Shown one piece after another: positions 1 to 50,696 of a stretch of 50,696 nucleotides of DNA; positions within the stretch are counted from its first letter, which is position 1, and every line of letters starts with the position of its first letter. The stretch comes from a virus. A model generated the notes under the pieces. That model was not told the DNA's origin. It ran no database searches and worked only from the letters and a program-made list of their open reading frames with translations. Made by a program: the position numbers and the translations under genes. Location of the stretch: positions 1-50,696 of IMG/VR virus record IMGVR_UViG_3300006752_000043; one strand, written 5' to 3'.

Positions 1-1926
1 AGAGTAGTTGTTAGTAATGATGTTTTACAAAGAGAAGTTCCTGATGAGGCACTTCCATTTGGCTTTAGAGGATTACCTGCTCTTAAAACAACTTCAGATG
101 GAAAAGACGGTAGCGCTTCAAATACTTCTTTGTTAGAAGGTGTTGGTGATGGATCAAATTTTGCTGATGGTGACGATCCTCAAACAGCTGCTGGAGGAAA
201 TGTTAATAAGTTAGCTTTTGGAGTTATGCCACCTTTACCCTATAGATTTAAGGTAACAAAAGGTGATATTAGAGAAGTTAATGGCAACTATGGACAAGCT
301 TTCTTAGGAAACGCTTCTTCTAGAGAATCTGTTAGTGATTCTTTACACTGGGGGCTTTTATCAACTAGAGTTGAAGACATTAATAATCCAAATGCTGCGC
401 CAAGTAAGTTGTTTAATGAAATATTATTAAACTACACTAAGTTCTTAGGGAGCAATCAATCAGTACAACATTCTGAAGGTTCTGATGCAGATTCATTTAA
501 CAACAACAAATTTAGTCTTTCTAAAATTGCTCTTAGTTTAGGCGCTGCAAACTCTGCTTCAGGCGTTAATCTTTCTAATGTAAAAGGAACTGTTAATGAT
601 GTATTTAAAGATGCAGTATATATTAGAAATGCTGATGTAGGATCTTCTGTTTTTGATGTTAATACAAAAACACTTGACTTAGAAGTATCTGGTTTAGATC
701 CGTTTGGAACAGATAATAGTAGCGGTACCACTTCTCATCGTATTTCATTAGCAAAATTATTAGCTGAAGACAAGAAAAAGTTTAACAAATATAATTCAAT
801 GGCTAAGTTTACTGCTCCTATGTATGGTGGATTTGACGGTTTAAATATTACAGATAGAGACGAATATTATTTAACTGATAGATCTTCATCTACAGATACG
901 GGCGGTCATGCTGGAGCAGGTGGTTTTGCTAGTGGTTTAACAAAAACACAGAGCAACAACACAAACGAAATATCAGGAACATTATTAAATAATAATGCTG
1001 TTGCTTCTTATAAGAACGCAATTAGAGTAATGACAGACGATATGGTTGTAAATCATAACATTCTGGTTGTTCCTGGTATTCGTGAGCCTTTAATTACTGA
1101 TTTTGCTTCAAGAAGAGCTTCTTCTTATGGTAAAGCTTTATATGTAATGGATATTCCCCATTATAGTACAGCATCTTCTAATTCTAGACTTTTTGTAAGT
1201 TCAAATGGTTTAGTTTCTGGAAGACCTGATGCTGAGATCACTTCAGATAATTTTGATGCGAGACAATTAAATAGTTCTTATACAGCAACTTATTTCCCGG
1301 ACGTTTATGTACAAGACAGTGGTGACGATGATGATGCAGCAGTTGCTTCAAGAAGAAGCGTAAGAGTTCCATCATCTATTGTTGCTTTGGGAGCACTTGC
1401 TAGAACTGATGCTAGCGGAGGACTTTGGTTTGCTCCTGCTGGTTTCTCAAGAGGTTCATTAGGAACTATTACATCAACAGAGGTAAGATTAAATGCAGAA
1501 GATCGTGATACACTTTATGAAGCACGTATTAATCCTATTGCTAACTTCCCTAATAACCAATTTGTTATCTTCGGACAAAAAACTACTCAACTCGCCAGAA
1601 CTGCTCTTGATCGTGTCAATGTTCGTCGTCTTGTTCTTGAAGTAAAGAGAAGACTAGAAACAATTGCACAAGGTCTATTGTTTGAGCAAAATAATGCTGC
1701 AACAAGAGGAAGATTCGTAACTGCTGCTTCTGGACAACTTTCGGGAATTCAAGCACAGCAAGGAATTGAAGACTTTAGAGTAATCATGGACGATACAAAT
1801 AACTCACAAGAAGATGTTGATAATAACAGATTAAATGGAAGAATTGTATTCGTTCCAACAAGAGCTGTAGAATTTATCGCAATTGATTTCATTGTGACAA
1901 ATAGCGGTGTGGAATACCCTGCTTAA
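1..1926 (+). CDS. Tail sheath-like protein 1 (5' truncated by window edge)
   Basis: The reading frame is open from base 1, so the gene begins upstream of the window; 641 codons are visible. The first in-window residues (VVVSNDVLQREVPDEALPFG) match the middle of the next gene (ELAQDLLDGDVNVEALPVG), so this is the C-terminal part of a paralogous sheath subunit and the TTG at 130 is not its start. Shared sheath landmarks are YGGFDGLNI near 830, VPGIREP near 1070, FPDVYVQD, WFAPAGFSRG near 1430, and the C-terminal FGQKTTQLARTALDRVNVRR plus VEFIAIDFIVTN. In the sheath family the C-terminal domain forms the inner layer touching the tube and makes the inter-subunit strands that drive contraction. 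It is followed 45 nt later, after a GGAG ribosome site, by the second sheath gene. The sheath assignment is firm; which of the three paralogs is the main sheath cannot be told here. Confidence 0.9.
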   Translation, partial: RVVVSNDVLQREVPDEALPFGFRGLPALKTTSDGKDGSASNTSLLEGVGDGSNFADGDDPQTAAGGNVNKLAFGVMPPLPYRFKVTKGDIREVNGNYGQAFLGNASSRESVSDSLHWGLLSTRVEDINNPNAAPSKLFNEILLNYTKFLGSNQSVQHSEGSDADSFNNNKFSLSKIALSLGAANSASGVNLSNVKGTVNDVFKDAVYIRNADVGSSVFDVNTKTLDLEVSGLDPFGTDNSSGTTSHRISLAKLLAEDKKKFNKYNSMAKFTAPMYGGFDGLNITDRDEYYLTDRSSSTDTGGHAGAGGFASGLTKTQSNNTNEISGTLLNNNAVASYKNAIRVMTDDMVVNHNILVVPGIREPLITDFASRRASSYGKALYVMDIPHYSTASSNSRLFVSSNGLVSGRPDAEITSDNFDARQLNSSYTATYFPDVYVQDSGDDDDAAVASRRSVRVPSSIVALGALARTDASGGLWFAPAGFSRGSLGTITSTEVRLNAEDRDTLYEARINPIANFPNNQFVIFGQKTTQLARTALDRVNVRRLVLEVKRRLETIAQGLLFEQNNAATRGRFVTAASGQLSGIQAQQGIEDFRVIMDDTNNSQEDVDNNRLNGRIVFVPTRAVEFIAIDFIVTNSGVEYPA

Positions 1927-1971
1927 TAGATACTTAATACTAAAATATATTTAAATAGGAGAATAAAAATT

Positions 1972-4900
1972 ATGGCTGGACAAGGCTCAGCAAGAGTAAA
2001 TTTAAAAGAAATTGATTTATCTCAAGTTAGAAACCCTCAGCAATCTCCACAAGGCGTTCCCGCAGCTGTTGTTGGCCCTGCTAAAAAAGGACCAGCATTT
2101 GTACCTAAAACATTTGCAAATATGCAACAGTTCAGTGAAGTCTTTGGTGATATGATTGAGAGATCAAAAGAAAGCAACTCAAATCTTTTTGGTCCTCTAG
2201 CTTTAGATCAATGGTTAAACAATGCCAATTCAGGCACATTCGTTAGAACACTAGGCGTTGGTGACGGATCAAAAAATGCTACAAACGCAGGTTTTGTAGT
2301 TGGTGATCAACCAATTCTAGAAGGCACAAACAAAGTTGGTGATAATCCTCATGCACAAGAGGATACAGGTTCTACTTTAGGTAGAACTCATATTCTTGGC
2401 TGTTTTATGAAAGATGAATCTAACTCTAAACTTTTACAAGATGCAGGAGTTCAAGTAAGTCAATCAAGTGGTCAACTAGATATTACTTTCTCTAATCTAC
2501 CTACAAATGCAGATACTTTGTCGCTAATAGGTAGATCTGCTGCAGGAGCTGATAAAACTTTTACTATAACGTTTGATGGTACCGTTGATACTGTAGTTCA
2601 CGGAAACGGAACTATTGCAATAGGCATGTCAGACTTTGTCGGCACTGCTGCAGAAAATTCAACTGCGCTTGCTTTAAGACTCGAAAGAGGGCTTAAGGGT
2701 CTTGATGCTGTAGGAGGAAATGCAGGACTTGGTGCTGCTCTAGATCCTGCTACTTATTTTAATGCAACAGCTGCAGATAGCAAAGTAACAATTGTTCAAA
2801 GAGGATCTGGTTTATTATCTAATAAAACACTAACTTCTAATATTACGCATGCAGCTAATGATACTGTTGTTATATCAAATGGCACTCAATCTATTAAAAA
2901 TGGTCTTGCTTCACAAACAGTTGCAGGAACCACTTCAGGAGCAGGTTTAGCATCTACAGTAATTACAGTTGGAGGAACACCAACTAATGACTCTGCGATA
3001 ACAATAACAGATATGCTAGGCAATACTCTTCCTATAAGAATAGAAACAGGAAATGCTTTAGCACCTGCTCGAGATGCAGGAGGAGCCGGTACAGTTAAAG
3101 TAGGTGTTGAAGCTTTAAATGCAGCACAAACAGCTTCTAAAATAGAAGATGCTATTACTTTTGGTATTGGCGTTGGAGAAGGAGCTTTTCAAGATAGTGG
3201 TGCAGCAAATACAGTAACAGTGGTTGATAATGGTGATGGTACTATTACTTTAAGTAGTGTTTTAAAAGGTTCTGTTGATTTATTTGCCATTGCAGGTAAT
3301 GCAGAAAACAATATTACAGAAGTTCAAACAGACGGAAGTAATGGCTCGCTTTCTACTATAACTTTAACTTTAACTGGTCAACCTGCTGTTAATAATGAAT
3401 TTACTTTAAATTCAGTAGAAGAAACTACTAATGCAGCAACAGATTTACCTTTTAAATTTGTAGCTGAAGATGTAGCAGATCCAGGCTCATTAAATGGTAC
3501 TGACGGTGGTGGTAAAATTCAAATTGAGATAGGCGCAACTGTTGATCTTACTTTGGCAAGAATACAAAGCGCAATTGAAGCTAGTAATGTAGGTGACAAA
3601 TATACAGTTATAGTAGACACTGTAGCAGATTCTGTACTAATAAGAAGAACACAAACTCAAGGGTTTGTGCAAGATAGAAACTTTGTCTTTCAGTTAAACA
3701 ATAATGTAACTGTAGTAGGTGATTTACCAAAGCAAGGTAGGTTTGGACCTTTAGAAATAGATTTCGCTGGAGGTGAAGGATTTAATTCTTCTCCTGTTAT
3801 TAGAGGTATTTTAATGTCACCTCAAGGCGTAGTACCTTCTTTAGATGTTGAATCTGGCACAGCAAATTTTGACGATGCTGGTACTAGAACTGATTTATCT
3901 AATATTAGAGATATTGATGTTAGTAATAAAAACTTTGCTGCCGCTGGTAATGTTAAAACTTCTCTTGCTGGTTATCAAATTGGAAGTGTTGATTTATCAA
4001 GTGGAGGAGATCAAGCATTTAAGCTCATTTTAAATGGTTTGAGTAATAAATTGGAGCCTGTTATTATTAATTGCTCTTTTGATCCTGACAGTAAAAATTA
4101 TTTTGCTAAGGTTTTAAACACAGATCCAACTAAAATGAATGAAAGAGGGCATTATCTTTATGCACATTGGGATATTTATCCTAAAACTGCTAAGCCTTCA
4201 AATTTAGGTGTTGTTAATAATACTGGTGCACCTTTAAGTGGCACAGCTCCAGAAGATTCTCTCGTTGGCTTTTTATTAAAAACTTCTTCTAGAGATAGTG
4301 GAACTTCTTCTGAAAATTTTGAAGGTTTTGATCAAAGATTCCAAACTGCAAAAACTCCTTGGTTTGTTTCTCAATATTTCTCAGGTGGATCAAATACAAG
4401 TAGACAATTAAATAATGTGGGACTTGTTCTTTCAACAGGCGGAGCTAAGAAGCTATTTAGATTGCATGCTCTTGATGATGGTGTTATTGGTAATGATCAA
4501 TTTAGAGTTTTAATTAGCGGAATTAGAAGTGGAAACAAAGGAAAATACGGATCGTTTAATCTTTCTTTAGAGCTATTTAGTGGAAATCCAGTTGAAGGTG
4601 ATATTGTTGTATCTTGGCAAAATCTTAGCTTAGATCCTGAGAGTCCTAACTTTATTGCTAGAGTAATTGGTGATCAACATATGTATTATAATTTTGATGC
4701 TGATTCAAACAGACAAAGATTAGTTCTTGATGGAATTTATCCTGTAAGAAACGATTATGTTAGAGTTGAACTTGCTCAAGATTTGTTAGATGGAGACGTA
4801 AATGTTGAAGCACTTCCAGTAGGATTTAGAGGGCCAAGAAGACTTAAGACAAACGTTGCAAGTCTATTTACAGAGTTAGGAGATAACGGATCAGGAACCA

Positions 4901-6339
4901 ATAAAGTTTTAAGTACAAATACATTTGATTCTGTTCAAGTTGCTCCTTTACCATTTGTTAAAAGTCTTTCTAGAGAGTTAATTCCTTCAACAACTTATGA
5001 AATTGATGACTCATTAGCTTGGGGAATTAAATTTGCCAAGAGAGAATTGGGAGATCAAAAATTTAATGAAAATTCTGAGTTAACATTTAATGAATCTTTA
5101 AAGAGCTGGGCATTATATTTTCCAGATGGCGTTTGCGATGAAGATAGTGGAACAGCTGATGCTTTCCAAAATAACTTCTTTTCTTTAGAAAAGATTGCTG
5201 TTAAAGTAGTAAGTGGAGAAATTGATTGGAATTCTGCAAAATATTCTAGAGATGGATCTTTGCCAAATGGATATCAAAGATTTGTTGATGCTTCAACTGA
5301 TTTGACTACGTTAAATTCTAGATATCTGAAGTTGCGCAGTTTGTTCCAAGGTGGATTTGATGGGTTAAATATCTTTGACGAAGAAAAAGCTCTACAGACA
5401 AACACTGCGACACATCGTGAAGCTCAAGATGAAAGAAATGATGGTTCAACAACAGGTTCAACAATTTTAGGTTATAGAAAAGCGCTTGACGTTTTAACTG
5501 ATAAGAGTGCTGTTGAATTCCAATTGCTTGCAGTCCCTGGTATTCGTGAGCCACAAGTTACAGATTATGCTGTAAAGGCTTGTGAAGATAGATTTGATGC
5601 TATGTTCTTAATGGATATTGAAGAAGTTGAACGAAGTGGTGAAGTTAAACTAAGTTCTTCAGTTCAAGCTCATGTTAGAAAAACAGTTGCTAGATTCGAA
5701 GCAAGAAATCTTGATTCATCATTTGCTGCTGCATATTTCCCTGACGTTTTAATTAGAAAACCATCAACAGGCGGACTTTTAGCAGTTCCACCTTCAGTTG
5801 TAATGTTAGGTGCAATGAGTAGAAATGATTTATTAGCTGATCCTTGGTTTGCTCCTGCTGGTTTAAATCGTGGTAGATTAGCTGCTCTTAATTCTAACCT
5901 TCAAATGAATCGTGATCTACTAGACGAATTATATGATGCAGATATTAATCCTATTTATGAGCCAGCTGGTAGACCTGGTGAGGTTTATGCATTCGGACAA
6001 AAGACTTTATTAAGAGATCAATCAGCTTTGGATCGTATTAACGTAAGAAGACTTTTGATCGATATCAGACGTAAAGTTAAAGGTGTTGCTGAATCATTGC
6101 TATTTGAGCCTAATAGAGCTTCTACACTTCAAAGATTCTCAGCTCTTGTTGAACCAATTATGCAAAACGTTCAACAAAGACAAGGTGTTGAGAGATATAA
6201 AGTTCAAATTGACACAGCAACTACAACGCAAAATGATATTGAAAATAATACTATCCGAGGCAAGGTTTACTTACAACCTACTAAGTCTGTAGAATTTATT
6301 TCACTTGATTTTGTTGTAACAAACTCAATTAACCAATAA
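1972..6339 (+). CDS. Tail sheath-like protein 2, giant, with inserted beta-repeat region
   Basis: This 1455-residue protein is more than twice the length of T4 gp18 (659 residues). The start is the ATG at 1972 behind AGGAG. The N-terminal sheath part (residues about 1-160) has AVVGPAKKGPAFVP and TFVRTLGVGDG. Residues about 165-600 are a Thr/Gly/Asn-rich insertion with three beta-rich repeats. The core resumes with KTPWFVSQYFSGG, KKLFRLHALDDG, YPVRNDYVRVELAQD, FQGGFDGLNIFD, VPGIREPQVTDYA and WFAPAGLNRG, and it ends with FGQKTLLRDQSALDRINVRR and VEFISLDFVVTN. The core is clearly paralogous to the genes on both sides (1-1926 and 6945-10568). The likely role is a contractile sheath subunit whose inserted domains decorate the tail surface; the decoration role is inferred. 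It is 41 nt upstream of the tail tube gene. Confidence 0.9.
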   Translation: MAGQGSARVNLKEIDLSQVRNPQQSPQGVPAAVVGPAKKGPAFVPKTFANMQQFSEVFGDMIERSKESNSNLFGPLALDQWLNNANSGTFVRTLGVGDGSKNATNAGFVVGDQPILEGTNKVGDNPHAQEDTGSTLGRTHILGCFMKDESNSKLLQDAGVQVSQSSGQLDITFSNLPTNADTLSLIGRSAAGADKTFTITFDGTVDTVVHGNGTIAIGMSDFVGTAAENSTALALRLERGLKGLDAVGGNAGLGAALDPATYFNATAADSKVTIVQRGSGLLSNKTLTSNITHAANDTVVISNGTQSIKNGLASQTVAGTTSGAGLASTVITVGGTPTNDSAITITDMLGNTLPIRIETGNALAPARDAGGAGTVKVGVEALNAAQTASKIEDAITFGIGVGEGAFQDSGAANTVTVVDNGDGTITLSSVLKGSVDLFAIAGNAENNITEVQTDGSNGSLSTITLTLTGQPAVNNEFTLNSVEETTNAATDLPFKFVAEDVADPGSLNGTDGGGKIQIEIGATVDLTLARIQSAIEASNVGDKYTVIVDTVADSVLIRRTQTQGFVQDRNFVFQLNNNVTVVGDLPKQGRFGPLEIDFAGGEGFNSSPVIRGILMSPQGVVPSLDVESGTANFDDAGTRTDLSNIRDIDVSNKNFAAAGNVKTSLAGYQIGSVDLSSGGDQAFKLILNGLSNKLEPVIINCSFDPDSKNYFAKVLNTDPTKMNERGHYLYAHWDIYPKTAKPSNLGVVNNTGAPLSGTAPEDSLVGFLLKTSSRDSGTSSENFEGFDQRFQTAKTPWFVSQYFSGGSNTSRQLNNVGLVLSTGGAKKLFRLHALDDGVIGNDQFRVLISGIRSGNKGKYGSFNLSLELFSGNPVEGDIVVSWQNLSLDPESPNFIARVIGDQHMYYNFDADSNRQRLVLDGIYPVRNDYVRVELAQDLLDGDVNVEALPVGFRGPRRLKTNVASLFTELGDNGSGTNKVLSTNTFDSVQVAPLPFVKSLSRELIPSTTYEIDDSLAWGIKFAKRELGDQKFNENSELTFNESLKSWALYFPDGVCDEDSGTADAFQNNFFSLEKIAVKVVSGEIDWNSAKYSRDGSLPNGYQRFVDASTDLTTLNSRYLKLRSLFQGGFDGLNIFDEEKALQTNTATHREAQDERNDGSTTGSTILGYRKALDVLTDKSAVEFQLLAVPGIREPQVTDYAVKACEDRFDAMFLMDIEEVERSGEVKLSSSVQAHVRKTVARFEARNLDSSFAAAYFPDVLIRKPSTGGLLAVPPSVVMLGAMSRNDLLADPWFAPAGLNRGRLAALNSNLQMNRDLLDELYDADINPIYEPAGRPGEVYAFGQKTLLRDQSALDRINVRRLLIDIRRKVKGVAESLLFEPNRASTLQRFSALVEPIMQNVQQRQGVERYKVQIDTATTTQNDIENNTIRGKVYLQPTKSVEFISLDFVVTNSINQ
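2470..3760 (+). repeat. Tandem beta-rich repeats inserted in sheath protein 2
   Basis: Residues about 165-600 of the second sheath protein hold three diverged units of about 130 residues, starting near 2556, 2958 and 3349. Each opens with a T/V-I-T strand motif (TFTITFDGTV, SAITITDMLG, STITLTLTGQ), has an Ala-rich helical middle (NSTALALRLE, AAQTASKIEDAITFG, TLARIQSAIEASN), and closes with a beta strand pair ending in a charged or polar turn (KVTIVQRGSG, TVTVVDNGDG, SVLIRRTQTQ). Sheath 3 has no comparable block. The repeats resemble decoration-type domains common in phage virion proteins, but I cannot name the fold. Confidence 0.6.
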
Positions 6340-6380
6340 TTAAACTATAATTAAAATATAATAACTAGGAGATTTTTAAA

Positions 6381-6869
6381 ATGGCAGAGACACTATCAGT
6401 CGCAGAAATGATTCCCAACAAGTTTGAGCCGAAGCGCAAAAACAGGTGGGTTTTCGCTATCGAAGGAATTGATGCTTTTCTTATGAAAACTGCAGCAAGA
6501 CCAACTTATACTACTAACGAAACTACAGTTAACTGGATTAACTCAACAAGATACCTTGCAGGTAAAACCACTTTTGGTGATTTATCTGTAACATTACATG
6601 ACCCAATTGCTCCTTCTGGCGCACAACAAGTTATGGAATGGGTGAGAACTCACTTCGAATCAGTATCAGGCCGTGCAGGTTATGCTGATTTCTACAAGAG
6701 AGATTGCCAAATCAAACTTCTTGATCCAGTTGGAACAGTTGTTGAACTTTGGGATGTTAAAGGATGCTTCCTTACTAACGTATCTTATGGAGACCTAGGA
6801 TATGATGGAGATGATGCAGCAGAAATTTCTTTAACAATCAGATTTGATAACTGCGTACTTCAATATTAA
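6381..6869 (+). CDS. Tail tube protein, T4 gp19-like
   Basis: This 162-residue protein matches T4 gp19 (163 residues) in length. It opens with a typical tube N-terminus containing the segment NKFEPKRKNRWVFAIEGID, has the central TLHDPIAPSGAQQVMEWV, and ends in the strand ISLTIRFDNCVLQY. Members of this family stack as hexameric rings inside the sheath and form the channel for DNA. The start ATG at 6381 sits behind AGGAG. The gene lies between two sheath-like genes (41 nt after one, 75 nt before the other), the usual sheath-tube neighbourhood. Codons look more selected than those of the third sheath gene, in keeping with an abundant structural protein. Confidence 0.92.
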   Translation: MAETLSVAEMIPNKFEPKRKNRWVFAIEGIDAFLMKTAARPTYTTNETTVNWINSTRYLAGKTTFGDLSVTLHDPIAPSGAQQVMEWVRTHFESVSGRAGYADFYKRDCQIKLLDPVGTVVELWDVKGCFLTNVSYGDLGYDGDDAAEISLTIRFDNCVLQY

Positions 6870-6944
6870 AATTATTTTATTGTATTGCTCTTTAACGTTA
6901 TATTTATATTTACTATATAACAAAAATAAGAGTAATATAATAAG

Positions 6945-9900
6945 ATGACAAACTCAACAATTGTAATAACAGCCGATAACTCAAAAGATACAAGAAGGAC
7001 TTTACTTGATCCAAACATACAAGTAGAAACTTTAAATGTTATAGGCACTTCAGAAAGAGGACCTGCATTTGTTCCAACAATTGTAGGTTCTTATAATGCT
7101 ACGCTTGCAGATGATACACTAAATACTTTTCAAAACATATTCGGAAGTAATGTTATAGAATATAGTAATGGTAGTATAGCAGCAAATACATGGTTTAGAG
7201 GTGGCGGGCAACAATTATCTTTTACTAGAGTTTTAGGTATTGGTAATGGAGAAGCAGCGAACGAAACTACTGGTATAGTTCCTGAAAGTGGTTTTATCGT
7301 AGGAGAACAACCAATTAAATTTGGAATAACTCCTGATAAAAAATCTGACAGTAAGAGAGCAGTTGAAGCTTCTCAAGGAAATGTTCTAGGAAAAGGTAGA
7401 ACTTTTTTTTATTGCAAAATGTATGATATAAGCACAGGAAATTTACAGTATACAGACTCTATTAACCCAGACTTTAATTTAATAAAACAGTTTGAAATAA
7501 CTAGCGATTTAGAAAGTAATAATAAAATTTATTTTATTGACAAAATAATAATGTCAGCGCATGGTAATTATTTAACTTTAAATCCTTACGAAAGTAATGA
7601 CGTAAGAACTTTAAATGGAGCCACATCAGAAACAATAATTGGTAATAGCAATAATAATTGGCATAGTCAAATTAACAACGAAAGTTTAAATGACAATTTA
7701 AAAACGAAAGAAGTTCATTCTACTTTAAGTTACGGAGCAGGAAATCTAATAGGCTCTTACGCTTCAATTTATAAACTCGATTTAGCAATTGATGATAATT
7801 CTAATCGTTTTTTTATAAATGGGCTTAAAAATGACGTTTATAATACTACTAAAAATACTATTTCAACAATAAACTTTGCATGGCATACTTTTGATTATGG
7901 CGGAATTTTTAATCCTGCAGTATCTAATGAAAATACTGCGAGTATGAATAGTGAATTTAAATTTTTATATGAAAAAGGTCATGTAGAATACGCAGATTTC
8001 AAAGCAAGCTTTTCATATAGTGTACTTAGTAATTTAAAAAGAGTACAGTTGTTATTACCTAGCAAATTAAGTCATAATACTTTTGATGTAGATAACTCTA
8101 TCCCTAATTACGAAGATTTTCAATCAACGTATCAAACAGCAAAAACTCCTTGGATAGTTTCACAAAGATATACGGGAGTAGAAAAAGATGATAGAACCAC
8201 GTTACATAAAGAAGTTAAAAAACTTTTTAGATTTCATAGTTTAGATGATGGAGAATCAGGAAATAGATTTAGAATTAGAATAAAGCCATTACAATTAGGA
8301 AAGATATTAAATGATCCAAGAGAAAAGCAAGACTTGTGGTCAAAATTTAATATATCAGTAAGTGAATATAATAAAAATAATAATTCTTTTGATCCTGTTA
8401 TGGAATTACAAAATGTGGACTTGAATCCTGATTCTAAATCATATATTTGTAGATTAATTGGTACAAAACACACTTATTGGGACAAAGAATCTAATAAGAT
8501 TGTTACAGAAGGATTATATCCTAATACAAATCAATTCTTAAGAATAGAAGTTCATCAAGATGTTGAAGATAAATTAATAAAACCTTTTTATATGCCTTGC
8601 GGATTTGTATCTTATCCACATATCAATATAAATATTGACAATATAAAAAATACAAGTAAAATACAAGATGTTCAAGATTCTATTTGGCAAGATGATGATG
8701 AGAAACCTTACAAATTAATTCAAAAGCCAGTTGATTATATTCTTAATTTAAATAGACAAGTTTATGACAGTCTCTGTGTAAAAGAAGAACTTTACTGGGG
8801 AGTACTTTTTACTAAAGCACGAGTAAATGTAACAAATATAGCTTCTAGGACAAATAATAGAGTTTTAGATTTACCAATAAGTATTACTAAAAAAAATAAT
8901 ACTGGAAATATTAGTATAGAAGAGAATAAAATAAATTTTATTCAATATAGTATTGAAGATGAAGAAAACGAATTTAGTTATAGAGGATGTTTTGAATATT
9001 CAAAATGGTTTCAGAATACAAGAAAAGATATAAATGTTTGGGCTCAAGATGACAATTATTGTAATGGATTATTCCATTTAGAAAAAATATTGTATTTTAA
9101 AAATGCAGAAAAAACACAAGAAAAATGGTTATATTCTTTTTACAGAAGAGACGGAAAAGAAATAAGTAAAAATGATTTAGAAATAGACGTAGATTTCTTG
9201 AATGAATATAGTTATGTTTTAATTGATGATGTTCTTAAAAGTGAAGACGGAGAAGATTCTTCTAATAGTGAATATCTTAAATTTGATTTTTTTACTTATG
9301 GAGGGTTTGATGGAACTAATTGTTTTGAATACGATAAAAAGATTTTAACAAATAGCGCAGTAATTAGAGAGCTTGAGAATGAAGACAGCAACGATTCTAC
9401 AGTTGGTCCAACATATAAATCATATTCAAAGGCTATTGAACTTTCTGCTGAATATTCGAATACTCTGTGCGACATACTGGCAGTGCCGGGAATAACACAT
9501 CCTGTAATATTAAAAGAAATTGTTGAAATATCAAAAGATAAGAAAAGTTTTATATCATTGCTTGATACTCCTGTTTTAAAAAGTAATGGTGAATATATAA
9601 CTGATTATGTATTTAAAGAAATGTTTGGTCAAGTAGACTTGCAATTTAATGATCCTAACTCTGAACTAAATATTTCATTAGGCGATATAGGTTATGAAAA
9701 AGTAAATTTAGTACAAAATCCAAGCGAAGCAGTAACAGTACCTTCTTTAATTGCTGAAGGAACTGCTTCAAGTCTTAGCAAATATAATAGTTTAGGATTT
9801 GATACAAAGTACGTTATAGGGCTTCACAATGGTTTGATTTCTGAAAATGTAAGGCCAGATTTAACTTCTAAATTAGAATTATCACCTTCTATACTAGCTA

Positions 9901-10568
9901 TAAATGCTCTAAGCAGAACAACTTTAAATCCTGTTTTGAATATTGACTTAAATAGCAATGAAGTAAATAATTTTGATGGTTTAGATTATAATTTTACTGA
10001 AACTTTGAATGACAATCTTATTAATGAAGGAAACAATAAAGCAAGTTTTTTAAGATTAAGTCAAGACTATAATTTAAATGTAGTTACAAAAGAAAATACT
10101 GGAGACAGCAAATTAAAGTTAAATTCAGCTAATACTAATCTTAATAATAGAAAATCTATGTTTAGATTAAGTCATAACGTTAGAATAATGAATGAAATTA
10201 AAAAGAGTATTAGAAATGCTCTATATGGAACTAGAGATAATTTAGCTAATAGTAAAGGTGAATTATTTAATTCAATGGTATCTGATAATGTTATTAGAAG
10301 TAGAGTTAAATTTATTATAGAAAGAATTTTAAATCTTTATAAAAAAAATAAAACAATTAGTGATTTTAGAGTAAATTTAGATTCAAAAAATAATATTTTA
10401 CAAATAACAGAATCTAATAATTATACAATTAAAGGTAATGTATTAATATCTCTATACGGTTCTTTTGAAGAAGATAATTTATTAGAATTAGATCTTACTA
10501 AATTGCTTCAAACTGCCAGTACATTAACAGATACATTTAATACAGAAATAGTTATAAATAAGATATAA
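6945..10568 (+). CDS. Tail sheath-like protein 3 (divergent)
   Basis: This 1207-residue protein is related to the two upstream sheath genes. Sheath landmarks are VIGTSERGPAFVPT and SFTRVLGIGNGE at the N-terminus, AKTPWIVSQRYTG, KKLFRFHSLDDGESGNRF, GLYPNTNQFLRIEVHQD, FTYGGFDGTN, and AVPGITHP in place of VPGIREP. The C-terminal half is less conserved than in its paralogs: the WFAPAG motif is missing and the end is only loosely like them (NVRIMNEIKKSIRNAL, TIKGNVLISLYG). The gene is notably rich in Asn, Lys and AAT/AAA codons, unlike its neighbours. It may be a minor, specialised sheath component, perhaps at one end of the tail, or a paralog under weak constraint. It lies after the tube gene and 17 nt before the gp26-like gene, with an unusually poor ribosome site (AAGAGTAATATAATAAG). 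Confidence 0.8.
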   Translation: MTNSTIVITADNSKDTRRTLLDPNIQVETLNVIGTSERGPAFVPTIVGSYNATLADDTLNTFQNIFGSNVIEYSNGSIAANTWFRGGGQQLSFTRVLGIGNGEAANETTGIVPESGFIVGEQPIKFGITPDKKSDSKRAVEASQGNVLGKGRTFFYCKMYDISTGNLQYTDSINPDFNLIKQFEITSDLESNNKIYFIDKIIMSAHGNYLTLNPYESNDVRTLNGATSETIIGNSNNNWHSQINNESLNDNLKTKEVHSTLSYGAGNLIGSYASIYKLDLAIDDNSNRFFINGLKNDVYNTTKNTISTINFAWHTFDYGGIFNPAVSNENTASMNSEFKFLYEKGHVEYADFKASFSYSVLSNLKRVQLLLPSKLSHNTFDVDNSIPNYEDFQSTYQTAKTPWIVSQRYTGVEKDDRTTLHKEVKKLFRFHSLDDGESGNRFRIRIKPLQLGKILNDPREKQDLWSKFNISVSEYNKNNNSFDPVMELQNVDLNPDSKSYICRLIGTKHTYWDKESNKIVTEGLYPNTNQFLRIEVHQDVEDKLIKPFYMPCGFVSYPHININIDNIKNTSKIQDVQDSIWQDDDEKPYKLIQKPVDYILNLNRQVYDSLCVKEELYWGVLFTKARVNVTNIASRTNNRVLDLPISITKKNNTGNISIEENKINFIQYSIEDEENEFSYRGCFEYSKWFQNTRKDINVWAQDDNYCNGLFHLEKILYFKNAEKTQEKWLYSFYRRDGKEISKNDLEIDVDFLNEYSYVLIDDVLKSEDGEDSSNSEYLKFDFFTYGGFDGTNCFEYDKKILTNSAVIRELENEDSNDSTVGPTYKSYSKAIELSAEYSNTLCDILAVPGITHPVILKEIVEISKDKKSFISLLDTPVLKSNGEYITDYVFKEMFGQVDLQFNDPNSELNISLGDIGYEKVNLVQNPSEAVTVPSLIAEGTASSLSKYNSLGFDTKYVIGLHNGLISENVRPDLTSKLELSPSILAINALSRTTLNPVLNIDLNSNEVNNFDGLDYNFTETLNDNLINEGNNKASFLRLSQDYNLNVVTKENTGDSKLKLNSANTNLNNRKSMFRLSHNVRIMNEIKKSIRNALYGTRDNLANSKGELFNSMVSDNVIRSRVKFIIERILNLYKKNKTISDFRVNLDSKNNILQITESNNYTIKGNVLISLYGSFEEDNLLELDLTKLLQTASTLTDTFNTEIVINKI

Positions 10569-10585
10569 ATTAAGGAGCTAATTGC

Positions 10586-11431
10586 ATGAGCAATAATTTA
10601 AACAATCCTATCAATCCAGAATCATTAGGCAATAGCCCAATTCAGTCATCTAACGTAGCTAAAGATGATTTTGGACTAGAATTAGCAGCTGAAGCTGTTC
10701 CTTTACCTTCTAGAGGCGCTATTTATTCTCAAGATAGCAATTTAATGGGAAAAGAAGTTTTAGAAATTAAGCCAATGACAGCTAAAGAAGAAGATATTCT
10801 AACTTCTAGAGCTTATATTAAAAGTGGAACAGTATTAAGTAAACTAATGAAGAGTTGTTTAATAGACAAAAGTATAAATCCTGATGATTTAATTAGTGGA
10901 GATAGAAATGCTTTGATGGTTGCAGTTAGAGTAACTGGATATGGAGCTGACTATGATGTAGAAATTGATTGTCCAGAATGCGGAGCAAAAAATAAAGAAA
11001 CTTTTGATTTGTCTCAACTAAAAATCAAAAGACTAGAAATTGATCCTGTTGAATACGGTCAAAATCTATTTGAAGTAGAATTACCTGTAACTAAAAAAGT
11101 AGTAAGAGTTAAATTCTTAACAGGCAAAGATGAGCGTGACATGATGATAACTTCTGAAAGGAAAAAGAAAAGCGGGTTTAAAGGCGAAACTTCAATTACA
11201 GATAGATTAGTTAGATCAATAGTATCAGTTAATGGAATTACAGACAAAAATAAGATTAATTTCTTTGTTAAAAATATTCCAGCTAGAGATTCACTTGCTC
11301 TTAGAAGATTTTTAGACAAAAACGAGCCTGGAGTTGACATGAAAGGCTGGTTAACTTGTAGCTCTTGTCACGAAGAAAGTGAGGTAAGACTGCCTATGGG
11401 AGCCTCATTTTTTTGGCCTGACACCGAATAA
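10586..11431 (+). CDS. gp26-like baseplate/tail-assembly protein with zinc-type Cys motifs
   Basis: 281 residues. The pattern VPLPSRGAIYSQDSNLMGKE, EIKPMTAKEEDILTSRAYIK and LISGDRNALMVAVRVTGYG is characteristic of the T4 gp26-type family found next to tail genes. Two Cys pairs, CPECG (around residue 133) and CSSCH (around 258), are spaced like a four-Cys zinc site. In T4 gp26 is described as a baseplate hub protein; its position just upstream of a tape measure gene also fits the tape-measure chaperone slot of other tailed phages. The last part of the gene contains a run of seven T (11408-11414) overlapping a second, start-less ORF, which suggests programmed frameshifting (see next entry). The start ATG at 10586 has AAGGAG upstream. 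Confidence 0.8.
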   Translation: MSNNLNNPINPESLGNSPIQSSNVAKDDFGLELAAEAVPLPSRGAIYSQDSNLMGKEVLEIKPMTAKEEDILTSRAYIKSGTVLSKLMKSCLIDKSINPDDLISGDRNALMVAVRVTGYGADYDVEIDCPECGAKNKETFDLSQLKIKRLEIDPVEYGQNLFEVELPVTKKVVRVKFLTGKDERDMMITSERKKKSGFKGETSITDRLVRSIVSVNGITDKNKINFFVKNIPARDSLALRRFLDKNEPGVDMKGWLTCSSCHEESEVRLPMGASFFWPDTE

Positions 11432-11612
11432 TATAGATTATGTTTTTGAACAAATATTTATATTAATAAAACATTTAGGCTTCGGGTATTACGATGCTTA
11501 TAATCTTCCTGTTTATAAAAGAGAGTGGTTTATAGGAAGAATAACAAAATATTTTAATGATGAAAGAGAAGCTCAAGACGAGCATGTCAAAAAACAAAAG
11601 AAAAGTTTTTAG
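11388..11612 (+). CDS. Start-less overlapping ORF, probable frameshift extension of the gp26-like gene
   Basis: This frame is open from just after a TAA at 11385 to TAG at 11610-11612 and contains no ATG, GTG or TTG codon. Yet it encodes a credible sequence: DYVFEQIFILIKHLGFGYYD, then AYNLPVYKREWFIGRITKYF, then a charged Lys/Glu tail. It overlaps the end of the gp26-like gene and lies in the +1/-2 frame relative to it. The overlap contains TCA TTT TTT TGG (11405-11416), a homopolymeric slip site. A shift there would give a fusion of about 341 residues. The position, directly before the tape measure region, is where G/GT-type frameshift chaperones occur in many tailed phages. The alternative is initiation at a non-standard codon such as CTG 11418. 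Confidence 0.65.
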   Translation, partial: DCLWEPHFFGLTPNNIDYVFEQIFILIKHLGFGYYDAYNLPVYKREWFIGRITKYFNDEREAQDEHVKKQKKSF

Positions 11613-11668
11613 TTAAACATATATATTTATAGCATATTTAAATTATAATATCAAAAAAAGGTGTAAAT

Positions 11669-11923
11669 ATGCTCAATGAAACAAAATTACATAAAATTTC
11701 AGCAAAACTAATACTTGAAAAAAATAATAATATTGATAAACATATTTTTTTTGAAAACAACTTTATAAATAAAGCTTTTATAGAATTATTAAAAGAGTCA
11801 ATTAATTCATATGGGCTTATAGAAAAAAAGTCATGTATCCATAAAATAACAGAAAGTCTAGACAAAAAAAGAGACTTAACTGTAAAATTTAAAAACTTAA
11901 CAGGTATAGACTGGAGTCTTTAA
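11669..11923 (+). CDS. Small protein upstream of tape measure, unknown
   Basis: 84 residues, Lys/Asn/Ile-rich, predicted mostly helical, with no motif I recognise. The ATG at 11669 follows AAAGGTG at good spacing, and the stop codon is directly followed by the tape measure ATG (TAAATG), so the two are probably translationally coupled. The 56 nt between the preceding ORF and this gene are almost pure A/T and include TATAAT at 11644, possibly a promoter, but no matching upstream element was found. Its placement suggests a role in tail assembly; nothing in the sequence proves that. Confidence 0.7.
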   Translation: MLNETKLHKISAKLILEKNNNIDKHIFFENNFINKAFIELLKESINSYGLIEKKSCIHKITESLDKKRDLTVKFKNLTGIDWSL

Positions 11924-14900
11924 ATGTCTGATCAAGTTTCTGATGAACCTTTAGGAAACAGTCTAGGTCAAGCAGGATTATTCTCTAATACTCTTTTTGA
12001 GCAAATGTATGACTTATCTACTAATCTTGTAAACAGTACAAGTACTACTCAAAGTTTAGTAGATACAATGACAGAGCTAAAAAGTGTCCTAGAACAAAAA
12101 ATGTCAAAAACAATGACAGGTTTAAATGAATCTTTTAATTCTAGCACTTATATTAAACAAATGAATGCTACAGCAGATCTTTTTGGCAAAAAAAAACAAG
12201 AACCTTCTATAGTTAATAATATAACAAACGTAGTTAACAATTATTACAACAGCAAAGTAAGAAATACTAATGTCGCAAAGACAGAATCAAAAAAAGGAGT
12301 AAAAGGAAGCGGTGGTTATATAGCAGGTACTCCTGGCGTTGATAAAATACCTGCAATGCTTACAAATGGAGAGTATGTTATAAATGCAGAATCTGCAAGA
12401 AGGCTTGGACCAGAGTTTTTAACAGCTATGAATAGCTACGGAAAAAAAGGTTTCTATAGAGGCGGGCCTATTAGAAGGAAAGGAGGAGGTATTGCTGGTA
12501 TTGTTAATATGTTAGTAGGAATACCAACAAAACTTGCTGGCGCTTTAGGCGGGGGTGCTTTAAACGCTCTTTTACAAAAATCATTAGACTTATTTGGTTG
12601 GTCTGTAGGAAAATTCAATTCAGGCGTCATGTTGTTTATTAAATCTATACCAAAGTTAATAGCAGCACCTTACATGTTAGGCTTAAAGTTTGTAAAAATG
12701 TTTGCAACTGTAGGTAATAAAATAATAGAAGAAAGAAACAATATTAGGCAAACTCTTTCTGACATGAGAGATACAGCTTCTATGTTTTCTTTTGATACAG
12801 GAGAAAAGAAAACAAATCCGCAAGGTGTAAATAGATTTATGAAAGGTGACTTAAGAAGACTTTTTTTAGCTGTTGATTCAACTCTTGTTAATACTTTTGG
12901 TAGAGGTGATGAAGGTTTAACTACTGGTTTAACTTCAACTAAAGAAAACATAGCAGGTATGGGAGATTATATGGAAACAGTAGGGAAAGGTATATTTGGA
13001 GACCCTAAAAAGATGGTTGCTTTACATAGAGCTGTAGGTTCTTTAGGACTAGAATCAGAAGATATATTTATAAATGCGCAGCAAGCTTCAAAAGATCAAG
13101 AGTCAATATTTGCTAGACTTCATAAGGTATTGAAACTAAACAAAAAAGTAGCAAAAGAAATGGGTGTAGATGAAAAAAGACTTGCTTTAAGATTTAATGC
13201 ATTGAAAAAAGATATTACTAATTTTGGCGGAATGTCTGATCAGGCATTGATGAACGTTGCTGCAAGAATGAACAAACTTAAAGTTTCAACAGAAGATGCT
13301 TTAGGTGTATTTAACAAATTTACAGATTTTGAATCTGCAGCAAAATCTGCATCGATGCTTTCACAAGCTTTTGGTATGAATGTTGATGCTCTTAAACTAA
13401 TAAAAGCAGAAGATCCTATGGAAATAATAGAGCACATGAGAGATGCTTTCTTAGAAACAGGTAGATCTTTTGATAAAATGACAAGATTTGAAAGAGGACT
13501 TCTTGAAAGAGAAACAGGTATTTCTTCTAAGACTTTAAAGAGTATTATGCAATATAGAAAAATGGGTTACTCTATGGAAGAAGCTAAAAGAAGAGCAAAC
13601 AAAGGACCTGAAGACAAACAAATAAAAGCTTTAACTAAATTAACAGAAGCAATGTCTTCTTTTAAAGAAACTATAAATACTCTTGTTTTTGACTCTCCTC
13701 TTGACGCTATGTCAACAATGCTATCAGAAAACATAAGAGTTTCAGAAGATGGAACAGGTACTTTTGGACAAATATCTAAGGTATTTACTGATATTGGTTT
13801 GTCTGTAGGGAAATTAGATTTAACTAATTTAAAAACAATATTTGATGTTTTCATGAAACCTTTTATTAAGGATGCACAACATGATGTACTAGTATTAGGA
13901 AAAATATTTAAAAAAACTACTACTATCTTAGAAGAACTTTTGGCGCCTAAAGACAAAAGAAAACAAAACATTAATGCTTATATACGAAAAAACTTTAAAA
14001 AAGATGGAAAAGAAATGATCGAAGCATATAATAAAGGAATGAAAAATGCTTCAAAAAAGAATGATCCAAAATTTAAAAAGTACATTAAAGCTAGAAGACA
14101 ATATTATTCAAGTAAAGTAAAAGAAATTTTTAACATAGCATTTGGCAATGATAAAGATGGGCTGCAGTTAGGAAAGTCTATAGGTGAATTAGGTCTAAAA
14201 GCAGTTGGTATAGCTGTTAGAACAATTGGAGGTGGACAAGATATTGTTTTTGGTTATATTAATAATGCGTTAGAAGAGTTAAGGAGTTATATAAGAGGAG
14301 ACAAAGATTTAAATAGTTTAAAGACTTTAAGGAAAATAACAAATTTCATTGAAAAAAAATTAGACATAGAAAAAGGCGAATTATTTGATATAGGCACAAG
14401 TTTTGTAGGGAACGTAGGTAAAACTGGAGTAAGTATTTTTTCTACTGCTTGGACAGTAGCGTCAGAAGGTATAAAAGAACTTATTAGACAGTTTCAAGAC
14501 CCAAATTCTTTTCTTTCTTTAGAAGTTATTCCAATGATGGAACCTGTTGCAAATGCTTTTGGAGACTTACTTTATAGAGCAATGTTAAAAGCACTTTTAA
14601 TGTTAGATGATACATTAGGAGGATTTTTACAAAATTGGGTTCCTAATTTTGAAAGAACAGAAATAAAAGATAAACAAATTGCTCAAAGTATTTTTGCTAG
14701 AAGCTTTTTGTTAGAAGGGCCTAAAGGTCCAGAAGGAAAAATACAGGGATTTGAAGATTATCTTTCAAGCCCTGTATTACAAGATGTAGAAAGATCTAAA
14801 AGATCTGCTACTTTAGCTAGATCTTCAAACGCAATAAAATTAAAATTTAAAAAAGAAATGGAAAAAAATACTGATAGAATTGAAACAAAAGAAAGAAAAA

Positions 14901-16594
14901 TTAAACAACTTGAAACAAAGTTAAAAAGTAAAGCTTTGACTACTAGCGGGAAAGAAAGCCTAGAAGCACAAAAAAAATCAATTGAAGATCAAATGCAAGA
15001 TTTAAGAAACATTAATGTAAAATATCAACAAGCTTCGAATTTAGCAAGCCAGATAAGAAATAAAAAAGCGTCACACGATAATAATAACAAGCTTTTACAA
15101 CAGATAAGATTTCTTTTATTAGACGATAGAGACAGATTTTCAGATACACTTGTGCCGAAAGGCATGAAAAAAATAAAGGCTCAAATTAAACAAGCACAAC
15201 AAAAAACTGTTACTCAACAAAAAGCAGCACAACAAAAACAAACATTAATTACTCCAAGATCTGGTTATAGACCTACTGTTACACAAAAAGTAATGGAAGA
15301 AGTATTATTTCATCCTAGATATTCTGAAATATTAGCTGACTTTAAAACATTAAATAAAAGTGTATCTTCTTTTTCAAGCAATAAAGATTATGAGAAATAT
15401 GTTGTAAAAGAATTTAAACAAATACAAAAAAAATATAAATTATCAAATAGAAATGTAGGATATGAAGAGTTAAAAGATGCACGTTTAGTACAAGGACCAG
15501 GGTCTGGTGTAGCTGCCGTAGCAATGAAAAAGATTAATAAAGGGTTACAGTTTTTTGGCGTAAAGCCAATGTCAAATAAACTAGCAGATCCAGAATTTGG
15601 CCCTGTAATGGAAACCTATAGAAAAAAAGGGGGGAAAGGAACTATGCCTAAAGAAAGATTAAAAAAGCTTCTTAATTATTCTCGTAATCAAATTTTTGGA
15701 TCATTTCAATCTTACATTTTGGAATCAATTAAAAGTATTTTATCAAATCAGCCTTTTAATGCTGAATATACTGAACAACAATTAAAAGGTATGGGTACAA
15801 GATTAAATACATTAATGAGTTCATTAGTTAGAAAAGATTCTTTAGAGCTTGAAAACGGTGCTGAAGCTAAAATTCAAAAATTTATGAAAGAAGAAATTGT
15901 AAGAGCATATAATGAAGACCCGAATAAGACAGACAAAATAACTCTCGAAGGCACGAATAAAAGTATTTTTAAAAATCTTATTGACAATATAGCAGGAGTA
16001 AGCAAAAAATTTAAAAGTTATGATAAAAATTATAGAAATTTAATGCAGTTATCTGGATTAGTTCCTTATATGGAAGGTGGTAGAAAATATGATTTATATG
16101 GAGGTTCTAACACAGATTATAATGAAGGAACTCAAAAGTTAGGAAAAATACCAATAGAAAATAGAGTAATTGAATTATTAAAAATATTAAGAAGTACTAT
16201 TTATAAAGAAGGAGCTGTAAAGGGAATCGATTCACCAGGTGGTGCTTTTATGAAACAAGTCTTAGAAAAAAATCAAACTATTTTGTTTAACGATCCTATT
16301 GTGCGAAAACCTGTAGCTAAACCTAAAAAGCCTGCAAAAGTTAAGGCTGCAAAAAAGACTAAACCTAGTACTAAACCTGCAAGAAAGCCGCCTAAAAAAA
16401 TGAGTGGTTCTCTTAATCCTACTTTAGATACAGCAACTGCAAGTTTAGGAGATGTTAATGTATTAGTACAAATAGGAAATACAGCGCTTGATGGAGTAAT
16501 TTCTATAGTAAACAGAAGTCCATCTGTTAGAAATGTTATAAACAGATCAGCTTCACAATATTTACAAAATCCATATGAAAATAATGTTGGTTAA
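11924..16594 (+). CDS. Tail tape measure protein
   Basis: 1556 residues. Residues about 127-175 carry the motif common in phage tape measure proteins, GGYIAGTPGVDKIPAMLTNG followed by EYVINAESARRLG. Residues about 188-260 are a Gly/Ala-rich hydrophobic region (GIAGIVNMLVGIPTKLAGAL and LIAAPYMLGLKFV) suited to membrane insertion. The rest is long and helical, with a charged coiled coil around residues 970-1060 and a Lys/Pro/Ala-rich basic linker near 1465-1490 before a hydrophobic C-terminal tail. In the family this protein sits in the tube lumen, sets tail length, and is ejected on infection. It directly follows an 84-residue ORF and overlaps the next gene by 20 nt. Confidence 0.88.
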   Translation: MSDQVSDEPLGNSLGQAGLFSNTLFEQMYDLSTNLVNSTSTTQSLVDTMTELKSVLEQKMSKTMTGLNESFNSSTYIKQMNATADLFGKKKQEPSIVNNITNVVNNYYNSKVRNTNVAKTESKKGVKGSGGYIAGTPGVDKIPAMLTNGEYVINAESARRLGPEFLTAMNSYGKKGFYRGGPIRRKGGGIAGIVNMLVGIPTKLAGALGGGALNALLQKSLDLFGWSVGKFNSGVMLFIKSIPKLIAAPYMLGLKFVKMFATVGNKIIEERNNIRQTLSDMRDTASMFSFDTGEKKTNPQGVNRFMKGDLRRLFLAVDSTLVNTFGRGDEGLTTGLTSTKENIAGMGDYMETVGKGIFGDPKKMVALHRAVGSLGLESEDIFINAQQASKDQESIFARLHKVLKLNKKVAKEMGVDEKRLALRFNALKKDITNFGGMSDQALMNVAARMNKLKVSTEDALGVFNKFTDFESAAKSASMLSQAFGMNVDALKLIKAEDPMEIIEHMRDAFLETGRSFDKMTRFERGLLERETGISSKTLKSIMQYRKMGYSMEEAKRRANKGPEDKQIKALTKLTEAMSSFKETINTLVFDSPLDAMSTMLSENIRVSEDGTGTFGQISKVFTDIGLSVGKLDLTNLKTIFDVFMKPFIKDAQHDVLVLGKIFKKTTTILEELLAPKDKRKQNINAYIRKNFKKDGKEMIEAYNKGMKNASKKNDPKFKKYIKARRQYYSSKVKEIFNIAFGNDKDGLQLGKSIGELGLKAVGIAVRTIGGGQDIVFGYINNALEELRSYIRGDKDLNSLKTLRKITNFIEKKLDIEKGELFDIGTSFVGNVGKTGVSIFSTAWTVASEGIKELIRQFQDPNSFLSLEVIPMMEPVANAFGDLLYRAMLKALLMLDDTLGGFLQNWVPNFERTEIKDKQIAQSIFARSFLLEGPKGPEGKIQGFEDYLSSPVLQDVERSKRSATLARSSNAIKLKFKKEMEKNTDRIETKERKIKQLETKLKSKALTTSGKESLEAQKKSIEDQMQDLRNINVKYQQASNLASQIRNKKASHDNNNKLLQQIRFLLLDDRDRFSDTLVPKGMKKIKAQIKQAQQKTVTQQKAAQQKQTLITPRSGYRPTVTQKVMEEVLFHPRYSEILADFKTLNKSVSSFSSNKDYEKYVVKEFKQIQKKYKLSNRNVGYEELKDARLVQGPGSGVAAVAMKKINKGLQFFGVKPMSNKLADPEFGPVMETYRKKGGKGTMPKERLKKLLNYSRNQIFGSFQSYILESIKSILSNQPFNAEYTEQQLKGMGTRLNTLMSSLVRKDSLELENGAEAKIQKFMKEEIVRAYNEDPNKTDKITLEGTNKSIFKNLIDNIAGVSKKFKSYDKNYRNLMQLSGLVPYMEGGRKYDLYGGSNTDYNEGTQKLGKIPIENRVIELLKILRSTIYKEGAVKGIDSPGGAFMKQVLEKNQTILFNDPIVRKPVAKPKKPAKVKAAKKTKPSTKPARKPPKKMSGSLNPTLDTATASLGDVNVLVQIGNTALDGVISIVNRSPSVRNVINRSASQYLQNPYENNVG

Positions 16595-16862
16595 AAAAAA
16601 ACAAATGAATAAAATTGATTTAAAAAAAGAAATAAATAAAAAGATAGATTCAAGTGGTATAAATTATTATTTAGGTTATTTAATGCATAAAGCTACTGGT
16701 TTAGATAAAGATAAGTGTTTAAACCTTACTAATAAAATAATCGAAAGCAAATTAAATGAAGCAGGAAAAGACTTTGTTGATATATCTAATAGTAAACATA
16801 AGTTAAGTGAATTATCAAACGAGGACCTACTTAAAGATAACGATAAGATTATTAAAGGATAA
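16575..16862 (+). CDS. Small hypothetical protein overlapping the tape measure end
   Basis: Up to 95 residues, Lys-rich and helical, with no recognised domain. In-frame ATGs occur at 16575, 16584 and 16605; the last gives MNKIDLKKEINKK and avoids overlapping the tape measure stop, but none has a clear ribosome site, so coupling to upstream translation is likely. The gene ends 5 nt before the next ATG. Its place between the tape measure and a tube-cap-like gene suggests a tail role, without direct evidence. Confidence 0.6.
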   Translation: MKIMLVKKKQMNKIDLKKEINKKIDSSGINYYLGYLMHKATGLDKDKCLNLTNKIIESKLNEAGKDFVDISNSKHKLSELSNEDLLKDNDKIIKG

Positions 16863-16867
16863 AAATT

Positions 16868-19453
16868 ATGGGCGAATTATCTGCAAAATATAAATTATCT
16901 GAAAAAGGTGAAGTAATAACAGTAAAATATGATGAAAATAATTCGCCTACAGTAGAGTCTGATGAAATTAAATTATCTACTAAAGCTACTAAAAAAAGAT
17001 TTTTAGATTTTCAAAAAAAAGAGTTAGAATATAATGAAGAAAGTGAAACTATATTTTCTTTCATGTCAGCAATAAAAAATGGCAATGAAGAAGTTTCTCC
17101 TTTAAGTGCTGATAAAGAAAGTAGATATAATATAACACCTAAATATAGATTAGACTTTAACAATATATTTGCAGAAGACATATATGCTTCTGAAATGGAA
17201 ATGCTTAGTGGTATAAATCTATCAGAAGGTTTAGGGGGCTCAGTAAATTCAAACATTATTGAATTTAATCAAAAAATATTTTCTGTATTTGAATTTATTG
17301 CAGAATCTATTATTGAAATAATTGCTGCTGAAGCAATATTTACTGCAAACGAACTAATAGCTTTTGCAGCAGGAAATAATTTTGAAACAGGAGTAGAAGA
17401 AAGTTTTCATCATTCTTTTGGTGAATGGGGAACAATTGACGTAACTTACTTATCTAAGTTTTTATTTAGACATTGCAATTATCCTAATAACAAAACAAGA
17501 GCAGTATTTGATATAGATGAAAGAATATCAGCTTTCATTGTAGGGTTTGAAGGATTTATTAATACAGAAAGACTTGTTGATTTTGAAAAAATATTTAAGA
17601 ACAGAAATAAAAACTTAATAAATAGAGAAGTAAAAGATACATATGGCTTAGTTTCTTCTGTTCCTACTTTAAACATTTCTGGATTGCTGGGTGCATCAAT
17701 AAGTTATTTAGCAGATACAATAGGTTCTCTTACTACTTCTGGAATGAAGCAATTTTACTTGTTAAAAAGAAAATTTGCTCATCAAAGTCATTGGAGATCA
17801 CAAGAGCTCCATAAAGCTAAAAGCGATGAAAATGACAACAGATTAGAAAATAATTTTGATTACCAAATGACTAGATTGTCTTTGTACAGATTTAAGTTTA
17901 TTGCAGAAAGAATGCATGTAGGTTTAAAACTAATCAAATATTATCAACAAAGTGCTACTTATGATTCTCATGAAATAAAAGAAAATGGCTTAAATAGATT
18001 AGCACTTAGTAAAAGTGGAGTAAAAGATGAAAACATCCAAATTGGTTCTTCAAGAGACATTACTTTTGATGAATCATATAAGGAACACTTTAAATATATG
18101 TGGGAAGGAACAAATTCAGGAAGTGATAGATCACAGTCTACAAGATTGAGAGCCTTACCACAATTATTTTTAATGTCAAATGACTTTATTAAGAGTCAAA
18201 TTGACGATGGAGAATTTTTAACTCCTGACAAGTCTGTTATGCAAAATTTTGCAGTATCTACTGGTTTAAGCGGAGAGCCAAAAAGATTAAGCGGAGATTT
18301 AGTTAAAAGAATAGAAAAACATTTAGATAATGAGTATATGCCATTTTACTTGCATGATTTAAGAACAAATGAAATAATAAGTTTTCATGCATTTTTAGAT
18401 AACATATCTGATAGCTTTAGTACAGAATATACTCCTCACTTCGGTTTTGGTAGAGCTGAAGAAATAAAACATTATCAAAAAACAACTAGATCAATTAACT
18501 TTAGTTTTACAGTTGCTGCTACTTCAAAAGACGATCACGATTTAATGTGGTTTCAAATAAATAAAATAGTAGCAATGTGTTATCCACAGTGGACTAAAGG
18601 AACTGCTAAGCCTGATCTTGCTGATGAAACTATTGCTTTTTCTCAAATGCCTGCTTCTTCACCTATGATTAGATTAAGAATAGGTGATATTATTAAATCA
18701 AATTATTCTCAAAAAGTATATTCTAGAATAGAAAATATTCAATACAAAAATAATGAGTTTCATATTAACGGAAAGAAACCTGAAAAAGATACAGTCATTT
18801 CTCATTCAAATCAAGAAGGAAACAAGTTTTTAATGCCGGGTATTTATAAAGGTATCCCTACTGGGCCAGGTACAGCTTTTTTTAACATTATTGGATTATT
18901 TGATCCTGATACAGTTAAATATTTTCATATAAAAGAGTATACTAAAATTGAAAAAATAGAAGAAACTGAAGATACATATTTTGAGCTTATACTTGAAGGA
19001 AACATGTATGATGGTTATGAAATATTAGCTGATAAATATTCAATAATTGAAAGCAGTAATAGTTTTATAAAAAATACTGAACAAAAATCAAGCTCTTCAG
19101 ATAATAACAAAAATAAAAAAGTAAATACTGTTAGTGGTTATGCAGATCCTAGAATATCTTCTGAACACAATTCTATTACAAAAAGTTTTGAGTCTGCAGG
19201 TGGTAAAGGTTTAGCAGGCTTTATAACAAGTTTATCAGTAGACTATAATGAAATGCCTTGGGAAACAGCACATAAAGGAAGTAAAGCTCCTATGATGGTT
19301 AAGCTAACAATAGACTTCTCTCCAATACATGACATATCTTTAGGATTAGATCACTCAGGAATGTTAAGAGCTCCTGCTTACAATGTAGGAAGGCTAAATC
19401 AACATTTGTTTGGAGAGCCTACAGAAGATTACTTTACAAAAGAAATAAAGTAA
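16868..19453 (+). CDS. Baseplate / tail tube cap-like structural protein (gp48/gp54 type suspected)
   Basis: 861 residues. The most telling part is residues about 535-600, SINFSFTVAATSKDDHDLMW followed by FSQMPASSPMIRLRIGDII, and the C-terminal GFITSLSVDYNEMPWE and VKLTIDFSPIHDISLGLDHS. This pattern is common in baseplate tube-initiator or baseplate-associated proteins of contractile-tail phages, in which a tube-like domain docks the tail tube to the hub. It lies between the tape measure gene and a LysM-like/hub pair, where such proteins are usually encoded. Residues 130-150 are hydrophobic (FIAESIIEIIAAEAIF), probably a buried helix. The precise T4 equivalent is inferred, not certain. The start is an ATG 5 nt after the preceding stop, behind AAAGG. 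Confidence 0.6.
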   Translation: MGELSAKYKLSEKGEVITVKYDENNSPTVESDEIKLSTKATKKRFLDFQKKELEYNEESETIFSFMSAIKNGNEEVSPLSADKESRYNITPKYRLDFNNIFAEDIYASEMEMLSGINLSEGLGGSVNSNIIEFNQKIFSVFEFIAESIIEIIAAEAIFTANELIAFAAGNNFETGVEESFHHSFGEWGTIDVTYLSKFLFRHCNYPNNKTRAVFDIDERISAFIVGFEGFINTERLVDFEKIFKNRNKNLINREVKDTYGLVSSVPTLNISGLLGASISYLADTIGSLTTSGMKQFYLLKRKFAHQSHWRSQELHKAKSDENDNRLENNFDYQMTRLSLYRFKFIAERMHVGLKLIKYYQQSATYDSHEIKENGLNRLALSKSGVKDENIQIGSSRDITFDESYKEHFKYMWEGTNSGSDRSQSTRLRALPQLFLMSNDFIKSQIDDGEFLTPDKSVMQNFAVSTGLSGEPKRLSGDLVKRIEKHLDNEYMPFYLHDLRTNEIISFHAFLDNISDSFSTEYTPHFGFGRAEEIKHYQKTTRSINFSFTVAATSKDDHDLMWFQINKIVAMCYPQWTKGTAKPDLADETIAFSQMPASSPMIRLRIGDIIKSNYSQKVYSRIENIQYKNNEFHINGKKPEKDTVISHSNQEGNKFLMPGIYKGIPTGPGTAFFNIIGLFDPDTVKYFHIKEYTKIEKIEETEDTYFELILEGNMYDGYEILADKYSIIESSNSFIKNTEQKSSSSDNNKNKKVNTVSGYADPRISSEHNSITKSFESAGGKGLAGFITSLSVDYNEMPWETAHKGSKAPMMVKLTIDFSPIHDISLGLDHSGMLRAPAYNVGRLNQHLFGEPTEDYFTKEIK

Positions 19454-19476
19454 AATTAAGAAAAGAGAAATAATAA

Positions 19477-19758
19477 ATGGCAATTAGTAGATATAAGAAC
19501 ATTGGTGGAGATCAAATAAATGTTGCTTCTTTTATAAGGAAAGCTGCTATTAACAATATAATAGATTGTGATATTATTCAGACAGCAGACAATAAAAGAT
19601 TAGATCATTATGCTAATGAATATTATGGTGATGGATCTAATTGGTGGTTAATTGCAGCTGCTAGTGGAATAGGTTGGTGGTTGCAAGTTCCAAATGGTAT
19701 TGTTTTAAGAATTCCTAAAAGCGAAGCTGAAGTATTAAATTTTATAGAAAGTATATAA
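19477..19758 (+). CDS. LysM-like baseplate protein (gp53 type)
   Basis: 93 residues. The core, RLDHYANEYYGDGSNWWLIA then PNGIVLRIP, is the LysM-like pattern seen in T4 gp53-type and other small baseplate proteins (a Y-YG step, then WWLIA, then a G-x-x-L-x-I-P strand). These proteins tie the hub to tube or wedge components; in many phages the domain is structural rather than peptidoglycan-binding. Start ATG 19477 behind AGAGAAAT. The gene ends 1 nt before the hub gene, so the two are very probably co-translated. Confidence 0.75.
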   Translation: MAISRYKNIGGDQINVASFIRKAAINNIIDCDIIQTADNKRLDHYANEYYGDGSNWWLIAAASGIGWWLQVPNGIVLRIPKSEAEVLNFIESI

Positions 19759-19759
19759 T

Positions 19760-22700
19760 ATGTCATTAAGTGTTATTGCAAAACTAAGAAAAGCTGGTTT
19801 AGATAAAAAAGTAGAACTTTTAACTAGAAAAGAAGTAATAGAAAAAAAATTAAACAAAGAAAATTTAAGTGACTTAGAAAAAAAACAAAATAGTGTAATA
19901 ATAAAGCATGAAGAAGCAATATCTACTATATTTCAAGGCATAACTGTAGATTCTTATAACTGTGAAGAAATAAACAATCTAATCGATAAACTAACTATAG
20001 AAATTGAAAAAACAATACTTCCAAATTATGCTTCAATTGAAAATAAAATTAAAGAAAATAACATTAAAAAACAAGAAGAATTGAATAAAGTTTTCTTAAA
20101 AATAAAAGCAAAAAAAACAAATTCATTAAAAGCTATAATAAGAAATATTCTTAAAACAAGAAACGCTTTACTAGAAATTGAAGATAACGAAAATAAAAGA
20201 AATGTAATTAATAAAGAATTTGAACAGGAAGTATTAAAGATTCAAAAACAGTATCTAAATATATTAGATGAAAAAAAACAATATTTAAATACAACAATAC
20301 AAGGTGAACAAACAGATGTAACTTATACGAATAAACGTGACAAAATAAAAAAAACAAAAAATGATTTGTTGAAATATAGTTTTCTTTATCCTACTTTATA
20401 TAGAGTATTAGATGATAAAAGCAAAACAAACAAACAAAGTTTTACTCAAGCACATTTGTTTTCTTATGATAAGTTTAAAGTAACTGGTATTGGTAAAGCA
20501 ACAAGTAAATTTGTAAAAGAGTATAAAGGAAAAACTTTTGGTATAACTACTTTTTTTGATAATGTAAAAGAAGGTAAAGTAATAAAAAACAAAGAACTTA
20601 AATTTAATTCATACGATAAAAAATCAAAAAGTAACCCTGAAATGCTTGTTACTTTAGTTAATAATCCAAAAGTAAGAAGTTCAATTCAAAATGAATTGCA
20701 ATTGCAAGTATTTTTAAATCTAATTAGCACAATAGAATTCAGTAGATGTTCTGCTTATATGAATTGTACTATAAATATACCAAACTTAATAGAAGAAGAA
20801 GAAGAGCAAATAAGAAAAAGTACAAGTTTACGTACTTTCTTAACAGGCGTAAAGGTAGAAGGAGATATAAATACAGTAGGAATGGAAGCATTTACAGCAC
20901 CTCAGACACTTGTAAATCTAAATCAAAAAAGTATTAATATATCAAGCGTAGACCAGCCTAGAGATTTAACTAGACCTTTTATGACAATAAAGTCTTTTAA
21001 CTTGGATTCTATTTCAAATGGTGGTCTTTTAAGCTACAAATCAGGTCAATTACAAATTATACTACATGATAGAACTAGATTTAAAGAAATAGCTCCTTTT
21101 GTAAAACCAGAATTACTAGGGCAAAGATCTTCTGAAGTAGTTTTAGAATATGGCTGGTCTCATCCTGACGGTTATAACAATATAGATAACCCTATAGGCG
21201 AATTTTTAAATGATACAAGATGCAAAGAAGTATATAAGATATTAAATTCATCATTTAACATGGACCCTTCAGGATCAGTAGAAATAACACTAGATATAGC
21301 AATGTACACTTCTAGAGATTTTAATCAGCAATTTATTTCTATAGTAAAAACATCTGAACAAACGATAAAAGAATCAGAGTTACTTGAAAATAAACAGGAT
21401 TTATTAAAAATACTTGTAGATAATCAATCAAATTTTGATAGAGTAGACAGTAATCTGTCAATAGTAGAAACTGATTTTTACGCAATAGCAGACATAGGTG
21501 ATGCTATAAAAAAATTATGTAAGGCTTTAGGGCTTAAATCCCGCAAAACAGCAATTGAAAAACCTGATCTTACTACTACAGAAATTAAAAGTCTTACAGC
21601 AACTCTTGAAAAAGAAAGACTTGATTTAAGATCAGGTGAGACTATGAAAAAACAAAAAAACATAATAAAATTCTTAAGTTATGTATTTGATATTGATGCA
21701 GTAAAAAGCGCTGAAAGATTAAGCCCTGTTCTTGAGAGACTATTAAGTGAAAAAGTTGTAGATTTAGTATCAGCAGTATATTACAACCTTTTTTCATTAA
21801 GAAAATCTATTGAAAAAAACAAGCAACAAAAAAAGCCAGAATATTCACTAAGAAATAAATTGCCAAATTATGATGAATTTGATCCTTATTATGATTTTGA
21901 TCTAGCAGCAAAAATAAATAAAGCATATAATTTGTCTGGAATTCACAAATTACCGGAAAATACTACAGAAAAAGAGTTAAATAATTCAAGTAAAGAATAT
22001 TTTACTGTTGGGAGTTTAATAACAGCAGTTTGTGCAAATTATATGCCTTTAAAACAAGAGTATACAGATATACAGTTTTTTGTGCATGTATGCAACGAAA
22101 ATGCTGGGTTAATGAGTGGAAAAAATATATTTAGTATTTTAATGTCAGAAACTCAATATAATCAAATAATAGATGACTTCTTTAAAAAAAATACAAAAGT
22201 TAGTCTTGGAGTTTTTATAGGAGCAATTTTAGATAGCGCAAAAAACTTTGAAAAAAATATTTCTTATGGTTTGTTAGATAAAAATTTAGGCAAAAATAAT
22301 CAAAAAATAAATTTTGATGAAAAATTAACTAAAATATATAAAGAAATATTATATAGAGACGTAAAAAAAGATTCAACTTTAATTTTTAAACCTCCTGTAA
22401 TTCAATTTAAAATAGAAACTTTAAAGAGCGAAAATAATGAAACTATAGCTAGAGTAAATTTATATGATATGAATGACAATATAAATGAGTCTATTTATGA
22501 AGTTTTTAAAAACATTACTCTAAATCCTTTGAGTAGACAAATTACTAACTATAATCTAAATAGAAATGATAAAGATAAAAAAGATTCTATCAAACTTAGC
22601 AAACAATTATATGAAGAGCATATAAGAAAATATGTAATCTTTGATAATAAAACAAATAAATATTCTTTTAAACCCGACACTTCTTTGTATGATATAAAGA

Positions 22701-25642
22701 ATACTTTAAAGCAACAACTACCTTCGATAACATATAGCACAGAATATACTACTGTTTTAAATGCAGGATTGACTTCTATGACCGATCCTGCATTAGTTAC
22801 TATCAATATGACAAGAGACAATAAAGTTGCTTTAAAAAATCAAGCAGTTAAAAATACTCTTCCTTATAAAATAGTTCCTACACAAGTAAATATTGACTTG
22901 TTAGGATGTCCTTGGGTAAATTTTAATCAAGATATCTTTGTTGATTTTTCAACTGATACTATTGCTGATAATGTCTACAAGGTAGTAGGAATAAAACACT
23001 CTTTTGAACCAGGCAGCTTTAAGACAAGTTTAACAACAGTACCTTCAGATCAATATGCTAAGTATGAAGTAACAGTTAAAGGTATTAATAAAATACTAAA
23101 CTCAGTCAAAGATAACTTTACTGAGGACAGCAAAGAAGAGATTGATAAAAGTAGTATATCAATCAAGGATTTAGAAAAAAACAGAAGCATGAGTGATCTT
23201 CTTAAAATAAAAAAAGAAGACAATTCTTCAAAAAATACTTTGACTTTTAATGGAGAATTTATAAAACATACGACGTCAGTAAAAATAGCAAAAGAAAGTA
23301 TAAAAACAGACTTTTTTCGTATAAATAGTAATCTAATAGATGAGGGTAAAGTAAACGTAATGATGCATTACGTTTATAAAAATTTGCCACTTGCACTTCA
23401 AGAACTATTATTTAATAAAAACTTTACAGTTTCTATAGAGTTTTATTACTATAAAATAAAAGAAAGTAATTCTAAGTTAGAAAAAGAAAAAAGATATCTC
23501 AAAGTTTCAAATGATGTTCCAAAAAACTATGAAATAGAAATAATATTTGATTACTATTCTCACTTTTTTAAAGATGAAGAAGTTAAAAGAATAAAATTAA
23601 ATCTTCCTAAAAAGAAAAAAAGTTTAAATGAACAAGAAGAAAAAGTATATAAATCGTATTTTATTTTAAAAAGATTGTTTAATGAAAGATTAATATACAA
23701 TGGAAAACAAGAAGAGTATTTAAGATATTTGCAAAAACAAAAAGAAGTAACAAACAATATCTCAACATACTCTGCTAAAGAAGAAATAAATAAAATATTA
23801 TCAAGATCTAATGAAGCTCAATTAAAAGCAGCTCAATTAAAGTCATCATTAAAATATAGCAATATAGATGATGATGCTGCCTTCAAAGAAGCAGAAGCTA
23901 GAGGAGAGGCACTTAGTAATATATTGTTTGTTTCTGACTTAGGTCTAAATTACGACCCAGAAAAATTAGAAAAAAAGTATAACGAAGTAATGCCTGAAAA
24001 GAAAGATAAAGAAAAATATATTAAGGCAATACGAGAAAAAGAAGGGAACAATTTTACAATACCTCCAGATCAAAGACAGTTAACAGATTTTAGTATTAAA
24101 TATAAAAGTCAAGCTAATCAATCTAGTGATTTTAAAAGCAGGCAGCAAGCAAGCAAACAACAAGTGAACAAACAGAAGTCAAGTAAAAGTACATATTCTA
24201 GACAGCAAGAAATAAAACAGGAAACTGTAAAAGAAGTTACAGTAACAAGAGTAGTAAAAGAAGACAATAGAATATTTGCTGGGCTTTTACTTGACTCTAA
24301 TAACTGTTATACTTTAAAAAACTTTGACTTTGCAAAGCAGATATATTTTGATAAATCTTTATCTAATAAAAATAACATATTAGTAGAAAAAGATTACTTT
24401 ATTGATAGATTAAAAGAAATACTTGTAATTAATGACTTAGACGATCTAAAGAACGAAAAAATAAACGTAGCTGTTTCACAATCATTCCCAGACGATGAAG
24501 ATTCTTTTGCTATTGAATATGAATTTAAAGAAGTAGATAAAAAATCAATATACAATAATTTGAATTTGCTCAATTATTACATAAACGAAGAATCAAAAAA
24601 GTCAATCTTATTTAATTCTTTAAAAGGTGTAGATAAAGCAAAGTCTGTAGTAATAAGAAGTAATATAAAAAACATAAACAATAATAAAATTCAAGTAAAT
24701 AGACTGTTTAATTTAATAGAAAGCAAAGATTTTTGGTCAGATTTTGCAAGTATATTGCCATTAAGTGGTGAATATGAAGGTGAAAATGAATGGACTAATT
24801 TTTATTATTTCATAAATGCATGGATTGAAAACTTTAAAGATAATAGTAATATTTCATTTAATAAAAGACTTGCTTATTACTTGTCTATTATTTCTTTAAA
24901 CAATCTGTCTATTAATAAATTAAATTATAAGACAATCAGCAAAGCAAGTAAAAAAATACAAGGTACTGATGCTTACTCTGATTTAACTATTATTCCAAAT
25001 AGTAAACTTTTAAAAATACATCCTAATATAACCCGACTAGTTTTTGATGATAACATTAATAATGAATTAAATTATTTTAGCGATGAATTTTTAAATTTGA
25101 TTAGTGATTCTTTGTCATTATTTAAAGAAAAATTTTATAAAGAAACAGAAAGTGAAGTAAATTATTTAAATTTTAACTTATACTATCCAAACATTTTTAT
25201 AGATATTTTTGTACCGAGTGTTGAAGAAATAAATGTTATAAACAGTCTAGAACACATGAACAGTGGCGATTTTAAAGCATATTATATATATAAAATAAAA
25301 TTTAATTTATTGTCAAAGTCAAATAAGCATATAAAAATAAATTTAATTAAATTTATTAAAAAAAATATTAGTGATATAAATAAATTTAATTACGAATTAA
25401 ATGGTTATTTTAAATATATGAGAAAAACACAAACTTCAGAATTCTCGGCTACTGCATATAACTCAGGAAGCAATGAGTTCTACAAACTTTTAATTTTGTG
25501 TATAGATAGCATTCTTGAAGTTTTTAGAGAAGATAGATTATTTTTTTTACATCTTTCTCTTCCTGCAACAGATTCATTAGAAGACTTTGATACAGAAAAT
25601 TGCCTTTATATAAAAAAGTGGGGAAGAAGAGTAAAACCCTAG
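19760..25642 (+). CDS. Baseplate hub-like protein, exceptionally long
   Basis: 1960 residues, far longer than T4 gp27 (391). Residues 1-190 are charged coiled coil. Residues about 400-475 (RPFMTIKSFNLDSISNGG, then EVVLEYGWSHPDG) and about 1035-1105 (PTQVNIDLLGCPWVNFNQDI, then NVYKVVGIKHSFEPGSFKT and SLTTVP) are typical of hub/late-control-D type proteins, where the last strand segment is highly conserved. Residues about 1440-1490 are a Gln/Ser/Lys-rich flexible linker (SRQQASKQQ, KQKSSKST). The remaining 470 residues form an Asn/Lys-rich domain I cannot identify. The extra domains may carry adhesin or scaffold functions. The gene ends the tail module and is followed by a promoter for the replication genes. 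Confidence 0.75.
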   Translation: MSLSVIAKLRKAGLDKKVELLTRKEVIEKKLNKENLSDLEKKQNSVIIKHEEAISTIFQGITVDSYNCEEINNLIDKLTIEIEKTILPNYASIENKIKENNIKKQEELNKVFLKIKAKKTNSLKAIIRNILKTRNALLEIEDNENKRNVINKEFEQEVLKIQKQYLNILDEKKQYLNTTIQGEQTDVTYTNKRDKIKKTKNDLLKYSFLYPTLYRVLDDKSKTNKQSFTQAHLFSYDKFKVTGIGKATSKFVKEYKGKTFGITTFFDNVKEGKVIKNKELKFNSYDKKSKSNPEMLVTLVNNPKVRSSIQNELQLQVFLNLISTIEFSRCSAYMNCTINIPNLIEEEEEQIRKSTSLRTFLTGVKVEGDINTVGMEAFTAPQTLVNLNQKSINISSVDQPRDLTRPFMTIKSFNLDSISNGGLLSYKSGQLQIILHDRTRFKEIAPFVKPELLGQRSSEVVLEYGWSHPDGYNNIDNPIGEFLNDTRCKEVYKILNSSFNMDPSGSVEITLDIAMYTSRDFNQQFISIVKTSEQTIKESELLENKQDLLKILVDNQSNFDRVDSNLSIVETDFYAIADIGDAIKKLCKALGLKSRKTAIEKPDLTTTEIKSLTATLEKERLDLRSGETMKKQKNIIKFLSYVFDIDAVKSAERLSPVLERLLSEKVVDLVSAVYYNLFSLRKSIEKNKQQKKPEYSLRNKLPNYDEFDPYYDFDLAAKINKAYNLSGIHKLPENTTEKELNNSSKEYFTVGSLITAVCANYMPLKQEYTDIQFFVHVCNENAGLMSGKNIFSILMSETQYNQIIDDFFKKNTKVSLGVFIGAILDSAKNFEKNISYGLLDKNLGKNNQKINFDEKLTKIYKEILYRDVKKDSTLIFKPPVIQFKIETLKSENNETIARVNLYDMNDNINESIYEVFKNITLNPLSRQITNYNLNRNDKDKKDSIKLSKQLYEEHIRKYVIFDNKTNKYSFKPDTSLYDIKNTLKQQLPSITYSTEYTTVLNAGLTSMTDPALVTINMTRDNKVALKNQAVKNTLPYKIVPTQVNIDLLGCPWVNFNQDIFVDFSTDTIADNVYKVVGIKHSFEPGSFKTSLTTVPSDQYAKYEVTVKGINKILNSVKDNFTEDSKEEIDKSSISIKDLEKNRSMSDLLKIKKEDNSSKNTLTFNGEFIKHTTSVKIAKESIKTDFFRINSNLIDEGKVNVMMHYVYKNLPLALQELLFNKNFTVSIEFYYYKIKESNSKLEKEKRYLKVSNDVPKNYEIEIIFDYYSHFFKDEEVKRIKLNLPKKKKSLNEQEEKVYKSYFILKRLFNERLIYNGKQEEYLRYLQKQKEVTNNISTYSAKEEINKILSRSNEAQLKAAQLKSSLKYSNIDDDAAFKEAEARGEALSNILFVSDLGLNYDPEKLEKKYNEVMPEKKDKEKYIKAIREKEGNNFTIPPDQRQLTDFSIKYKSQANQSSDFKSRQQASKQQVNKQKSSKSTYSRQQEIKQETVKEVTVTRVVKEDNRIFAGLLLDSNNCYTLKNFDFAKQIYFDKSLSNKNNILVEKDYFIDRLKEILVINDLDDLKNEKINVAVSQSFPDDEDSFAIEYEFKEVDKKSIYNNLNLLNYYINEESKKSILFNSLKGVDKAKSVVIRSNIKNINNNKIQVNRLFNLIESKDFWSDFASILPLSGEYEGENEWTNFYYFINAWIENFKDNSNISFNKRLAYYLSIISLNNLSINKLNYKTISKASKKIQGTDAYSDLTIIPNSKLLKIHPNITRLVFDDNINNELNYFSDEFLNLISDSLSLFKEKFYKETESEVNYLNFNLYYPNIFIDIFVPSVEEINVINSLEHMNSGDFKAYYIYKIKFNLLSKSNKHIKINLIKFIKKNISDINKFNYELNGYFKYMRKTQTSEFSATAYNSGSNEFYKLLILCIDSILEVFREDRLFFLHLSLPATDSLEDFDTENCLYIKKWGRRVKP

Positions 25643-25664
25643 GTATGGAAAAAATAAAAAAAAA

Positions 25665-25695
25665 TCGTGTAAAAATTTTTAATAAATCATATTAT
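25665..25695 (+). promoter_or_regulatory. Promoter P1, TCGTGTAAA-N16-TATTAT, before polA
   Basis: TCGTGTAAA at 25665-25673 is followed 16 nt later by TATTAT at 25690-25695. The same nonamer and spacing recur at 27557 and 40653. The -10 ends only 6 nt before the polA ATG, so the transcript would start at or next to the start codon. Confidence 0.65.
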
Positions 25696-25701
25696 TAAAA
25701 C

Positions 25702-26751
25702 ATGATTTATTTACATAAAATATATAATAAAAATTTTAATAAAAAGTTTTTAAACTATTACAGCTTTTACAATAAAAATGATTTTGATTTTAATATGTTA
25801 GATATATTACCTTTACACTTTAAAGATAAATATTTAGAAAATATAAGTGAAATAGAAAAAGAAATATCGATATTAGATAAAGAATCAAAATATTGTGATT
25901 TGTACAATAGACATAATTTATTATTTGAGTCTATTGTCAATACAAAGATAGATGGTTTGGCTTTATTAGCTTTTAAAGAAATAGAATCTAATGAAACTAT
26001 AAAAAGTACATTAAGTTCTTTTAATCCTACTAGCAGTTATGCTAAAAAAGTAACATATAACAGATCTTCAACTATGACAGGAAGGCTTACAGTTGAAAAG
26101 GGACCTAGAATTTTAACATTGCCTGCAAGATGCAGAAGTATATTGAAAAGTAGATTTAAAAGTGGTTTAATAATGTCAATAGATTTTAAATCTTTAGAGC
26201 CTAGGATAGCTAGAAATCTATATGAAATTACTAAATGTAATGACATATATGAAGAAATATCTAAAAATCTTAGTTTTGTAGCAGATAGATCTGTAATTAA
26301 AAAAGCAGTTATATGTACTCTTTATGGGTCTAGGCAGAAATACTTAGATAACCTATCTAGAGAGCGCTCTGAAGAGGTTTTTAGAGTAGTTAATAATTAC
26401 TACAATATGTCTTATATTTTGAATCTGGCTTCAAATATTGATTCTTTTGGAATACGAAGAAATTATTTCGGAAGACCTATTTGGAATATAAAAGAGAATA
26501 GAAGTCATGTCATAGCTAACAACTACATTCAGTCTACAGCGGTAGATTTAACTTTAAACTATTTTACAGACTTTGTTGTAGACATGTGCTGCGATGATAT
26601 ATTACCTATATTTTTAATACATGATGCTCTGATAATTGACGTTAATACAGAAAGATTAGATGACATAAAGGAGTATATAAAAAAAGGATACAATCATAAA
26701 GAACTAGGGAATTTCCCTTTAGAACTAACACCAATAATGAAAGACATTTAA
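25702..26751 (+). CDS. polA: Family A DNA polymerase, short form (palm/fingers only)
   Basis: 349 residues with the family A polymerase motifs in order: the TGRL segment (STMTGRLTVEKGPRILTLP, residues about 127-145), motif A SIDFKSLEPRIA (catalytic Asp near 154), motif B RSVIKKAVICTLYGS (Arg, Lys and Tyr-Gly at the E. coli Pol I positions 754, 758 and 766; Phe762 is Ile), and motif C LIHDALIIDV (His-Asp kept, the following Glu is Ala). The protein is shorter than the Pol I polymerase domain (about 400 residues) and lacks both the 3'-5' exonuclease and any 5' nuclease domain; a separate FEN-type nuclease is encoded at 29658. No ribosome site precedes ATG 25702, which fits a leaderless transcript from P1. 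The stop codon abuts the next ATG. Confidence 0.85.
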   Translation: MIYLHKIYNKNFNKKFLNYYSFYNKNDFDFNMLDILPLHFKDKYLENISEIEKEISILDKESKYCDLYNRHNLLFESIVNTKIDGLALLAFKEIESNETIKSTLSSFNPTSSYAKKVTYNRSSTMTGRLTVEKGPRILTLPARCRSILKSRFKSGLIMSIDFKSLEPRIARNLYEITKCNDIYEEISKNLSFVADRSVIKKAVICTLYGSRQKYLDNLSRERSEEVFRVVNNYYNMSYILNLASNIDSFGIRRNYFGRPIWNIKENRSHVIANNYIQSTAVDLTLNYFTDFVVDMCCDDILPIFLIHDALIIDVNTERLDDIKEYIKKGYNHKELGNFPLELTPIMKDI

Positions 26752-27357
26752 ATGAATAAAGAATTAGATATTGAAAATTTATGGAATAAATATAGCAACT
26801 TGCTAGGTAAATTAAATTGTGAAGGAACTAGTGCACTGTTAGAGGAGCAAGGACAGAGAATTATTGAATGCACTTATTCGCTAAAGAAGTCTGAGCCTTT
26901 TTGCGGTGTTGGAGGATTAGTATCATATAGTTTAGAACTTGTAAAAACTGCTAATAAAATTTCAAAAGCATTAGAGTACGTAACTACTACGCAAAGTCTT
27001 ATAAAAGTTTGTCTTCTCTCTGAGGTCGGAGCAATTGGCAATTTATTTGCAGACAGACTAATTCTATCAACTTCAGAATGGCATAGAGAAAAGCTAGGTC
27101 AACTATATGAATGGAACACAGGCTGCAATAAATATACAATTCCTCATATGAGTCTGTTTTATATAAATCATTACGGAATTAAATTAACTTGGGAAGAATT
27201 ACTTGCAATACAATTAAGTATGGGTATGCAAGCTGATGAAAACAAGTTTTATTATGGACATGTTCCTCAATTAGCATTATTATTACAAATGTCAAAAGAA
27301 GCAACATTATTAAAACAGAAGAGAATAATTAATGGTACAGATTGTATTCCGTTTTAA
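26752..27357 (+). CDS. Degenerate HD-domain-like phage protein
   Basis: 201 residues. The layout recalls phage HD-type phosphohydrolase-like proteins: GGLVSYSLELVKTANKI where relatives have GGL-x-x-H-S, then LIKVCLLSEVGAIGN where relatives have an HD-x-G-K box, then EWHREKLGQLYEWNTG and the C-terminal LTWEELLAIQLSMGM. The metal-binding His and the His-Asp pair appear to be replaced (Tyr-Ser and Ser-Glu). If the comparison holds, catalysis is lost and the fold may be used for binding only. The family comparison is from memory, so the function stays open. The gene starts immediately after the polA stop and so is probably in the P1 transcript. Confidence 0.6.
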   Translation: MNKELDIENLWNKYSNLLGKLNCEGTSALLEEQGQRIIECTYSLKKSEPFCGVGGLVSYSLELVKTANKISKALEYVTTTQSLIKVCLLSEVGAIGNLFADRLILSTSEWHREKLGQLYEWNTGCNKYTIPHMSLFYINHYGIKLTWEELLAIQLSMGMQADENKFYYGHVPQLALLLQMSKEATLLKQKRIINGTDCIPF

Positions 27358-27371
27358 TAAAGAGAGATATT

Positions 27372-27539
27372 ATGAAATTTGACAAAATTTACAACAAAGT
27401 ATTAACTAAAATATTAGATGAAGTTAATGCTATTTCAGGAGGAGGAGTAGCTGGACATGTAGCGCCTTTAAAATTCAAAGAAGAAGACATAAAAGAAGAA
27501 GAAACAGAAGAGACTAAAGTTAATAAAAAAATTAAATAA
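27372..27539 (+). CDS. Small protein with acidic C-terminus, unknown
   Basis: 55 residues from ATG 27372, which follows AGAGAGA; the longer frame from 27342 overlaps the preceding gene and is less likely. The N-terminus MKFDKIYNKVLTKILDE is amphipathic and ends in Leu-Asp-Glu, matching the (I/L)-x-E pattern cut by T4-type prohead proteases. A Gly-rich turn (ISGGGVAGHVAPL) and a Glu/Lys-rich tail follow. Small phage proteins with this architecture are common near replication genes, but I know of no assigned function. Confidence 0.6.
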   Translation: MKFDKIYNKVLTKILDEVNAISGGGVAGHVAPLKFKEEDIKEEETEETKVNKKIK

Positions 27540-27556
27540 AATAAAGATTAACTTAG

Positions 27557-27587
27557 TCGTGTAAAAATAAAAAATTCAATATATAAT
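27557..27587 (+). promoter_or_regulatory. Promoter P2, TCGTGTAAA-N16-TATAAT, before the SSB gene
   Basis: The nonamer is at 27557-27565 and a perfect TATAAT at 27582-27587. A start near 27594 gives a leader of about 66 nt before the SSB ATG. A second TATAAT overlaps the expected start at 27593. The leader is A/U-rich, with ATTAATTAATTAAT at about 27597-27610, a small TTGG/CCAA hairpin near 27635, and AAGAAAGG as the ribosome site. An A/U-rich leader could serve autoregulation as in T4 gene 32, which is inferred. Confidence 0.7.
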
Positions 27588-27659
27588 CAACCTATAATTA
27601 ATTAATTAATTTATATTTTAATATTTTAAACATTTGGAAACCAAGAAAGGTTACAAAAC

Positions 27660-28445
27660 ATGGCTATCGATTTAGCAGCAATCCGTAAAAAATTAAACCA
27701 ATTATCTGGTAATAACAATAAAAGAAATGCTACATGGCGACCAGAAGAAGGGTCTGAATCAACAATTCGACTCATTGCTTATCCTGACAATGATGGTCAA
27801 CCATTTAAAGAATTGATGTTTTATTACAACATCGGTAATAATCCAGGTCTTCTTGCCCCATACCAATTTGGTAAAGCAGACCCTATCCAAGAGCTTATTA
27901 CAAAGCTTCGTGACGAAGGTTCAAAAGAATCATATGAATTGGCAAAAAAATTGTATCCTAAAATGCGATGTTACGCTCCAGTTGTTGTTCGTGGTGAAGA
28001 AGAAAAAGGTGTTCGTTTATGGGCATTTGGAAAACAAGTTTATCAAACATTGTTAAATTATATGCTTGATGAAGATTACGGTGACATCACTGATCCTATT
28101 GAAGGACGTGACGTTCGTGTAACATGTACGAAAGCACCAGGACAAATGTGGACAACTACAGACGTAAGACCTCGAGGTAAAGATACACCTTTGTCTGAAA
28201 ATGAGCAAAAATCAAAACAATGGCTTGATAACATTCCAGACGTTAATGATTTATTTACTCTTAAAAGTTATAATGAGCTTGAAAATATCATTAATTCTTG
28301 GCTTAACGGTGAAGAAGATAATGGTAAAAAAGAAACAACAAGAGGCGGAAGCTCTAGTACAAATGAGGACAAAAATTCACCAGATAATGTTGCTTCAAAA
28401 TACAGTTCTTTAGACGATGCATTTGCAGATCTTGAGGACCTTTAA
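27660..28445 (+). CDS. Single-stranded DNA-binding protein, gp32-like
   Basis: 261 residues. The N-terminal basic segment AIDLAAIRKKLNQLSG is like the cooperativity region of T4 gp32. The core contains TWRPEEGSESTIRLIAYPD, MRCYAPVVVRGEEEKGVRLW and FGKQVYQTLLNYM. The C-terminus is a flexible Ser/Asn linker with the acidic tail SSLDDAFADLEDL used by gp32 proteins to contact partner replication proteins. Only two Cys residues are present, so the zinc site of T4 gp32 is absent. It coats single-stranded DNA at the fork and during recombination, with UvsX, FEN and helicase encoded directly downstream. Arg codons are mostly CGN (10 of 13), unlike the AGA habit of most neighbours, which fits very high expression. 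Confidence 0.9.
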   Translation: MAIDLAAIRKKLNQLSGNNNKRNATWRPEEGSESTIRLIAYPDNDGQPFKELMFYYNIGNNPGLLAPYQFGKADPIQELITKLRDEGSKESYELAKKLYPKMRCYAPVVVRGEEEKGVRLWAFGKQVYQTLLNYMLDEDYGDITDPIEGRDVRVTCTKAPGQMWTTTDVRPRGKDTPLSENEQKSKQWLDNIPDVNDLFTLKSYNELENIINSWLNGEEDNGKKETTRGGSSSTNEDKNSPDNVASKYSSLDDAFADLEDL

Positions 28446-28460
28446 TAAAAGGAAATAAAA

Positions 28461-29654
28461 TTGGCTAAATCAAAGAAGAATACTACTGATGATTTTACAG
28501 CTGATCTTATTAGATCTTTAAACAAAGAAAGAGGCTCACGAGTTGCTTATAACTTAAGCACTGATGACTCTCCTACTCATGTAAAAAGATGGATCAGTAC
28601 TGGATCAAAACAGTTAGATTATATAATTGCAAATCAAAAAAACGGAGGATTACCAGAAGGGCGTATTGTAGAAATTTTTGGTCCTCCTTCTATTGGTAAA
28701 TCTCACATCGCTACTCAGATTGCTAAATCAACACAAAAGATGGGAGGCATTGTTGTTTATATTGACACAGAAAATGCAACATCTGTTGAGAATTTAAGAC
28801 TTTTAGGTGTAAATATCTCTAAAAGATTTGTATATGTAGATACACATTGTACAGAAGAAGTTTTAAGTATTGCTGAGAGTACTGTCATTAAAGCTAAAGC
28901 TATGGATAAAGATGTACCAGTAACAATTATTTGGGACTCAGTTGCTGCAACGTCACCTAAAGCAGAGCTTGCTGGAGACTATGAAAAAGAATCTATTGGT
29001 CTTCAAGCAAGAGCTATTTCAAAAGGTATGCGTAAGATTACTGGCGTTATTGCTAATGAAAAAGTTCTCATGGTTTGTTTAAATCAAATTAGAACTAAAG
29101 TTGGAGTTTTATACGGTGATCCTACAACAACTCCTGGAGGGATGGCAATTCCTTTCCACTCTTCTGTAAGGATTAAACTAGGCGCTGGATCACAAATATT
29201 AAATAAAGACAAAGAACCAATTGGTATTAATGTATCTGCAAAAGTAATTAAAAACAAAGTATCAGCACCGTTTAGAACTTGTAACTTTGAGATACACTTT
29301 GGTAAAGGGATTAGAGAGCATGAACAACTTTTTGATGAGTTAAGAAGATATGGTTCTGCTGTTACAAATTCTGGATATACAGTTGAAGCGAGTGGTACTG
29401 GTGCTTGGAAATTATTTAATGTAATATCACCTCAAGGTGAAGTTATTATTGAAAAGAAATTTCATAAGAGCGACTTTAATAGTCTTCTTACAAACCCTGA
29501 GTACAAAAAATATTTAGACGAGTTAATTGAAAAGATGCTTGTAAGAAAAAATCAAGTTGAAGTAGATTTAGACACTGAAAGTTATGAAGAAATGAATTCA
29601 TTAGCACAAGAAATGTTAATGGATGAAGACAGTTTAAAAGACATTACAGGTTAG
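28461..29654 (+). CDS. uvsX: UvsX/RecA-family recombinase
   Basis: 397 residues, close to T4 UvsX (391). The start is TTG 28461 behind AAAGGAAATAAAA, giving MAKSKKNTTDD. Walker A is EIFGPPSIGKSH (about residue 70), Walker B is VTIIWDSVAAT (about 153), the L2-side motif is TTPGGMAIPFHSSVRIKLG, and LNQIRTKVG precedes it. In this family the protein forms filaments on single-stranded DNA and carries out strand exchange for recombination-dependent replication and repair. It is 15 nt downstream of the SSB gene and 3 nt upstream of the FEN gene, so all three are probably on one transcript from P2. Confidence 0.93.
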   Translation: MAKSKKNTTDDFTADLIRSLNKERGSRVAYNLSTDDSPTHVKRWISTGSKQLDYIIANQKNGGLPEGRIVEIFGPPSIGKSHIATQIAKSTQKMGGIVVYIDTENATSVENLRLLGVNISKRFVYVDTHCTEEVLSIAESTVIKAKAMDKDVPVTIIWDSVAATSPKAELAGDYEKESIGLQARAISKGMRKITGVIANEKVLMVCLNQIRTKVGVLYGDPTTTPGGMAIPFHSSVRIKLGAGSQILNKDKEPIGINVSAKVIKNKVSAPFRTCNFEIHFGKGIREHEQLFDELRRYGSAVTNSGYTVEASGTGAWKLFNVISPQGEVIIEKKFHKSDFNSLLTNPEYKKYLDELIEKMLVRKNQVEVDLDTESYEEMNSLAQEMLMDEDSLKDITG

Positions 29655-29657
29655 TTT

Positions 29658-30620
29658 ATGAGTAGACCATATATCTTAGTTGATGGTCTGAATGTTTTTA
29701 TGCGTCATTTCGCAGCAAATCCAGGTAGATCATTAAATGGAGAGCTATGTGGTGGAATACTCGGAATGCTAAAAAATATTCAGTACCTAATTGAAAGATT
29801 TCATCCTGAAAAAGTAATTGTTGCTTGGGAAGGTGGAGGATCTTTAAGAAGACGAAATATTGACAGTAACTATAAAGAAGGCAGACGGCCTGTTGGACTA
29901 AATAGAAGCAAGTATAATGATATACCAGAAACTGTTGACAACAGAAACAATCAATTAAAGCTTTTAATAGAAGCAATTAACTTTACTCCTATTACGCAAG
30001 TATATTTAAATGATTGTGAAGCAGATGATATTATTAGTTATGCTTGCAAAAAGTATAGTGCCAACGAAAAAATAATAGTGTCTTCTGATAAGGATTACTA
30101 TCAGCTAATAAATGATCATACAAAAGTATGGTCACCTAATCAGAAGAAAATAATTGACGAAGAAGAAGTAATTAATAAATTTGGTATTTCTCCTCAAAAC
30201 TTTTGTGCTGCAAGATGCTTTGCAGGTGACCAGTCTGACGGTATTAAAGGCGCAAAAGGAGCAGGATTTAAAGTATTATCAAAGAGGTTCCCAGAATTAA
30301 GTCTAAAGAAAGATTATTCTGTTAATGATATAATTAATGAGTCTAACAATAAGATTAAATCTGGCAGTAAACTAAAAGTTTTTAATGAAATCGTTAAAAT
30401 TGAAAGCGAAGCAAAGAAAAACTGGAAGTTAATGTACTTAGATACTGCAATGCTAAATTATGACAAAATTAAATCTTTAAATTATCAAATCGAAAATAGT
30501 CAATTTAAAATAATAAATAAAATGCAAATGATTAAATTCATGATAAATAACGGACTTAATCAATTTGATATACATAGTTTTTTTATAACTTTAAAAGCTA
30601 ATCAACTCGGAGTTAAATAA
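29658..30620 (+). CDS. 5'-3' exonuclease / RNase H, FEN family (T4 Rnh-like)
   Basis: 320 residues, near T4 Rnh (305). The metal-binding Asp/Glu motifs are ILVDGLNVFMRHF (residues 6-18), NDCEADDIISYA (about 117-127), VSSDKDYYQLI (about 141-150) and FAGDQSDGIKGAKGAGFK, the last containing the helix-hairpin-helix start. The RRRNIDSNYKEGRRP segment matches the FEN arch entry region. The role is removal of RNA primers and 5' flaps on the lagging strand, a domain that Pol I has and the phage PolA here lacks. It is 3 nt after uvsX and directly adjoins the helicase gene. Confidence 0.9.
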   Translation: MSRPYILVDGLNVFMRHFAANPGRSLNGELCGGILGMLKNIQYLIERFHPEKVIVAWEGGGSLRRRNIDSNYKEGRRPVGLNRSKYNDIPETVDNRNNQLKLLIEAINFTPITQVYLNDCEADDIISYACKKYSANEKIIVSSDKDYYQLINDHTKVWSPNQKKIIDEEEVINKFGISPQNFCAARCFAGDQSDGIKGAKGAGFKVLSKRFPELSLKKDYSVNDIINESNNKIKSGSKLKVFNEIVKIESEAKKNWKLMYLDTAMLNYDKIKSLNYQIENSQFKIINKMQMIKFMINNGLNQFDIHSFFITLKANQLGVK

Positions 30621-31988
30621 ATGTCAGAAAAAAGTTTTTCTAAGTTCGGAAAACAGTTTCAAGAAAAAATATTTCAATCAATGCTTTCAGATCCTCAATG
30701 GGCTTCTCAAATGGTAGAAGTTATGCAACCTGAATATTTTGATTTAAAATATCTTTCTTATCTTTGTAGTAAACACTTCAAGTATTATGAGAAGTATAAA
30801 ACCTTTTCAACTCTTGCGATGCTAATTACGATTATCAAAGAAGATCTTTCTAAAACAAAAGACTCAGTATTAAGAGATCAAATCATTGAATATCTTCATC
30901 GCATGAAAACAAATCCAGATGTTTGTGATTTACAATATGTAAAAGATAAATCACTTGAATTTTGTAAAAGACAAGCATTTAGAGAAGCTTTAGAAAAATC
31001 TGTAGAATTAATTCAAACAGAAAAATATGAATCTGTTCTTACAATTATGAAAGATGCTATTTCTGTTGGTATGCCTAATACTCAAGGTCATAATTTCTTT
31101 GATGACATTGAAGCAAGATTTGTGCAGATAAATCGGCAAGTATGCCCTACAGGTCTTGAAAGACTAGATGCTCAAGATATTCTAAGAGGAGGATTAGGAC
31201 GAGGTGAATTAGGAGTTATTGCTGCTAATACTGGCGTTGGTAAATCTCATTTTCTTGTAGATATGGGATGTGCTGCAATGAGAGTTGGCAAAAACGTAAT
31301 CCATTATACCTTCGAACTTTCAGAACATGAAACAGGGAAAAGATATGATTCAAATTTATGTGATATCCCAAGTAATGAAGTAATTGAAAGAAAAGGCGAA
31401 GTAATTGAAAAATATAAAAAGATGGATTTAGGTAAATTAATTATTAAAGAATATCCAACAGGCTCTGCTTCAGTTCATACTTTAAGAAATCATATTGAAA
31501 AGTTAACATTAAAAGGTTTCAAGCCTAGTCTTGTAACAGTTGATTACGCTGATGTTATGAAATCAAGTAGAGCATATGATTCACTAAGACATGAACTTAA
31601 ATTAATCTACACTGAATTAAGAAACTTAGCAGTTGATTTGCAAATTCCTATTTGGACTGCATCTCAAGCAAATAAAGTATCTTCTAATTCTGACGTTGTT
31701 GGATTAGAAAACTTAGGTGAATCATATGGTAAAGCACAAGTTGCAGATGTAGTATTGTCAATAAGTAGAAAGCCTATGGAAAAATCCGAAGGTACTGGAC
31801 GTATTTTTGTAGCAAAGAATCGTGCAGGTAGAGATGGATTATTATTTCCGATAAGAATAGATACAGCTAAATCTAAATTTGATATACTAGACGAAAACGA
31901 ATTAACTTTAAGAGAAGCAGTTTCTCAAGATGAAAACGCAATTAAAAACAAATTAAAAGAAGCTTGGAAGGAAGTAAATAAAAAATGA
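30621..31988 (+). CDS. Replicative DNA helicase, DnaB/gp41 family
   Basis: 455 residues, similar to T4 gp41 (475). The N-terminal helical domain (residues about 1-150) is followed by the RecA-like motor with Walker A VIAANTGVGKSH (about 200), HYTFELSEHETGKRYDSNL, Walker B LVTVDYADVMKSS (about 305), WTASQANKVSSNSD and FVAKNRAGRDG (about 395, arginine-finger region). It forms a hexameric ring unwinding DNA 5'-3' at the fork. The start ATG directly follows the FEN stop. It overlaps the dUTPase gene by 4 nt (ATGA). No primase gene is seen in this window. Confidence 0.92.
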   Translation: MSEKSFSKFGKQFQEKIFQSMLSDPQWASQMVEVMQPEYFDLKYLSYLCSKHFKYYEKYKTFSTLAMLITIIKEDLSKTKDSVLRDQIIEYLHRMKTNPDVCDLQYVKDKSLEFCKRQAFREALEKSVELIQTEKYESVLTIMKDAISVGMPNTQGHNFFDDIEARFVQINRQVCPTGLERLDAQDILRGGLGRGELGVIAANTGVGKSHFLVDMGCAAMRVGKNVIHYTFELSEHETGKRYDSNLCDIPSNEVIERKGEVIEKYKKMDLGKLIIKEYPTGSASVHTLRNHIEKLTLKGFKPSLVTVDYADVMKSSRAYDSLRHELKLIYTELRNLAVDLQIPIWTASQANKVSSNSDVVGLENLGESYGKAQVADVVLSISRKPMEKSEGTGRIFVAKNRAGRDGLLFPIRIDTAKSKFDILDENELTLREAVSQDENAIKNKLKEAWKEVNKK

Positions 31989-32464
31989 TAAATATTTTTT
32001 GTGATCAAACACTACTTAAAGTGTTAAAAGATAACGATGTAAAAGATTATTGCCCAGCTTATAATGGTGAAAGTGTAGGATTAGATTTATACAACGCGGG
32101 AGATGAAATTACAATTCCTTCTATAATCGAAAGTAAAAGTATTCCTAGAACTTTAATACCTACAGGATTATTTATTGATGTTCCTTTAGGATATGTTGCT
32201 TTAATACAAGAAAGAGGATCAATTACTAAAACCAGTCTTAAAGTTAGAGCTGGTGTTATTGACCCTGGTTATACTGGAGAAATCTTTGTAAATCTTGTTA
32301 ATCTTTCAAATGAAAGTAAAAAAATTAATCAAGGCAGCAAATTGCCAGTACAAATTGTAGTAGTAAAGTGTGACAATAAATTTAAAGTGATAGAAGAGGA
32401 AGAATACTTAAGATTAACCAACGAAAAGCTTAGAAAATGCGGAAAAGTTGGTAGTTCAGACTAA
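31985..32464 (+). CDS. dut: dUTPase (deoxyuridine triphosphatase)
   Basis: 159 residues, the usual trimeric dUTPase length. Motif I is ESVGLDLYNAGD, motif II QERGSITKTSL, motif III AGVIDPGYTGEIFVN (catalytic Asp in the family) and motif IV INQGSKLPVQIVV. Motif V, normally a Gly-rich R-G-x-x-G-F-G-S-T-G tail, is only weakly visible as RKCGKVGSSD, so ATP/dUTP lid closure may differ. The enzyme hydrolyses dUTP to dUMP, giving the substrate for the ThyX enzyme at 38197 and limiting uracil in phage DNA. It starts within the helicase stop and is followed 14 nt later by nrdA. Confidence 0.88.
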   Translation: MINIFCDQTLLKVLKDNDVKDYCPAYNGESVGLDLYNAGDEITIPSIIESKSIPRTLIPTGLFIDVPLGYVALIQERGSITKTSLKVRAGVIDPGYTGEIFVNLVNLSNESKKINQGSKLPVQIVVVKCDNKFKVIEEEEYLRLTNEKLRKCGKVGSSD

Positions 32465-32478
32465 GCAAAGAGGTTAAA

Positions 32479-34257
32479 ATGAAAGAACAACTCTATGGTA
32501 TCACTATAGATAAAGAATTAGATAGTAATTTAACAGATTTCTCTAAGGACTTATTGACAAATTACTACATGAAAAAAGGAGAAAACTCTCCTCAAGAAGC
32601 ATTTGCTAGAGCAGCTGTAGCATTTTCTGAAGGTAATTTAGAATTAGCGCAAAGAATATATGATTATTCTTCTAAGCAGTGGTTTATGTTTAGCTCTCCT
32701 ATACTAAGTAATGCTCCTGTTAAAGGAGAAAAATCTAAAGGTTTACCTATATCTTGTTTTTTGTCTTATGTCGGTGATTCTATAGAAGGACTTATTGACC
32801 ACTCTGACGAACTTCGTTGGATGAGTATAAAAGGAGGCGGCGTAGGAGGTCATTGGAGTGACATTAGATCAAATAGTGATATTGCACCAGGGCCTATACC
32901 TTTCTTGAAAACAACAGACTCTGATATGACTGCATATAGACAAGGGAAAACTCGCAAAGGAAGCTATGCTGCGTATATGGACATAAGTCATCCTGACATT
33001 GTAGAATTTTTAAATATTAGATTGCCAACAGGTGGCGATGTAAACAGAAAATGTTTTAATTTAAATAACGCAATTAACATAACTGATAAGTTTATGAATG
33101 CTGTAATAGCAGGAGAAGACTGGGATTTGATTGATCCTAATGATGCAACTGTAAGAGATACATTAAATGCAAGATCATTATGGCAGAGGATTCTTCAAGT
33201 TAGATTTAGAACTGGTGAGCCTTATATCAATTTTATTGATGAAGCAAATAAGCATCTACCACAATTTCAAAAAGATTTAAATCTTAAAATTCACGGTAGT
33301 AATCTCTGTAACGAGATCCATTTGGCAACTTCTAAAGAAAGAAGTGCAGTTTGCTGCTTAAGTTCTTTAAATTTAGAAAAATACGATGAATGGAAAGATA
33401 CAACAATAGTTGAAGATCTAATTGAATTTCTAGACAACGTATTGCAGCACTTTGTAGACAATGCACCTGATCATTTAAAAAAGGCAAAGTTTTCTGCTTT
33501 TAGAGAAAGAAGCCTTGGATTAGGAGCAATGGGATTTCACTCATATTTGCAATCTAGAGATGTCCCGTTTGAATCTGTTGTTGCTCAATCTTTAAATAAA
33601 TCCATATTTATGAACATAAAAGAAAAAGCTAAACAGAAAACGATAGAATTATCTAAAGTCAAAGGAGAGTGTCCTGATGCAAAAGGTTACGGTGTTAGAA
33701 ATTCTCATCTTCTTGCAATTGCTCCTAATGCCAACAGTTCTATTATTGCTGGGACTTCCCCTTCAATTGAGCCATGGAAAAGTAATGCATTCACTCATAG
33801 AACGAGAGTTGGATCTTATTTAGTAAAAAATCCTCATCTAAATAAAGTAATATTAGAATATGCTAATTTATTATCTAAAGATGAAGTATGGATAAATAAA
33901 CAGTGGAAATCTATTATTCTTTCTGAAGGTTCTGTTCAACATTTAGATTGGTTGCCAGACTGGAATAAACAAGTATTTAAGACAGCATTTGAATTAGATC
34001 AGCGGTGGATTGTAGATCATGCTGGTGATAGACAAGAGTTTATTTGTCAAGGTCAAAGCGTTAATCTATTTTTTCCTGCTGGTACTGAAAAGTCTTTTGT
34101 AAATATGGTTCATATAAGAGCGTGGAAAAAGAATCTTAAAGGTTTATATTACTTAAGAACCAATTCAGGTGCTGCTGCTGAAAAGGTAAGTCAAAAAGTA
34201 GAATCAAACAAGCTTAAAGATTTCCAAGATGAAGATTGTTTGAGCTGTCAAGGATAA
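32479..34257 (+). CDS. nrdA: Ribonucleoside-diphosphate reductase large subunit, class Ia type
   Basis: 592 residues, shorter than typical NrdA (about 750) because the N-terminal ATP-cone region is missing. Active-site residues seen: Cys in LPISCFLSYVGDS, Asn/Cys/Glu in GSNLCNEIHLATS, the partner Cys in SAVCCLSSLNLEK, radical-transfer Tyr-Tyr in LKGLYYLRT, and the C-terminal redox pair in DEDCLSCQG. It converts ribonucleotides to deoxyribonucleotides with NrdB (34294) and a redoxin (35319). Lacking the ATP-cone, it likely escapes dATP feedback inhibition, an advantage during phage replication (inferred). The start ATG 32479 has AAGAGG upstream. Confidence 0.93.
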   Translation: MKEQLYGITIDKELDSNLTDFSKDLLTNYYMKKGENSPQEAFARAAVAFSEGNLELAQRIYDYSSKQWFMFSSPILSNAPVKGEKSKGLPISCFLSYVGDSIEGLIDHSDELRWMSIKGGGVGGHWSDIRSNSDIAPGPIPFLKTTDSDMTAYRQGKTRKGSYAAYMDISHPDIVEFLNIRLPTGGDVNRKCFNLNNAINITDKFMNAVIAGEDWDLIDPNDATVRDTLNARSLWQRILQVRFRTGEPYINFIDEANKHLPQFQKDLNLKIHGSNLCNEIHLATSKERSAVCCLSSLNLEKYDEWKDTTIVEDLIEFLDNVLQHFVDNAPDHLKKAKFSAFRERSLGLGAMGFHSYLQSRDVPFESVVAQSLNKSIFMNIKEKAKQKTIELSKVKGECPDAKGYGVRNSHLLAIAPNANSSIIAGTSPSIEPWKSNAFTHRTRVGSYLVKNPHLNKVILEYANLLSKDEVWINKQWKSIILSEGSVQHLDWLPDWNKQVFKTAFELDQRWIVDHAGDRQEFICQGQSVNLFFPAGTEKSFVNMVHIRAWKKNLKGLYYLRTNSGAAAEKVSQKVESNKLKDFQDEDCLSCQG

Positions 34258-34293
34258 TTATTATTATACAAATATTAAACAGAGGTTATTCAA

Positions 34294-35262
34294 ATGTCTT
34301 TATTAAAATACAATGAAACTTATAAGCCTTTTAAGTACCCGTGGGCAATGGAAATTGCTGAGTCTCACGAAAAAATACACTGGGGAAGCTGGGAGGCAAA
34401 GCTACAAGAAGACGTCAATCAATGGAAAGGCGGAAAGATTTCTTCTGTAGAAAAAAATCATATTACTCAAATACTTCGTTTGTTTACGCAATCTGATGTA
34501 CAAGTTGGTGGAAACTATTGTGACTTGTTTATTCCTAAATTTAAGAATAACGAAATTAGAAGTATGTTGTTAAGCTTTGCCAACAGAGAAGGTACTCATC
34601 AAAGAAGTTATGCACTTCTTAATGATACTTTAGGGTTGCCTGAAGAAGAGTATAGTGCATTCTTAGAATACAAAGAGATGAGCGATAAAATTGAATTCAT
34701 GCAAAAAAATGACGTATCTACTCGAAAAGGTTTAGGTTTAGCACTAGCACAGTCAGCATGTAATGAAGGAATGAGCTTGTTTTCAGCATTCGTAATGTTG
34801 TTGAACTATCAACGTTACGGCAAACTCAAAGGAATGTGTGAAATAGTTGAATGGTCTATACGCGATGAAACAATGCATGTTCAAGGTATGACTCATTTAT
34901 TTAGAGAATATGTTAAAGAGCACCCGAGAGTTGTTAATGATAACTTTAAAAAAGAAATATATCAAATGTATAGAGATGCTGTAAAGCTTGAAGATAAAGT
35001 TATTGATTTAGCTTATGAAATGGGATCAATAGAAGGACTTAATAAAGAAGAAGTTAAAGAATATATAAGGTATCTTGCTGATAGAAGGCTAATCCAATTA
35101 GGACTTAAGCCTAATTTTAAAATAAAAAATAATCCACTTGTATGGCTTGACTGGATTATTAACGGAGATAGCTTTAAGAATTTCTTTGAAGGCACAGTAA
35201 CAGATTATAATGCTGACGGTATGAGTGGTGAAGACTGGGGATGGGAAAATATTGCTTATTAA
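34294..35262 (+). CDS. nrdB: Ribonucleoside-diphosphate reductase small subunit, class Ia type
   Basis: 322 residues. Metal ligands and radical Tyr follow the NrdB pattern: Asp in RLFTQSDVQVGG; Glu-x-x-His and Tyr in ANREGTHQRSYALL (E, H at +3, Tyr at +7, matching the E. coli spacing 115/118/122); Glu in QSACNEGMSLF; Glu and His in SIRDETMHVQGM. It holds the di-metal Tyr radical that powers the large subunit. The C-terminus DGMSGEDWGWENIAY would dock into NrdA. It follows nrdA by 36 nt with AGAGG as ribosome site. Confidence 0.94.
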   Translation: MSLLKYNETYKPFKYPWAMEIAESHEKIHWGSWEAKLQEDVNQWKGGKISSVEKNHITQILRLFTQSDVQVGGNYCDLFIPKFKNNEIRSMLLSFANREGTHQRSYALLNDTLGLPEEEYSAFLEYKEMSDKIEFMQKNDVSTRKGLGLALAQSACNEGMSLFSAFVMLLNYQRYGKLKGMCEIVEWSIRDETMHVQGMTHLFREYVKEHPRVVNDNFKKEIYQMYRDAVKLEDKVIDLAYEMGSIEGLNKEEVKEYIRYLADRRLIQLGLKPNFKIKNNPLVWLDWIINGDSFKNFFEGTVTDYNADGMSGEDWGWENIAY

Positions 35263-35318
35263 ATTATAAAATTTATTTTCTTTATATATAATATCTTTAT
35301 ACAGACAAAAGGATTTTT

Positions 35319-35561
35319 ATGAGTAAAGAGATATTATTCTTCAGTACAAAAAAATGCGTTCCATGTACTAGTATAAAACAAAAATTAAATGAAAGTATAA
35401 CTCAAGAATTAAACATTTGTTTTCTTGATGGAGAAGAAGACGTTGACATGTTTATTAAATATAGAGTTATGGGCGTTCCTACTTTTATTAAACTAGTAAA
35501 TGGTGTAGAAACAAATAGAAAATCTGGACATAGAACTGTCCAAGAACTGAGAGAACTATAA
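35319..35561 (+). CDS. Thioredoxin/glutaredoxin-like protein
   Basis: 80 residues. The redox motif CVPC is in FSTKKCVPCTSIKQKL near the N-terminus, and the cis-Pro loop is VMGVPTFIKLVNG, both in thioredoxin-fold positions. It most likely reduces the C-terminal Cys pair of NrdA. Nothing separates a small thioredoxin from a NrdC/NrdH-type glutaredoxin with certainty. The stop overlaps the next start by 1 nt (TAATG), so translation of the ClpP-like gene is coupled. Start ATG 35319 is behind AAAAGG. Confidence 0.85.
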   Translation: MSKEILFFSTKKCVPCTSIKQKLNESITQELNICFLDGEEDVDMFIKYRVMGVPTFIKLVNGVETNRKSGHRTVQELREL

Positions 35562-36163
35562 TGCATTATACTACAGATATATCTAATTTGATTAAAGAGC
35601 TTGAACTAAGACAAGATCCAACAATCATAACTGTAAATGAGTTTAATGAAGAAGCAGCAAGAAAGTTTCAAGATCAAATTTCAATTGCACAAAATAGCGG
35701 CCAAAAAGTAATTCCAGTAGAAATAGATTCTTTTGGAGGAGAAGTTTATTCATTGATGTCAATGATAGCAGCAATTAAAGCTTCTAATATACCAATTGCT
35801 ACAATAGTACAAGGTAAAGCAATGTCTTGCGGTGCTATATTAGCTTCTTTTGGTGAAGAAGGACTTAGATTCATGGATAAAGATGCAACAATGATGATTC
35901 ATGATGTTTCTAGCTATGCTTTTGGAAAGATTGAAGATCTTAAGGCAAATGCAAGAGAAGCTGAAAGATTAAATAAAAAAGTTTATGTTATGATGTCTAG
36001 GAATTGTGGAAAATCTGATGATTATTTTTCTAAATTAATTCATGACAAAGGTCACTCTGATTGGTTTCTTGATGCTGAAGAAGCAAAAAATCACGGTTTG
36101 ATAAATCATATTAGAATGCCTGAATTACAAATCAGCGTTAAAGTAGATATTGATCTAGCATAA
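35561..36163 (+). CDS. ClpP-like serine protease
   Basis: 200 residues, the ClpP length. The fold landmarks are IPVEIDSFGGEVYSLMSMIA (ClpP S-P-G-G region, here Ser-Phe-Gly-Gly), the nucleophile Ser in GKAMSCGAILASFG, the His in ATMMIHDVSSYAFGKIED, and the Asp in HSDWFLDAEEAKNHGLIN. A full Ser-His-Asp triad is therefore plausible. Phage ClpP-like enzymes act either in host/phage protein turnover or as prohead proteases; no capsid gene is in the window, so this cannot be settled. The location between nucleotide genes favours a turnover or regulatory role. Confidence 0.85.
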   Translation: MHYTTDISNLIKELELRQDPTIITVNEFNEEAARKFQDQISIAQNSGQKVIPVEIDSFGGEVYSLMSMIAAIKASNIPIATIVQGKAMSCGAILASFGEEGLRFMDKDATMMIHDVSSYAFGKIEDLKANAREAERLNKKVYVMMSRNCGKSDDYFSKLIHDKGHSDWFLDAEEAKNHGLINHIRMPELQISVKVDIDLA

Positions 36164-36191
36164 TTATTTCTTATAACGAAAGGAATTATTT

Positions 36192-37535
36192 ATGAGTGAA
36201 ATACTTATAAAAAATATGATCAAACAAATAATCTTAGAAGAACTAATCTTGAAAGAAGAGAAAAAACAAATTTTTCCTCCTGAATTTATAGAACAATTAA
36301 GTTCTTTAATAAAAAATGAAAGTGATGCCACTTTAGAAGAAGCTTCTTTACAAAAAGCAATAGACTTTTTTAAGCCACCTTACACGCCTTTAGAAAAAAA
36401 GCTAATTGTAGCAATTTTATTGACAGCAATGTCAGCAGAGAATTTTAATAAATTATACTCAAGTTTTGCTCCATCTCAAACAGTTGCACAACAACAAAAA
36501 ATTGTTAACAATGTATTAAGAAATAATCCTGACGCGACCCCTAAAGAATTTCTGCGTGATGTAGGTAAAGCAAATCAATTTGTTAAAGATTTTGATAGTA
36601 TCGGGCCAAAGCCTAAAAAACCATTTTTTACAAATAAACTTGTTATAGCATTTCAAAAATTAATAGAACTAGGGTTACTTACTGGAGAATTTTCAGGCGA
36701 AAAAGATAACTTAGAAAATTTAACTTCACAGCTTGAAGATAGATTTTCTGAATTAAATTTATCAAATCTTAAAGATAATAATGAAGAATTGATCAAAAGA
36801 TTACATGGTTATGTCGATCAGTTTCAAGAAATATTAGAAGATTTAAATGATAATATGAAAGAGTTATTAAAGCAAGAAGAAAACAAAATTATAACTAATA
36901 TATTAAGTGGATTAGATTACCTTATAAACCAAAAGCTTGGTTCAAGTGATTGCCAATTAACTAAAGAAGTCAAAGATGAATTATTACTAAAAGCAAAAAA
37001 AGCACGAAAGTTAGCAATCGAATTAAATAGAGAATATAATGATGTCATTAAAGAAAAAATTCGCGCTGAAGAATTTGAAGAAAGAGAACTTCAAAGAATT
37101 ATTGGCGGTGTTGATGGAGACAGTGACGAAGATTTAGAAGATGACGAAGATTTAGAAGATGACGAAGAAGTAGAAGATGACGAAGATTTAGAAGATGATG
37201 AAGAAGTAGATGCTTTTGAAGATTTAGAAGATGATGAAGATGATGAAGAAGTAGATGCTTTTGAAGATTTAGATGACGACGATGATCTAAACGGTTTGGA
37301 AACAGAAGACGGTGAAATAATACCTCCTTCAGAAGCTGCAGATCTTTATTTAGAATTTTATAATGAAGGTCAAAGTGATGAATTTAAAATGTCCAAGTCA
37401 GAATTCAGAGAATTTATTGATAATGATAAAGGCGCTTTTAATGATATATTAGATATTTATGGATCTAATATTTTAAGTAAAGTGGAACGTCCTGCTACTG
37501 GATACGGTAAATTTGATAATAGCGGAGAAGATTAA
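36192..37535 (+). CDS. Acidic repeat protein, possible head-internal or structural protein
   Basis: 447 residues, not a recognised enzyme. The N-terminus IKNMIKQIILEELILKEEKK is amphipathic and includes (I/L)-x-E sites of the type cut by T4-type prohead proteases. Residues about 75-90 form a hydrophobic helix (LEKKLIVAILLTAMSA) and residues about 150-280 are helical with a coiled-coil look. Residues about 314-365 are a run of acidic repeats (DLEDDE and EVDAFE units). The C-terminal 70 residues are ordinary. The acidic block suggests a scaffold-like, DNA-mimic or ion-binding role; this is inference. The stop overlaps the next ATG (TAATG). Confidence 0.65.
   Translation: MSEILIKNMIKQIILEELILKEEKKQIFPPEFIEQLSSLIKNESDATLEEASLQKAIDFFKPPYTPLEKKLIVAILLTAMSAENFNKLYSSFAPSQTVAQQQKIVNNVLRNNPDATPKEFLRDVGKANQFVKDFDSIGPKPKKPFFTNKLVIAFQKLIELGLLTGEFSGEKDNLENLTSQLEDRFSELNLSNLKDNNEELIKRLHGYVDQFQEILEDLNDNMKELLKQEENKIITNILSGLDYLINQKLGSSDCQLTKEVKDELLLKAKKARKLAIELNREYNDVIKEKIRAEEFEERELQRIIGGVDGDSDEDLEDDEDLEDDEEVEDDEDLEDDEEVDAFEDLEDDEDDEEVDAFEDLDDDDDLNGLETEDGEIIPPSEAADLYLEFYNEGQSDEFKMSKSEFREFIDNDKGAFNDILDIYGSNILSKVERPATGYGKFDNSGED
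37131..37287 (+). repeat. Imperfect 18-bp tandem repeat encoding acidic units
   Basis: The unit GATTTAGAAGATGACGAA occurs twice exactly (37131 and 37149) and then in variants, including GAAGTAGATGCTTTTGAA at 37203 and 37248. All keep the frame, giving DLEDDE and EVDAFE peptides. This is a probable slippage-prone stretch that could vary between related phages. Confidence 0.9.
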
Positions 37536-38197
37536 TGTTAGAGCAATTTAAATACATAAATAAAAATAAAAAATACGTTAAAGAAGTACAAAGTGAAGTA
37601 GGAGCAATTGCAGACGGTGTATACGGTCCTAATACACATAAATCAGTCTTGTCTCATTTTGGAAACGTAATTTTTCATATGGGTAAAGTTGTACCTATTA
37701 ACTTTAATATGGCTAAAGGAAGACATGTTTCTTCTCATTTTCTTTTAGGCTTTAATCACAAAAAGCAATGTATGGAAATACTGCAATGTTTAGATACGGG
37801 TCAAGTAGCATATCATGCAGGAAAGTTTAATAAACATTCTATTGGTATTGATATTTGTATGCATCCAGAACAAAAATATTGGGAAAAAACAAAAAGATGG
37901 TATCCTGATTCATCATTAGAAATATGCAAAATTCCTGATAGTAGAGTAAGGGGTAGAAAAATTGTTATGATTGGAGAAGAACTAGCAGCATTTAGTAGAG
38001 AATTTTTAATAGCTTTACGTGATGCTGTTGGTTTAAATGATAAACCTGTTTGTGAAAGTCTTGAGGTATTAAGTTTAGAAGAAGCTAAAAAATATTCAAT
38101 TGTAGGACATCATAACATTTCAGCAAAAAAATGGGATGTTATTCCTTGGGCAGAAAAATTATACTATAACTTAGATAACGAAGAAAGTTATTCTTAA
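37535..38197 (+). CDS. N-acetylmuramoyl-L-alanine amidase endolysin with peptidoglycan-binding segment
   Basis: 220 residues. Residues about 12-45 look like a short peptidoglycan-binding domain 1 (VKEVQSEVGAIADGVYGPNT). The amidase_2 domain follows: IFHMGKV (first zinc His), VSSHFLLGF, VAYHAGKFNKHSIGIDICMH (substrate-side strand), and the late motif VGHHNISAKKWDVIPW (second zinc His and third ligand Asp). It would cut the bond between muramic acid and the peptide stem at lysis. No signal peptide is seen, so a holin is needed for access. ATG 37535 overlaps the previous stop by 1 nt and the gene ends 1 nt into thyX. Confidence 0.82.
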   Translation: MLEQFKYINKNKKYVKEVQSEVGAIADGVYGPNTHKSVLSHFGNVIFHMGKVVPINFNMAKGRHVSSHFLLGFNHKKQCMEILQCLDTGQVAYHAGKFNKHSIGIDICMHPEQKYWEKTKRWYPDSSLEICKIPDSRVRGRKIVMIGEELAAFSREFLIALRDAVGLNDKPVCESLEVLSLEEAKKYSIVGHHNISAKKWDVIPWAEKLYYNLDNEESYS

Positions 38198-38928
38198 TGA
38201 CAGAATTGATTAATAAAAAGCATTATTTATATAATGATAATATTGGATGTGTTGAATTAGTGCAACATATGGGTGAAGATATTACAATAGTAAACTCAGC
38301 TAGAGTTTCATTTGGCGTTCATAAAGATGAAATAGATGAAAAAGATAAAAGACTTATTTTTTACTTAATGAAACATAGACATACTTCAACACTTGAGCAT
38401 AATGTTGCAACTTTTAGAGTTAAAGTTCCACTTTTTATAAGAAGTCAACATCATCGTCATCGAACTTGGAGTTATAATGAAATTTCTCGTAGATATACTG
38501 ATTTTAATTTAGAGTTCTATTCTCCTGATAGTTTTAGAACACAACATAAAAGTAACAGGCAATCTTCTAATGTAGAAGATAAAATAAATCCTATGCTAGA
38601 TTTTAATGTTGACTATTCTTCAGAACCTCTTAAAAAAAGTTCTAGTGAAGCAATTAAAAATCATCATAAAGAATCTTTAGAATTATTTGATAAATTATTA
38701 TATGCTGGTGTGTGTAAAGAGCAAGCTAGAGGCGTATTGCCGCAAAATTTATATACAGAGTATTATGCAACAGCAAACTTAAATAACATATTAAAGTTTG
38801 TTAGTCTTAGAACACATGAAGGTGCACAATGGGAAATACAGCAGCTAGCAAATAGTATGCTTGATATTATTAAAACATTATGGCCAGAAGCAGTAAATAG
38901 TTATATTAAATCAAGTCGTGCAAATTAA
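38197..38928 (+). CDS. thyX: FAD-dependent thymidylate synthase
   Basis: 243 residues. The ThyX signature R-H-R-x-x-S-x-N-E-x-S-x-R-Y is present as RHRTWSYNEISRRY (about residue 89), preceded by HTSTLEHNVATFRVKVPLF. Later motifs are EQARGVLPQNLYTEYYAT and FVSLRTHEGAQWEIQQLA, all typical. The enzyme methylates dUMP to dTMP using methylenetetrahydrofolate and FAD. It complements the dUTPase at 31985 and the RNR genes. ATG 38197 overlaps the endolysin stop. The end of this gene carries the -35-like element of the next promoter. Confidence 0.93.
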   Translation: MTELINKKHYLYNDNIGCVELVQHMGEDITIVNSARVSFGVHKDEIDEKDKRLIFYLMKHRHTSTLEHNVATFRVKVPLFIRSQHHRHRTWSYNEISRRYTDFNLEFYSPDSFRTQHKSNRQSSNVEDKINPMLDFNVDYSSEPLKKSSSEAIKNHHKESLELFDKLLYAGVCKEQARGVLPQNLYTEYYATANLNNILKFVSLRTHEGAQWEIQQLANSMLDIIKTLWPEAVNSYIKSSRAN

Positions 38929-38945
38929 AAAAAACTATATATAAT
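38916..38945 (+). promoter_or_regulatory. Promoter P4, TCGTGCAAA-N15-TATAAT
   Basis: TCGTGCAAA (38916-38924, one mismatch to the other sites) overlaps the end of thyX; TATAAT lies at 38940-38945, 15 nt away rather than 16. It precedes the small-gene run beginning at 39010. Confidence 0.5.
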
Positions 38946-39009
38946 ATAAAAATATTTTATTTTAACTATCCTTATATTTAATATATGATATTCTATAAGG
39001 AGAATTAAA

Positions 39010-39369
39010 GTGAGCAATTTACTAACAGAAGGACATAAGGATTTATTAAATGTATTAATTAGAGCAAGAATATCTATAGACGATAGAGAAGATCCTACTA
39101 TGCTTGATATTACTACTGATATGCGTGCTTTACCTGGGATTGTAACAGTAAGACAGACTCAACCAGTATCAGACCCAGTTACTGCATCTAGTAAAAGAAT
39201 AGTAGAATTAAATGTATCTTATATAGAAGACTTTGTTAGCGGCAAAGACAAACTCAAAGAAGTTTTATACTCCTTAAAAACTACTAAGGGAGTAGACATG
39301 ATAAAAGCTATAGAACATGATAATGATATAGTAGACAAAATTTTAAAAACATCACCTTATATTATTTAA
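39010..39369 (+). CDS. Conserved-looking phage protein, ferredoxin-like fold suspected
   Basis: 119 residues from GTG 39010 behind AAGGAGAATTAAA. The pattern DMRALPGIVTVRQTQPV, then IVELNVSYIEDF, then LYSLKTTKGVDMIKAI reads as a small beta-alpha-beta protein in which an LPG-V-x-V strand and a G-V turn recur, as in phage virion or regulatory proteins of similar size. I recognise the pattern but not the function. The N-terminal residues MSNLLTEGHKDLLNVLIRAR look amphipathic. Confidence 0.6.
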   Translation: MSNLLTEGHKDLLNVLIRARISIDDREDPTMLDITTDMRALPGIVTVRQTQPVSDPVTASSKRIVELNVSYIEDFVSGKDKLKEVLYSLKTTKGVDMIKAIEHDNDIVDKILKTSPYII

Positions 39370-39378
39370 AGGAAAGCT

Positions 39379-39615
39379 ATGAGTAAAGAAAGTTTAAGAT
39401 TAGATGACAGTGTTGTAGGTCATATTGCAAAATTATTACAAGTTGCATTAATTACTGGAACAGACATTATTGACCACATGAGAATGATTAGATTGACTGG
39501 AGAGGATTCTAGTCTTGTTTTGCAAAAGGAATATCAAGAAATTTTTGATACTTCTTTAGAGAAAATGCTTGAAAACGTACAAACAGAAACAGAAGATGCT
39601 GAATCGGGTGAATAA
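39379..39615 (+). CDS. Small conserved phage protein, unknown
   Basis: 78 residues, helical, with the segment VGHIAKLLQVALITGTDIID and an acidic tail. It resembles small proteins common in T4-like phages, for which no function is known to me. The ATG follows AAAGGAAAGCT, and the last base of the stop overlaps the next ATG (TAATGG), so it is coupled to the MazG-like gene. Confidence 0.65.
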   Translation: MSKESLRLDDSVVGHIAKLLQVALITGTDIIDHMRMIRLTGEDSSLVLQKEYQEIFDTSLEKMLENVQTETEDAESGE

Positions 39616-39992
39616 TGGATAAAGATAAACTAGAACAAATTTTTAAGTTGCGAAACAGTTTTATGTTGTTATTACAAGAAAAATTTCCAGATTCTTACCC
39701 AGAGTGGCCTGTTGATCTGTCTACAAAGAAAGCACAAATTACTTGTCGTGAAACAGCTTTAAAAGGTGTTGAAGAAATGTTTGAAGCACTTCAACACCTT
39801 AAAAACTGGAAACCACATAGAAAAACTGAGATGCCTGAAATCAATCGAGAAGAATTTCTTGAAGAAATTGTAGATGCTTTTAATTATTTTCTATCACTAA
39901 TTATTTTAATCGGTGTAGATGTTGATGAATTTTATAGTTCATTTTTAAAGAAAGACAAGATAATTAGAGATAGACTTGATAAAGGTTATTAA
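39615..39992 (+). CDS. MazG/all-alpha dUTPase-like NTP pyrophosphohydrolase
   Basis: 125 residues. Metal-binding Glu/Asp motifs of the all-alpha NTP pyrophosphohydrolase superfamily are seen: GVEEMFEALQHLKNW (E-E-x-x-E) and EEIVDAFNYFLSLI (E-E-x-x-D). The spacing and the following VDVDEFYSSFLKKDKIIRDR are like phage all-alpha dUTPase or MazG proteins. It may hydrolyse dUTP or other (d)NTPs, or lower ppGpp as proposed for phage MazG. It lies between thyX and a second ThyX-like gene, in a nucleotide-supply neighbourhood. Confidence 0.75.
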   Translation: MDKDKLEQIFKLRNSFMLLLQEKFPDSYPEWPVDLSTKKAQITCRETALKGVEEMFEALQHLKNWKPHRKTEMPEINREEFLEEIVDAFNYFLSLIILIGVDVDEFYSSFLKKDKIIRDRLDKGY

Positions 39993-39994
39993 AA

Positions 39995-40660
39995 TTGAAA
40001 CTAGCTTCTGCTTATCTAAAAAACAAAGGAATAAGATCAGCAGCTTATGTTATAGAATTTTGGAATGAATTAGAACAATCTATTATATTTAACTTAGGTA
40101 TGTTTAATTACTTAAAACTTACTTGTGTTTTTGACAATGATGAACTTTCAATATTTATTTATGATAGTAACAACAGAATAGTTTACTCAAAAGAAAAAGT
40201 TATTAAAAGTTTTAAAAACAATCTTTTTTTAAGAACAGACATAACTTTTGATATTAATATAATATTCATAAAGTCGAAATGTTTCTTTATAGACAAAGAA
40301 GACATAAATTATTATTACACATTAGATAATAAAGATTTTTATTATGTAGATGACGGAACTATACTTTACTTGTCTAAGGTTTGCTTGAATTTAGATAAAA
40401 TGCAAAATTTTATTTATGACTTTCTTCTAGACTTAACAAGAGAAATGCAGTATGCTTGTCATTTTATATTTTATAGATCAAACATAAGAGACAATAAAAG
40501 AATAGACTTTGATGTTAAAGTAGAACAAATAAAACTTTTAACTCATCTAAATAACAAAACTTTTCTAGAAAACTTAGAAGAATATAAAGAAGTAATAAAA
40601 TTAAGCGAAAAAGAAATTAATGTAATAAATTTTTTATTACAAAATAATCAAATCGTGTAA
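39995..40660 (+). CDS. Hypothetical protein
   Basis: 221 residues, probably from TTG 39995 (AAAGG lies about 10 nt upstream). It is rich in Asn, Phe, Tyr, Ile and Lys, with alternating beta strands (LSIFIYDSNNRIVYSK, LRTDITFDINIIFI) and a helical C-terminus. No motif is recognised. It is possibly a small folded accessory protein of the early genes. The stop region (40653-40660) contains the -35-like element of promoter P3. Confidence 0.55.
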   Translation: MKLASAYLKNKGIRSAAYVIEFWNELEQSIIFNLGMFNYLKLTCVFDNDELSIFIYDSNNRIVYSKEKVIKSFKNNLFLRTDITFDINIIFIKSKCFFIDKEDINYYYTLDNKDFYYVDDGTILYLSKVCLNLDKMQNFIYDFLLDLTREMQYACHFIFYRSNIRDNKRIDFDVKVEQIKLLTHLNNKTFLENLEEYKEVIKLSEKEINVINFLLQNNQIV

Positions 40661-40683
40661 ATTTTTTATTTTATTATTATAAT
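40653..40683 (+). promoter_or_regulatory. Promoter P3, TCGTGTAAA-N16-TATAAT, before the second ThyX-like gene
   Basis: TCGTGTAAA at 40653-40661 overlaps the preceding stop; TATAAT at 40678-40683 is exactly 16 nt downstream. A start near 40690 leaves an AT-rich leader of about 40 nt ending in TTGGAGACAAAAT before ATG 40731. Confidence 0.7.
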
Positions 40684-40730
40684 ATTCTCGTATTAATTAA
40701 TTTTCTATTTTAATTTTTTGGAGACAAAAT

Positions 40731-41705
40731 ATGCCAATTAATAATAATCTTGATCCTGTAAATTTACCAATGGACCTTAAGTTTGGTCAAGAAATCAAAA
40801 CAAGATTTATCAATAATCTTGAAAGTTTAAACATTGAGCTAATTGATGGCCCTACTCGAGAACAAGCACAAAAAATTGCTTGGAATATGACGAAGGCAAC
40901 ATGGGCTGATTCGCCTAATGAAGTAAAATTTGAAAATGCTACACCTGAAGCTGCATCTATTAATTTACAAGATGTCCTTAATTTCCGTGCACTTCCAACT
41001 CCTATGGAATGTTTAGGCTTTACCTTTAAAATATCAGGAATTGATGTTCAAACAGTAACACATCTTATTCGACACCGTGCAGGTTCATTTGCAGCACAAT
41101 GCACAGGTGACCGCGACCTAAGATTTGATAATGCGCTTGTGCCTGAATCTGTTGAAAATTCATCTTATTACAATAGATTTCAAAAAATTGTAAATGATGC
41201 TAAGCAATTGTATGCAGAAATGTCTGACAGTAAATGTATTTCAATGATGGATGCAAGAGTAATTCTTCCAAAGTGCATGGAAACATTTTATATTGCTCGA
41301 TTTAATCTTAAAGATCTAATTGGATTTGTTAAACAACGTCAAGACGTACAAATTCAGCCAGAAGTAGATAATATTATGGCAACTAGAATCGCAAGAATTC
41401 TAGTGGATAGTATTCCAGAAGTATCAACTTGTCTTGATTTCAATAAACCTGATATGCATTATGTTCGTACTTTTCGTGTTGAATTACCTGATGGTACGTT
41501 TACTTCACGAGGTACAAATCTATATTATCCAGAACCAAAAAATGATTTATTTGAATTCAATGAAAATGATGCAATTTATCAATGTAGACGTGAAGAATTA
41601 AACGGTAATATTTCTACAGACACAGTTAAAAACTTTACTGTTATGTGGAATGATGACGTAAGTTATATCAACTCAGTTAAGCAAACATTTCAAGGAGAAA
41701 AATAA
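40731..41705 (+). CDS. Divergent ThyX-like flavin-dependent enzyme
   Basis: 324 residues, longer than ThyX (about 220-250). The signature is altered: HLIRHRAGSFAAQCTGDRDL keeps R-H-R-x-x-S but has Gln-Cys-Thr-Gly in place of N-E-x-S and Leu where ThyX has Tyr. Later ARVILPKCMETFYIARFNLK and FVKQRQDVQIQPEVDNIM match the ThyX C-terminal pattern (A-R-x-x-L-P). A canonical thyX lies at 38197, so this paralog probably has another substrate or product. It is co-oriented with a deoxyribosyltransferase-like gene 3 nt downstream. Arg codons are CGN-rich (11 of 18), suggesting strong expression. The substrate is unknown. Confidence 0.72.
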   Translation: MPINNNLDPVNLPMDLKFGQEIKTRFINNLESLNIELIDGPTREQAQKIAWNMTKATWADSPNEVKFENATPEAASINLQDVLNFRALPTPMECLGFTFKISGIDVQTVTHLIRHRAGSFAAQCTGDRDLRFDNALVPESVENSSYYNRFQKIVNDAKQLYAEMSDSKCISMMDARVILPKCMETFYIARFNLKDLIGFVKQRQDVQIQPEVDNIMATRIARILVDSIPEVSTCLDFNKPDMHYVRTFRVELPDGTFTSRGTNLYYPEPKNDLFEFNENDAIYQCRREELNGNISTDTVKNFTVMWNDDVSYINSVKQTFQGEK

Positions 41706-41708
41706 TAT

Positions 41709-42155
41709 ATGAAGATTTATTTAGCAAGCGGATGGTTTAATCCAACACAAGCAGAAGAATTAACTAAATTAGAAGAAATCTTTGATAACCGCGGAAGTTT
41801 TTTTGATTTAGCATCTCCACGTAGAATATTTGTCTGCCCACCTAATGCACCTAAGTCAGTTCAAGATGAAACGTTTAATGGCAATCTTCACCATATCGAA
41901 ACTTCAGACTTCTTACTAGTCAATACTAGAGACAAAGATATTGGAACTATTTGGGAAGCTGGATATGCTCACGCTTTTAAGAAGCCTATTATCTATTTTT
42001 GTGCAGGTTTACCAGAAGGCGCAAAGTTTAATTTAATGCTTGCAAGAAGTGGAATAAAGGTATGTACAACGTTTCAGCAGCTCGAAGAATATCTTGATAG
42101 AGCTATTGATACTGGAGAACTTGCTTTTGAACCTTACGACAAAGACATTGAATGA
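41709..42155 (+). CDS. Nucleoside 2-deoxyribosyltransferase-like / deoxynucleotide N-hydrolase-like protein
   Basis: 148 residues. The N-terminal strand and loop are KIYLASGWFNPTQAEE; the active-site segment is VNTRDKDIGTIWEAGYAHAF followed by KKPIIYF, the family pattern D-x-G-x-x-x-E-x-G-x-A with a catalytic Glu. Members break or exchange the glycosidic bond of deoxynucleosides or deoxynucleotides (for example DNPH1 acts on 5-hydroxymethyl-dUMP). It directly follows the divergent ThyX-like gene and overlaps the next gene by 4 nt. Salvage, pool cleansing or a role in a modified base pathway are all possible. Confidence 0.72.
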   Translation: MKIYLASGWFNPTQAEELTKLEEIFDNRGSFFDLASPRRIFVCPPNAPKSVQDETFNGNLHHIETSDFLLVNTRDKDIGTIWEAGYAHAFKKPIIYFCAGLPEGAKFNLMLARSGIKVCTTFQQLEEYLDRAIDTGELAFEPYDKDIE

Positions 42156-42490
42156 TTTTATTAAGAACAGAATATTTAAGTGACAAAAAAGTAAAAGATG
42201 AATTTGCTATTATTAAAAACAAATACTTTACTATTGAAAGGTTAGAATTACATCAAGATCTTAAAGCGGCTAAAAATAAATATGAAAAAATTTATTTTAA
42301 TAATTCACCTTTAATAGAATTAAAAGACACTTATAATGCAGAATATAAAGATAAATTAGCTATTATAATGTCAATAAATGAAAGCTTAGATCCTCCTTGC
42401 GTTGGACAAAGATCATATAATATTCTTCTTAATAACGAACAATTAACTATTATGGGATACCATATTGACAAGGTGTTAAATGGGATATGA
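42152..42490 (+). CDS. Hypothetical protein A of a small paralogous pair
   Basis: 112 residues, Lys/Asn/Leu-rich, no recognised domain. The C-terminal part QRSYNILLNNEQLTIMGYHI resembles the same region of the next gene, suggesting distant duplication. ATGA overlaps on both sides (start in the stop of the previous gene, 4-nt overlap with the next) tie it to the operon. Confidence 0.55.
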   Translation: MILLRTEYLSDKKVKDEFAIIKNKYFTIERLELHQDLKAAKNKYEKIYFNNSPLIELKDTYNAEYKDKLAIIMSINESLDPPCVGQRSYNILLNNEQLTIMGYHIDKVLNGI

Positions 42491-42786
42491 AAAATACAAA
42501 TATTTATATAAAAGGTACTACTTTTATATCTAATAAATACATTAAGACTGTTAAAAATGAAATAACATATATGAAATTATTCTTTAAAGATCCACCTCTT
42601 GTTATACTAAAAAAAAGTATACATATGAAAGAAATTTCTTTAGGACTAATGATATCTATAGAAAAACCATACTTTAAAGATTCTAGTTTTACAAGAACAA
42701 AAAAAACTTATTATAATGTGTTAATTAACAATAATGTAATTCAACTTCAAATATGGAATATATTACAGCTTTTAAGTGGCAAATAA
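42487..42786 (+). CDS. Hypothetical protein B of a small paralogous pair
   Basis: 99 residues. The C-terminal KTYYNVLINNNVIQLQIWNI aligns with the end of the preceding protein; the rest is unlike anything I recognise. The stop codon directly precedes the next ATG (TAAATG), so it is translationally linked to the 57-residue ORF that follows. Confidence 0.55.
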   Translation: MKNTNIYIKGTTFISNKYIKTVKNEITYMKLFFKDPPLVILKKSIHMKEISLGLMISIEKPYFKDSSFTRTKKTYYNVLINNNVIQLQIWNILQLLSGK

Positions 42787-42960
42787 ATGTTAAAAGTAGG
42801 TAATTTGATAAGAATTAAAAAAACAGATGCTTTGTATTTTATAGGCTTAGTTGTTAAATTAAAAGTTTATTCTAAAAACATAAGAAAAGAATTTATACTT
42901 ATTGATAATAAAATAATAACTTTTAATAAAAAAGAATATGAAGTGGAAATAATACAATGA
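42787..42960 (+). CDS. 57-residue SH3-like small protein
   Basis: The ATG at 42787 directly follows the previous stop and the ORF ends TGA 42958-42960, overlapping the next gene by 4 nt (ATGA). The product starts MLKVGNLIRIKKTDALYFIG and ends EYEVEIIQ; the VGNLIRI and FIGLVVKL strands look like a small SH3-type barrel. Two similar ORFs lie at 45292 and 45495. Function unknown. Confidence 0.55.
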   Translation: MLKVGNLIRIKKTDALYFIGLVVKLKVYSKNIRKEFILIDNKIITFNKKEYEVEIIQ

Positions 42961-43520
42961 ACATATTAATATTAGATGAAGATCCCAAGAAGTCTGCAGA
43001 GTATCATTGTGATATGCATATAAAGTCTTTTGTTTTAAATTATTCGCAGTTGTTGTCTTCATGTCATTGGATATCACTATACAACAAAGAAGAAGAAAAA
43101 ATGTTCTTTAAAAAGCTCAAAGACATGAAAGAGTTCTTTTATAATAAATATCCAGAAGGTCATGTTTCAAGGCCTCCTTACAGCATGAACTATATTAATA
43201 ATTCATGCACTCACTGGATAAGAGAATCAATACAGAACTATAATTGGGCGTGTGATATTCTAATTGCTGCGTGTAATGAATATAAAAAAAGATATAATAA
43301 TATTCATAAATGTCAAGAATATTCAATCTGGTTCAAAAATAATATACCATTTGACATACCAGACATTGGTTTAACTAATTTTTGTATAAATGTGCCTGAT
43401 AAATATAAGATATCAGAAGATGCAATTATTTGTTATAGAGAGTTTTATAACAAAGAAAAACAATTTGCAACTTGGAAACTTAATAACATACCTTCGTGGT
43501 TTGAAAGAAAAGATAAATAA
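42957..43520 (+). CDS. Conserved phage protein of unknown function
   Basis: 187 residues. The pattern MNILILDEDPKKSAEYHCDM then HIKSFVLNYSQLLS, THWIRESIQNYNWACDIL and QFATWKLNNIPSWF is one I recognise as recurring in phage genomes, without a known function. Conserved Cys and His residues near the N-terminus (YHCDMHIK) could bind a metal. The ATGA overlap with the preceding ORF and the 1-nt overlap with the SDR gene place it in a tight operon. Confidence 0.65.
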   Translation: MNILILDEDPKKSAEYHCDMHIKSFVLNYSQLLSSCHWISLYNKEEEKMFFKKLKDMKEFFYNKYPEGHVSRPPYSMNYINNSCTHWIRESIQNYNWACDILIAACNEYKKRYNNIHKCQEYSIWFKNNIPFDIPDIGLTNFCINVPDKYKISEDAIICYREFYNKEKQFATWKLNNIPSWFERKDK

Positions 43521-44515
43521 TGAGAATTGCTATTACTGGAGAAAAAGGTTTTATTGCAACTAACCTAGCAAAAGAAATTGAAGATCAAGGACATGAATTT
43601 GTATCGTTAGACAACTCAAGCTTTGCAAATGAAAACATGATTTATACAGAGTCAGGAGAAGTTTGTGTTTATAGCAACAGCGTTGAACAATGGACTAATT
43701 TATTTGAATCAACAAAGCTTGACTGTATTGTTCATAATGCTGCTGTCGTAGGAACAGATGTTGTTGCTCTTAATCCTGATCATTCTATCATGACAAACGT
43801 ATTAGGTACGCAAAGAATAACTAATGCAGCTAATAATACTAAGATTTTAAATGTATATATAGGAACAACAGTGATCTACGATACACTTAAATATCAAGAA
43901 GAGCCAATCAAAGAATCAAGCGATATTCATCCAAGGACTTTGTATGCTACACAAAAATATGCAGGAGAAATGTTTGTAAGAAACTCATCTGATAATTGGC
44001 TCGTTATGAGGCCGTTATTCGCTTATGGCGGCGAAGGAGATATGAATTCTTTAATTGCAAAAACAATGTTTGCTTTAAAAAACAATGTAAAAGAATTAGA
44101 CATGTTCTTAGATCCACAAAAAACAAAAGACTATATGCATGTTTCTGACTTTTGTAAGGCAATTATGATTGCTATTAAAAGCAATGTTAGAAATCAACAT
44201 TTTAACATTACAGCAAACCAGCCTTATAATACACAAGGCATTGTTGATATGATCCATAGAATAACAGGTCTTAATCCTAACAAAATTATTAAGTGGTATC
44301 CTGAAACTGATTATTTAGGGAATCACATTCTTACAGAAAATAAATTTGATTATTTTTTTGATTGCAGAAGAAAAATTTCATTAGTTGAAGGAATTAAAAT
44401 GTCTTGGGAATCAATTATTTCTGCAGAAGAAAATTATAATCCTTTAAAATATTTAGAGCAAGCAAAGAAAGAAAACAAAGATCTGTTAAAGTATTTTCCT
44501 AAAATAGAAAGCTAA
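43520..44515 (+). CDS. NAD-dependent epimerase/dehydratase (extended SDR family)
   Basis: 331 residues. The Rossmann dinucleotide motif is AITGEKGFIATNLA at the N-terminus; the catalytic Tyr-x-x-x-Lys is YATQKYAGE (about residue 152), after a Thr-rich strand YIGTTVIYD. LVMRPLFAYGGEGD and DYMHVSDFCKAI are typical of sugar-nucleotide epimerase/dehydratases. Which sugar nucleotide it acts on cannot be told. It could alter host surface sugars or make sugar for phage DNA or virion modification. It begins 1 nt into the previous stop and is 1 nt before the zinc-finger nuclease gene. Confidence 0.85.
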   Translation: MRIAITGEKGFIATNLAKEIEDQGHEFVSLDNSSFANENMIYTESGEVCVYSNSVEQWTNLFESTKLDCIVHNAAVVGTDVVALNPDHSIMTNVLGTQRITNAANNTKILNVYIGTTVIYDTLKYQEEPIKESSDIHPRTLYATQKYAGEMFVRNSSDNWLVMRPLFAYGGEGDMNSLIAKTMFALKNNVKELDMFLDPQKTKDYMHVSDFCKAIMIAIKSNVRNQHFNITANQPYNTQGIVDMIHRITGLNPNKIIKWYPETDYLGNHILTENKFDYFFDCRRKISLVEGIKMSWESIISAEENYNPLKYLEQAKKENKDLLKYFPKIES

Positions 44516-44516
44516 A

Positions 44517-45302
44517 ATGAAAAATAATTTAAAGTGTATCGAATGCGGTAAAGAATATTATAGGCCTCCTTCTAAACAAGCAAATAGCAAATTTTGTAGT
44601 GCTTCTTGTAGAAATAAACACTTGTCAAAAAGCAAAAGAAAAGAAAAAGTAATTGTAAAGTGCAAAAATTGCAATATTGAATTTAAAAAATATAAAGACA
44701 GCAATAAAAAATATTGTAATAGAAAGTGTTATAAAGAAGATGTGTTAGTAGAAAGAGTAGAAAAAAAATGTCCTACTTGCGGAGATATGTTTAAAAAATC
44801 AAAGAACAGAATGACAAAGTATTGCTCTAAATCTTGCCTAAATGAAGCACAATCTTCAGGGCTGCAAGAAATTCCTTCAAACGGAAGAATGGGTTTTAGA
44901 AGAGATTTAAATCCTAACTACTTTTTTAAATCTTCTTTAGAAGCTGATTATGCTAGATGGTGTGAAGCAATAGGTAAAAATTATATTTATGAGCATAAAA
45001 CTTTCACTTTAAACATAAACGGTAAAGAAAAAAAATATACTCCTGACTTTTATCATCCTGATGATAATTTATATGTTGAAACAAAAGCAATGAGAATAGA
45101 CAAGAAGTTTGGCGGGAATCTTAATGCTGTAGACGTTTTAAAAAGTCAAGGTGTTAATATAGAAGTTTTAACAATGAGAGAATTTTATAAAAACATAAAA
45201 CTTTCAAATCATTACTGGTTAGTAGAAAACATAGAAAATAAAAACTATTTAGGCACTAGACATCTTATCTATTTGAAGAAGAAAAGCCAAAATGGAAAAT
45301 GA
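44517..45302 (+). CDS. Zinc-finger protein with PD-(D/E)XK-like nuclease domain
   Basis: 261 residues. Three Cys4-type fingers occupy the first about 115 residues: CIECG...FCSASC, CKNCN...YCNRKC and CPTCG...YCSKSC. The C-terminal part has KSSLEADYARWCEAIG, then KYTPDFYHPDDNLYVETKA, i.e. an upstream Glu, P-D, and E-x-K with the spacing of a PD-(D/E)XK nuclease. This looks like a free-standing endonuclease that binds DNA through its fingers, akin to phage homing-type or restriction-like nucleases. The target is unknown. It may use the tight operon to be co-transferred, or act in host DNA breakdown. It overlaps the next ORF by 11 nt. Confidence 0.72.
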   Translation: MKNNLKCIECGKEYYRPPSKQANSKFCSASCRNKHLSKSKRKEKVIVKCKNCNIEFKKYKDSNKKYCNRKCYKEDVLVERVEKKCPTCGDMFKKSKNRMTKYCSKSCLNEAQSSGLQEIPSNGRMGFRRDLNPNYFFKSSLEADYARWCEAIGKNYIYEHKTFTLNINGKEKKYTPDFYHPDDNLYVETKAMRIDKKFGGNLNAVDVLKSQGVNIEVLTMREFYKNIKLSNHYWLVENIENKNYLGTRHLIYLKKKSQNGK

Positions 45303-45498
45303 ATTAAATATAGGCAATCTTGTTAAAATAAGAAAATTTGATACAAGTAGATTTGATGAAAAGTATCAACCTTATAGTATTGGTATTGTTGTAGAAATAG
45401 ATAAGATTAAAAGGATGTCAATAGTGCCAAGAGCTCTAATTCTATGTAAATCAAAAGTATTAGACACACCTACTTTTTATTTGGAAAAAATACAGTGA
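45292..45498 (+). CDS. Small SH3-like protein (68 residues)
   Basis: The ATG overlaps the previous gene. NIGNLVKIRKFD, YSIGIVVEID and a final FYLEKIQ are alternating strands suggesting an SH3-type barrel; the order resembles the ORFs at 42787 and 45495. Ends GTGA, overlapping the next ORF by 4 nt. Function unknown. Confidence 0.5.
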   Translation: MENELNIGNLVKIRKFDTSRFDEKYQPYSIGIVVEIDKIKRMSIVPRALILCKSKVLDTPTFYLEKIQ

Positions 45499-45674
45499 AT
45501 TTTAATAAATACGACATAGTTCATGTTAAAGATAAAGGAAATAAAAAAATAGGTGTTATCTTAGAAAAGCATGAAGATCAAAAACTTTTAGTTTGTACAG
45601 ATAAAACTATTTATAAAGTTCTCGTAGATAACAAAATAACTACTTATCTAAACTACCACTTCAGCAAAGTATAA
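45495..45674 (+). CDS. Small SH3-like protein (59 residues, GTG start)
   Basis: GTG 45495 sits in the stop of the previous ORF (GTGA) and the frame runs to TAA 45672-45674. NFNKYDIVHVKDKGNKK, IGVILEKHED and YLNYHFSKV give the same strand pattern as its neighbour. It is the last + strand gene of this block; the convergent - strand gene ends 16 nt further on. Confidence 0.5.
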   Translation: MNFNKYDIVHVKDKGNKKIGVILEKHEDQKLLVCTDKTIYKVLVDNKITTYLNYHFSKV

Positions 45675-45706
45675 TGATAAATTAAACATTTTATTTGATT
45701 ATCATT
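45673..45706. terminator. Weak inverted repeat between convergent genes
   Basis: AATGATAA (45673-45680) and TTATCATT (45699-45706) are perfect 8-bp arms around an 18-nt AT-rich loop, with T-rich flank on the right. It could slow transcription from both sides, but it has only one G/C pair per arm. Confidence 0.25.
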
Positions 45707-47373
45707 TTTATGTACTTCTTTAAGCTTGATTCAAAAATATAACTGTGCTTATCTTTTAACTGAGGTATTATAAGTCTAAACGAAGTAGATTTACTTATTA
45801 TGTTTCGAATAATTTTAATTACATTTTCATAGCCAGGGTTACTTGAATATTTTCTTAAATCAAAATTTTCTAGTAAGGAAAAAAGAAAAGAATTAGCAGA
45901 TTCTGATTCGTGCCCAAATTCATCTATTGCATTTAATATTTGTTCTATATCTTCAAACAATATTTCGTTATGGAACATATACTCTGAGAATGGGCTGGAA
46001 GTTATTTCTTTGTTTTTTATAATATCAATTGAAAATTCAATTAATTGTTTTTTCAAAGAAGGATCTTCTAAGAAATTATTATTATAATCTACATTAGAGT
46101 AAATTATGCAATTCCAGAATTCGCATAAATAAAAAGCATCATCTTTATACGTTTTTAAAAAATAATCAATTAAGCTTAACTTATTATTTAACTCAATTAT
46201 GTCTTCTCTTTCAAAAACTATAAGAGGTAGTGGTGAATAGTCACCTGTAATGTCCAGTTCTATTTCTGTTTCTTTATAGTTTTTTATAATATAATTAATT
46301 ATTTCTTTGTCATCTGAATGTTTTAGATAAATACACATTTGACTGTTTTTTGTAGATTCTTCGCTTTCTAGCATTTTTTCGTCTTGCTTGACAATGTCAA
46401 TTGTAGCTTTTTTTGCCATTTCTTCTATTGATGTTTCTTTTTTAGTAAGAGCATGACCTTTAATAGCATTTATTATTTTTTGATTATTTATTGTTTGACA
46501 AACTTCTTCGTATGATGATAATCCTTCATGTCTATTATTTGCATTAACAGTTGATCCTCCTTCAAATTTTATTTCAACTATATCTTTTTCTCCGCTAGAA
46601 ACTTCATATGATTCTGGATCATTTTTTATTAAGCTTATACAGATTCTTCTATAGGCATCATCTATTCTATAACCTTTGTTTTTTATAAAATAATACATGT
46701 GCAAATTACCAGCATACATTGGAAATCTATTGCCTTCATAAGAAGCAGTACACCAATTAACTCTTCCTATTTGTGTTCCTTTGTCGTCAACTTCGTAATT
46801 TTCTTCAGCGCCATCATGCAAACCTACAGCCCAGCTTATAGAGCCTAAAATAGTTTTTGGGTAAACTACTGTCCAATCGTTTCCAACATATATTACTTCA
46901 AAATCACTTGTTTTGTTTTTTGAATTTTCTGACCAAATCATGTTGCTTTTAAGATTTGCTCTGTTTCTGCACTTTTCTCTAAATTTCGTTCTAGTACTAC
47001 TCTTTTTTTCTTCTAACTTGGATTCATAAAAACCTCTTAGCTCACTTGAAGTAATGTCTCCTGCACTTATTTTTCTTTTTATTTCACTATCTACATTAGT
47101 ATAAAACACAGAAAATTTTTCAATTGCATCAAGAATATGCTCTATAGGTTCATCATTACTTGTCAAGTCTGAATGTATTACATTGCTAAATTTAGAATAT
47201 ATTTTATTCCATTTGTTTTCAAGTCTTGAAAACACTTTGTTTTGATCACTTTTACTTAAGTTTCTACTATTTGAAATTTCTAATTTTATTTTTTTCAAAG
47301 GAATATTTTGATTTTCAATTATGAAGTTTTGTTTCCATTCTACAAGTAGACTTTTAAATTCTTTTCTATACAC
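45691..47373 (-). CDS. Large protein with putative head-targeting N-terminus, shared WCT domain
   Basis: 560 residues starting at GTG 47373, which follows AAAGGACAAATC and gives YRKEFKSLLVEW in register with its two neighbours; the longer frame from 47415 is not conserved. The Leu-Val-Glu of the start segment matches the (I/L)-x-E rule of T4 gp21-type prohead proteases. The middle domain (WTVVYPKTILGSISWA, GRVNWCTASYEG, NLHMYYFIKNKG, RRICISLI, STVNANNRH) is shared with the gene at 48316-50625. The C-terminal half is helical with no recognised motif. The likely role is an internal virion protein delivered with the DNA; this is inferred. The gene at 47388 lies 14 nt upstream. Confidence 0.7.
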   Translation of the reverse strand: MYRKEFKSLLVEWKQNFIIENQNIPLKKIKLEISNSRNLSKSDQNKVFSRLENKWNKIYSKFSNVIHSDLTSNDEPIEHILDAIEKFSVFYTNVDSEIKRKISAGDITSSELRGFYESKLEEKKSSTRTKFREKCRNRANLKSNMIWSENSKNKTSDFEVIYVGNDWTVVYPKTILGSISWAVGLHDGAEENYEVDDKGTQIGRVNWCTASYEGNRFPMYAGNLHMYYFIKNKGYRIDDAYRRICISLIKNDPESYEVSSGEKDIVEIKFEGGSTVNANNRHEGLSSYEEVCQTINNQKIINAIKGHALTKKETSIEEMAKKATIDIVKQDEKMLESEESTKNSQMCIYLKHSDDKEIINYIIKNYKETEIELDITGDYSPLPLIVFEREDIIELNNKLSLIDYFLKTYKDDAFYLCEFWNCIIYSNVDYNNNFLEDPSLKKQLIEFSIDIIKNKEITSSPFSEYMFHNEILFEDIEQILNAIDEFGHESESANSFLFSLLENFDLRKYSSNPGYENVIKIIRNIISKSTSFRLIIPQLKDKHSYIFESSLKKYIKMIIK

Positions 47374-47387
47374 GATTTGTCCTTTTT

Positions 47388-48269
47388 TTAAGCATTTGTT
47401 ATTATTATAATACAATTATTAAAGACTCTTTTCAATTCATTAAACATTTTAAAAACAAAGTAATAAGAATCTGTAAAAGTTTTTTGCAAAACAGCTTTTT
47501 CTTCTTTAGAAAACTTATAACTTAAATTATTAATTTCTTGTTTTATTGTTTCTATATTTTTAATATAGCAGTAAGACATTATAGAAGCATGCAAGTCATT
47601 CATATCAGCTGTAGGAGTAAAATTTATTTCTTCAAAAAACTTTTTAATTAAACTACTACCAGCTGAAATTGCTATTGTTCCTTTTTTTAATATTTCATGC
47701 ACACTAATATTATTATTATTTACTTTTTCATGTGGTTTATCTAAATTTTCTAGATTTTTATTTATTATATTTAAAGAGGCATTAGAAAAATAAAGTTCTT
47801 GTGAGCTTATTCCACTAAAAAGAGTGTGCTCCATATCATGAAGAGTCCAACTATATATTAAAGATTCATCTTGATCGCTTAGATTTTGAGTAAAATCACC
47901 TTCAGTGAAATGAATAATAACACACTCGTCATTTGATGATACATTTAATACTTCACTAGATTTCTCTTCGTTGCCGCTAAAAATAAAAAAATCAGAAATC
48001 ATATCAATAACTTCATTGTTCTTAGGCAGAACTAATCCAAAATCAATGTATTCTTGATAAGCTACATCTTTTATTGACTCTACTTCATTTTCTTCTATTT
48101 TATCTTTGATAAAATCTAAAATACCTGTTATTTCTTCACTAGAAGGATTTACTAACCAGCCAGAAGATTTTTCCAAGTCAGAATGAAACTTTTCATTCTT
48201 TCCTCTTTCATTTATAAAGTTTTGATTCCATTCTGTTAGTAAGTTTTTAAACTCTTTTCTATTCATCAT
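47388..48269 (-). CDS. Protein with the shared N-terminal peptide, different body
   Basis: About 293 residues. I place the start at ATG 48269 (MMNRKEFKNLLTEWNQNF), because its position relative to AAAAGG is identical to that of the gene starting at 50625; the TTG at 48275 is upstream of the conserved block. After the peptide the sequence lacks the WCT domain of its neighbours; it has an acidic region, SWTLHDMEHTLFSGISSQEL and a long helical C-terminus. No known function. Cleavage after Leu-Thr-Glu (residues 11-13) would release a near full-length protein. The 5' end is a near copy of that of the 769-residue gene. Confidence 0.68.
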   Translation of the reverse strand: MMNRKEFKNLLTEWNQNFINERGKNEKFHSDLEKSSGWLVNPSSEEITGILDFIKDKIEENEVESIKDVAYQEYIDFGLVLPKNNEVIDMISDFFIFSGNEEKSSEVLNVSSNDECVIIHFTEGDFTQNLSDQDESLIYSWTLHDMEHTLFSGISSQELYFSNASLNIINKNLENLDKPHEKVNNNNISVHEILKKGTIAISAGSSLIKKFFEEINFTPTADMNDLHASIMSYCYIKNIETIKQEINNLSYKFSKEEKAVLQKTFTDSYYFVFKMFNELKRVFNNCIIIITNA

Positions 48270-48287
48270 TATCAATAACCTTTTATT
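48226..48287 (-). repeat. 62-nt 5' cassette, copy 1
   Basis: Running from the ribosome site through codon 14, this is 59/62 identical to 50582-50643. It contains AATAAAAGG, the start codons ATGATG and the codons for NRKEFKNLLTEW. Downstream sequences of the two genes do not match at nucleotide level. Confidence 0.9.
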
Positions 48288-48315
48288 GTAATTTTTATTT
48301 TTTAAACTAGAAAAA

Positions 48316-50625
48316 CTATAACAATCGTTTAATATAGTCTCTTAATAAACTTTCACCTGTTAAGTTTTGATACTGTGAAATTGTATCAGGATACTTTGCA
48401 GCAAATGCATTCTTATCAAACTCAGATCTTAAGTTGTCATAAATTATCTGAAGATCATTTGGCTCTAAACCTAAATCCACCAAGTCGTCTCTTTCAGATA
48501 AAAACTTCATAAATTTTGGTCTTATTTTTCCTTCTTCTATTATATTTCTTAAAACTATTCGTGTTGTTTCTATATCGAACTTACTTAAGTCTTTTCTTTT
48601 GACTATATCGACCTTCTGACGTTGTGCGCCTTCGACTGACATTGTGATTAATTCATCTTCTTCAGCTTTTTCGGCTGCAATTGTTAAAGGGTTTCTACTT
48701 TCTAAATTGTTTTTAGCTTCTTTTCTTACTTCACTATCTTTGTTTAAAATTAATTTTTTGAGCACATCATCTGGTGTTCTTTTGTTTTTTGCAAGTTCTA
48801 AGTAATAACTTAACCCTTGCATAGAGCTTTTTGAAGCTAAATTATATATGTTTTCAAACAATTCTACAGGTAATTTATCATGATTAATAACATCAATATA
48901 ATCAATATCTAAATCATCAGTAACATACCCGTAAGGATCATCAGGAGGCAATATCTTTTCAAAAAATTTATTTGAAATAGCTTCAGGAAGAAGCTTGTCA
49001 CGAAGTATAAAACCCCTTGCTACATAGTCAATATTTTCAAATTCAATATAACTAAAAAACAAAGTATAGACAGATTGATCTTTTTTTCTTATTCCTTCAT
49101 CTACCTTGTCGTAAAAATATTCAACTGCAGATGTAAAGTCACCTTGAATATACTCTTCAAGAACTTCTTTCATTATTTCTTGAGCTTCCTCGTCTAACTC
49201 GCTAAATCTTGAATATTTGATTACACTTAAACATGCATTATATTGAATCTCTTCTCTTAAAAAATCAAACTCAAGTTTTACTTTATAGTCATATTCATCT
49301 TTAATTATTGTATTTAAGACATCTGGAGGACAAGCACTATTTGAAACTAGTATTTTGTAATAGTTAACAGAATGTTTATTTTCAGGTAAAGCTTTAATTT
49401 TATCAAAAGGGCAGTTTTCGTTTGATATTAATCCATCTATAATTTTTTGATCAGTTTCAGTTTTAAGTAAATCTGATATGTTTTCACTATTTAAATGTCT
49501 TGACTTGATTGCAATATTTCTTAACACTTTATTATCTTCATGAACTAAATCTTTGTTTACTATTTTTTCTGCATCCATTGAATGCATAAGTATATTTTCA
49601 AGTTCACTTGCAAATAATTCAATATTATCTTGATTTGCTGCTTTTAATATTTTATATTGCTCAAAATTTACTGACTCATAATAAGATATCGGATCTATTT
49701 CAAGACGCTCAGGCTTTTCAGCATCTTTTATTAAGTCATTAAACCTGCTTCCAATATAACTTCTAAGATTTTTTTCGTCAGTTACTTGATTATTACCGTT
49801 TACAGATGCATTGCCTCCTTTAAAACCAACAGTGCTATCTTTTTTAAAGAAGCTTATACATAATTTTCTATCTAGATCTTGTACATTCATATTTTTCTTT
49901 ATACAATAGTACATATGAAGATTAGCTTGTCTATGGTAATTTAAAAACATGTTTCCGCTAGGTTTGTTTTTCTTTGGCACTATACTTGTGCACCAGTTTA
50001 TTGCACCAATGTTGTCACCTACTCCTGCCTTTACAGTTGTATCGTATTCTAATCTTTCTCCATTCCAAAATGATCTTGCTAAACTAATTGATCCTTTTAT
50101 AGTTTTAGGATAACATATAATCCACTCGTCATCGTTTAAAATGACTTCAAAGTCAGGATTAATATCACCTTGGCTTAAACATTCTATAAAAATACTTGAA
50201 TTTAGATTTAAGTCTGATCTAGCCTCTAAAAAATTTTTTACATCGTTATATGTTGTTGTTTTTGGTTCATCGTCTTTATCGTTATATATTGTGATATCAG
50301 GTGTTAACTTTATTCTAAAGCCACCTGGCACATTTACAATTGCTTCACCCTTTTTATACCACTTATTCTTTATAGATGATTCATAATCTTGATATAAACC
50401 TAAAATATCATCTAAAGAGTGCGCTTGATCAGACTGATAAGTATTAATAATCACTTTTAAAAAATTTTGGTCTTGAGAAGCTTTTTTATTATTTTTAAGA
50501 ATGTTATAATCATCTTCTCCAATAACTTCTATAACTTCATCTCGACTTATTTCTAACAATAGATTGTTATTTATAAGATTTTTCCATTCTGTTAATAAGT
50601 TTTTAAACTCTTTTCTATTCATCAT
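48316..50625 (-). CDS. Large protein with putative head-targeting N-terminus, WCT domain and repeats
   Basis: 769 residues from ATG 50625 (MMNRKEFKNLLTEWKNLI), with AAAAGG upstream. The N-terminus matches the pattern of T4 internal proteins (basic residue, E-F, then hydrophobics and (I/L)-x-E). Residues about 175-310 hold the shared domain: WIICYPKTIKGSISLARSFW, GAINWCTSIV, MFLNYHRQANLHMYYCIKK, RKLCISFF, GGNASVNGNNQ. Residues about 360-650 look like helical repeats of the HEAT/LRV sort (VNYYKILVSNSACPPDVLNT; YYLELAKNKRTPDDVLKKLI). The C-terminus is helical. A DNA-co-injected or head-internal role is proposed from the N-terminus; the catalytic role, if any, is unknown. Confidence 0.7.
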   Translation of the reverse strand: MMNRKEFKNLLTEWKNLINNNLLLEISRDEVIEVIGEDDYNILKNNKKASQDQNFLKVIINTYQSDQAHSLDDILGLYQDYESSIKNKWYKKGEAIVNVPGGFRIKLTPDITIYNDKDDEPKTTTYNDVKNFLEARSDLNLNSSIFIECLSQGDINPDFEVILNDDEWIICYPKTIKGSISLARSFWNGERLEYDTTVKAGVGDNIGAINWCTSIVPKKNKPSGNMFLNYHRQANLHMYYCIKKNMNVQDLDRKLCISFFKKDSTVGFKGGNASVNGNNQVTDEKNLRSYIGSRFNDLIKDAEKPERLEIDPISYYESVNFEQYKILKAANQDNIELFASELENILMHSMDAEKIVNKDLVHEDNKVLRNIAIKSRHLNSENISDLLKTETDQKIIDGLISNENCPFDKIKALPENKHSVNYYKILVSNSACPPDVLNTIIKDEYDYKVKLEFDFLREEIQYNACLSVIKYSRFSELDEEAQEIMKEVLEEYIQGDFTSAVEYFYDKVDEGIRKKDQSVYTLFFSYIEFENIDYVARGFILRDKLLPEAISNKFFEKILPPDDPYGYVTDDLDIDYIDVINHDKLPVELFENIYNLASKSSMQGLSYYLELAKNKRTPDDVLKKLILNKDSEVRKEAKNNLESRNPLTIAAEKAEEDELITMSVEGAQRQKVDIVKRKDLSKFDIETTRIVLRNIIEEGKIRPKFMKFLSERDDLVDLGLEPNDLQIIYDNLRSEFDKNAFAAKYPDTISQYQNLTGESLLRDYIKRLL

Positions 50626-50643
50626 TATTAATAGCCTTTTATT
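50582..50643 (-). repeat. 62-nt 5' cassette, copy 2
   Basis: The copy of 48226-48287 at the start of the 769-residue gene: identical ribosome site, start codons and first 14 codons apart from three substitutions, two in the spacer before the ATG and one silent Leu codon. Confidence 0.9.
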
Positions 50644-50652
50644 ATAGCACTC

Positions 50653-50683
50653 ACGTGTATATTTTTCATTTTATAATTATAAT
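50653..50683 (+). promoter_or_regulatory. Promoter P5, ACGTGTATA-N16-TATAAT, pointing out of the window
   Basis: ACGTGTATA at 50653-50661 (7 of 9 match to TCGTGTAAA) is followed after 16 nt by TATAAT at 50678-50683. It is divergent from the - strand gene starting at 50625 and should drive + strand genes beyond the right edge. Confidence 0.55.
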
Positions 50684-50696
50684 TGTGTATATAAAT

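What the first reader, a model, noticed from the sequence alone, without database searches (positions are those of the whole stretch)
45691..50625. Three large proteins with a shared capsid-targeting-like N-terminus and a gp21-type cleavage site
All three begin with R-K-E-F-K-x-L-L-x-E-W. The position of E-F and the (I/L)-x-E end resemble the T4 internal protein signal (Y-Q-E-F-I-A-E), which is cut by the prohead protease. The bodies differ: two share the WCT/NLHMYY domain, one does not. They may be a family of proteins packaged into the head and injected with the DNA, i.e. candidates for early anti-host or anti-defence functions.
Basis: partly seen in the sequence, partly recalled or inferred. 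Interest (0 to 1): 0.75.

Follow-up and report, generated by a model that had tools for sequence, protein, structure and literature searches.

The report
Head-packaging address tags on phage proteins
Three large proteins of an uncultured T4-related virus of bacteria carry a short, probably detachable N-terminal tag, shared with many unrelated proteins of related phages and with the start of the phage's own head protease, which most likely sends them into the phage head to be injected into the next host; this rests on sequence comparison and is not yet tested in the laboratory.

Summary
Three minus-strand genes (A 48316-50625, B 47388-48269, C 45691-47373; two starts corrected) begin M-x-RKEFKxLLxEW. 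A and C share a WCT domain; B is unrelated after its tag. Relatives show one dialect of a modular tag of 20-27 residues (MSKLNRKEFKELLTEWKQNFINE|R) on 21 BLAST-distinct bodies; all 51 tagged proteins keep an (I/L/V/M)xE just after it. A position-free scan of 2.9 million viral contigs for LxxEW(K/R)xFLNE gave 15 hits, all within 8 residues of a start codon. Relatives with a head module encode gp21 and gp23, and their gp21 itself begins with LITEW. Among 836 predicted proteins L(L/I/V)xEW occurs only in tags, gp21 N-termini, one head-operon protein and one stray. Best reading: a T4-type capsid-targeting propeptide, removed by gp21, on packaged, probably injected accessory proteins. Packaging, cleavage and anti-host role are inferred; the window, a fragment, has no gp21. 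New variant of a known kind.

The parts
48316..50625 (-). Protein A, 769 aa: tag + WCT domain + helical (HEAT/LRV-like) repeats + C-terminal ESLLRDYIKRLL
50551..50625 (-). N-terminal tag of A, MMNRKEFKNLLTEWKNLINNNLLLE; predicted cut LLE|I (alternative LTE|W)
   Evidence: predicted helix 4-22
49789..50151 (-). WCT/HMYY conserved core of A (about residues 159-279)
   Evidence: alignment A2
48319..48357 (-). C-terminal GESLLRDYIKRLL of A, conserved in 7 of 7 aligned WCT proteins; possible second (C-terminal) signal
47388..48269 (-). Protein B, 293 aa: tag + about 270-aa body with invariant HDxxH, no known family
48207..48269 (-). N-terminal tag of B, MMNRKEFKNLLTEWNQNFINE; predicted cut INE|R
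   Evidence: helix 4-21, low-confidence stretch 18-37
45691..47373 (-). Protein C, 560 aa (GTG start): tag + WCT domain + C-terminal ESSLKKYIKMIIK
47314..47373 (-). N-terminal tag of C, MYRKEFKSLLVEWKQNFIIE; predicted cut IIE|N
46531..46911 (-). WCT/HMYY conserved core of C (approximate)
45694..45735 (-). C-terminal FESSLKKYIKMIIK of C
50652..50685 (-). Promoter-like AT-rich motif ending TATACACGTG upstream of A, counterpart of the TATTATAAT...ATTTACAC motif upstream of tagged genes in relatives
   Evidence: function inferred
36192..37535 (+). Possible further tagged protein (447 aa), N-terminus MSEILIKNMIKQIILE|ELIL, resembles the second tag dialect
   Evidence: dialect in relatives; weak for this gene

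Best explanation
The shared N-terminus is a capsid-targeting propeptide of a T4-superfamily phage. A helix of about 20 residues (RKEFKxLLxEWxxNF) docks each newly made protein on the prohead core during head assembly, probably on the same partner that recruits gp21, whose own N-terminus carries LITEW. The prohead protease then cuts after the (I/L)xE that closes the helix (INE|R, IIE|N, LLE|I; LTE|W may be a second cut), freeing the mature body inside the head, from where it is presumably injected with the genome. The bodies (WCT+repeat proteins A and C, HDxxH protein B) are interchangeable accessory cargo, likely acting at the start of infection. Shown by sequence: the modular tag, its N-terminal confinement, its abrupt end at an (I/L)xE, its presence on unrelated bodies, the same motif on gp21, and gp21 and gp23 in relatives. 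Inferred: docking, packaging, cleavage, injection, anti-host role.
For: Tag on 21 BLAST-distinct bodies, 51/51 with an (I/L/V/M)xE within about 20 residues after the W. (I/L)xE in the narrow post-tag window in 18/19 proteins against a null mean of 2.1, maximum 8 in 5000 draws. Information content stays at 2.3-3.2 bits through W+8, then falls to about 1.1. 15/15 N-terminal in a position-free scan of 2.9 million contigs. gp21 (PF03420, E about 1e-29) in G001, G002, G020, G025, G026; gp23 in G001 and G002 and a protein with the same N-terminal sequence in the same place in G020; the window's sheath is 47-61% identical to those of G001, G002 and G003. L(LIV)xEW in 836 proteins: 23 tagged N-termini, gp21 in three genomes, one head-operon protein between portal and gp21 in the same three genomes, and one stray; a further gp21 (G026) begins MNTPRLITEW. 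T4 precedent: L/I-x-E specificity, propeptides of 10-19 residues, IPII and IPIII propeptides identical, Alt cut at both ends, gp21 LIE-9 proposed as CTS-like (PMC9026906); T4 Ip1-3 share nothing but the leader (PMC12373910).
Against: No virion proteomics and no cultured member: tblastn of A, B, C and the tag peptide against 50,697 phage records found nothing. The window itself lacks gp21 (fragment). The nearest cultured relative checked, Flavobacterium phage immuto, shows no such tags in the 150 of 160 kb scanned. Tagged genes carry a promoter-like motif not seen upstream of gp20-gp23, so late expression is not shown.
Confidence: 0.78

Rival explanations
1. The tag is a docking or localisation peptide for another phage structure or host complex (for example a replication, transcription or membrane assembly), and the (I/L)xE endings are incidental.
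For: Tagged genes share their own promoter-like motif, absent upstream of head genes, and lie beside metabolism or replication genes (PHP-type DNA polymerase-like, epimerase-like) rather than in the head operon.
Against: The same LLxEW motif is on gp21 and one head-operon protein and almost nowhere else. Every tag is followed by the cleavage motif. T4 ip genes also lie away from the head operon.
Confidence: 0.13
2. The common N-terminus is a by-product of duplicated 5' gene cassettes (promoter, ribosome-binding site, first codons) that spread because they give expression; the peptide has no addressing role.
For: About 60 nt around the starts of A and B are nearly identical; related contigs repeat a 70-nt upstream cassette with the tag.
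Against: The peptide is conserved across diverged dialects while codons vary (4.5 synonymous against 4.5 amino-acid differences per 19 codons; drift alone would give mostly amino-acid changes). Conservation stops at a protein-level landmark. gp21 shares LITEW without the cassette.
Confidence: 0.06
3. The tags do target the proteins to the prohead, but the cargo is structural or core-forming (like T4 gp67/gp68) rather than injected anti-host protein.
For: Second-dialect tags occur on small proteins inside the head operon (G001 72176-72974, G002 53112, G020 121413-122202). Some neighbouring tagged proteins are small and lysine-rich.
Against: A, B and C are large, vary between relatives, sit in an accessory region and have many unrelated counterparts, like the T4 ip genes.
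Confidence: 0.25

Closest known systems
T4 internal proteins IPI, IPII, IPIII with capsid-targeting sequence (MKTYQEFIAE|A; MKTFKEF...ITE|A)
   Same: Short N-terminal leader shared by otherwise unrelated accessory proteins, ending in L/I-x-E, in a phage lineage with gp21; ip genes lie outside the head operon.
   Different: Leader 20-27 rather than 10-19 residues, with an LLxEW absent from T4 IPs; cargo up to 769-954 aa against 95-193 aa; many more cargo families; no sequence homology of bodies.
T4 Alt (head-packaged protein, cut at both ends)
   Same: Large packaged protein with N- and C-terminal propeptides (PMC9026906); A and C also carry conserved sequences at both ends.
   Different: No ADP-ribosyltransferase family match in A or C; cleavage near the C-terminal LLRxYIKxLL was not tested.
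N-terminus of the gp21 prohead protease itself
   Same: LITEW at residues 6-10 in the relatives' gp21, T4 LLIETW; PMC9026906 suggests gp21's own propeptide may be CTS-like.
   Different: gp21 lacks the RKEFK part, and its second site (IKE) is 12 residues after the W.
SPN3US / phiKZ giant-phage propeptides (gp53/gp54 MANFVKSKLARESVE)
   Same: Paralogues sharing an identical N-terminal propeptide with several candidate cut sites (PMC5694885).
   Different: Diverged protease and motif (AxE/SxE); no LLxEW.

Membership tests
T4-type capsid-targeting (CTS) propeptide | Shared short N-terminal leader on otherwise unrelated proteins | tested here: met
   21 BLAST-distinct bodies share the tag; A and B match only over the tag
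T4-type capsid-targeting (CTS) propeptide | Leader ends in a gp21 site L/I-x-E | tested here: met
   51/51 with (ILVM)xE; 18/19 with (IL)xE against null 2.1; rule from PMC9026906
T4-type capsid-targeting (CTS) propeptide | gp21-type protease in the same phage | tested here: inconclusive
   Absent from the 50.7-kb window, a fragment; present in relatives G001, G002, G020, G025, G026
T4-type capsid-targeting (CTS) propeptide | Leader necessary and sufficient for packaging into the prohead | not testable with these tools
   Needs fusions in a cultured phage
T4-type capsid-targeting (CTS) propeptide | Leader removed in the mature virion | not testable with these tools
   Needs virion mass spectrometry
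T4 internal proteins (IPI-III) as a homologous family | Recognisable homology of leader or body to T4 IPs | tested here: not met
   No Pfam or NCBIfam family and no convincing PHROG match in A-C; T4 IP leaders lack LLxEW
Alt-like ADP-ribosyltransferase | ART domain | tested here: not met
   No Pfam or PDB sequence match in A-C

The most novel reading that the evidence does not exclude
A clade of uncultured T4-superfamily phages runs a large protein-delivery programme: dozens of unrelated genes, many under a common promoter, carry interchangeable address tags in at least two dialects (LLxEW..FINE and ITExxLRxII..IxE), the first copied from or convergent on the N-terminus of the prohead protease. 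Cargo as large as 110 kDa, some tagged at both ends, is loaded into the head and injected, so a genome scan for the tag alone lists these phages' injected effectors.
Probability: 0.4. Interest if true: 0.82.

Novelty: new variant of a known kind. Interest (0 to 1): 0.66.

Why it matters
In T4 the leader is how injected anti-restriction proteins were recognised, and its three IPs each block a different restriction enzyme (PMC12373910). A readable address tag in an uncultured phage lineage would turn a mass of unknown genes into a defined list of likely injected proteins, and it gives a testable idea of how the prohead recognises cargo: by the same short motif that the protease carries itself.

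Tried and rejected
Family searches of A, B and C in Pfam, PHROGs, NCBIfam, PADLOC and PDB sequences gave no family for the bodies, only HEAT/LRV repeats in some WCT relatives. Structure models were moderate to poor (B pLDDT 68, A 63) and Foldseek found nothing with E below 0.001. Cultured phages: no homologue of A, B, C or the tag; immuto phage has no tags in the part scanned. A T4-late-type promoter (TATAAATA) is not enriched upstream of tagged genes. The window's ClpP-like protease (35561-36163) was considered as the processing enzyme; its best Pfam match is the Clp family, it sits among metabolism genes, and relatives have a true gp21, so it was set aside. LTE|W as the sole cut was judged less likely than the second site. 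A literature search for the tag letters found no paper.

Full report
The window is one IMG/VR viral record of 50,696 bases, without end repeats and probably a fragment. It holds tail sheath and other tail genes, ribonucleotide reductase, ThyX and other metabolism on the plus strand, then three convergent minus-strand genes at its right end.

Check of the observation. The three ORFs and the R-K-E-F-K-x-L-L-x-E-W start are real. B must start at ATG 48269 and C at GTG 47373, six bases after AAGGA; the tool's TTG starts are artefacts. A and C share a domain (31% over 317 aa) and B shares only the tag with A. About 60 nt around the starts of A and B are nearly identical in DNA, so the 5' cassette was copied.

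Extent of the tag. An exact pattern scan of viral contigs for RKEFKxLLxEW gave 13 stretches, and a second one for the first ten residues gave 20. Aligned, the tags read MSKLNRKEFKELLTEWKQNFINE|R. The residues from W+1 to W+8 were not part of either search pattern, yet stay conserved; information then drops from 2.3-3.2 to about 1.1 bits. The drop falls right after an (I/L)xE at W+7 (INE, ISE, IIE, LNE) or, in the WCT proteins, at W+11 (LLE). In the first set 18 of 19 proteins have (I/L)xE in this window against 2.1 expected from their own bodies, and 51 of 51 in the enlarged set with I/L/V/M allowed. The set is not fully independent, because several proteins are homologous.

Modularity. With the tag cut off, the 51 proteins fall into 21 BLAST clusters, from 75 to 954 aa. 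Diverged forms such as MKRSNTSKLLNEWKSFLNE|E, MNRKETKLLVEGWRNLLKE|T and MKTKDLLNEWKNFLNKEMINE|V appear on further bodies. The least biased test is a scan without any positional demand: LxxEW(K/R)xFLNE in 2.9 million contigs hits 15 places, all within 8 residues of an ATG or GTG, about 11 of them distinct.

Link to the head. The window's sheath protein is 47-61% identical to those of G001 (153 kb), G002 (133 kb) and G003 (87 kb), in which tagged genes lie some 40 kb from the sheath; in G002 and G003, as in the window, they are convergent to it and close to an epimerase-like gene. G001, G002 and the 239-kb G020 carry gp21 (PF03420, E about 1e-29) in a cluster with terminase, portal, scaffold and major capsid protein in T4 order. 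Two more tagged contigs carry gp21. The capsid protein N-terminus there reads RLVEKW...VLRE|SN, with VLRE in the place of T4's FLTE|A (aligned by eye). The gp21 of G001, G002, G020 and G026 all carry LITEW at residues 6-10 or close to it. Across 836 predicted proteins L(L/I/V)xEW occurs 30 times: 26 begin near the N-terminus (23 tagged proteins and three gp21), three are one conserved protein encoded between portal and gp21 (the position of T4 gp67/gp68), and one is elsewhere. That is the strongest reason to read the tag as a prohead address.

T4 precedent. T4 gp21 cuts after L/I-x-E; IP propeptides of 10-19 residues target proteins to the core; IPII and IPIII propeptides are identical; Alt is cut at both ends; gp21's own LIE-9 may be CTS-like (PMC9026906). 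The T4 leaders were read from the genome as a control. T4 Ip1-3 share nothing but the leader and each blocks a different type IV restriction enzyme (PMC12373910). The present tags behave like a CTS by every feature testable in sequence, but are not recognisably homologous to the T4 IP leader.

Further features. WCT proteins A and C and their relatives end in ES(L/I)LRxYIKxLL, which also ends an unrelated protein beside the capsid gene of G002, a possible C-terminal signal. Neighbouring genes carry a second tag type, M(R/K)ITExxLRxIIxxxIxE|, which resembles the starts of small head-operon proteins. Tagged genes share an upstream motif TATTATAAT...ATTTACAC (13 of 32 first-dialect, 3 of 29 second-dialect, 14 of 762 other genes); gene A has a version at 50652-50685. 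It was not seen upstream of gp20-gp23, so when these genes are expressed is open.

Limits. No protein was seen in a virion; no cultured member is in the collections searched; the window lacks the head module; ORF starts in relatives are predictions of a simple script; searches by the tag enrich for the tag, except. The cargo functions are unknown: A and C are repeat proteins with an unclassified domain, and B has an invariant HDxxH that might bind a metal (guess).

Noticed in passing
G001 146121-150796, G004 1351 and 4774, G005 8176-8941, G009 10665-11978, G020 1671 and 45385-46209: Second tag dialect M(R/K)ITExxLRxIIxxxIxE| on many small unrelated proteins; a loose helix motif gives 18 N-terminal hits against 2.8 expected.
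   Followed up: partly
window 40654 and 25666, minus strand: Two more AT-rich TTTACACG motifs like the one upstream of tagged genes, with no ORF directly downstream.
   Followed up: partly
window 1-10568: Sheath-like proteins in a row: an open 641-aa C-terminal part, a 1455-aa sheath and a 1207-aa neighbour; relatives also show several sheath-like copies.
   Followed up: no
window 35561-36163: ClpP-like (S14) protease between a thioredoxin-like gene and a possibly tagged 447-aa gene.
   Followed up: no
G001 151137-151640 and L160: Tagged 167-aa protein that looks like a GNAT acetyltransferase by eye; no Pfam hit at E 0.05.
   Followed up: no
G001 1327-6463, G004 13333-17765: Arrays of about 160-aa proteins starting MTY or MSY, apparently paralogues, near the tagged genes.
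   Followed up: no
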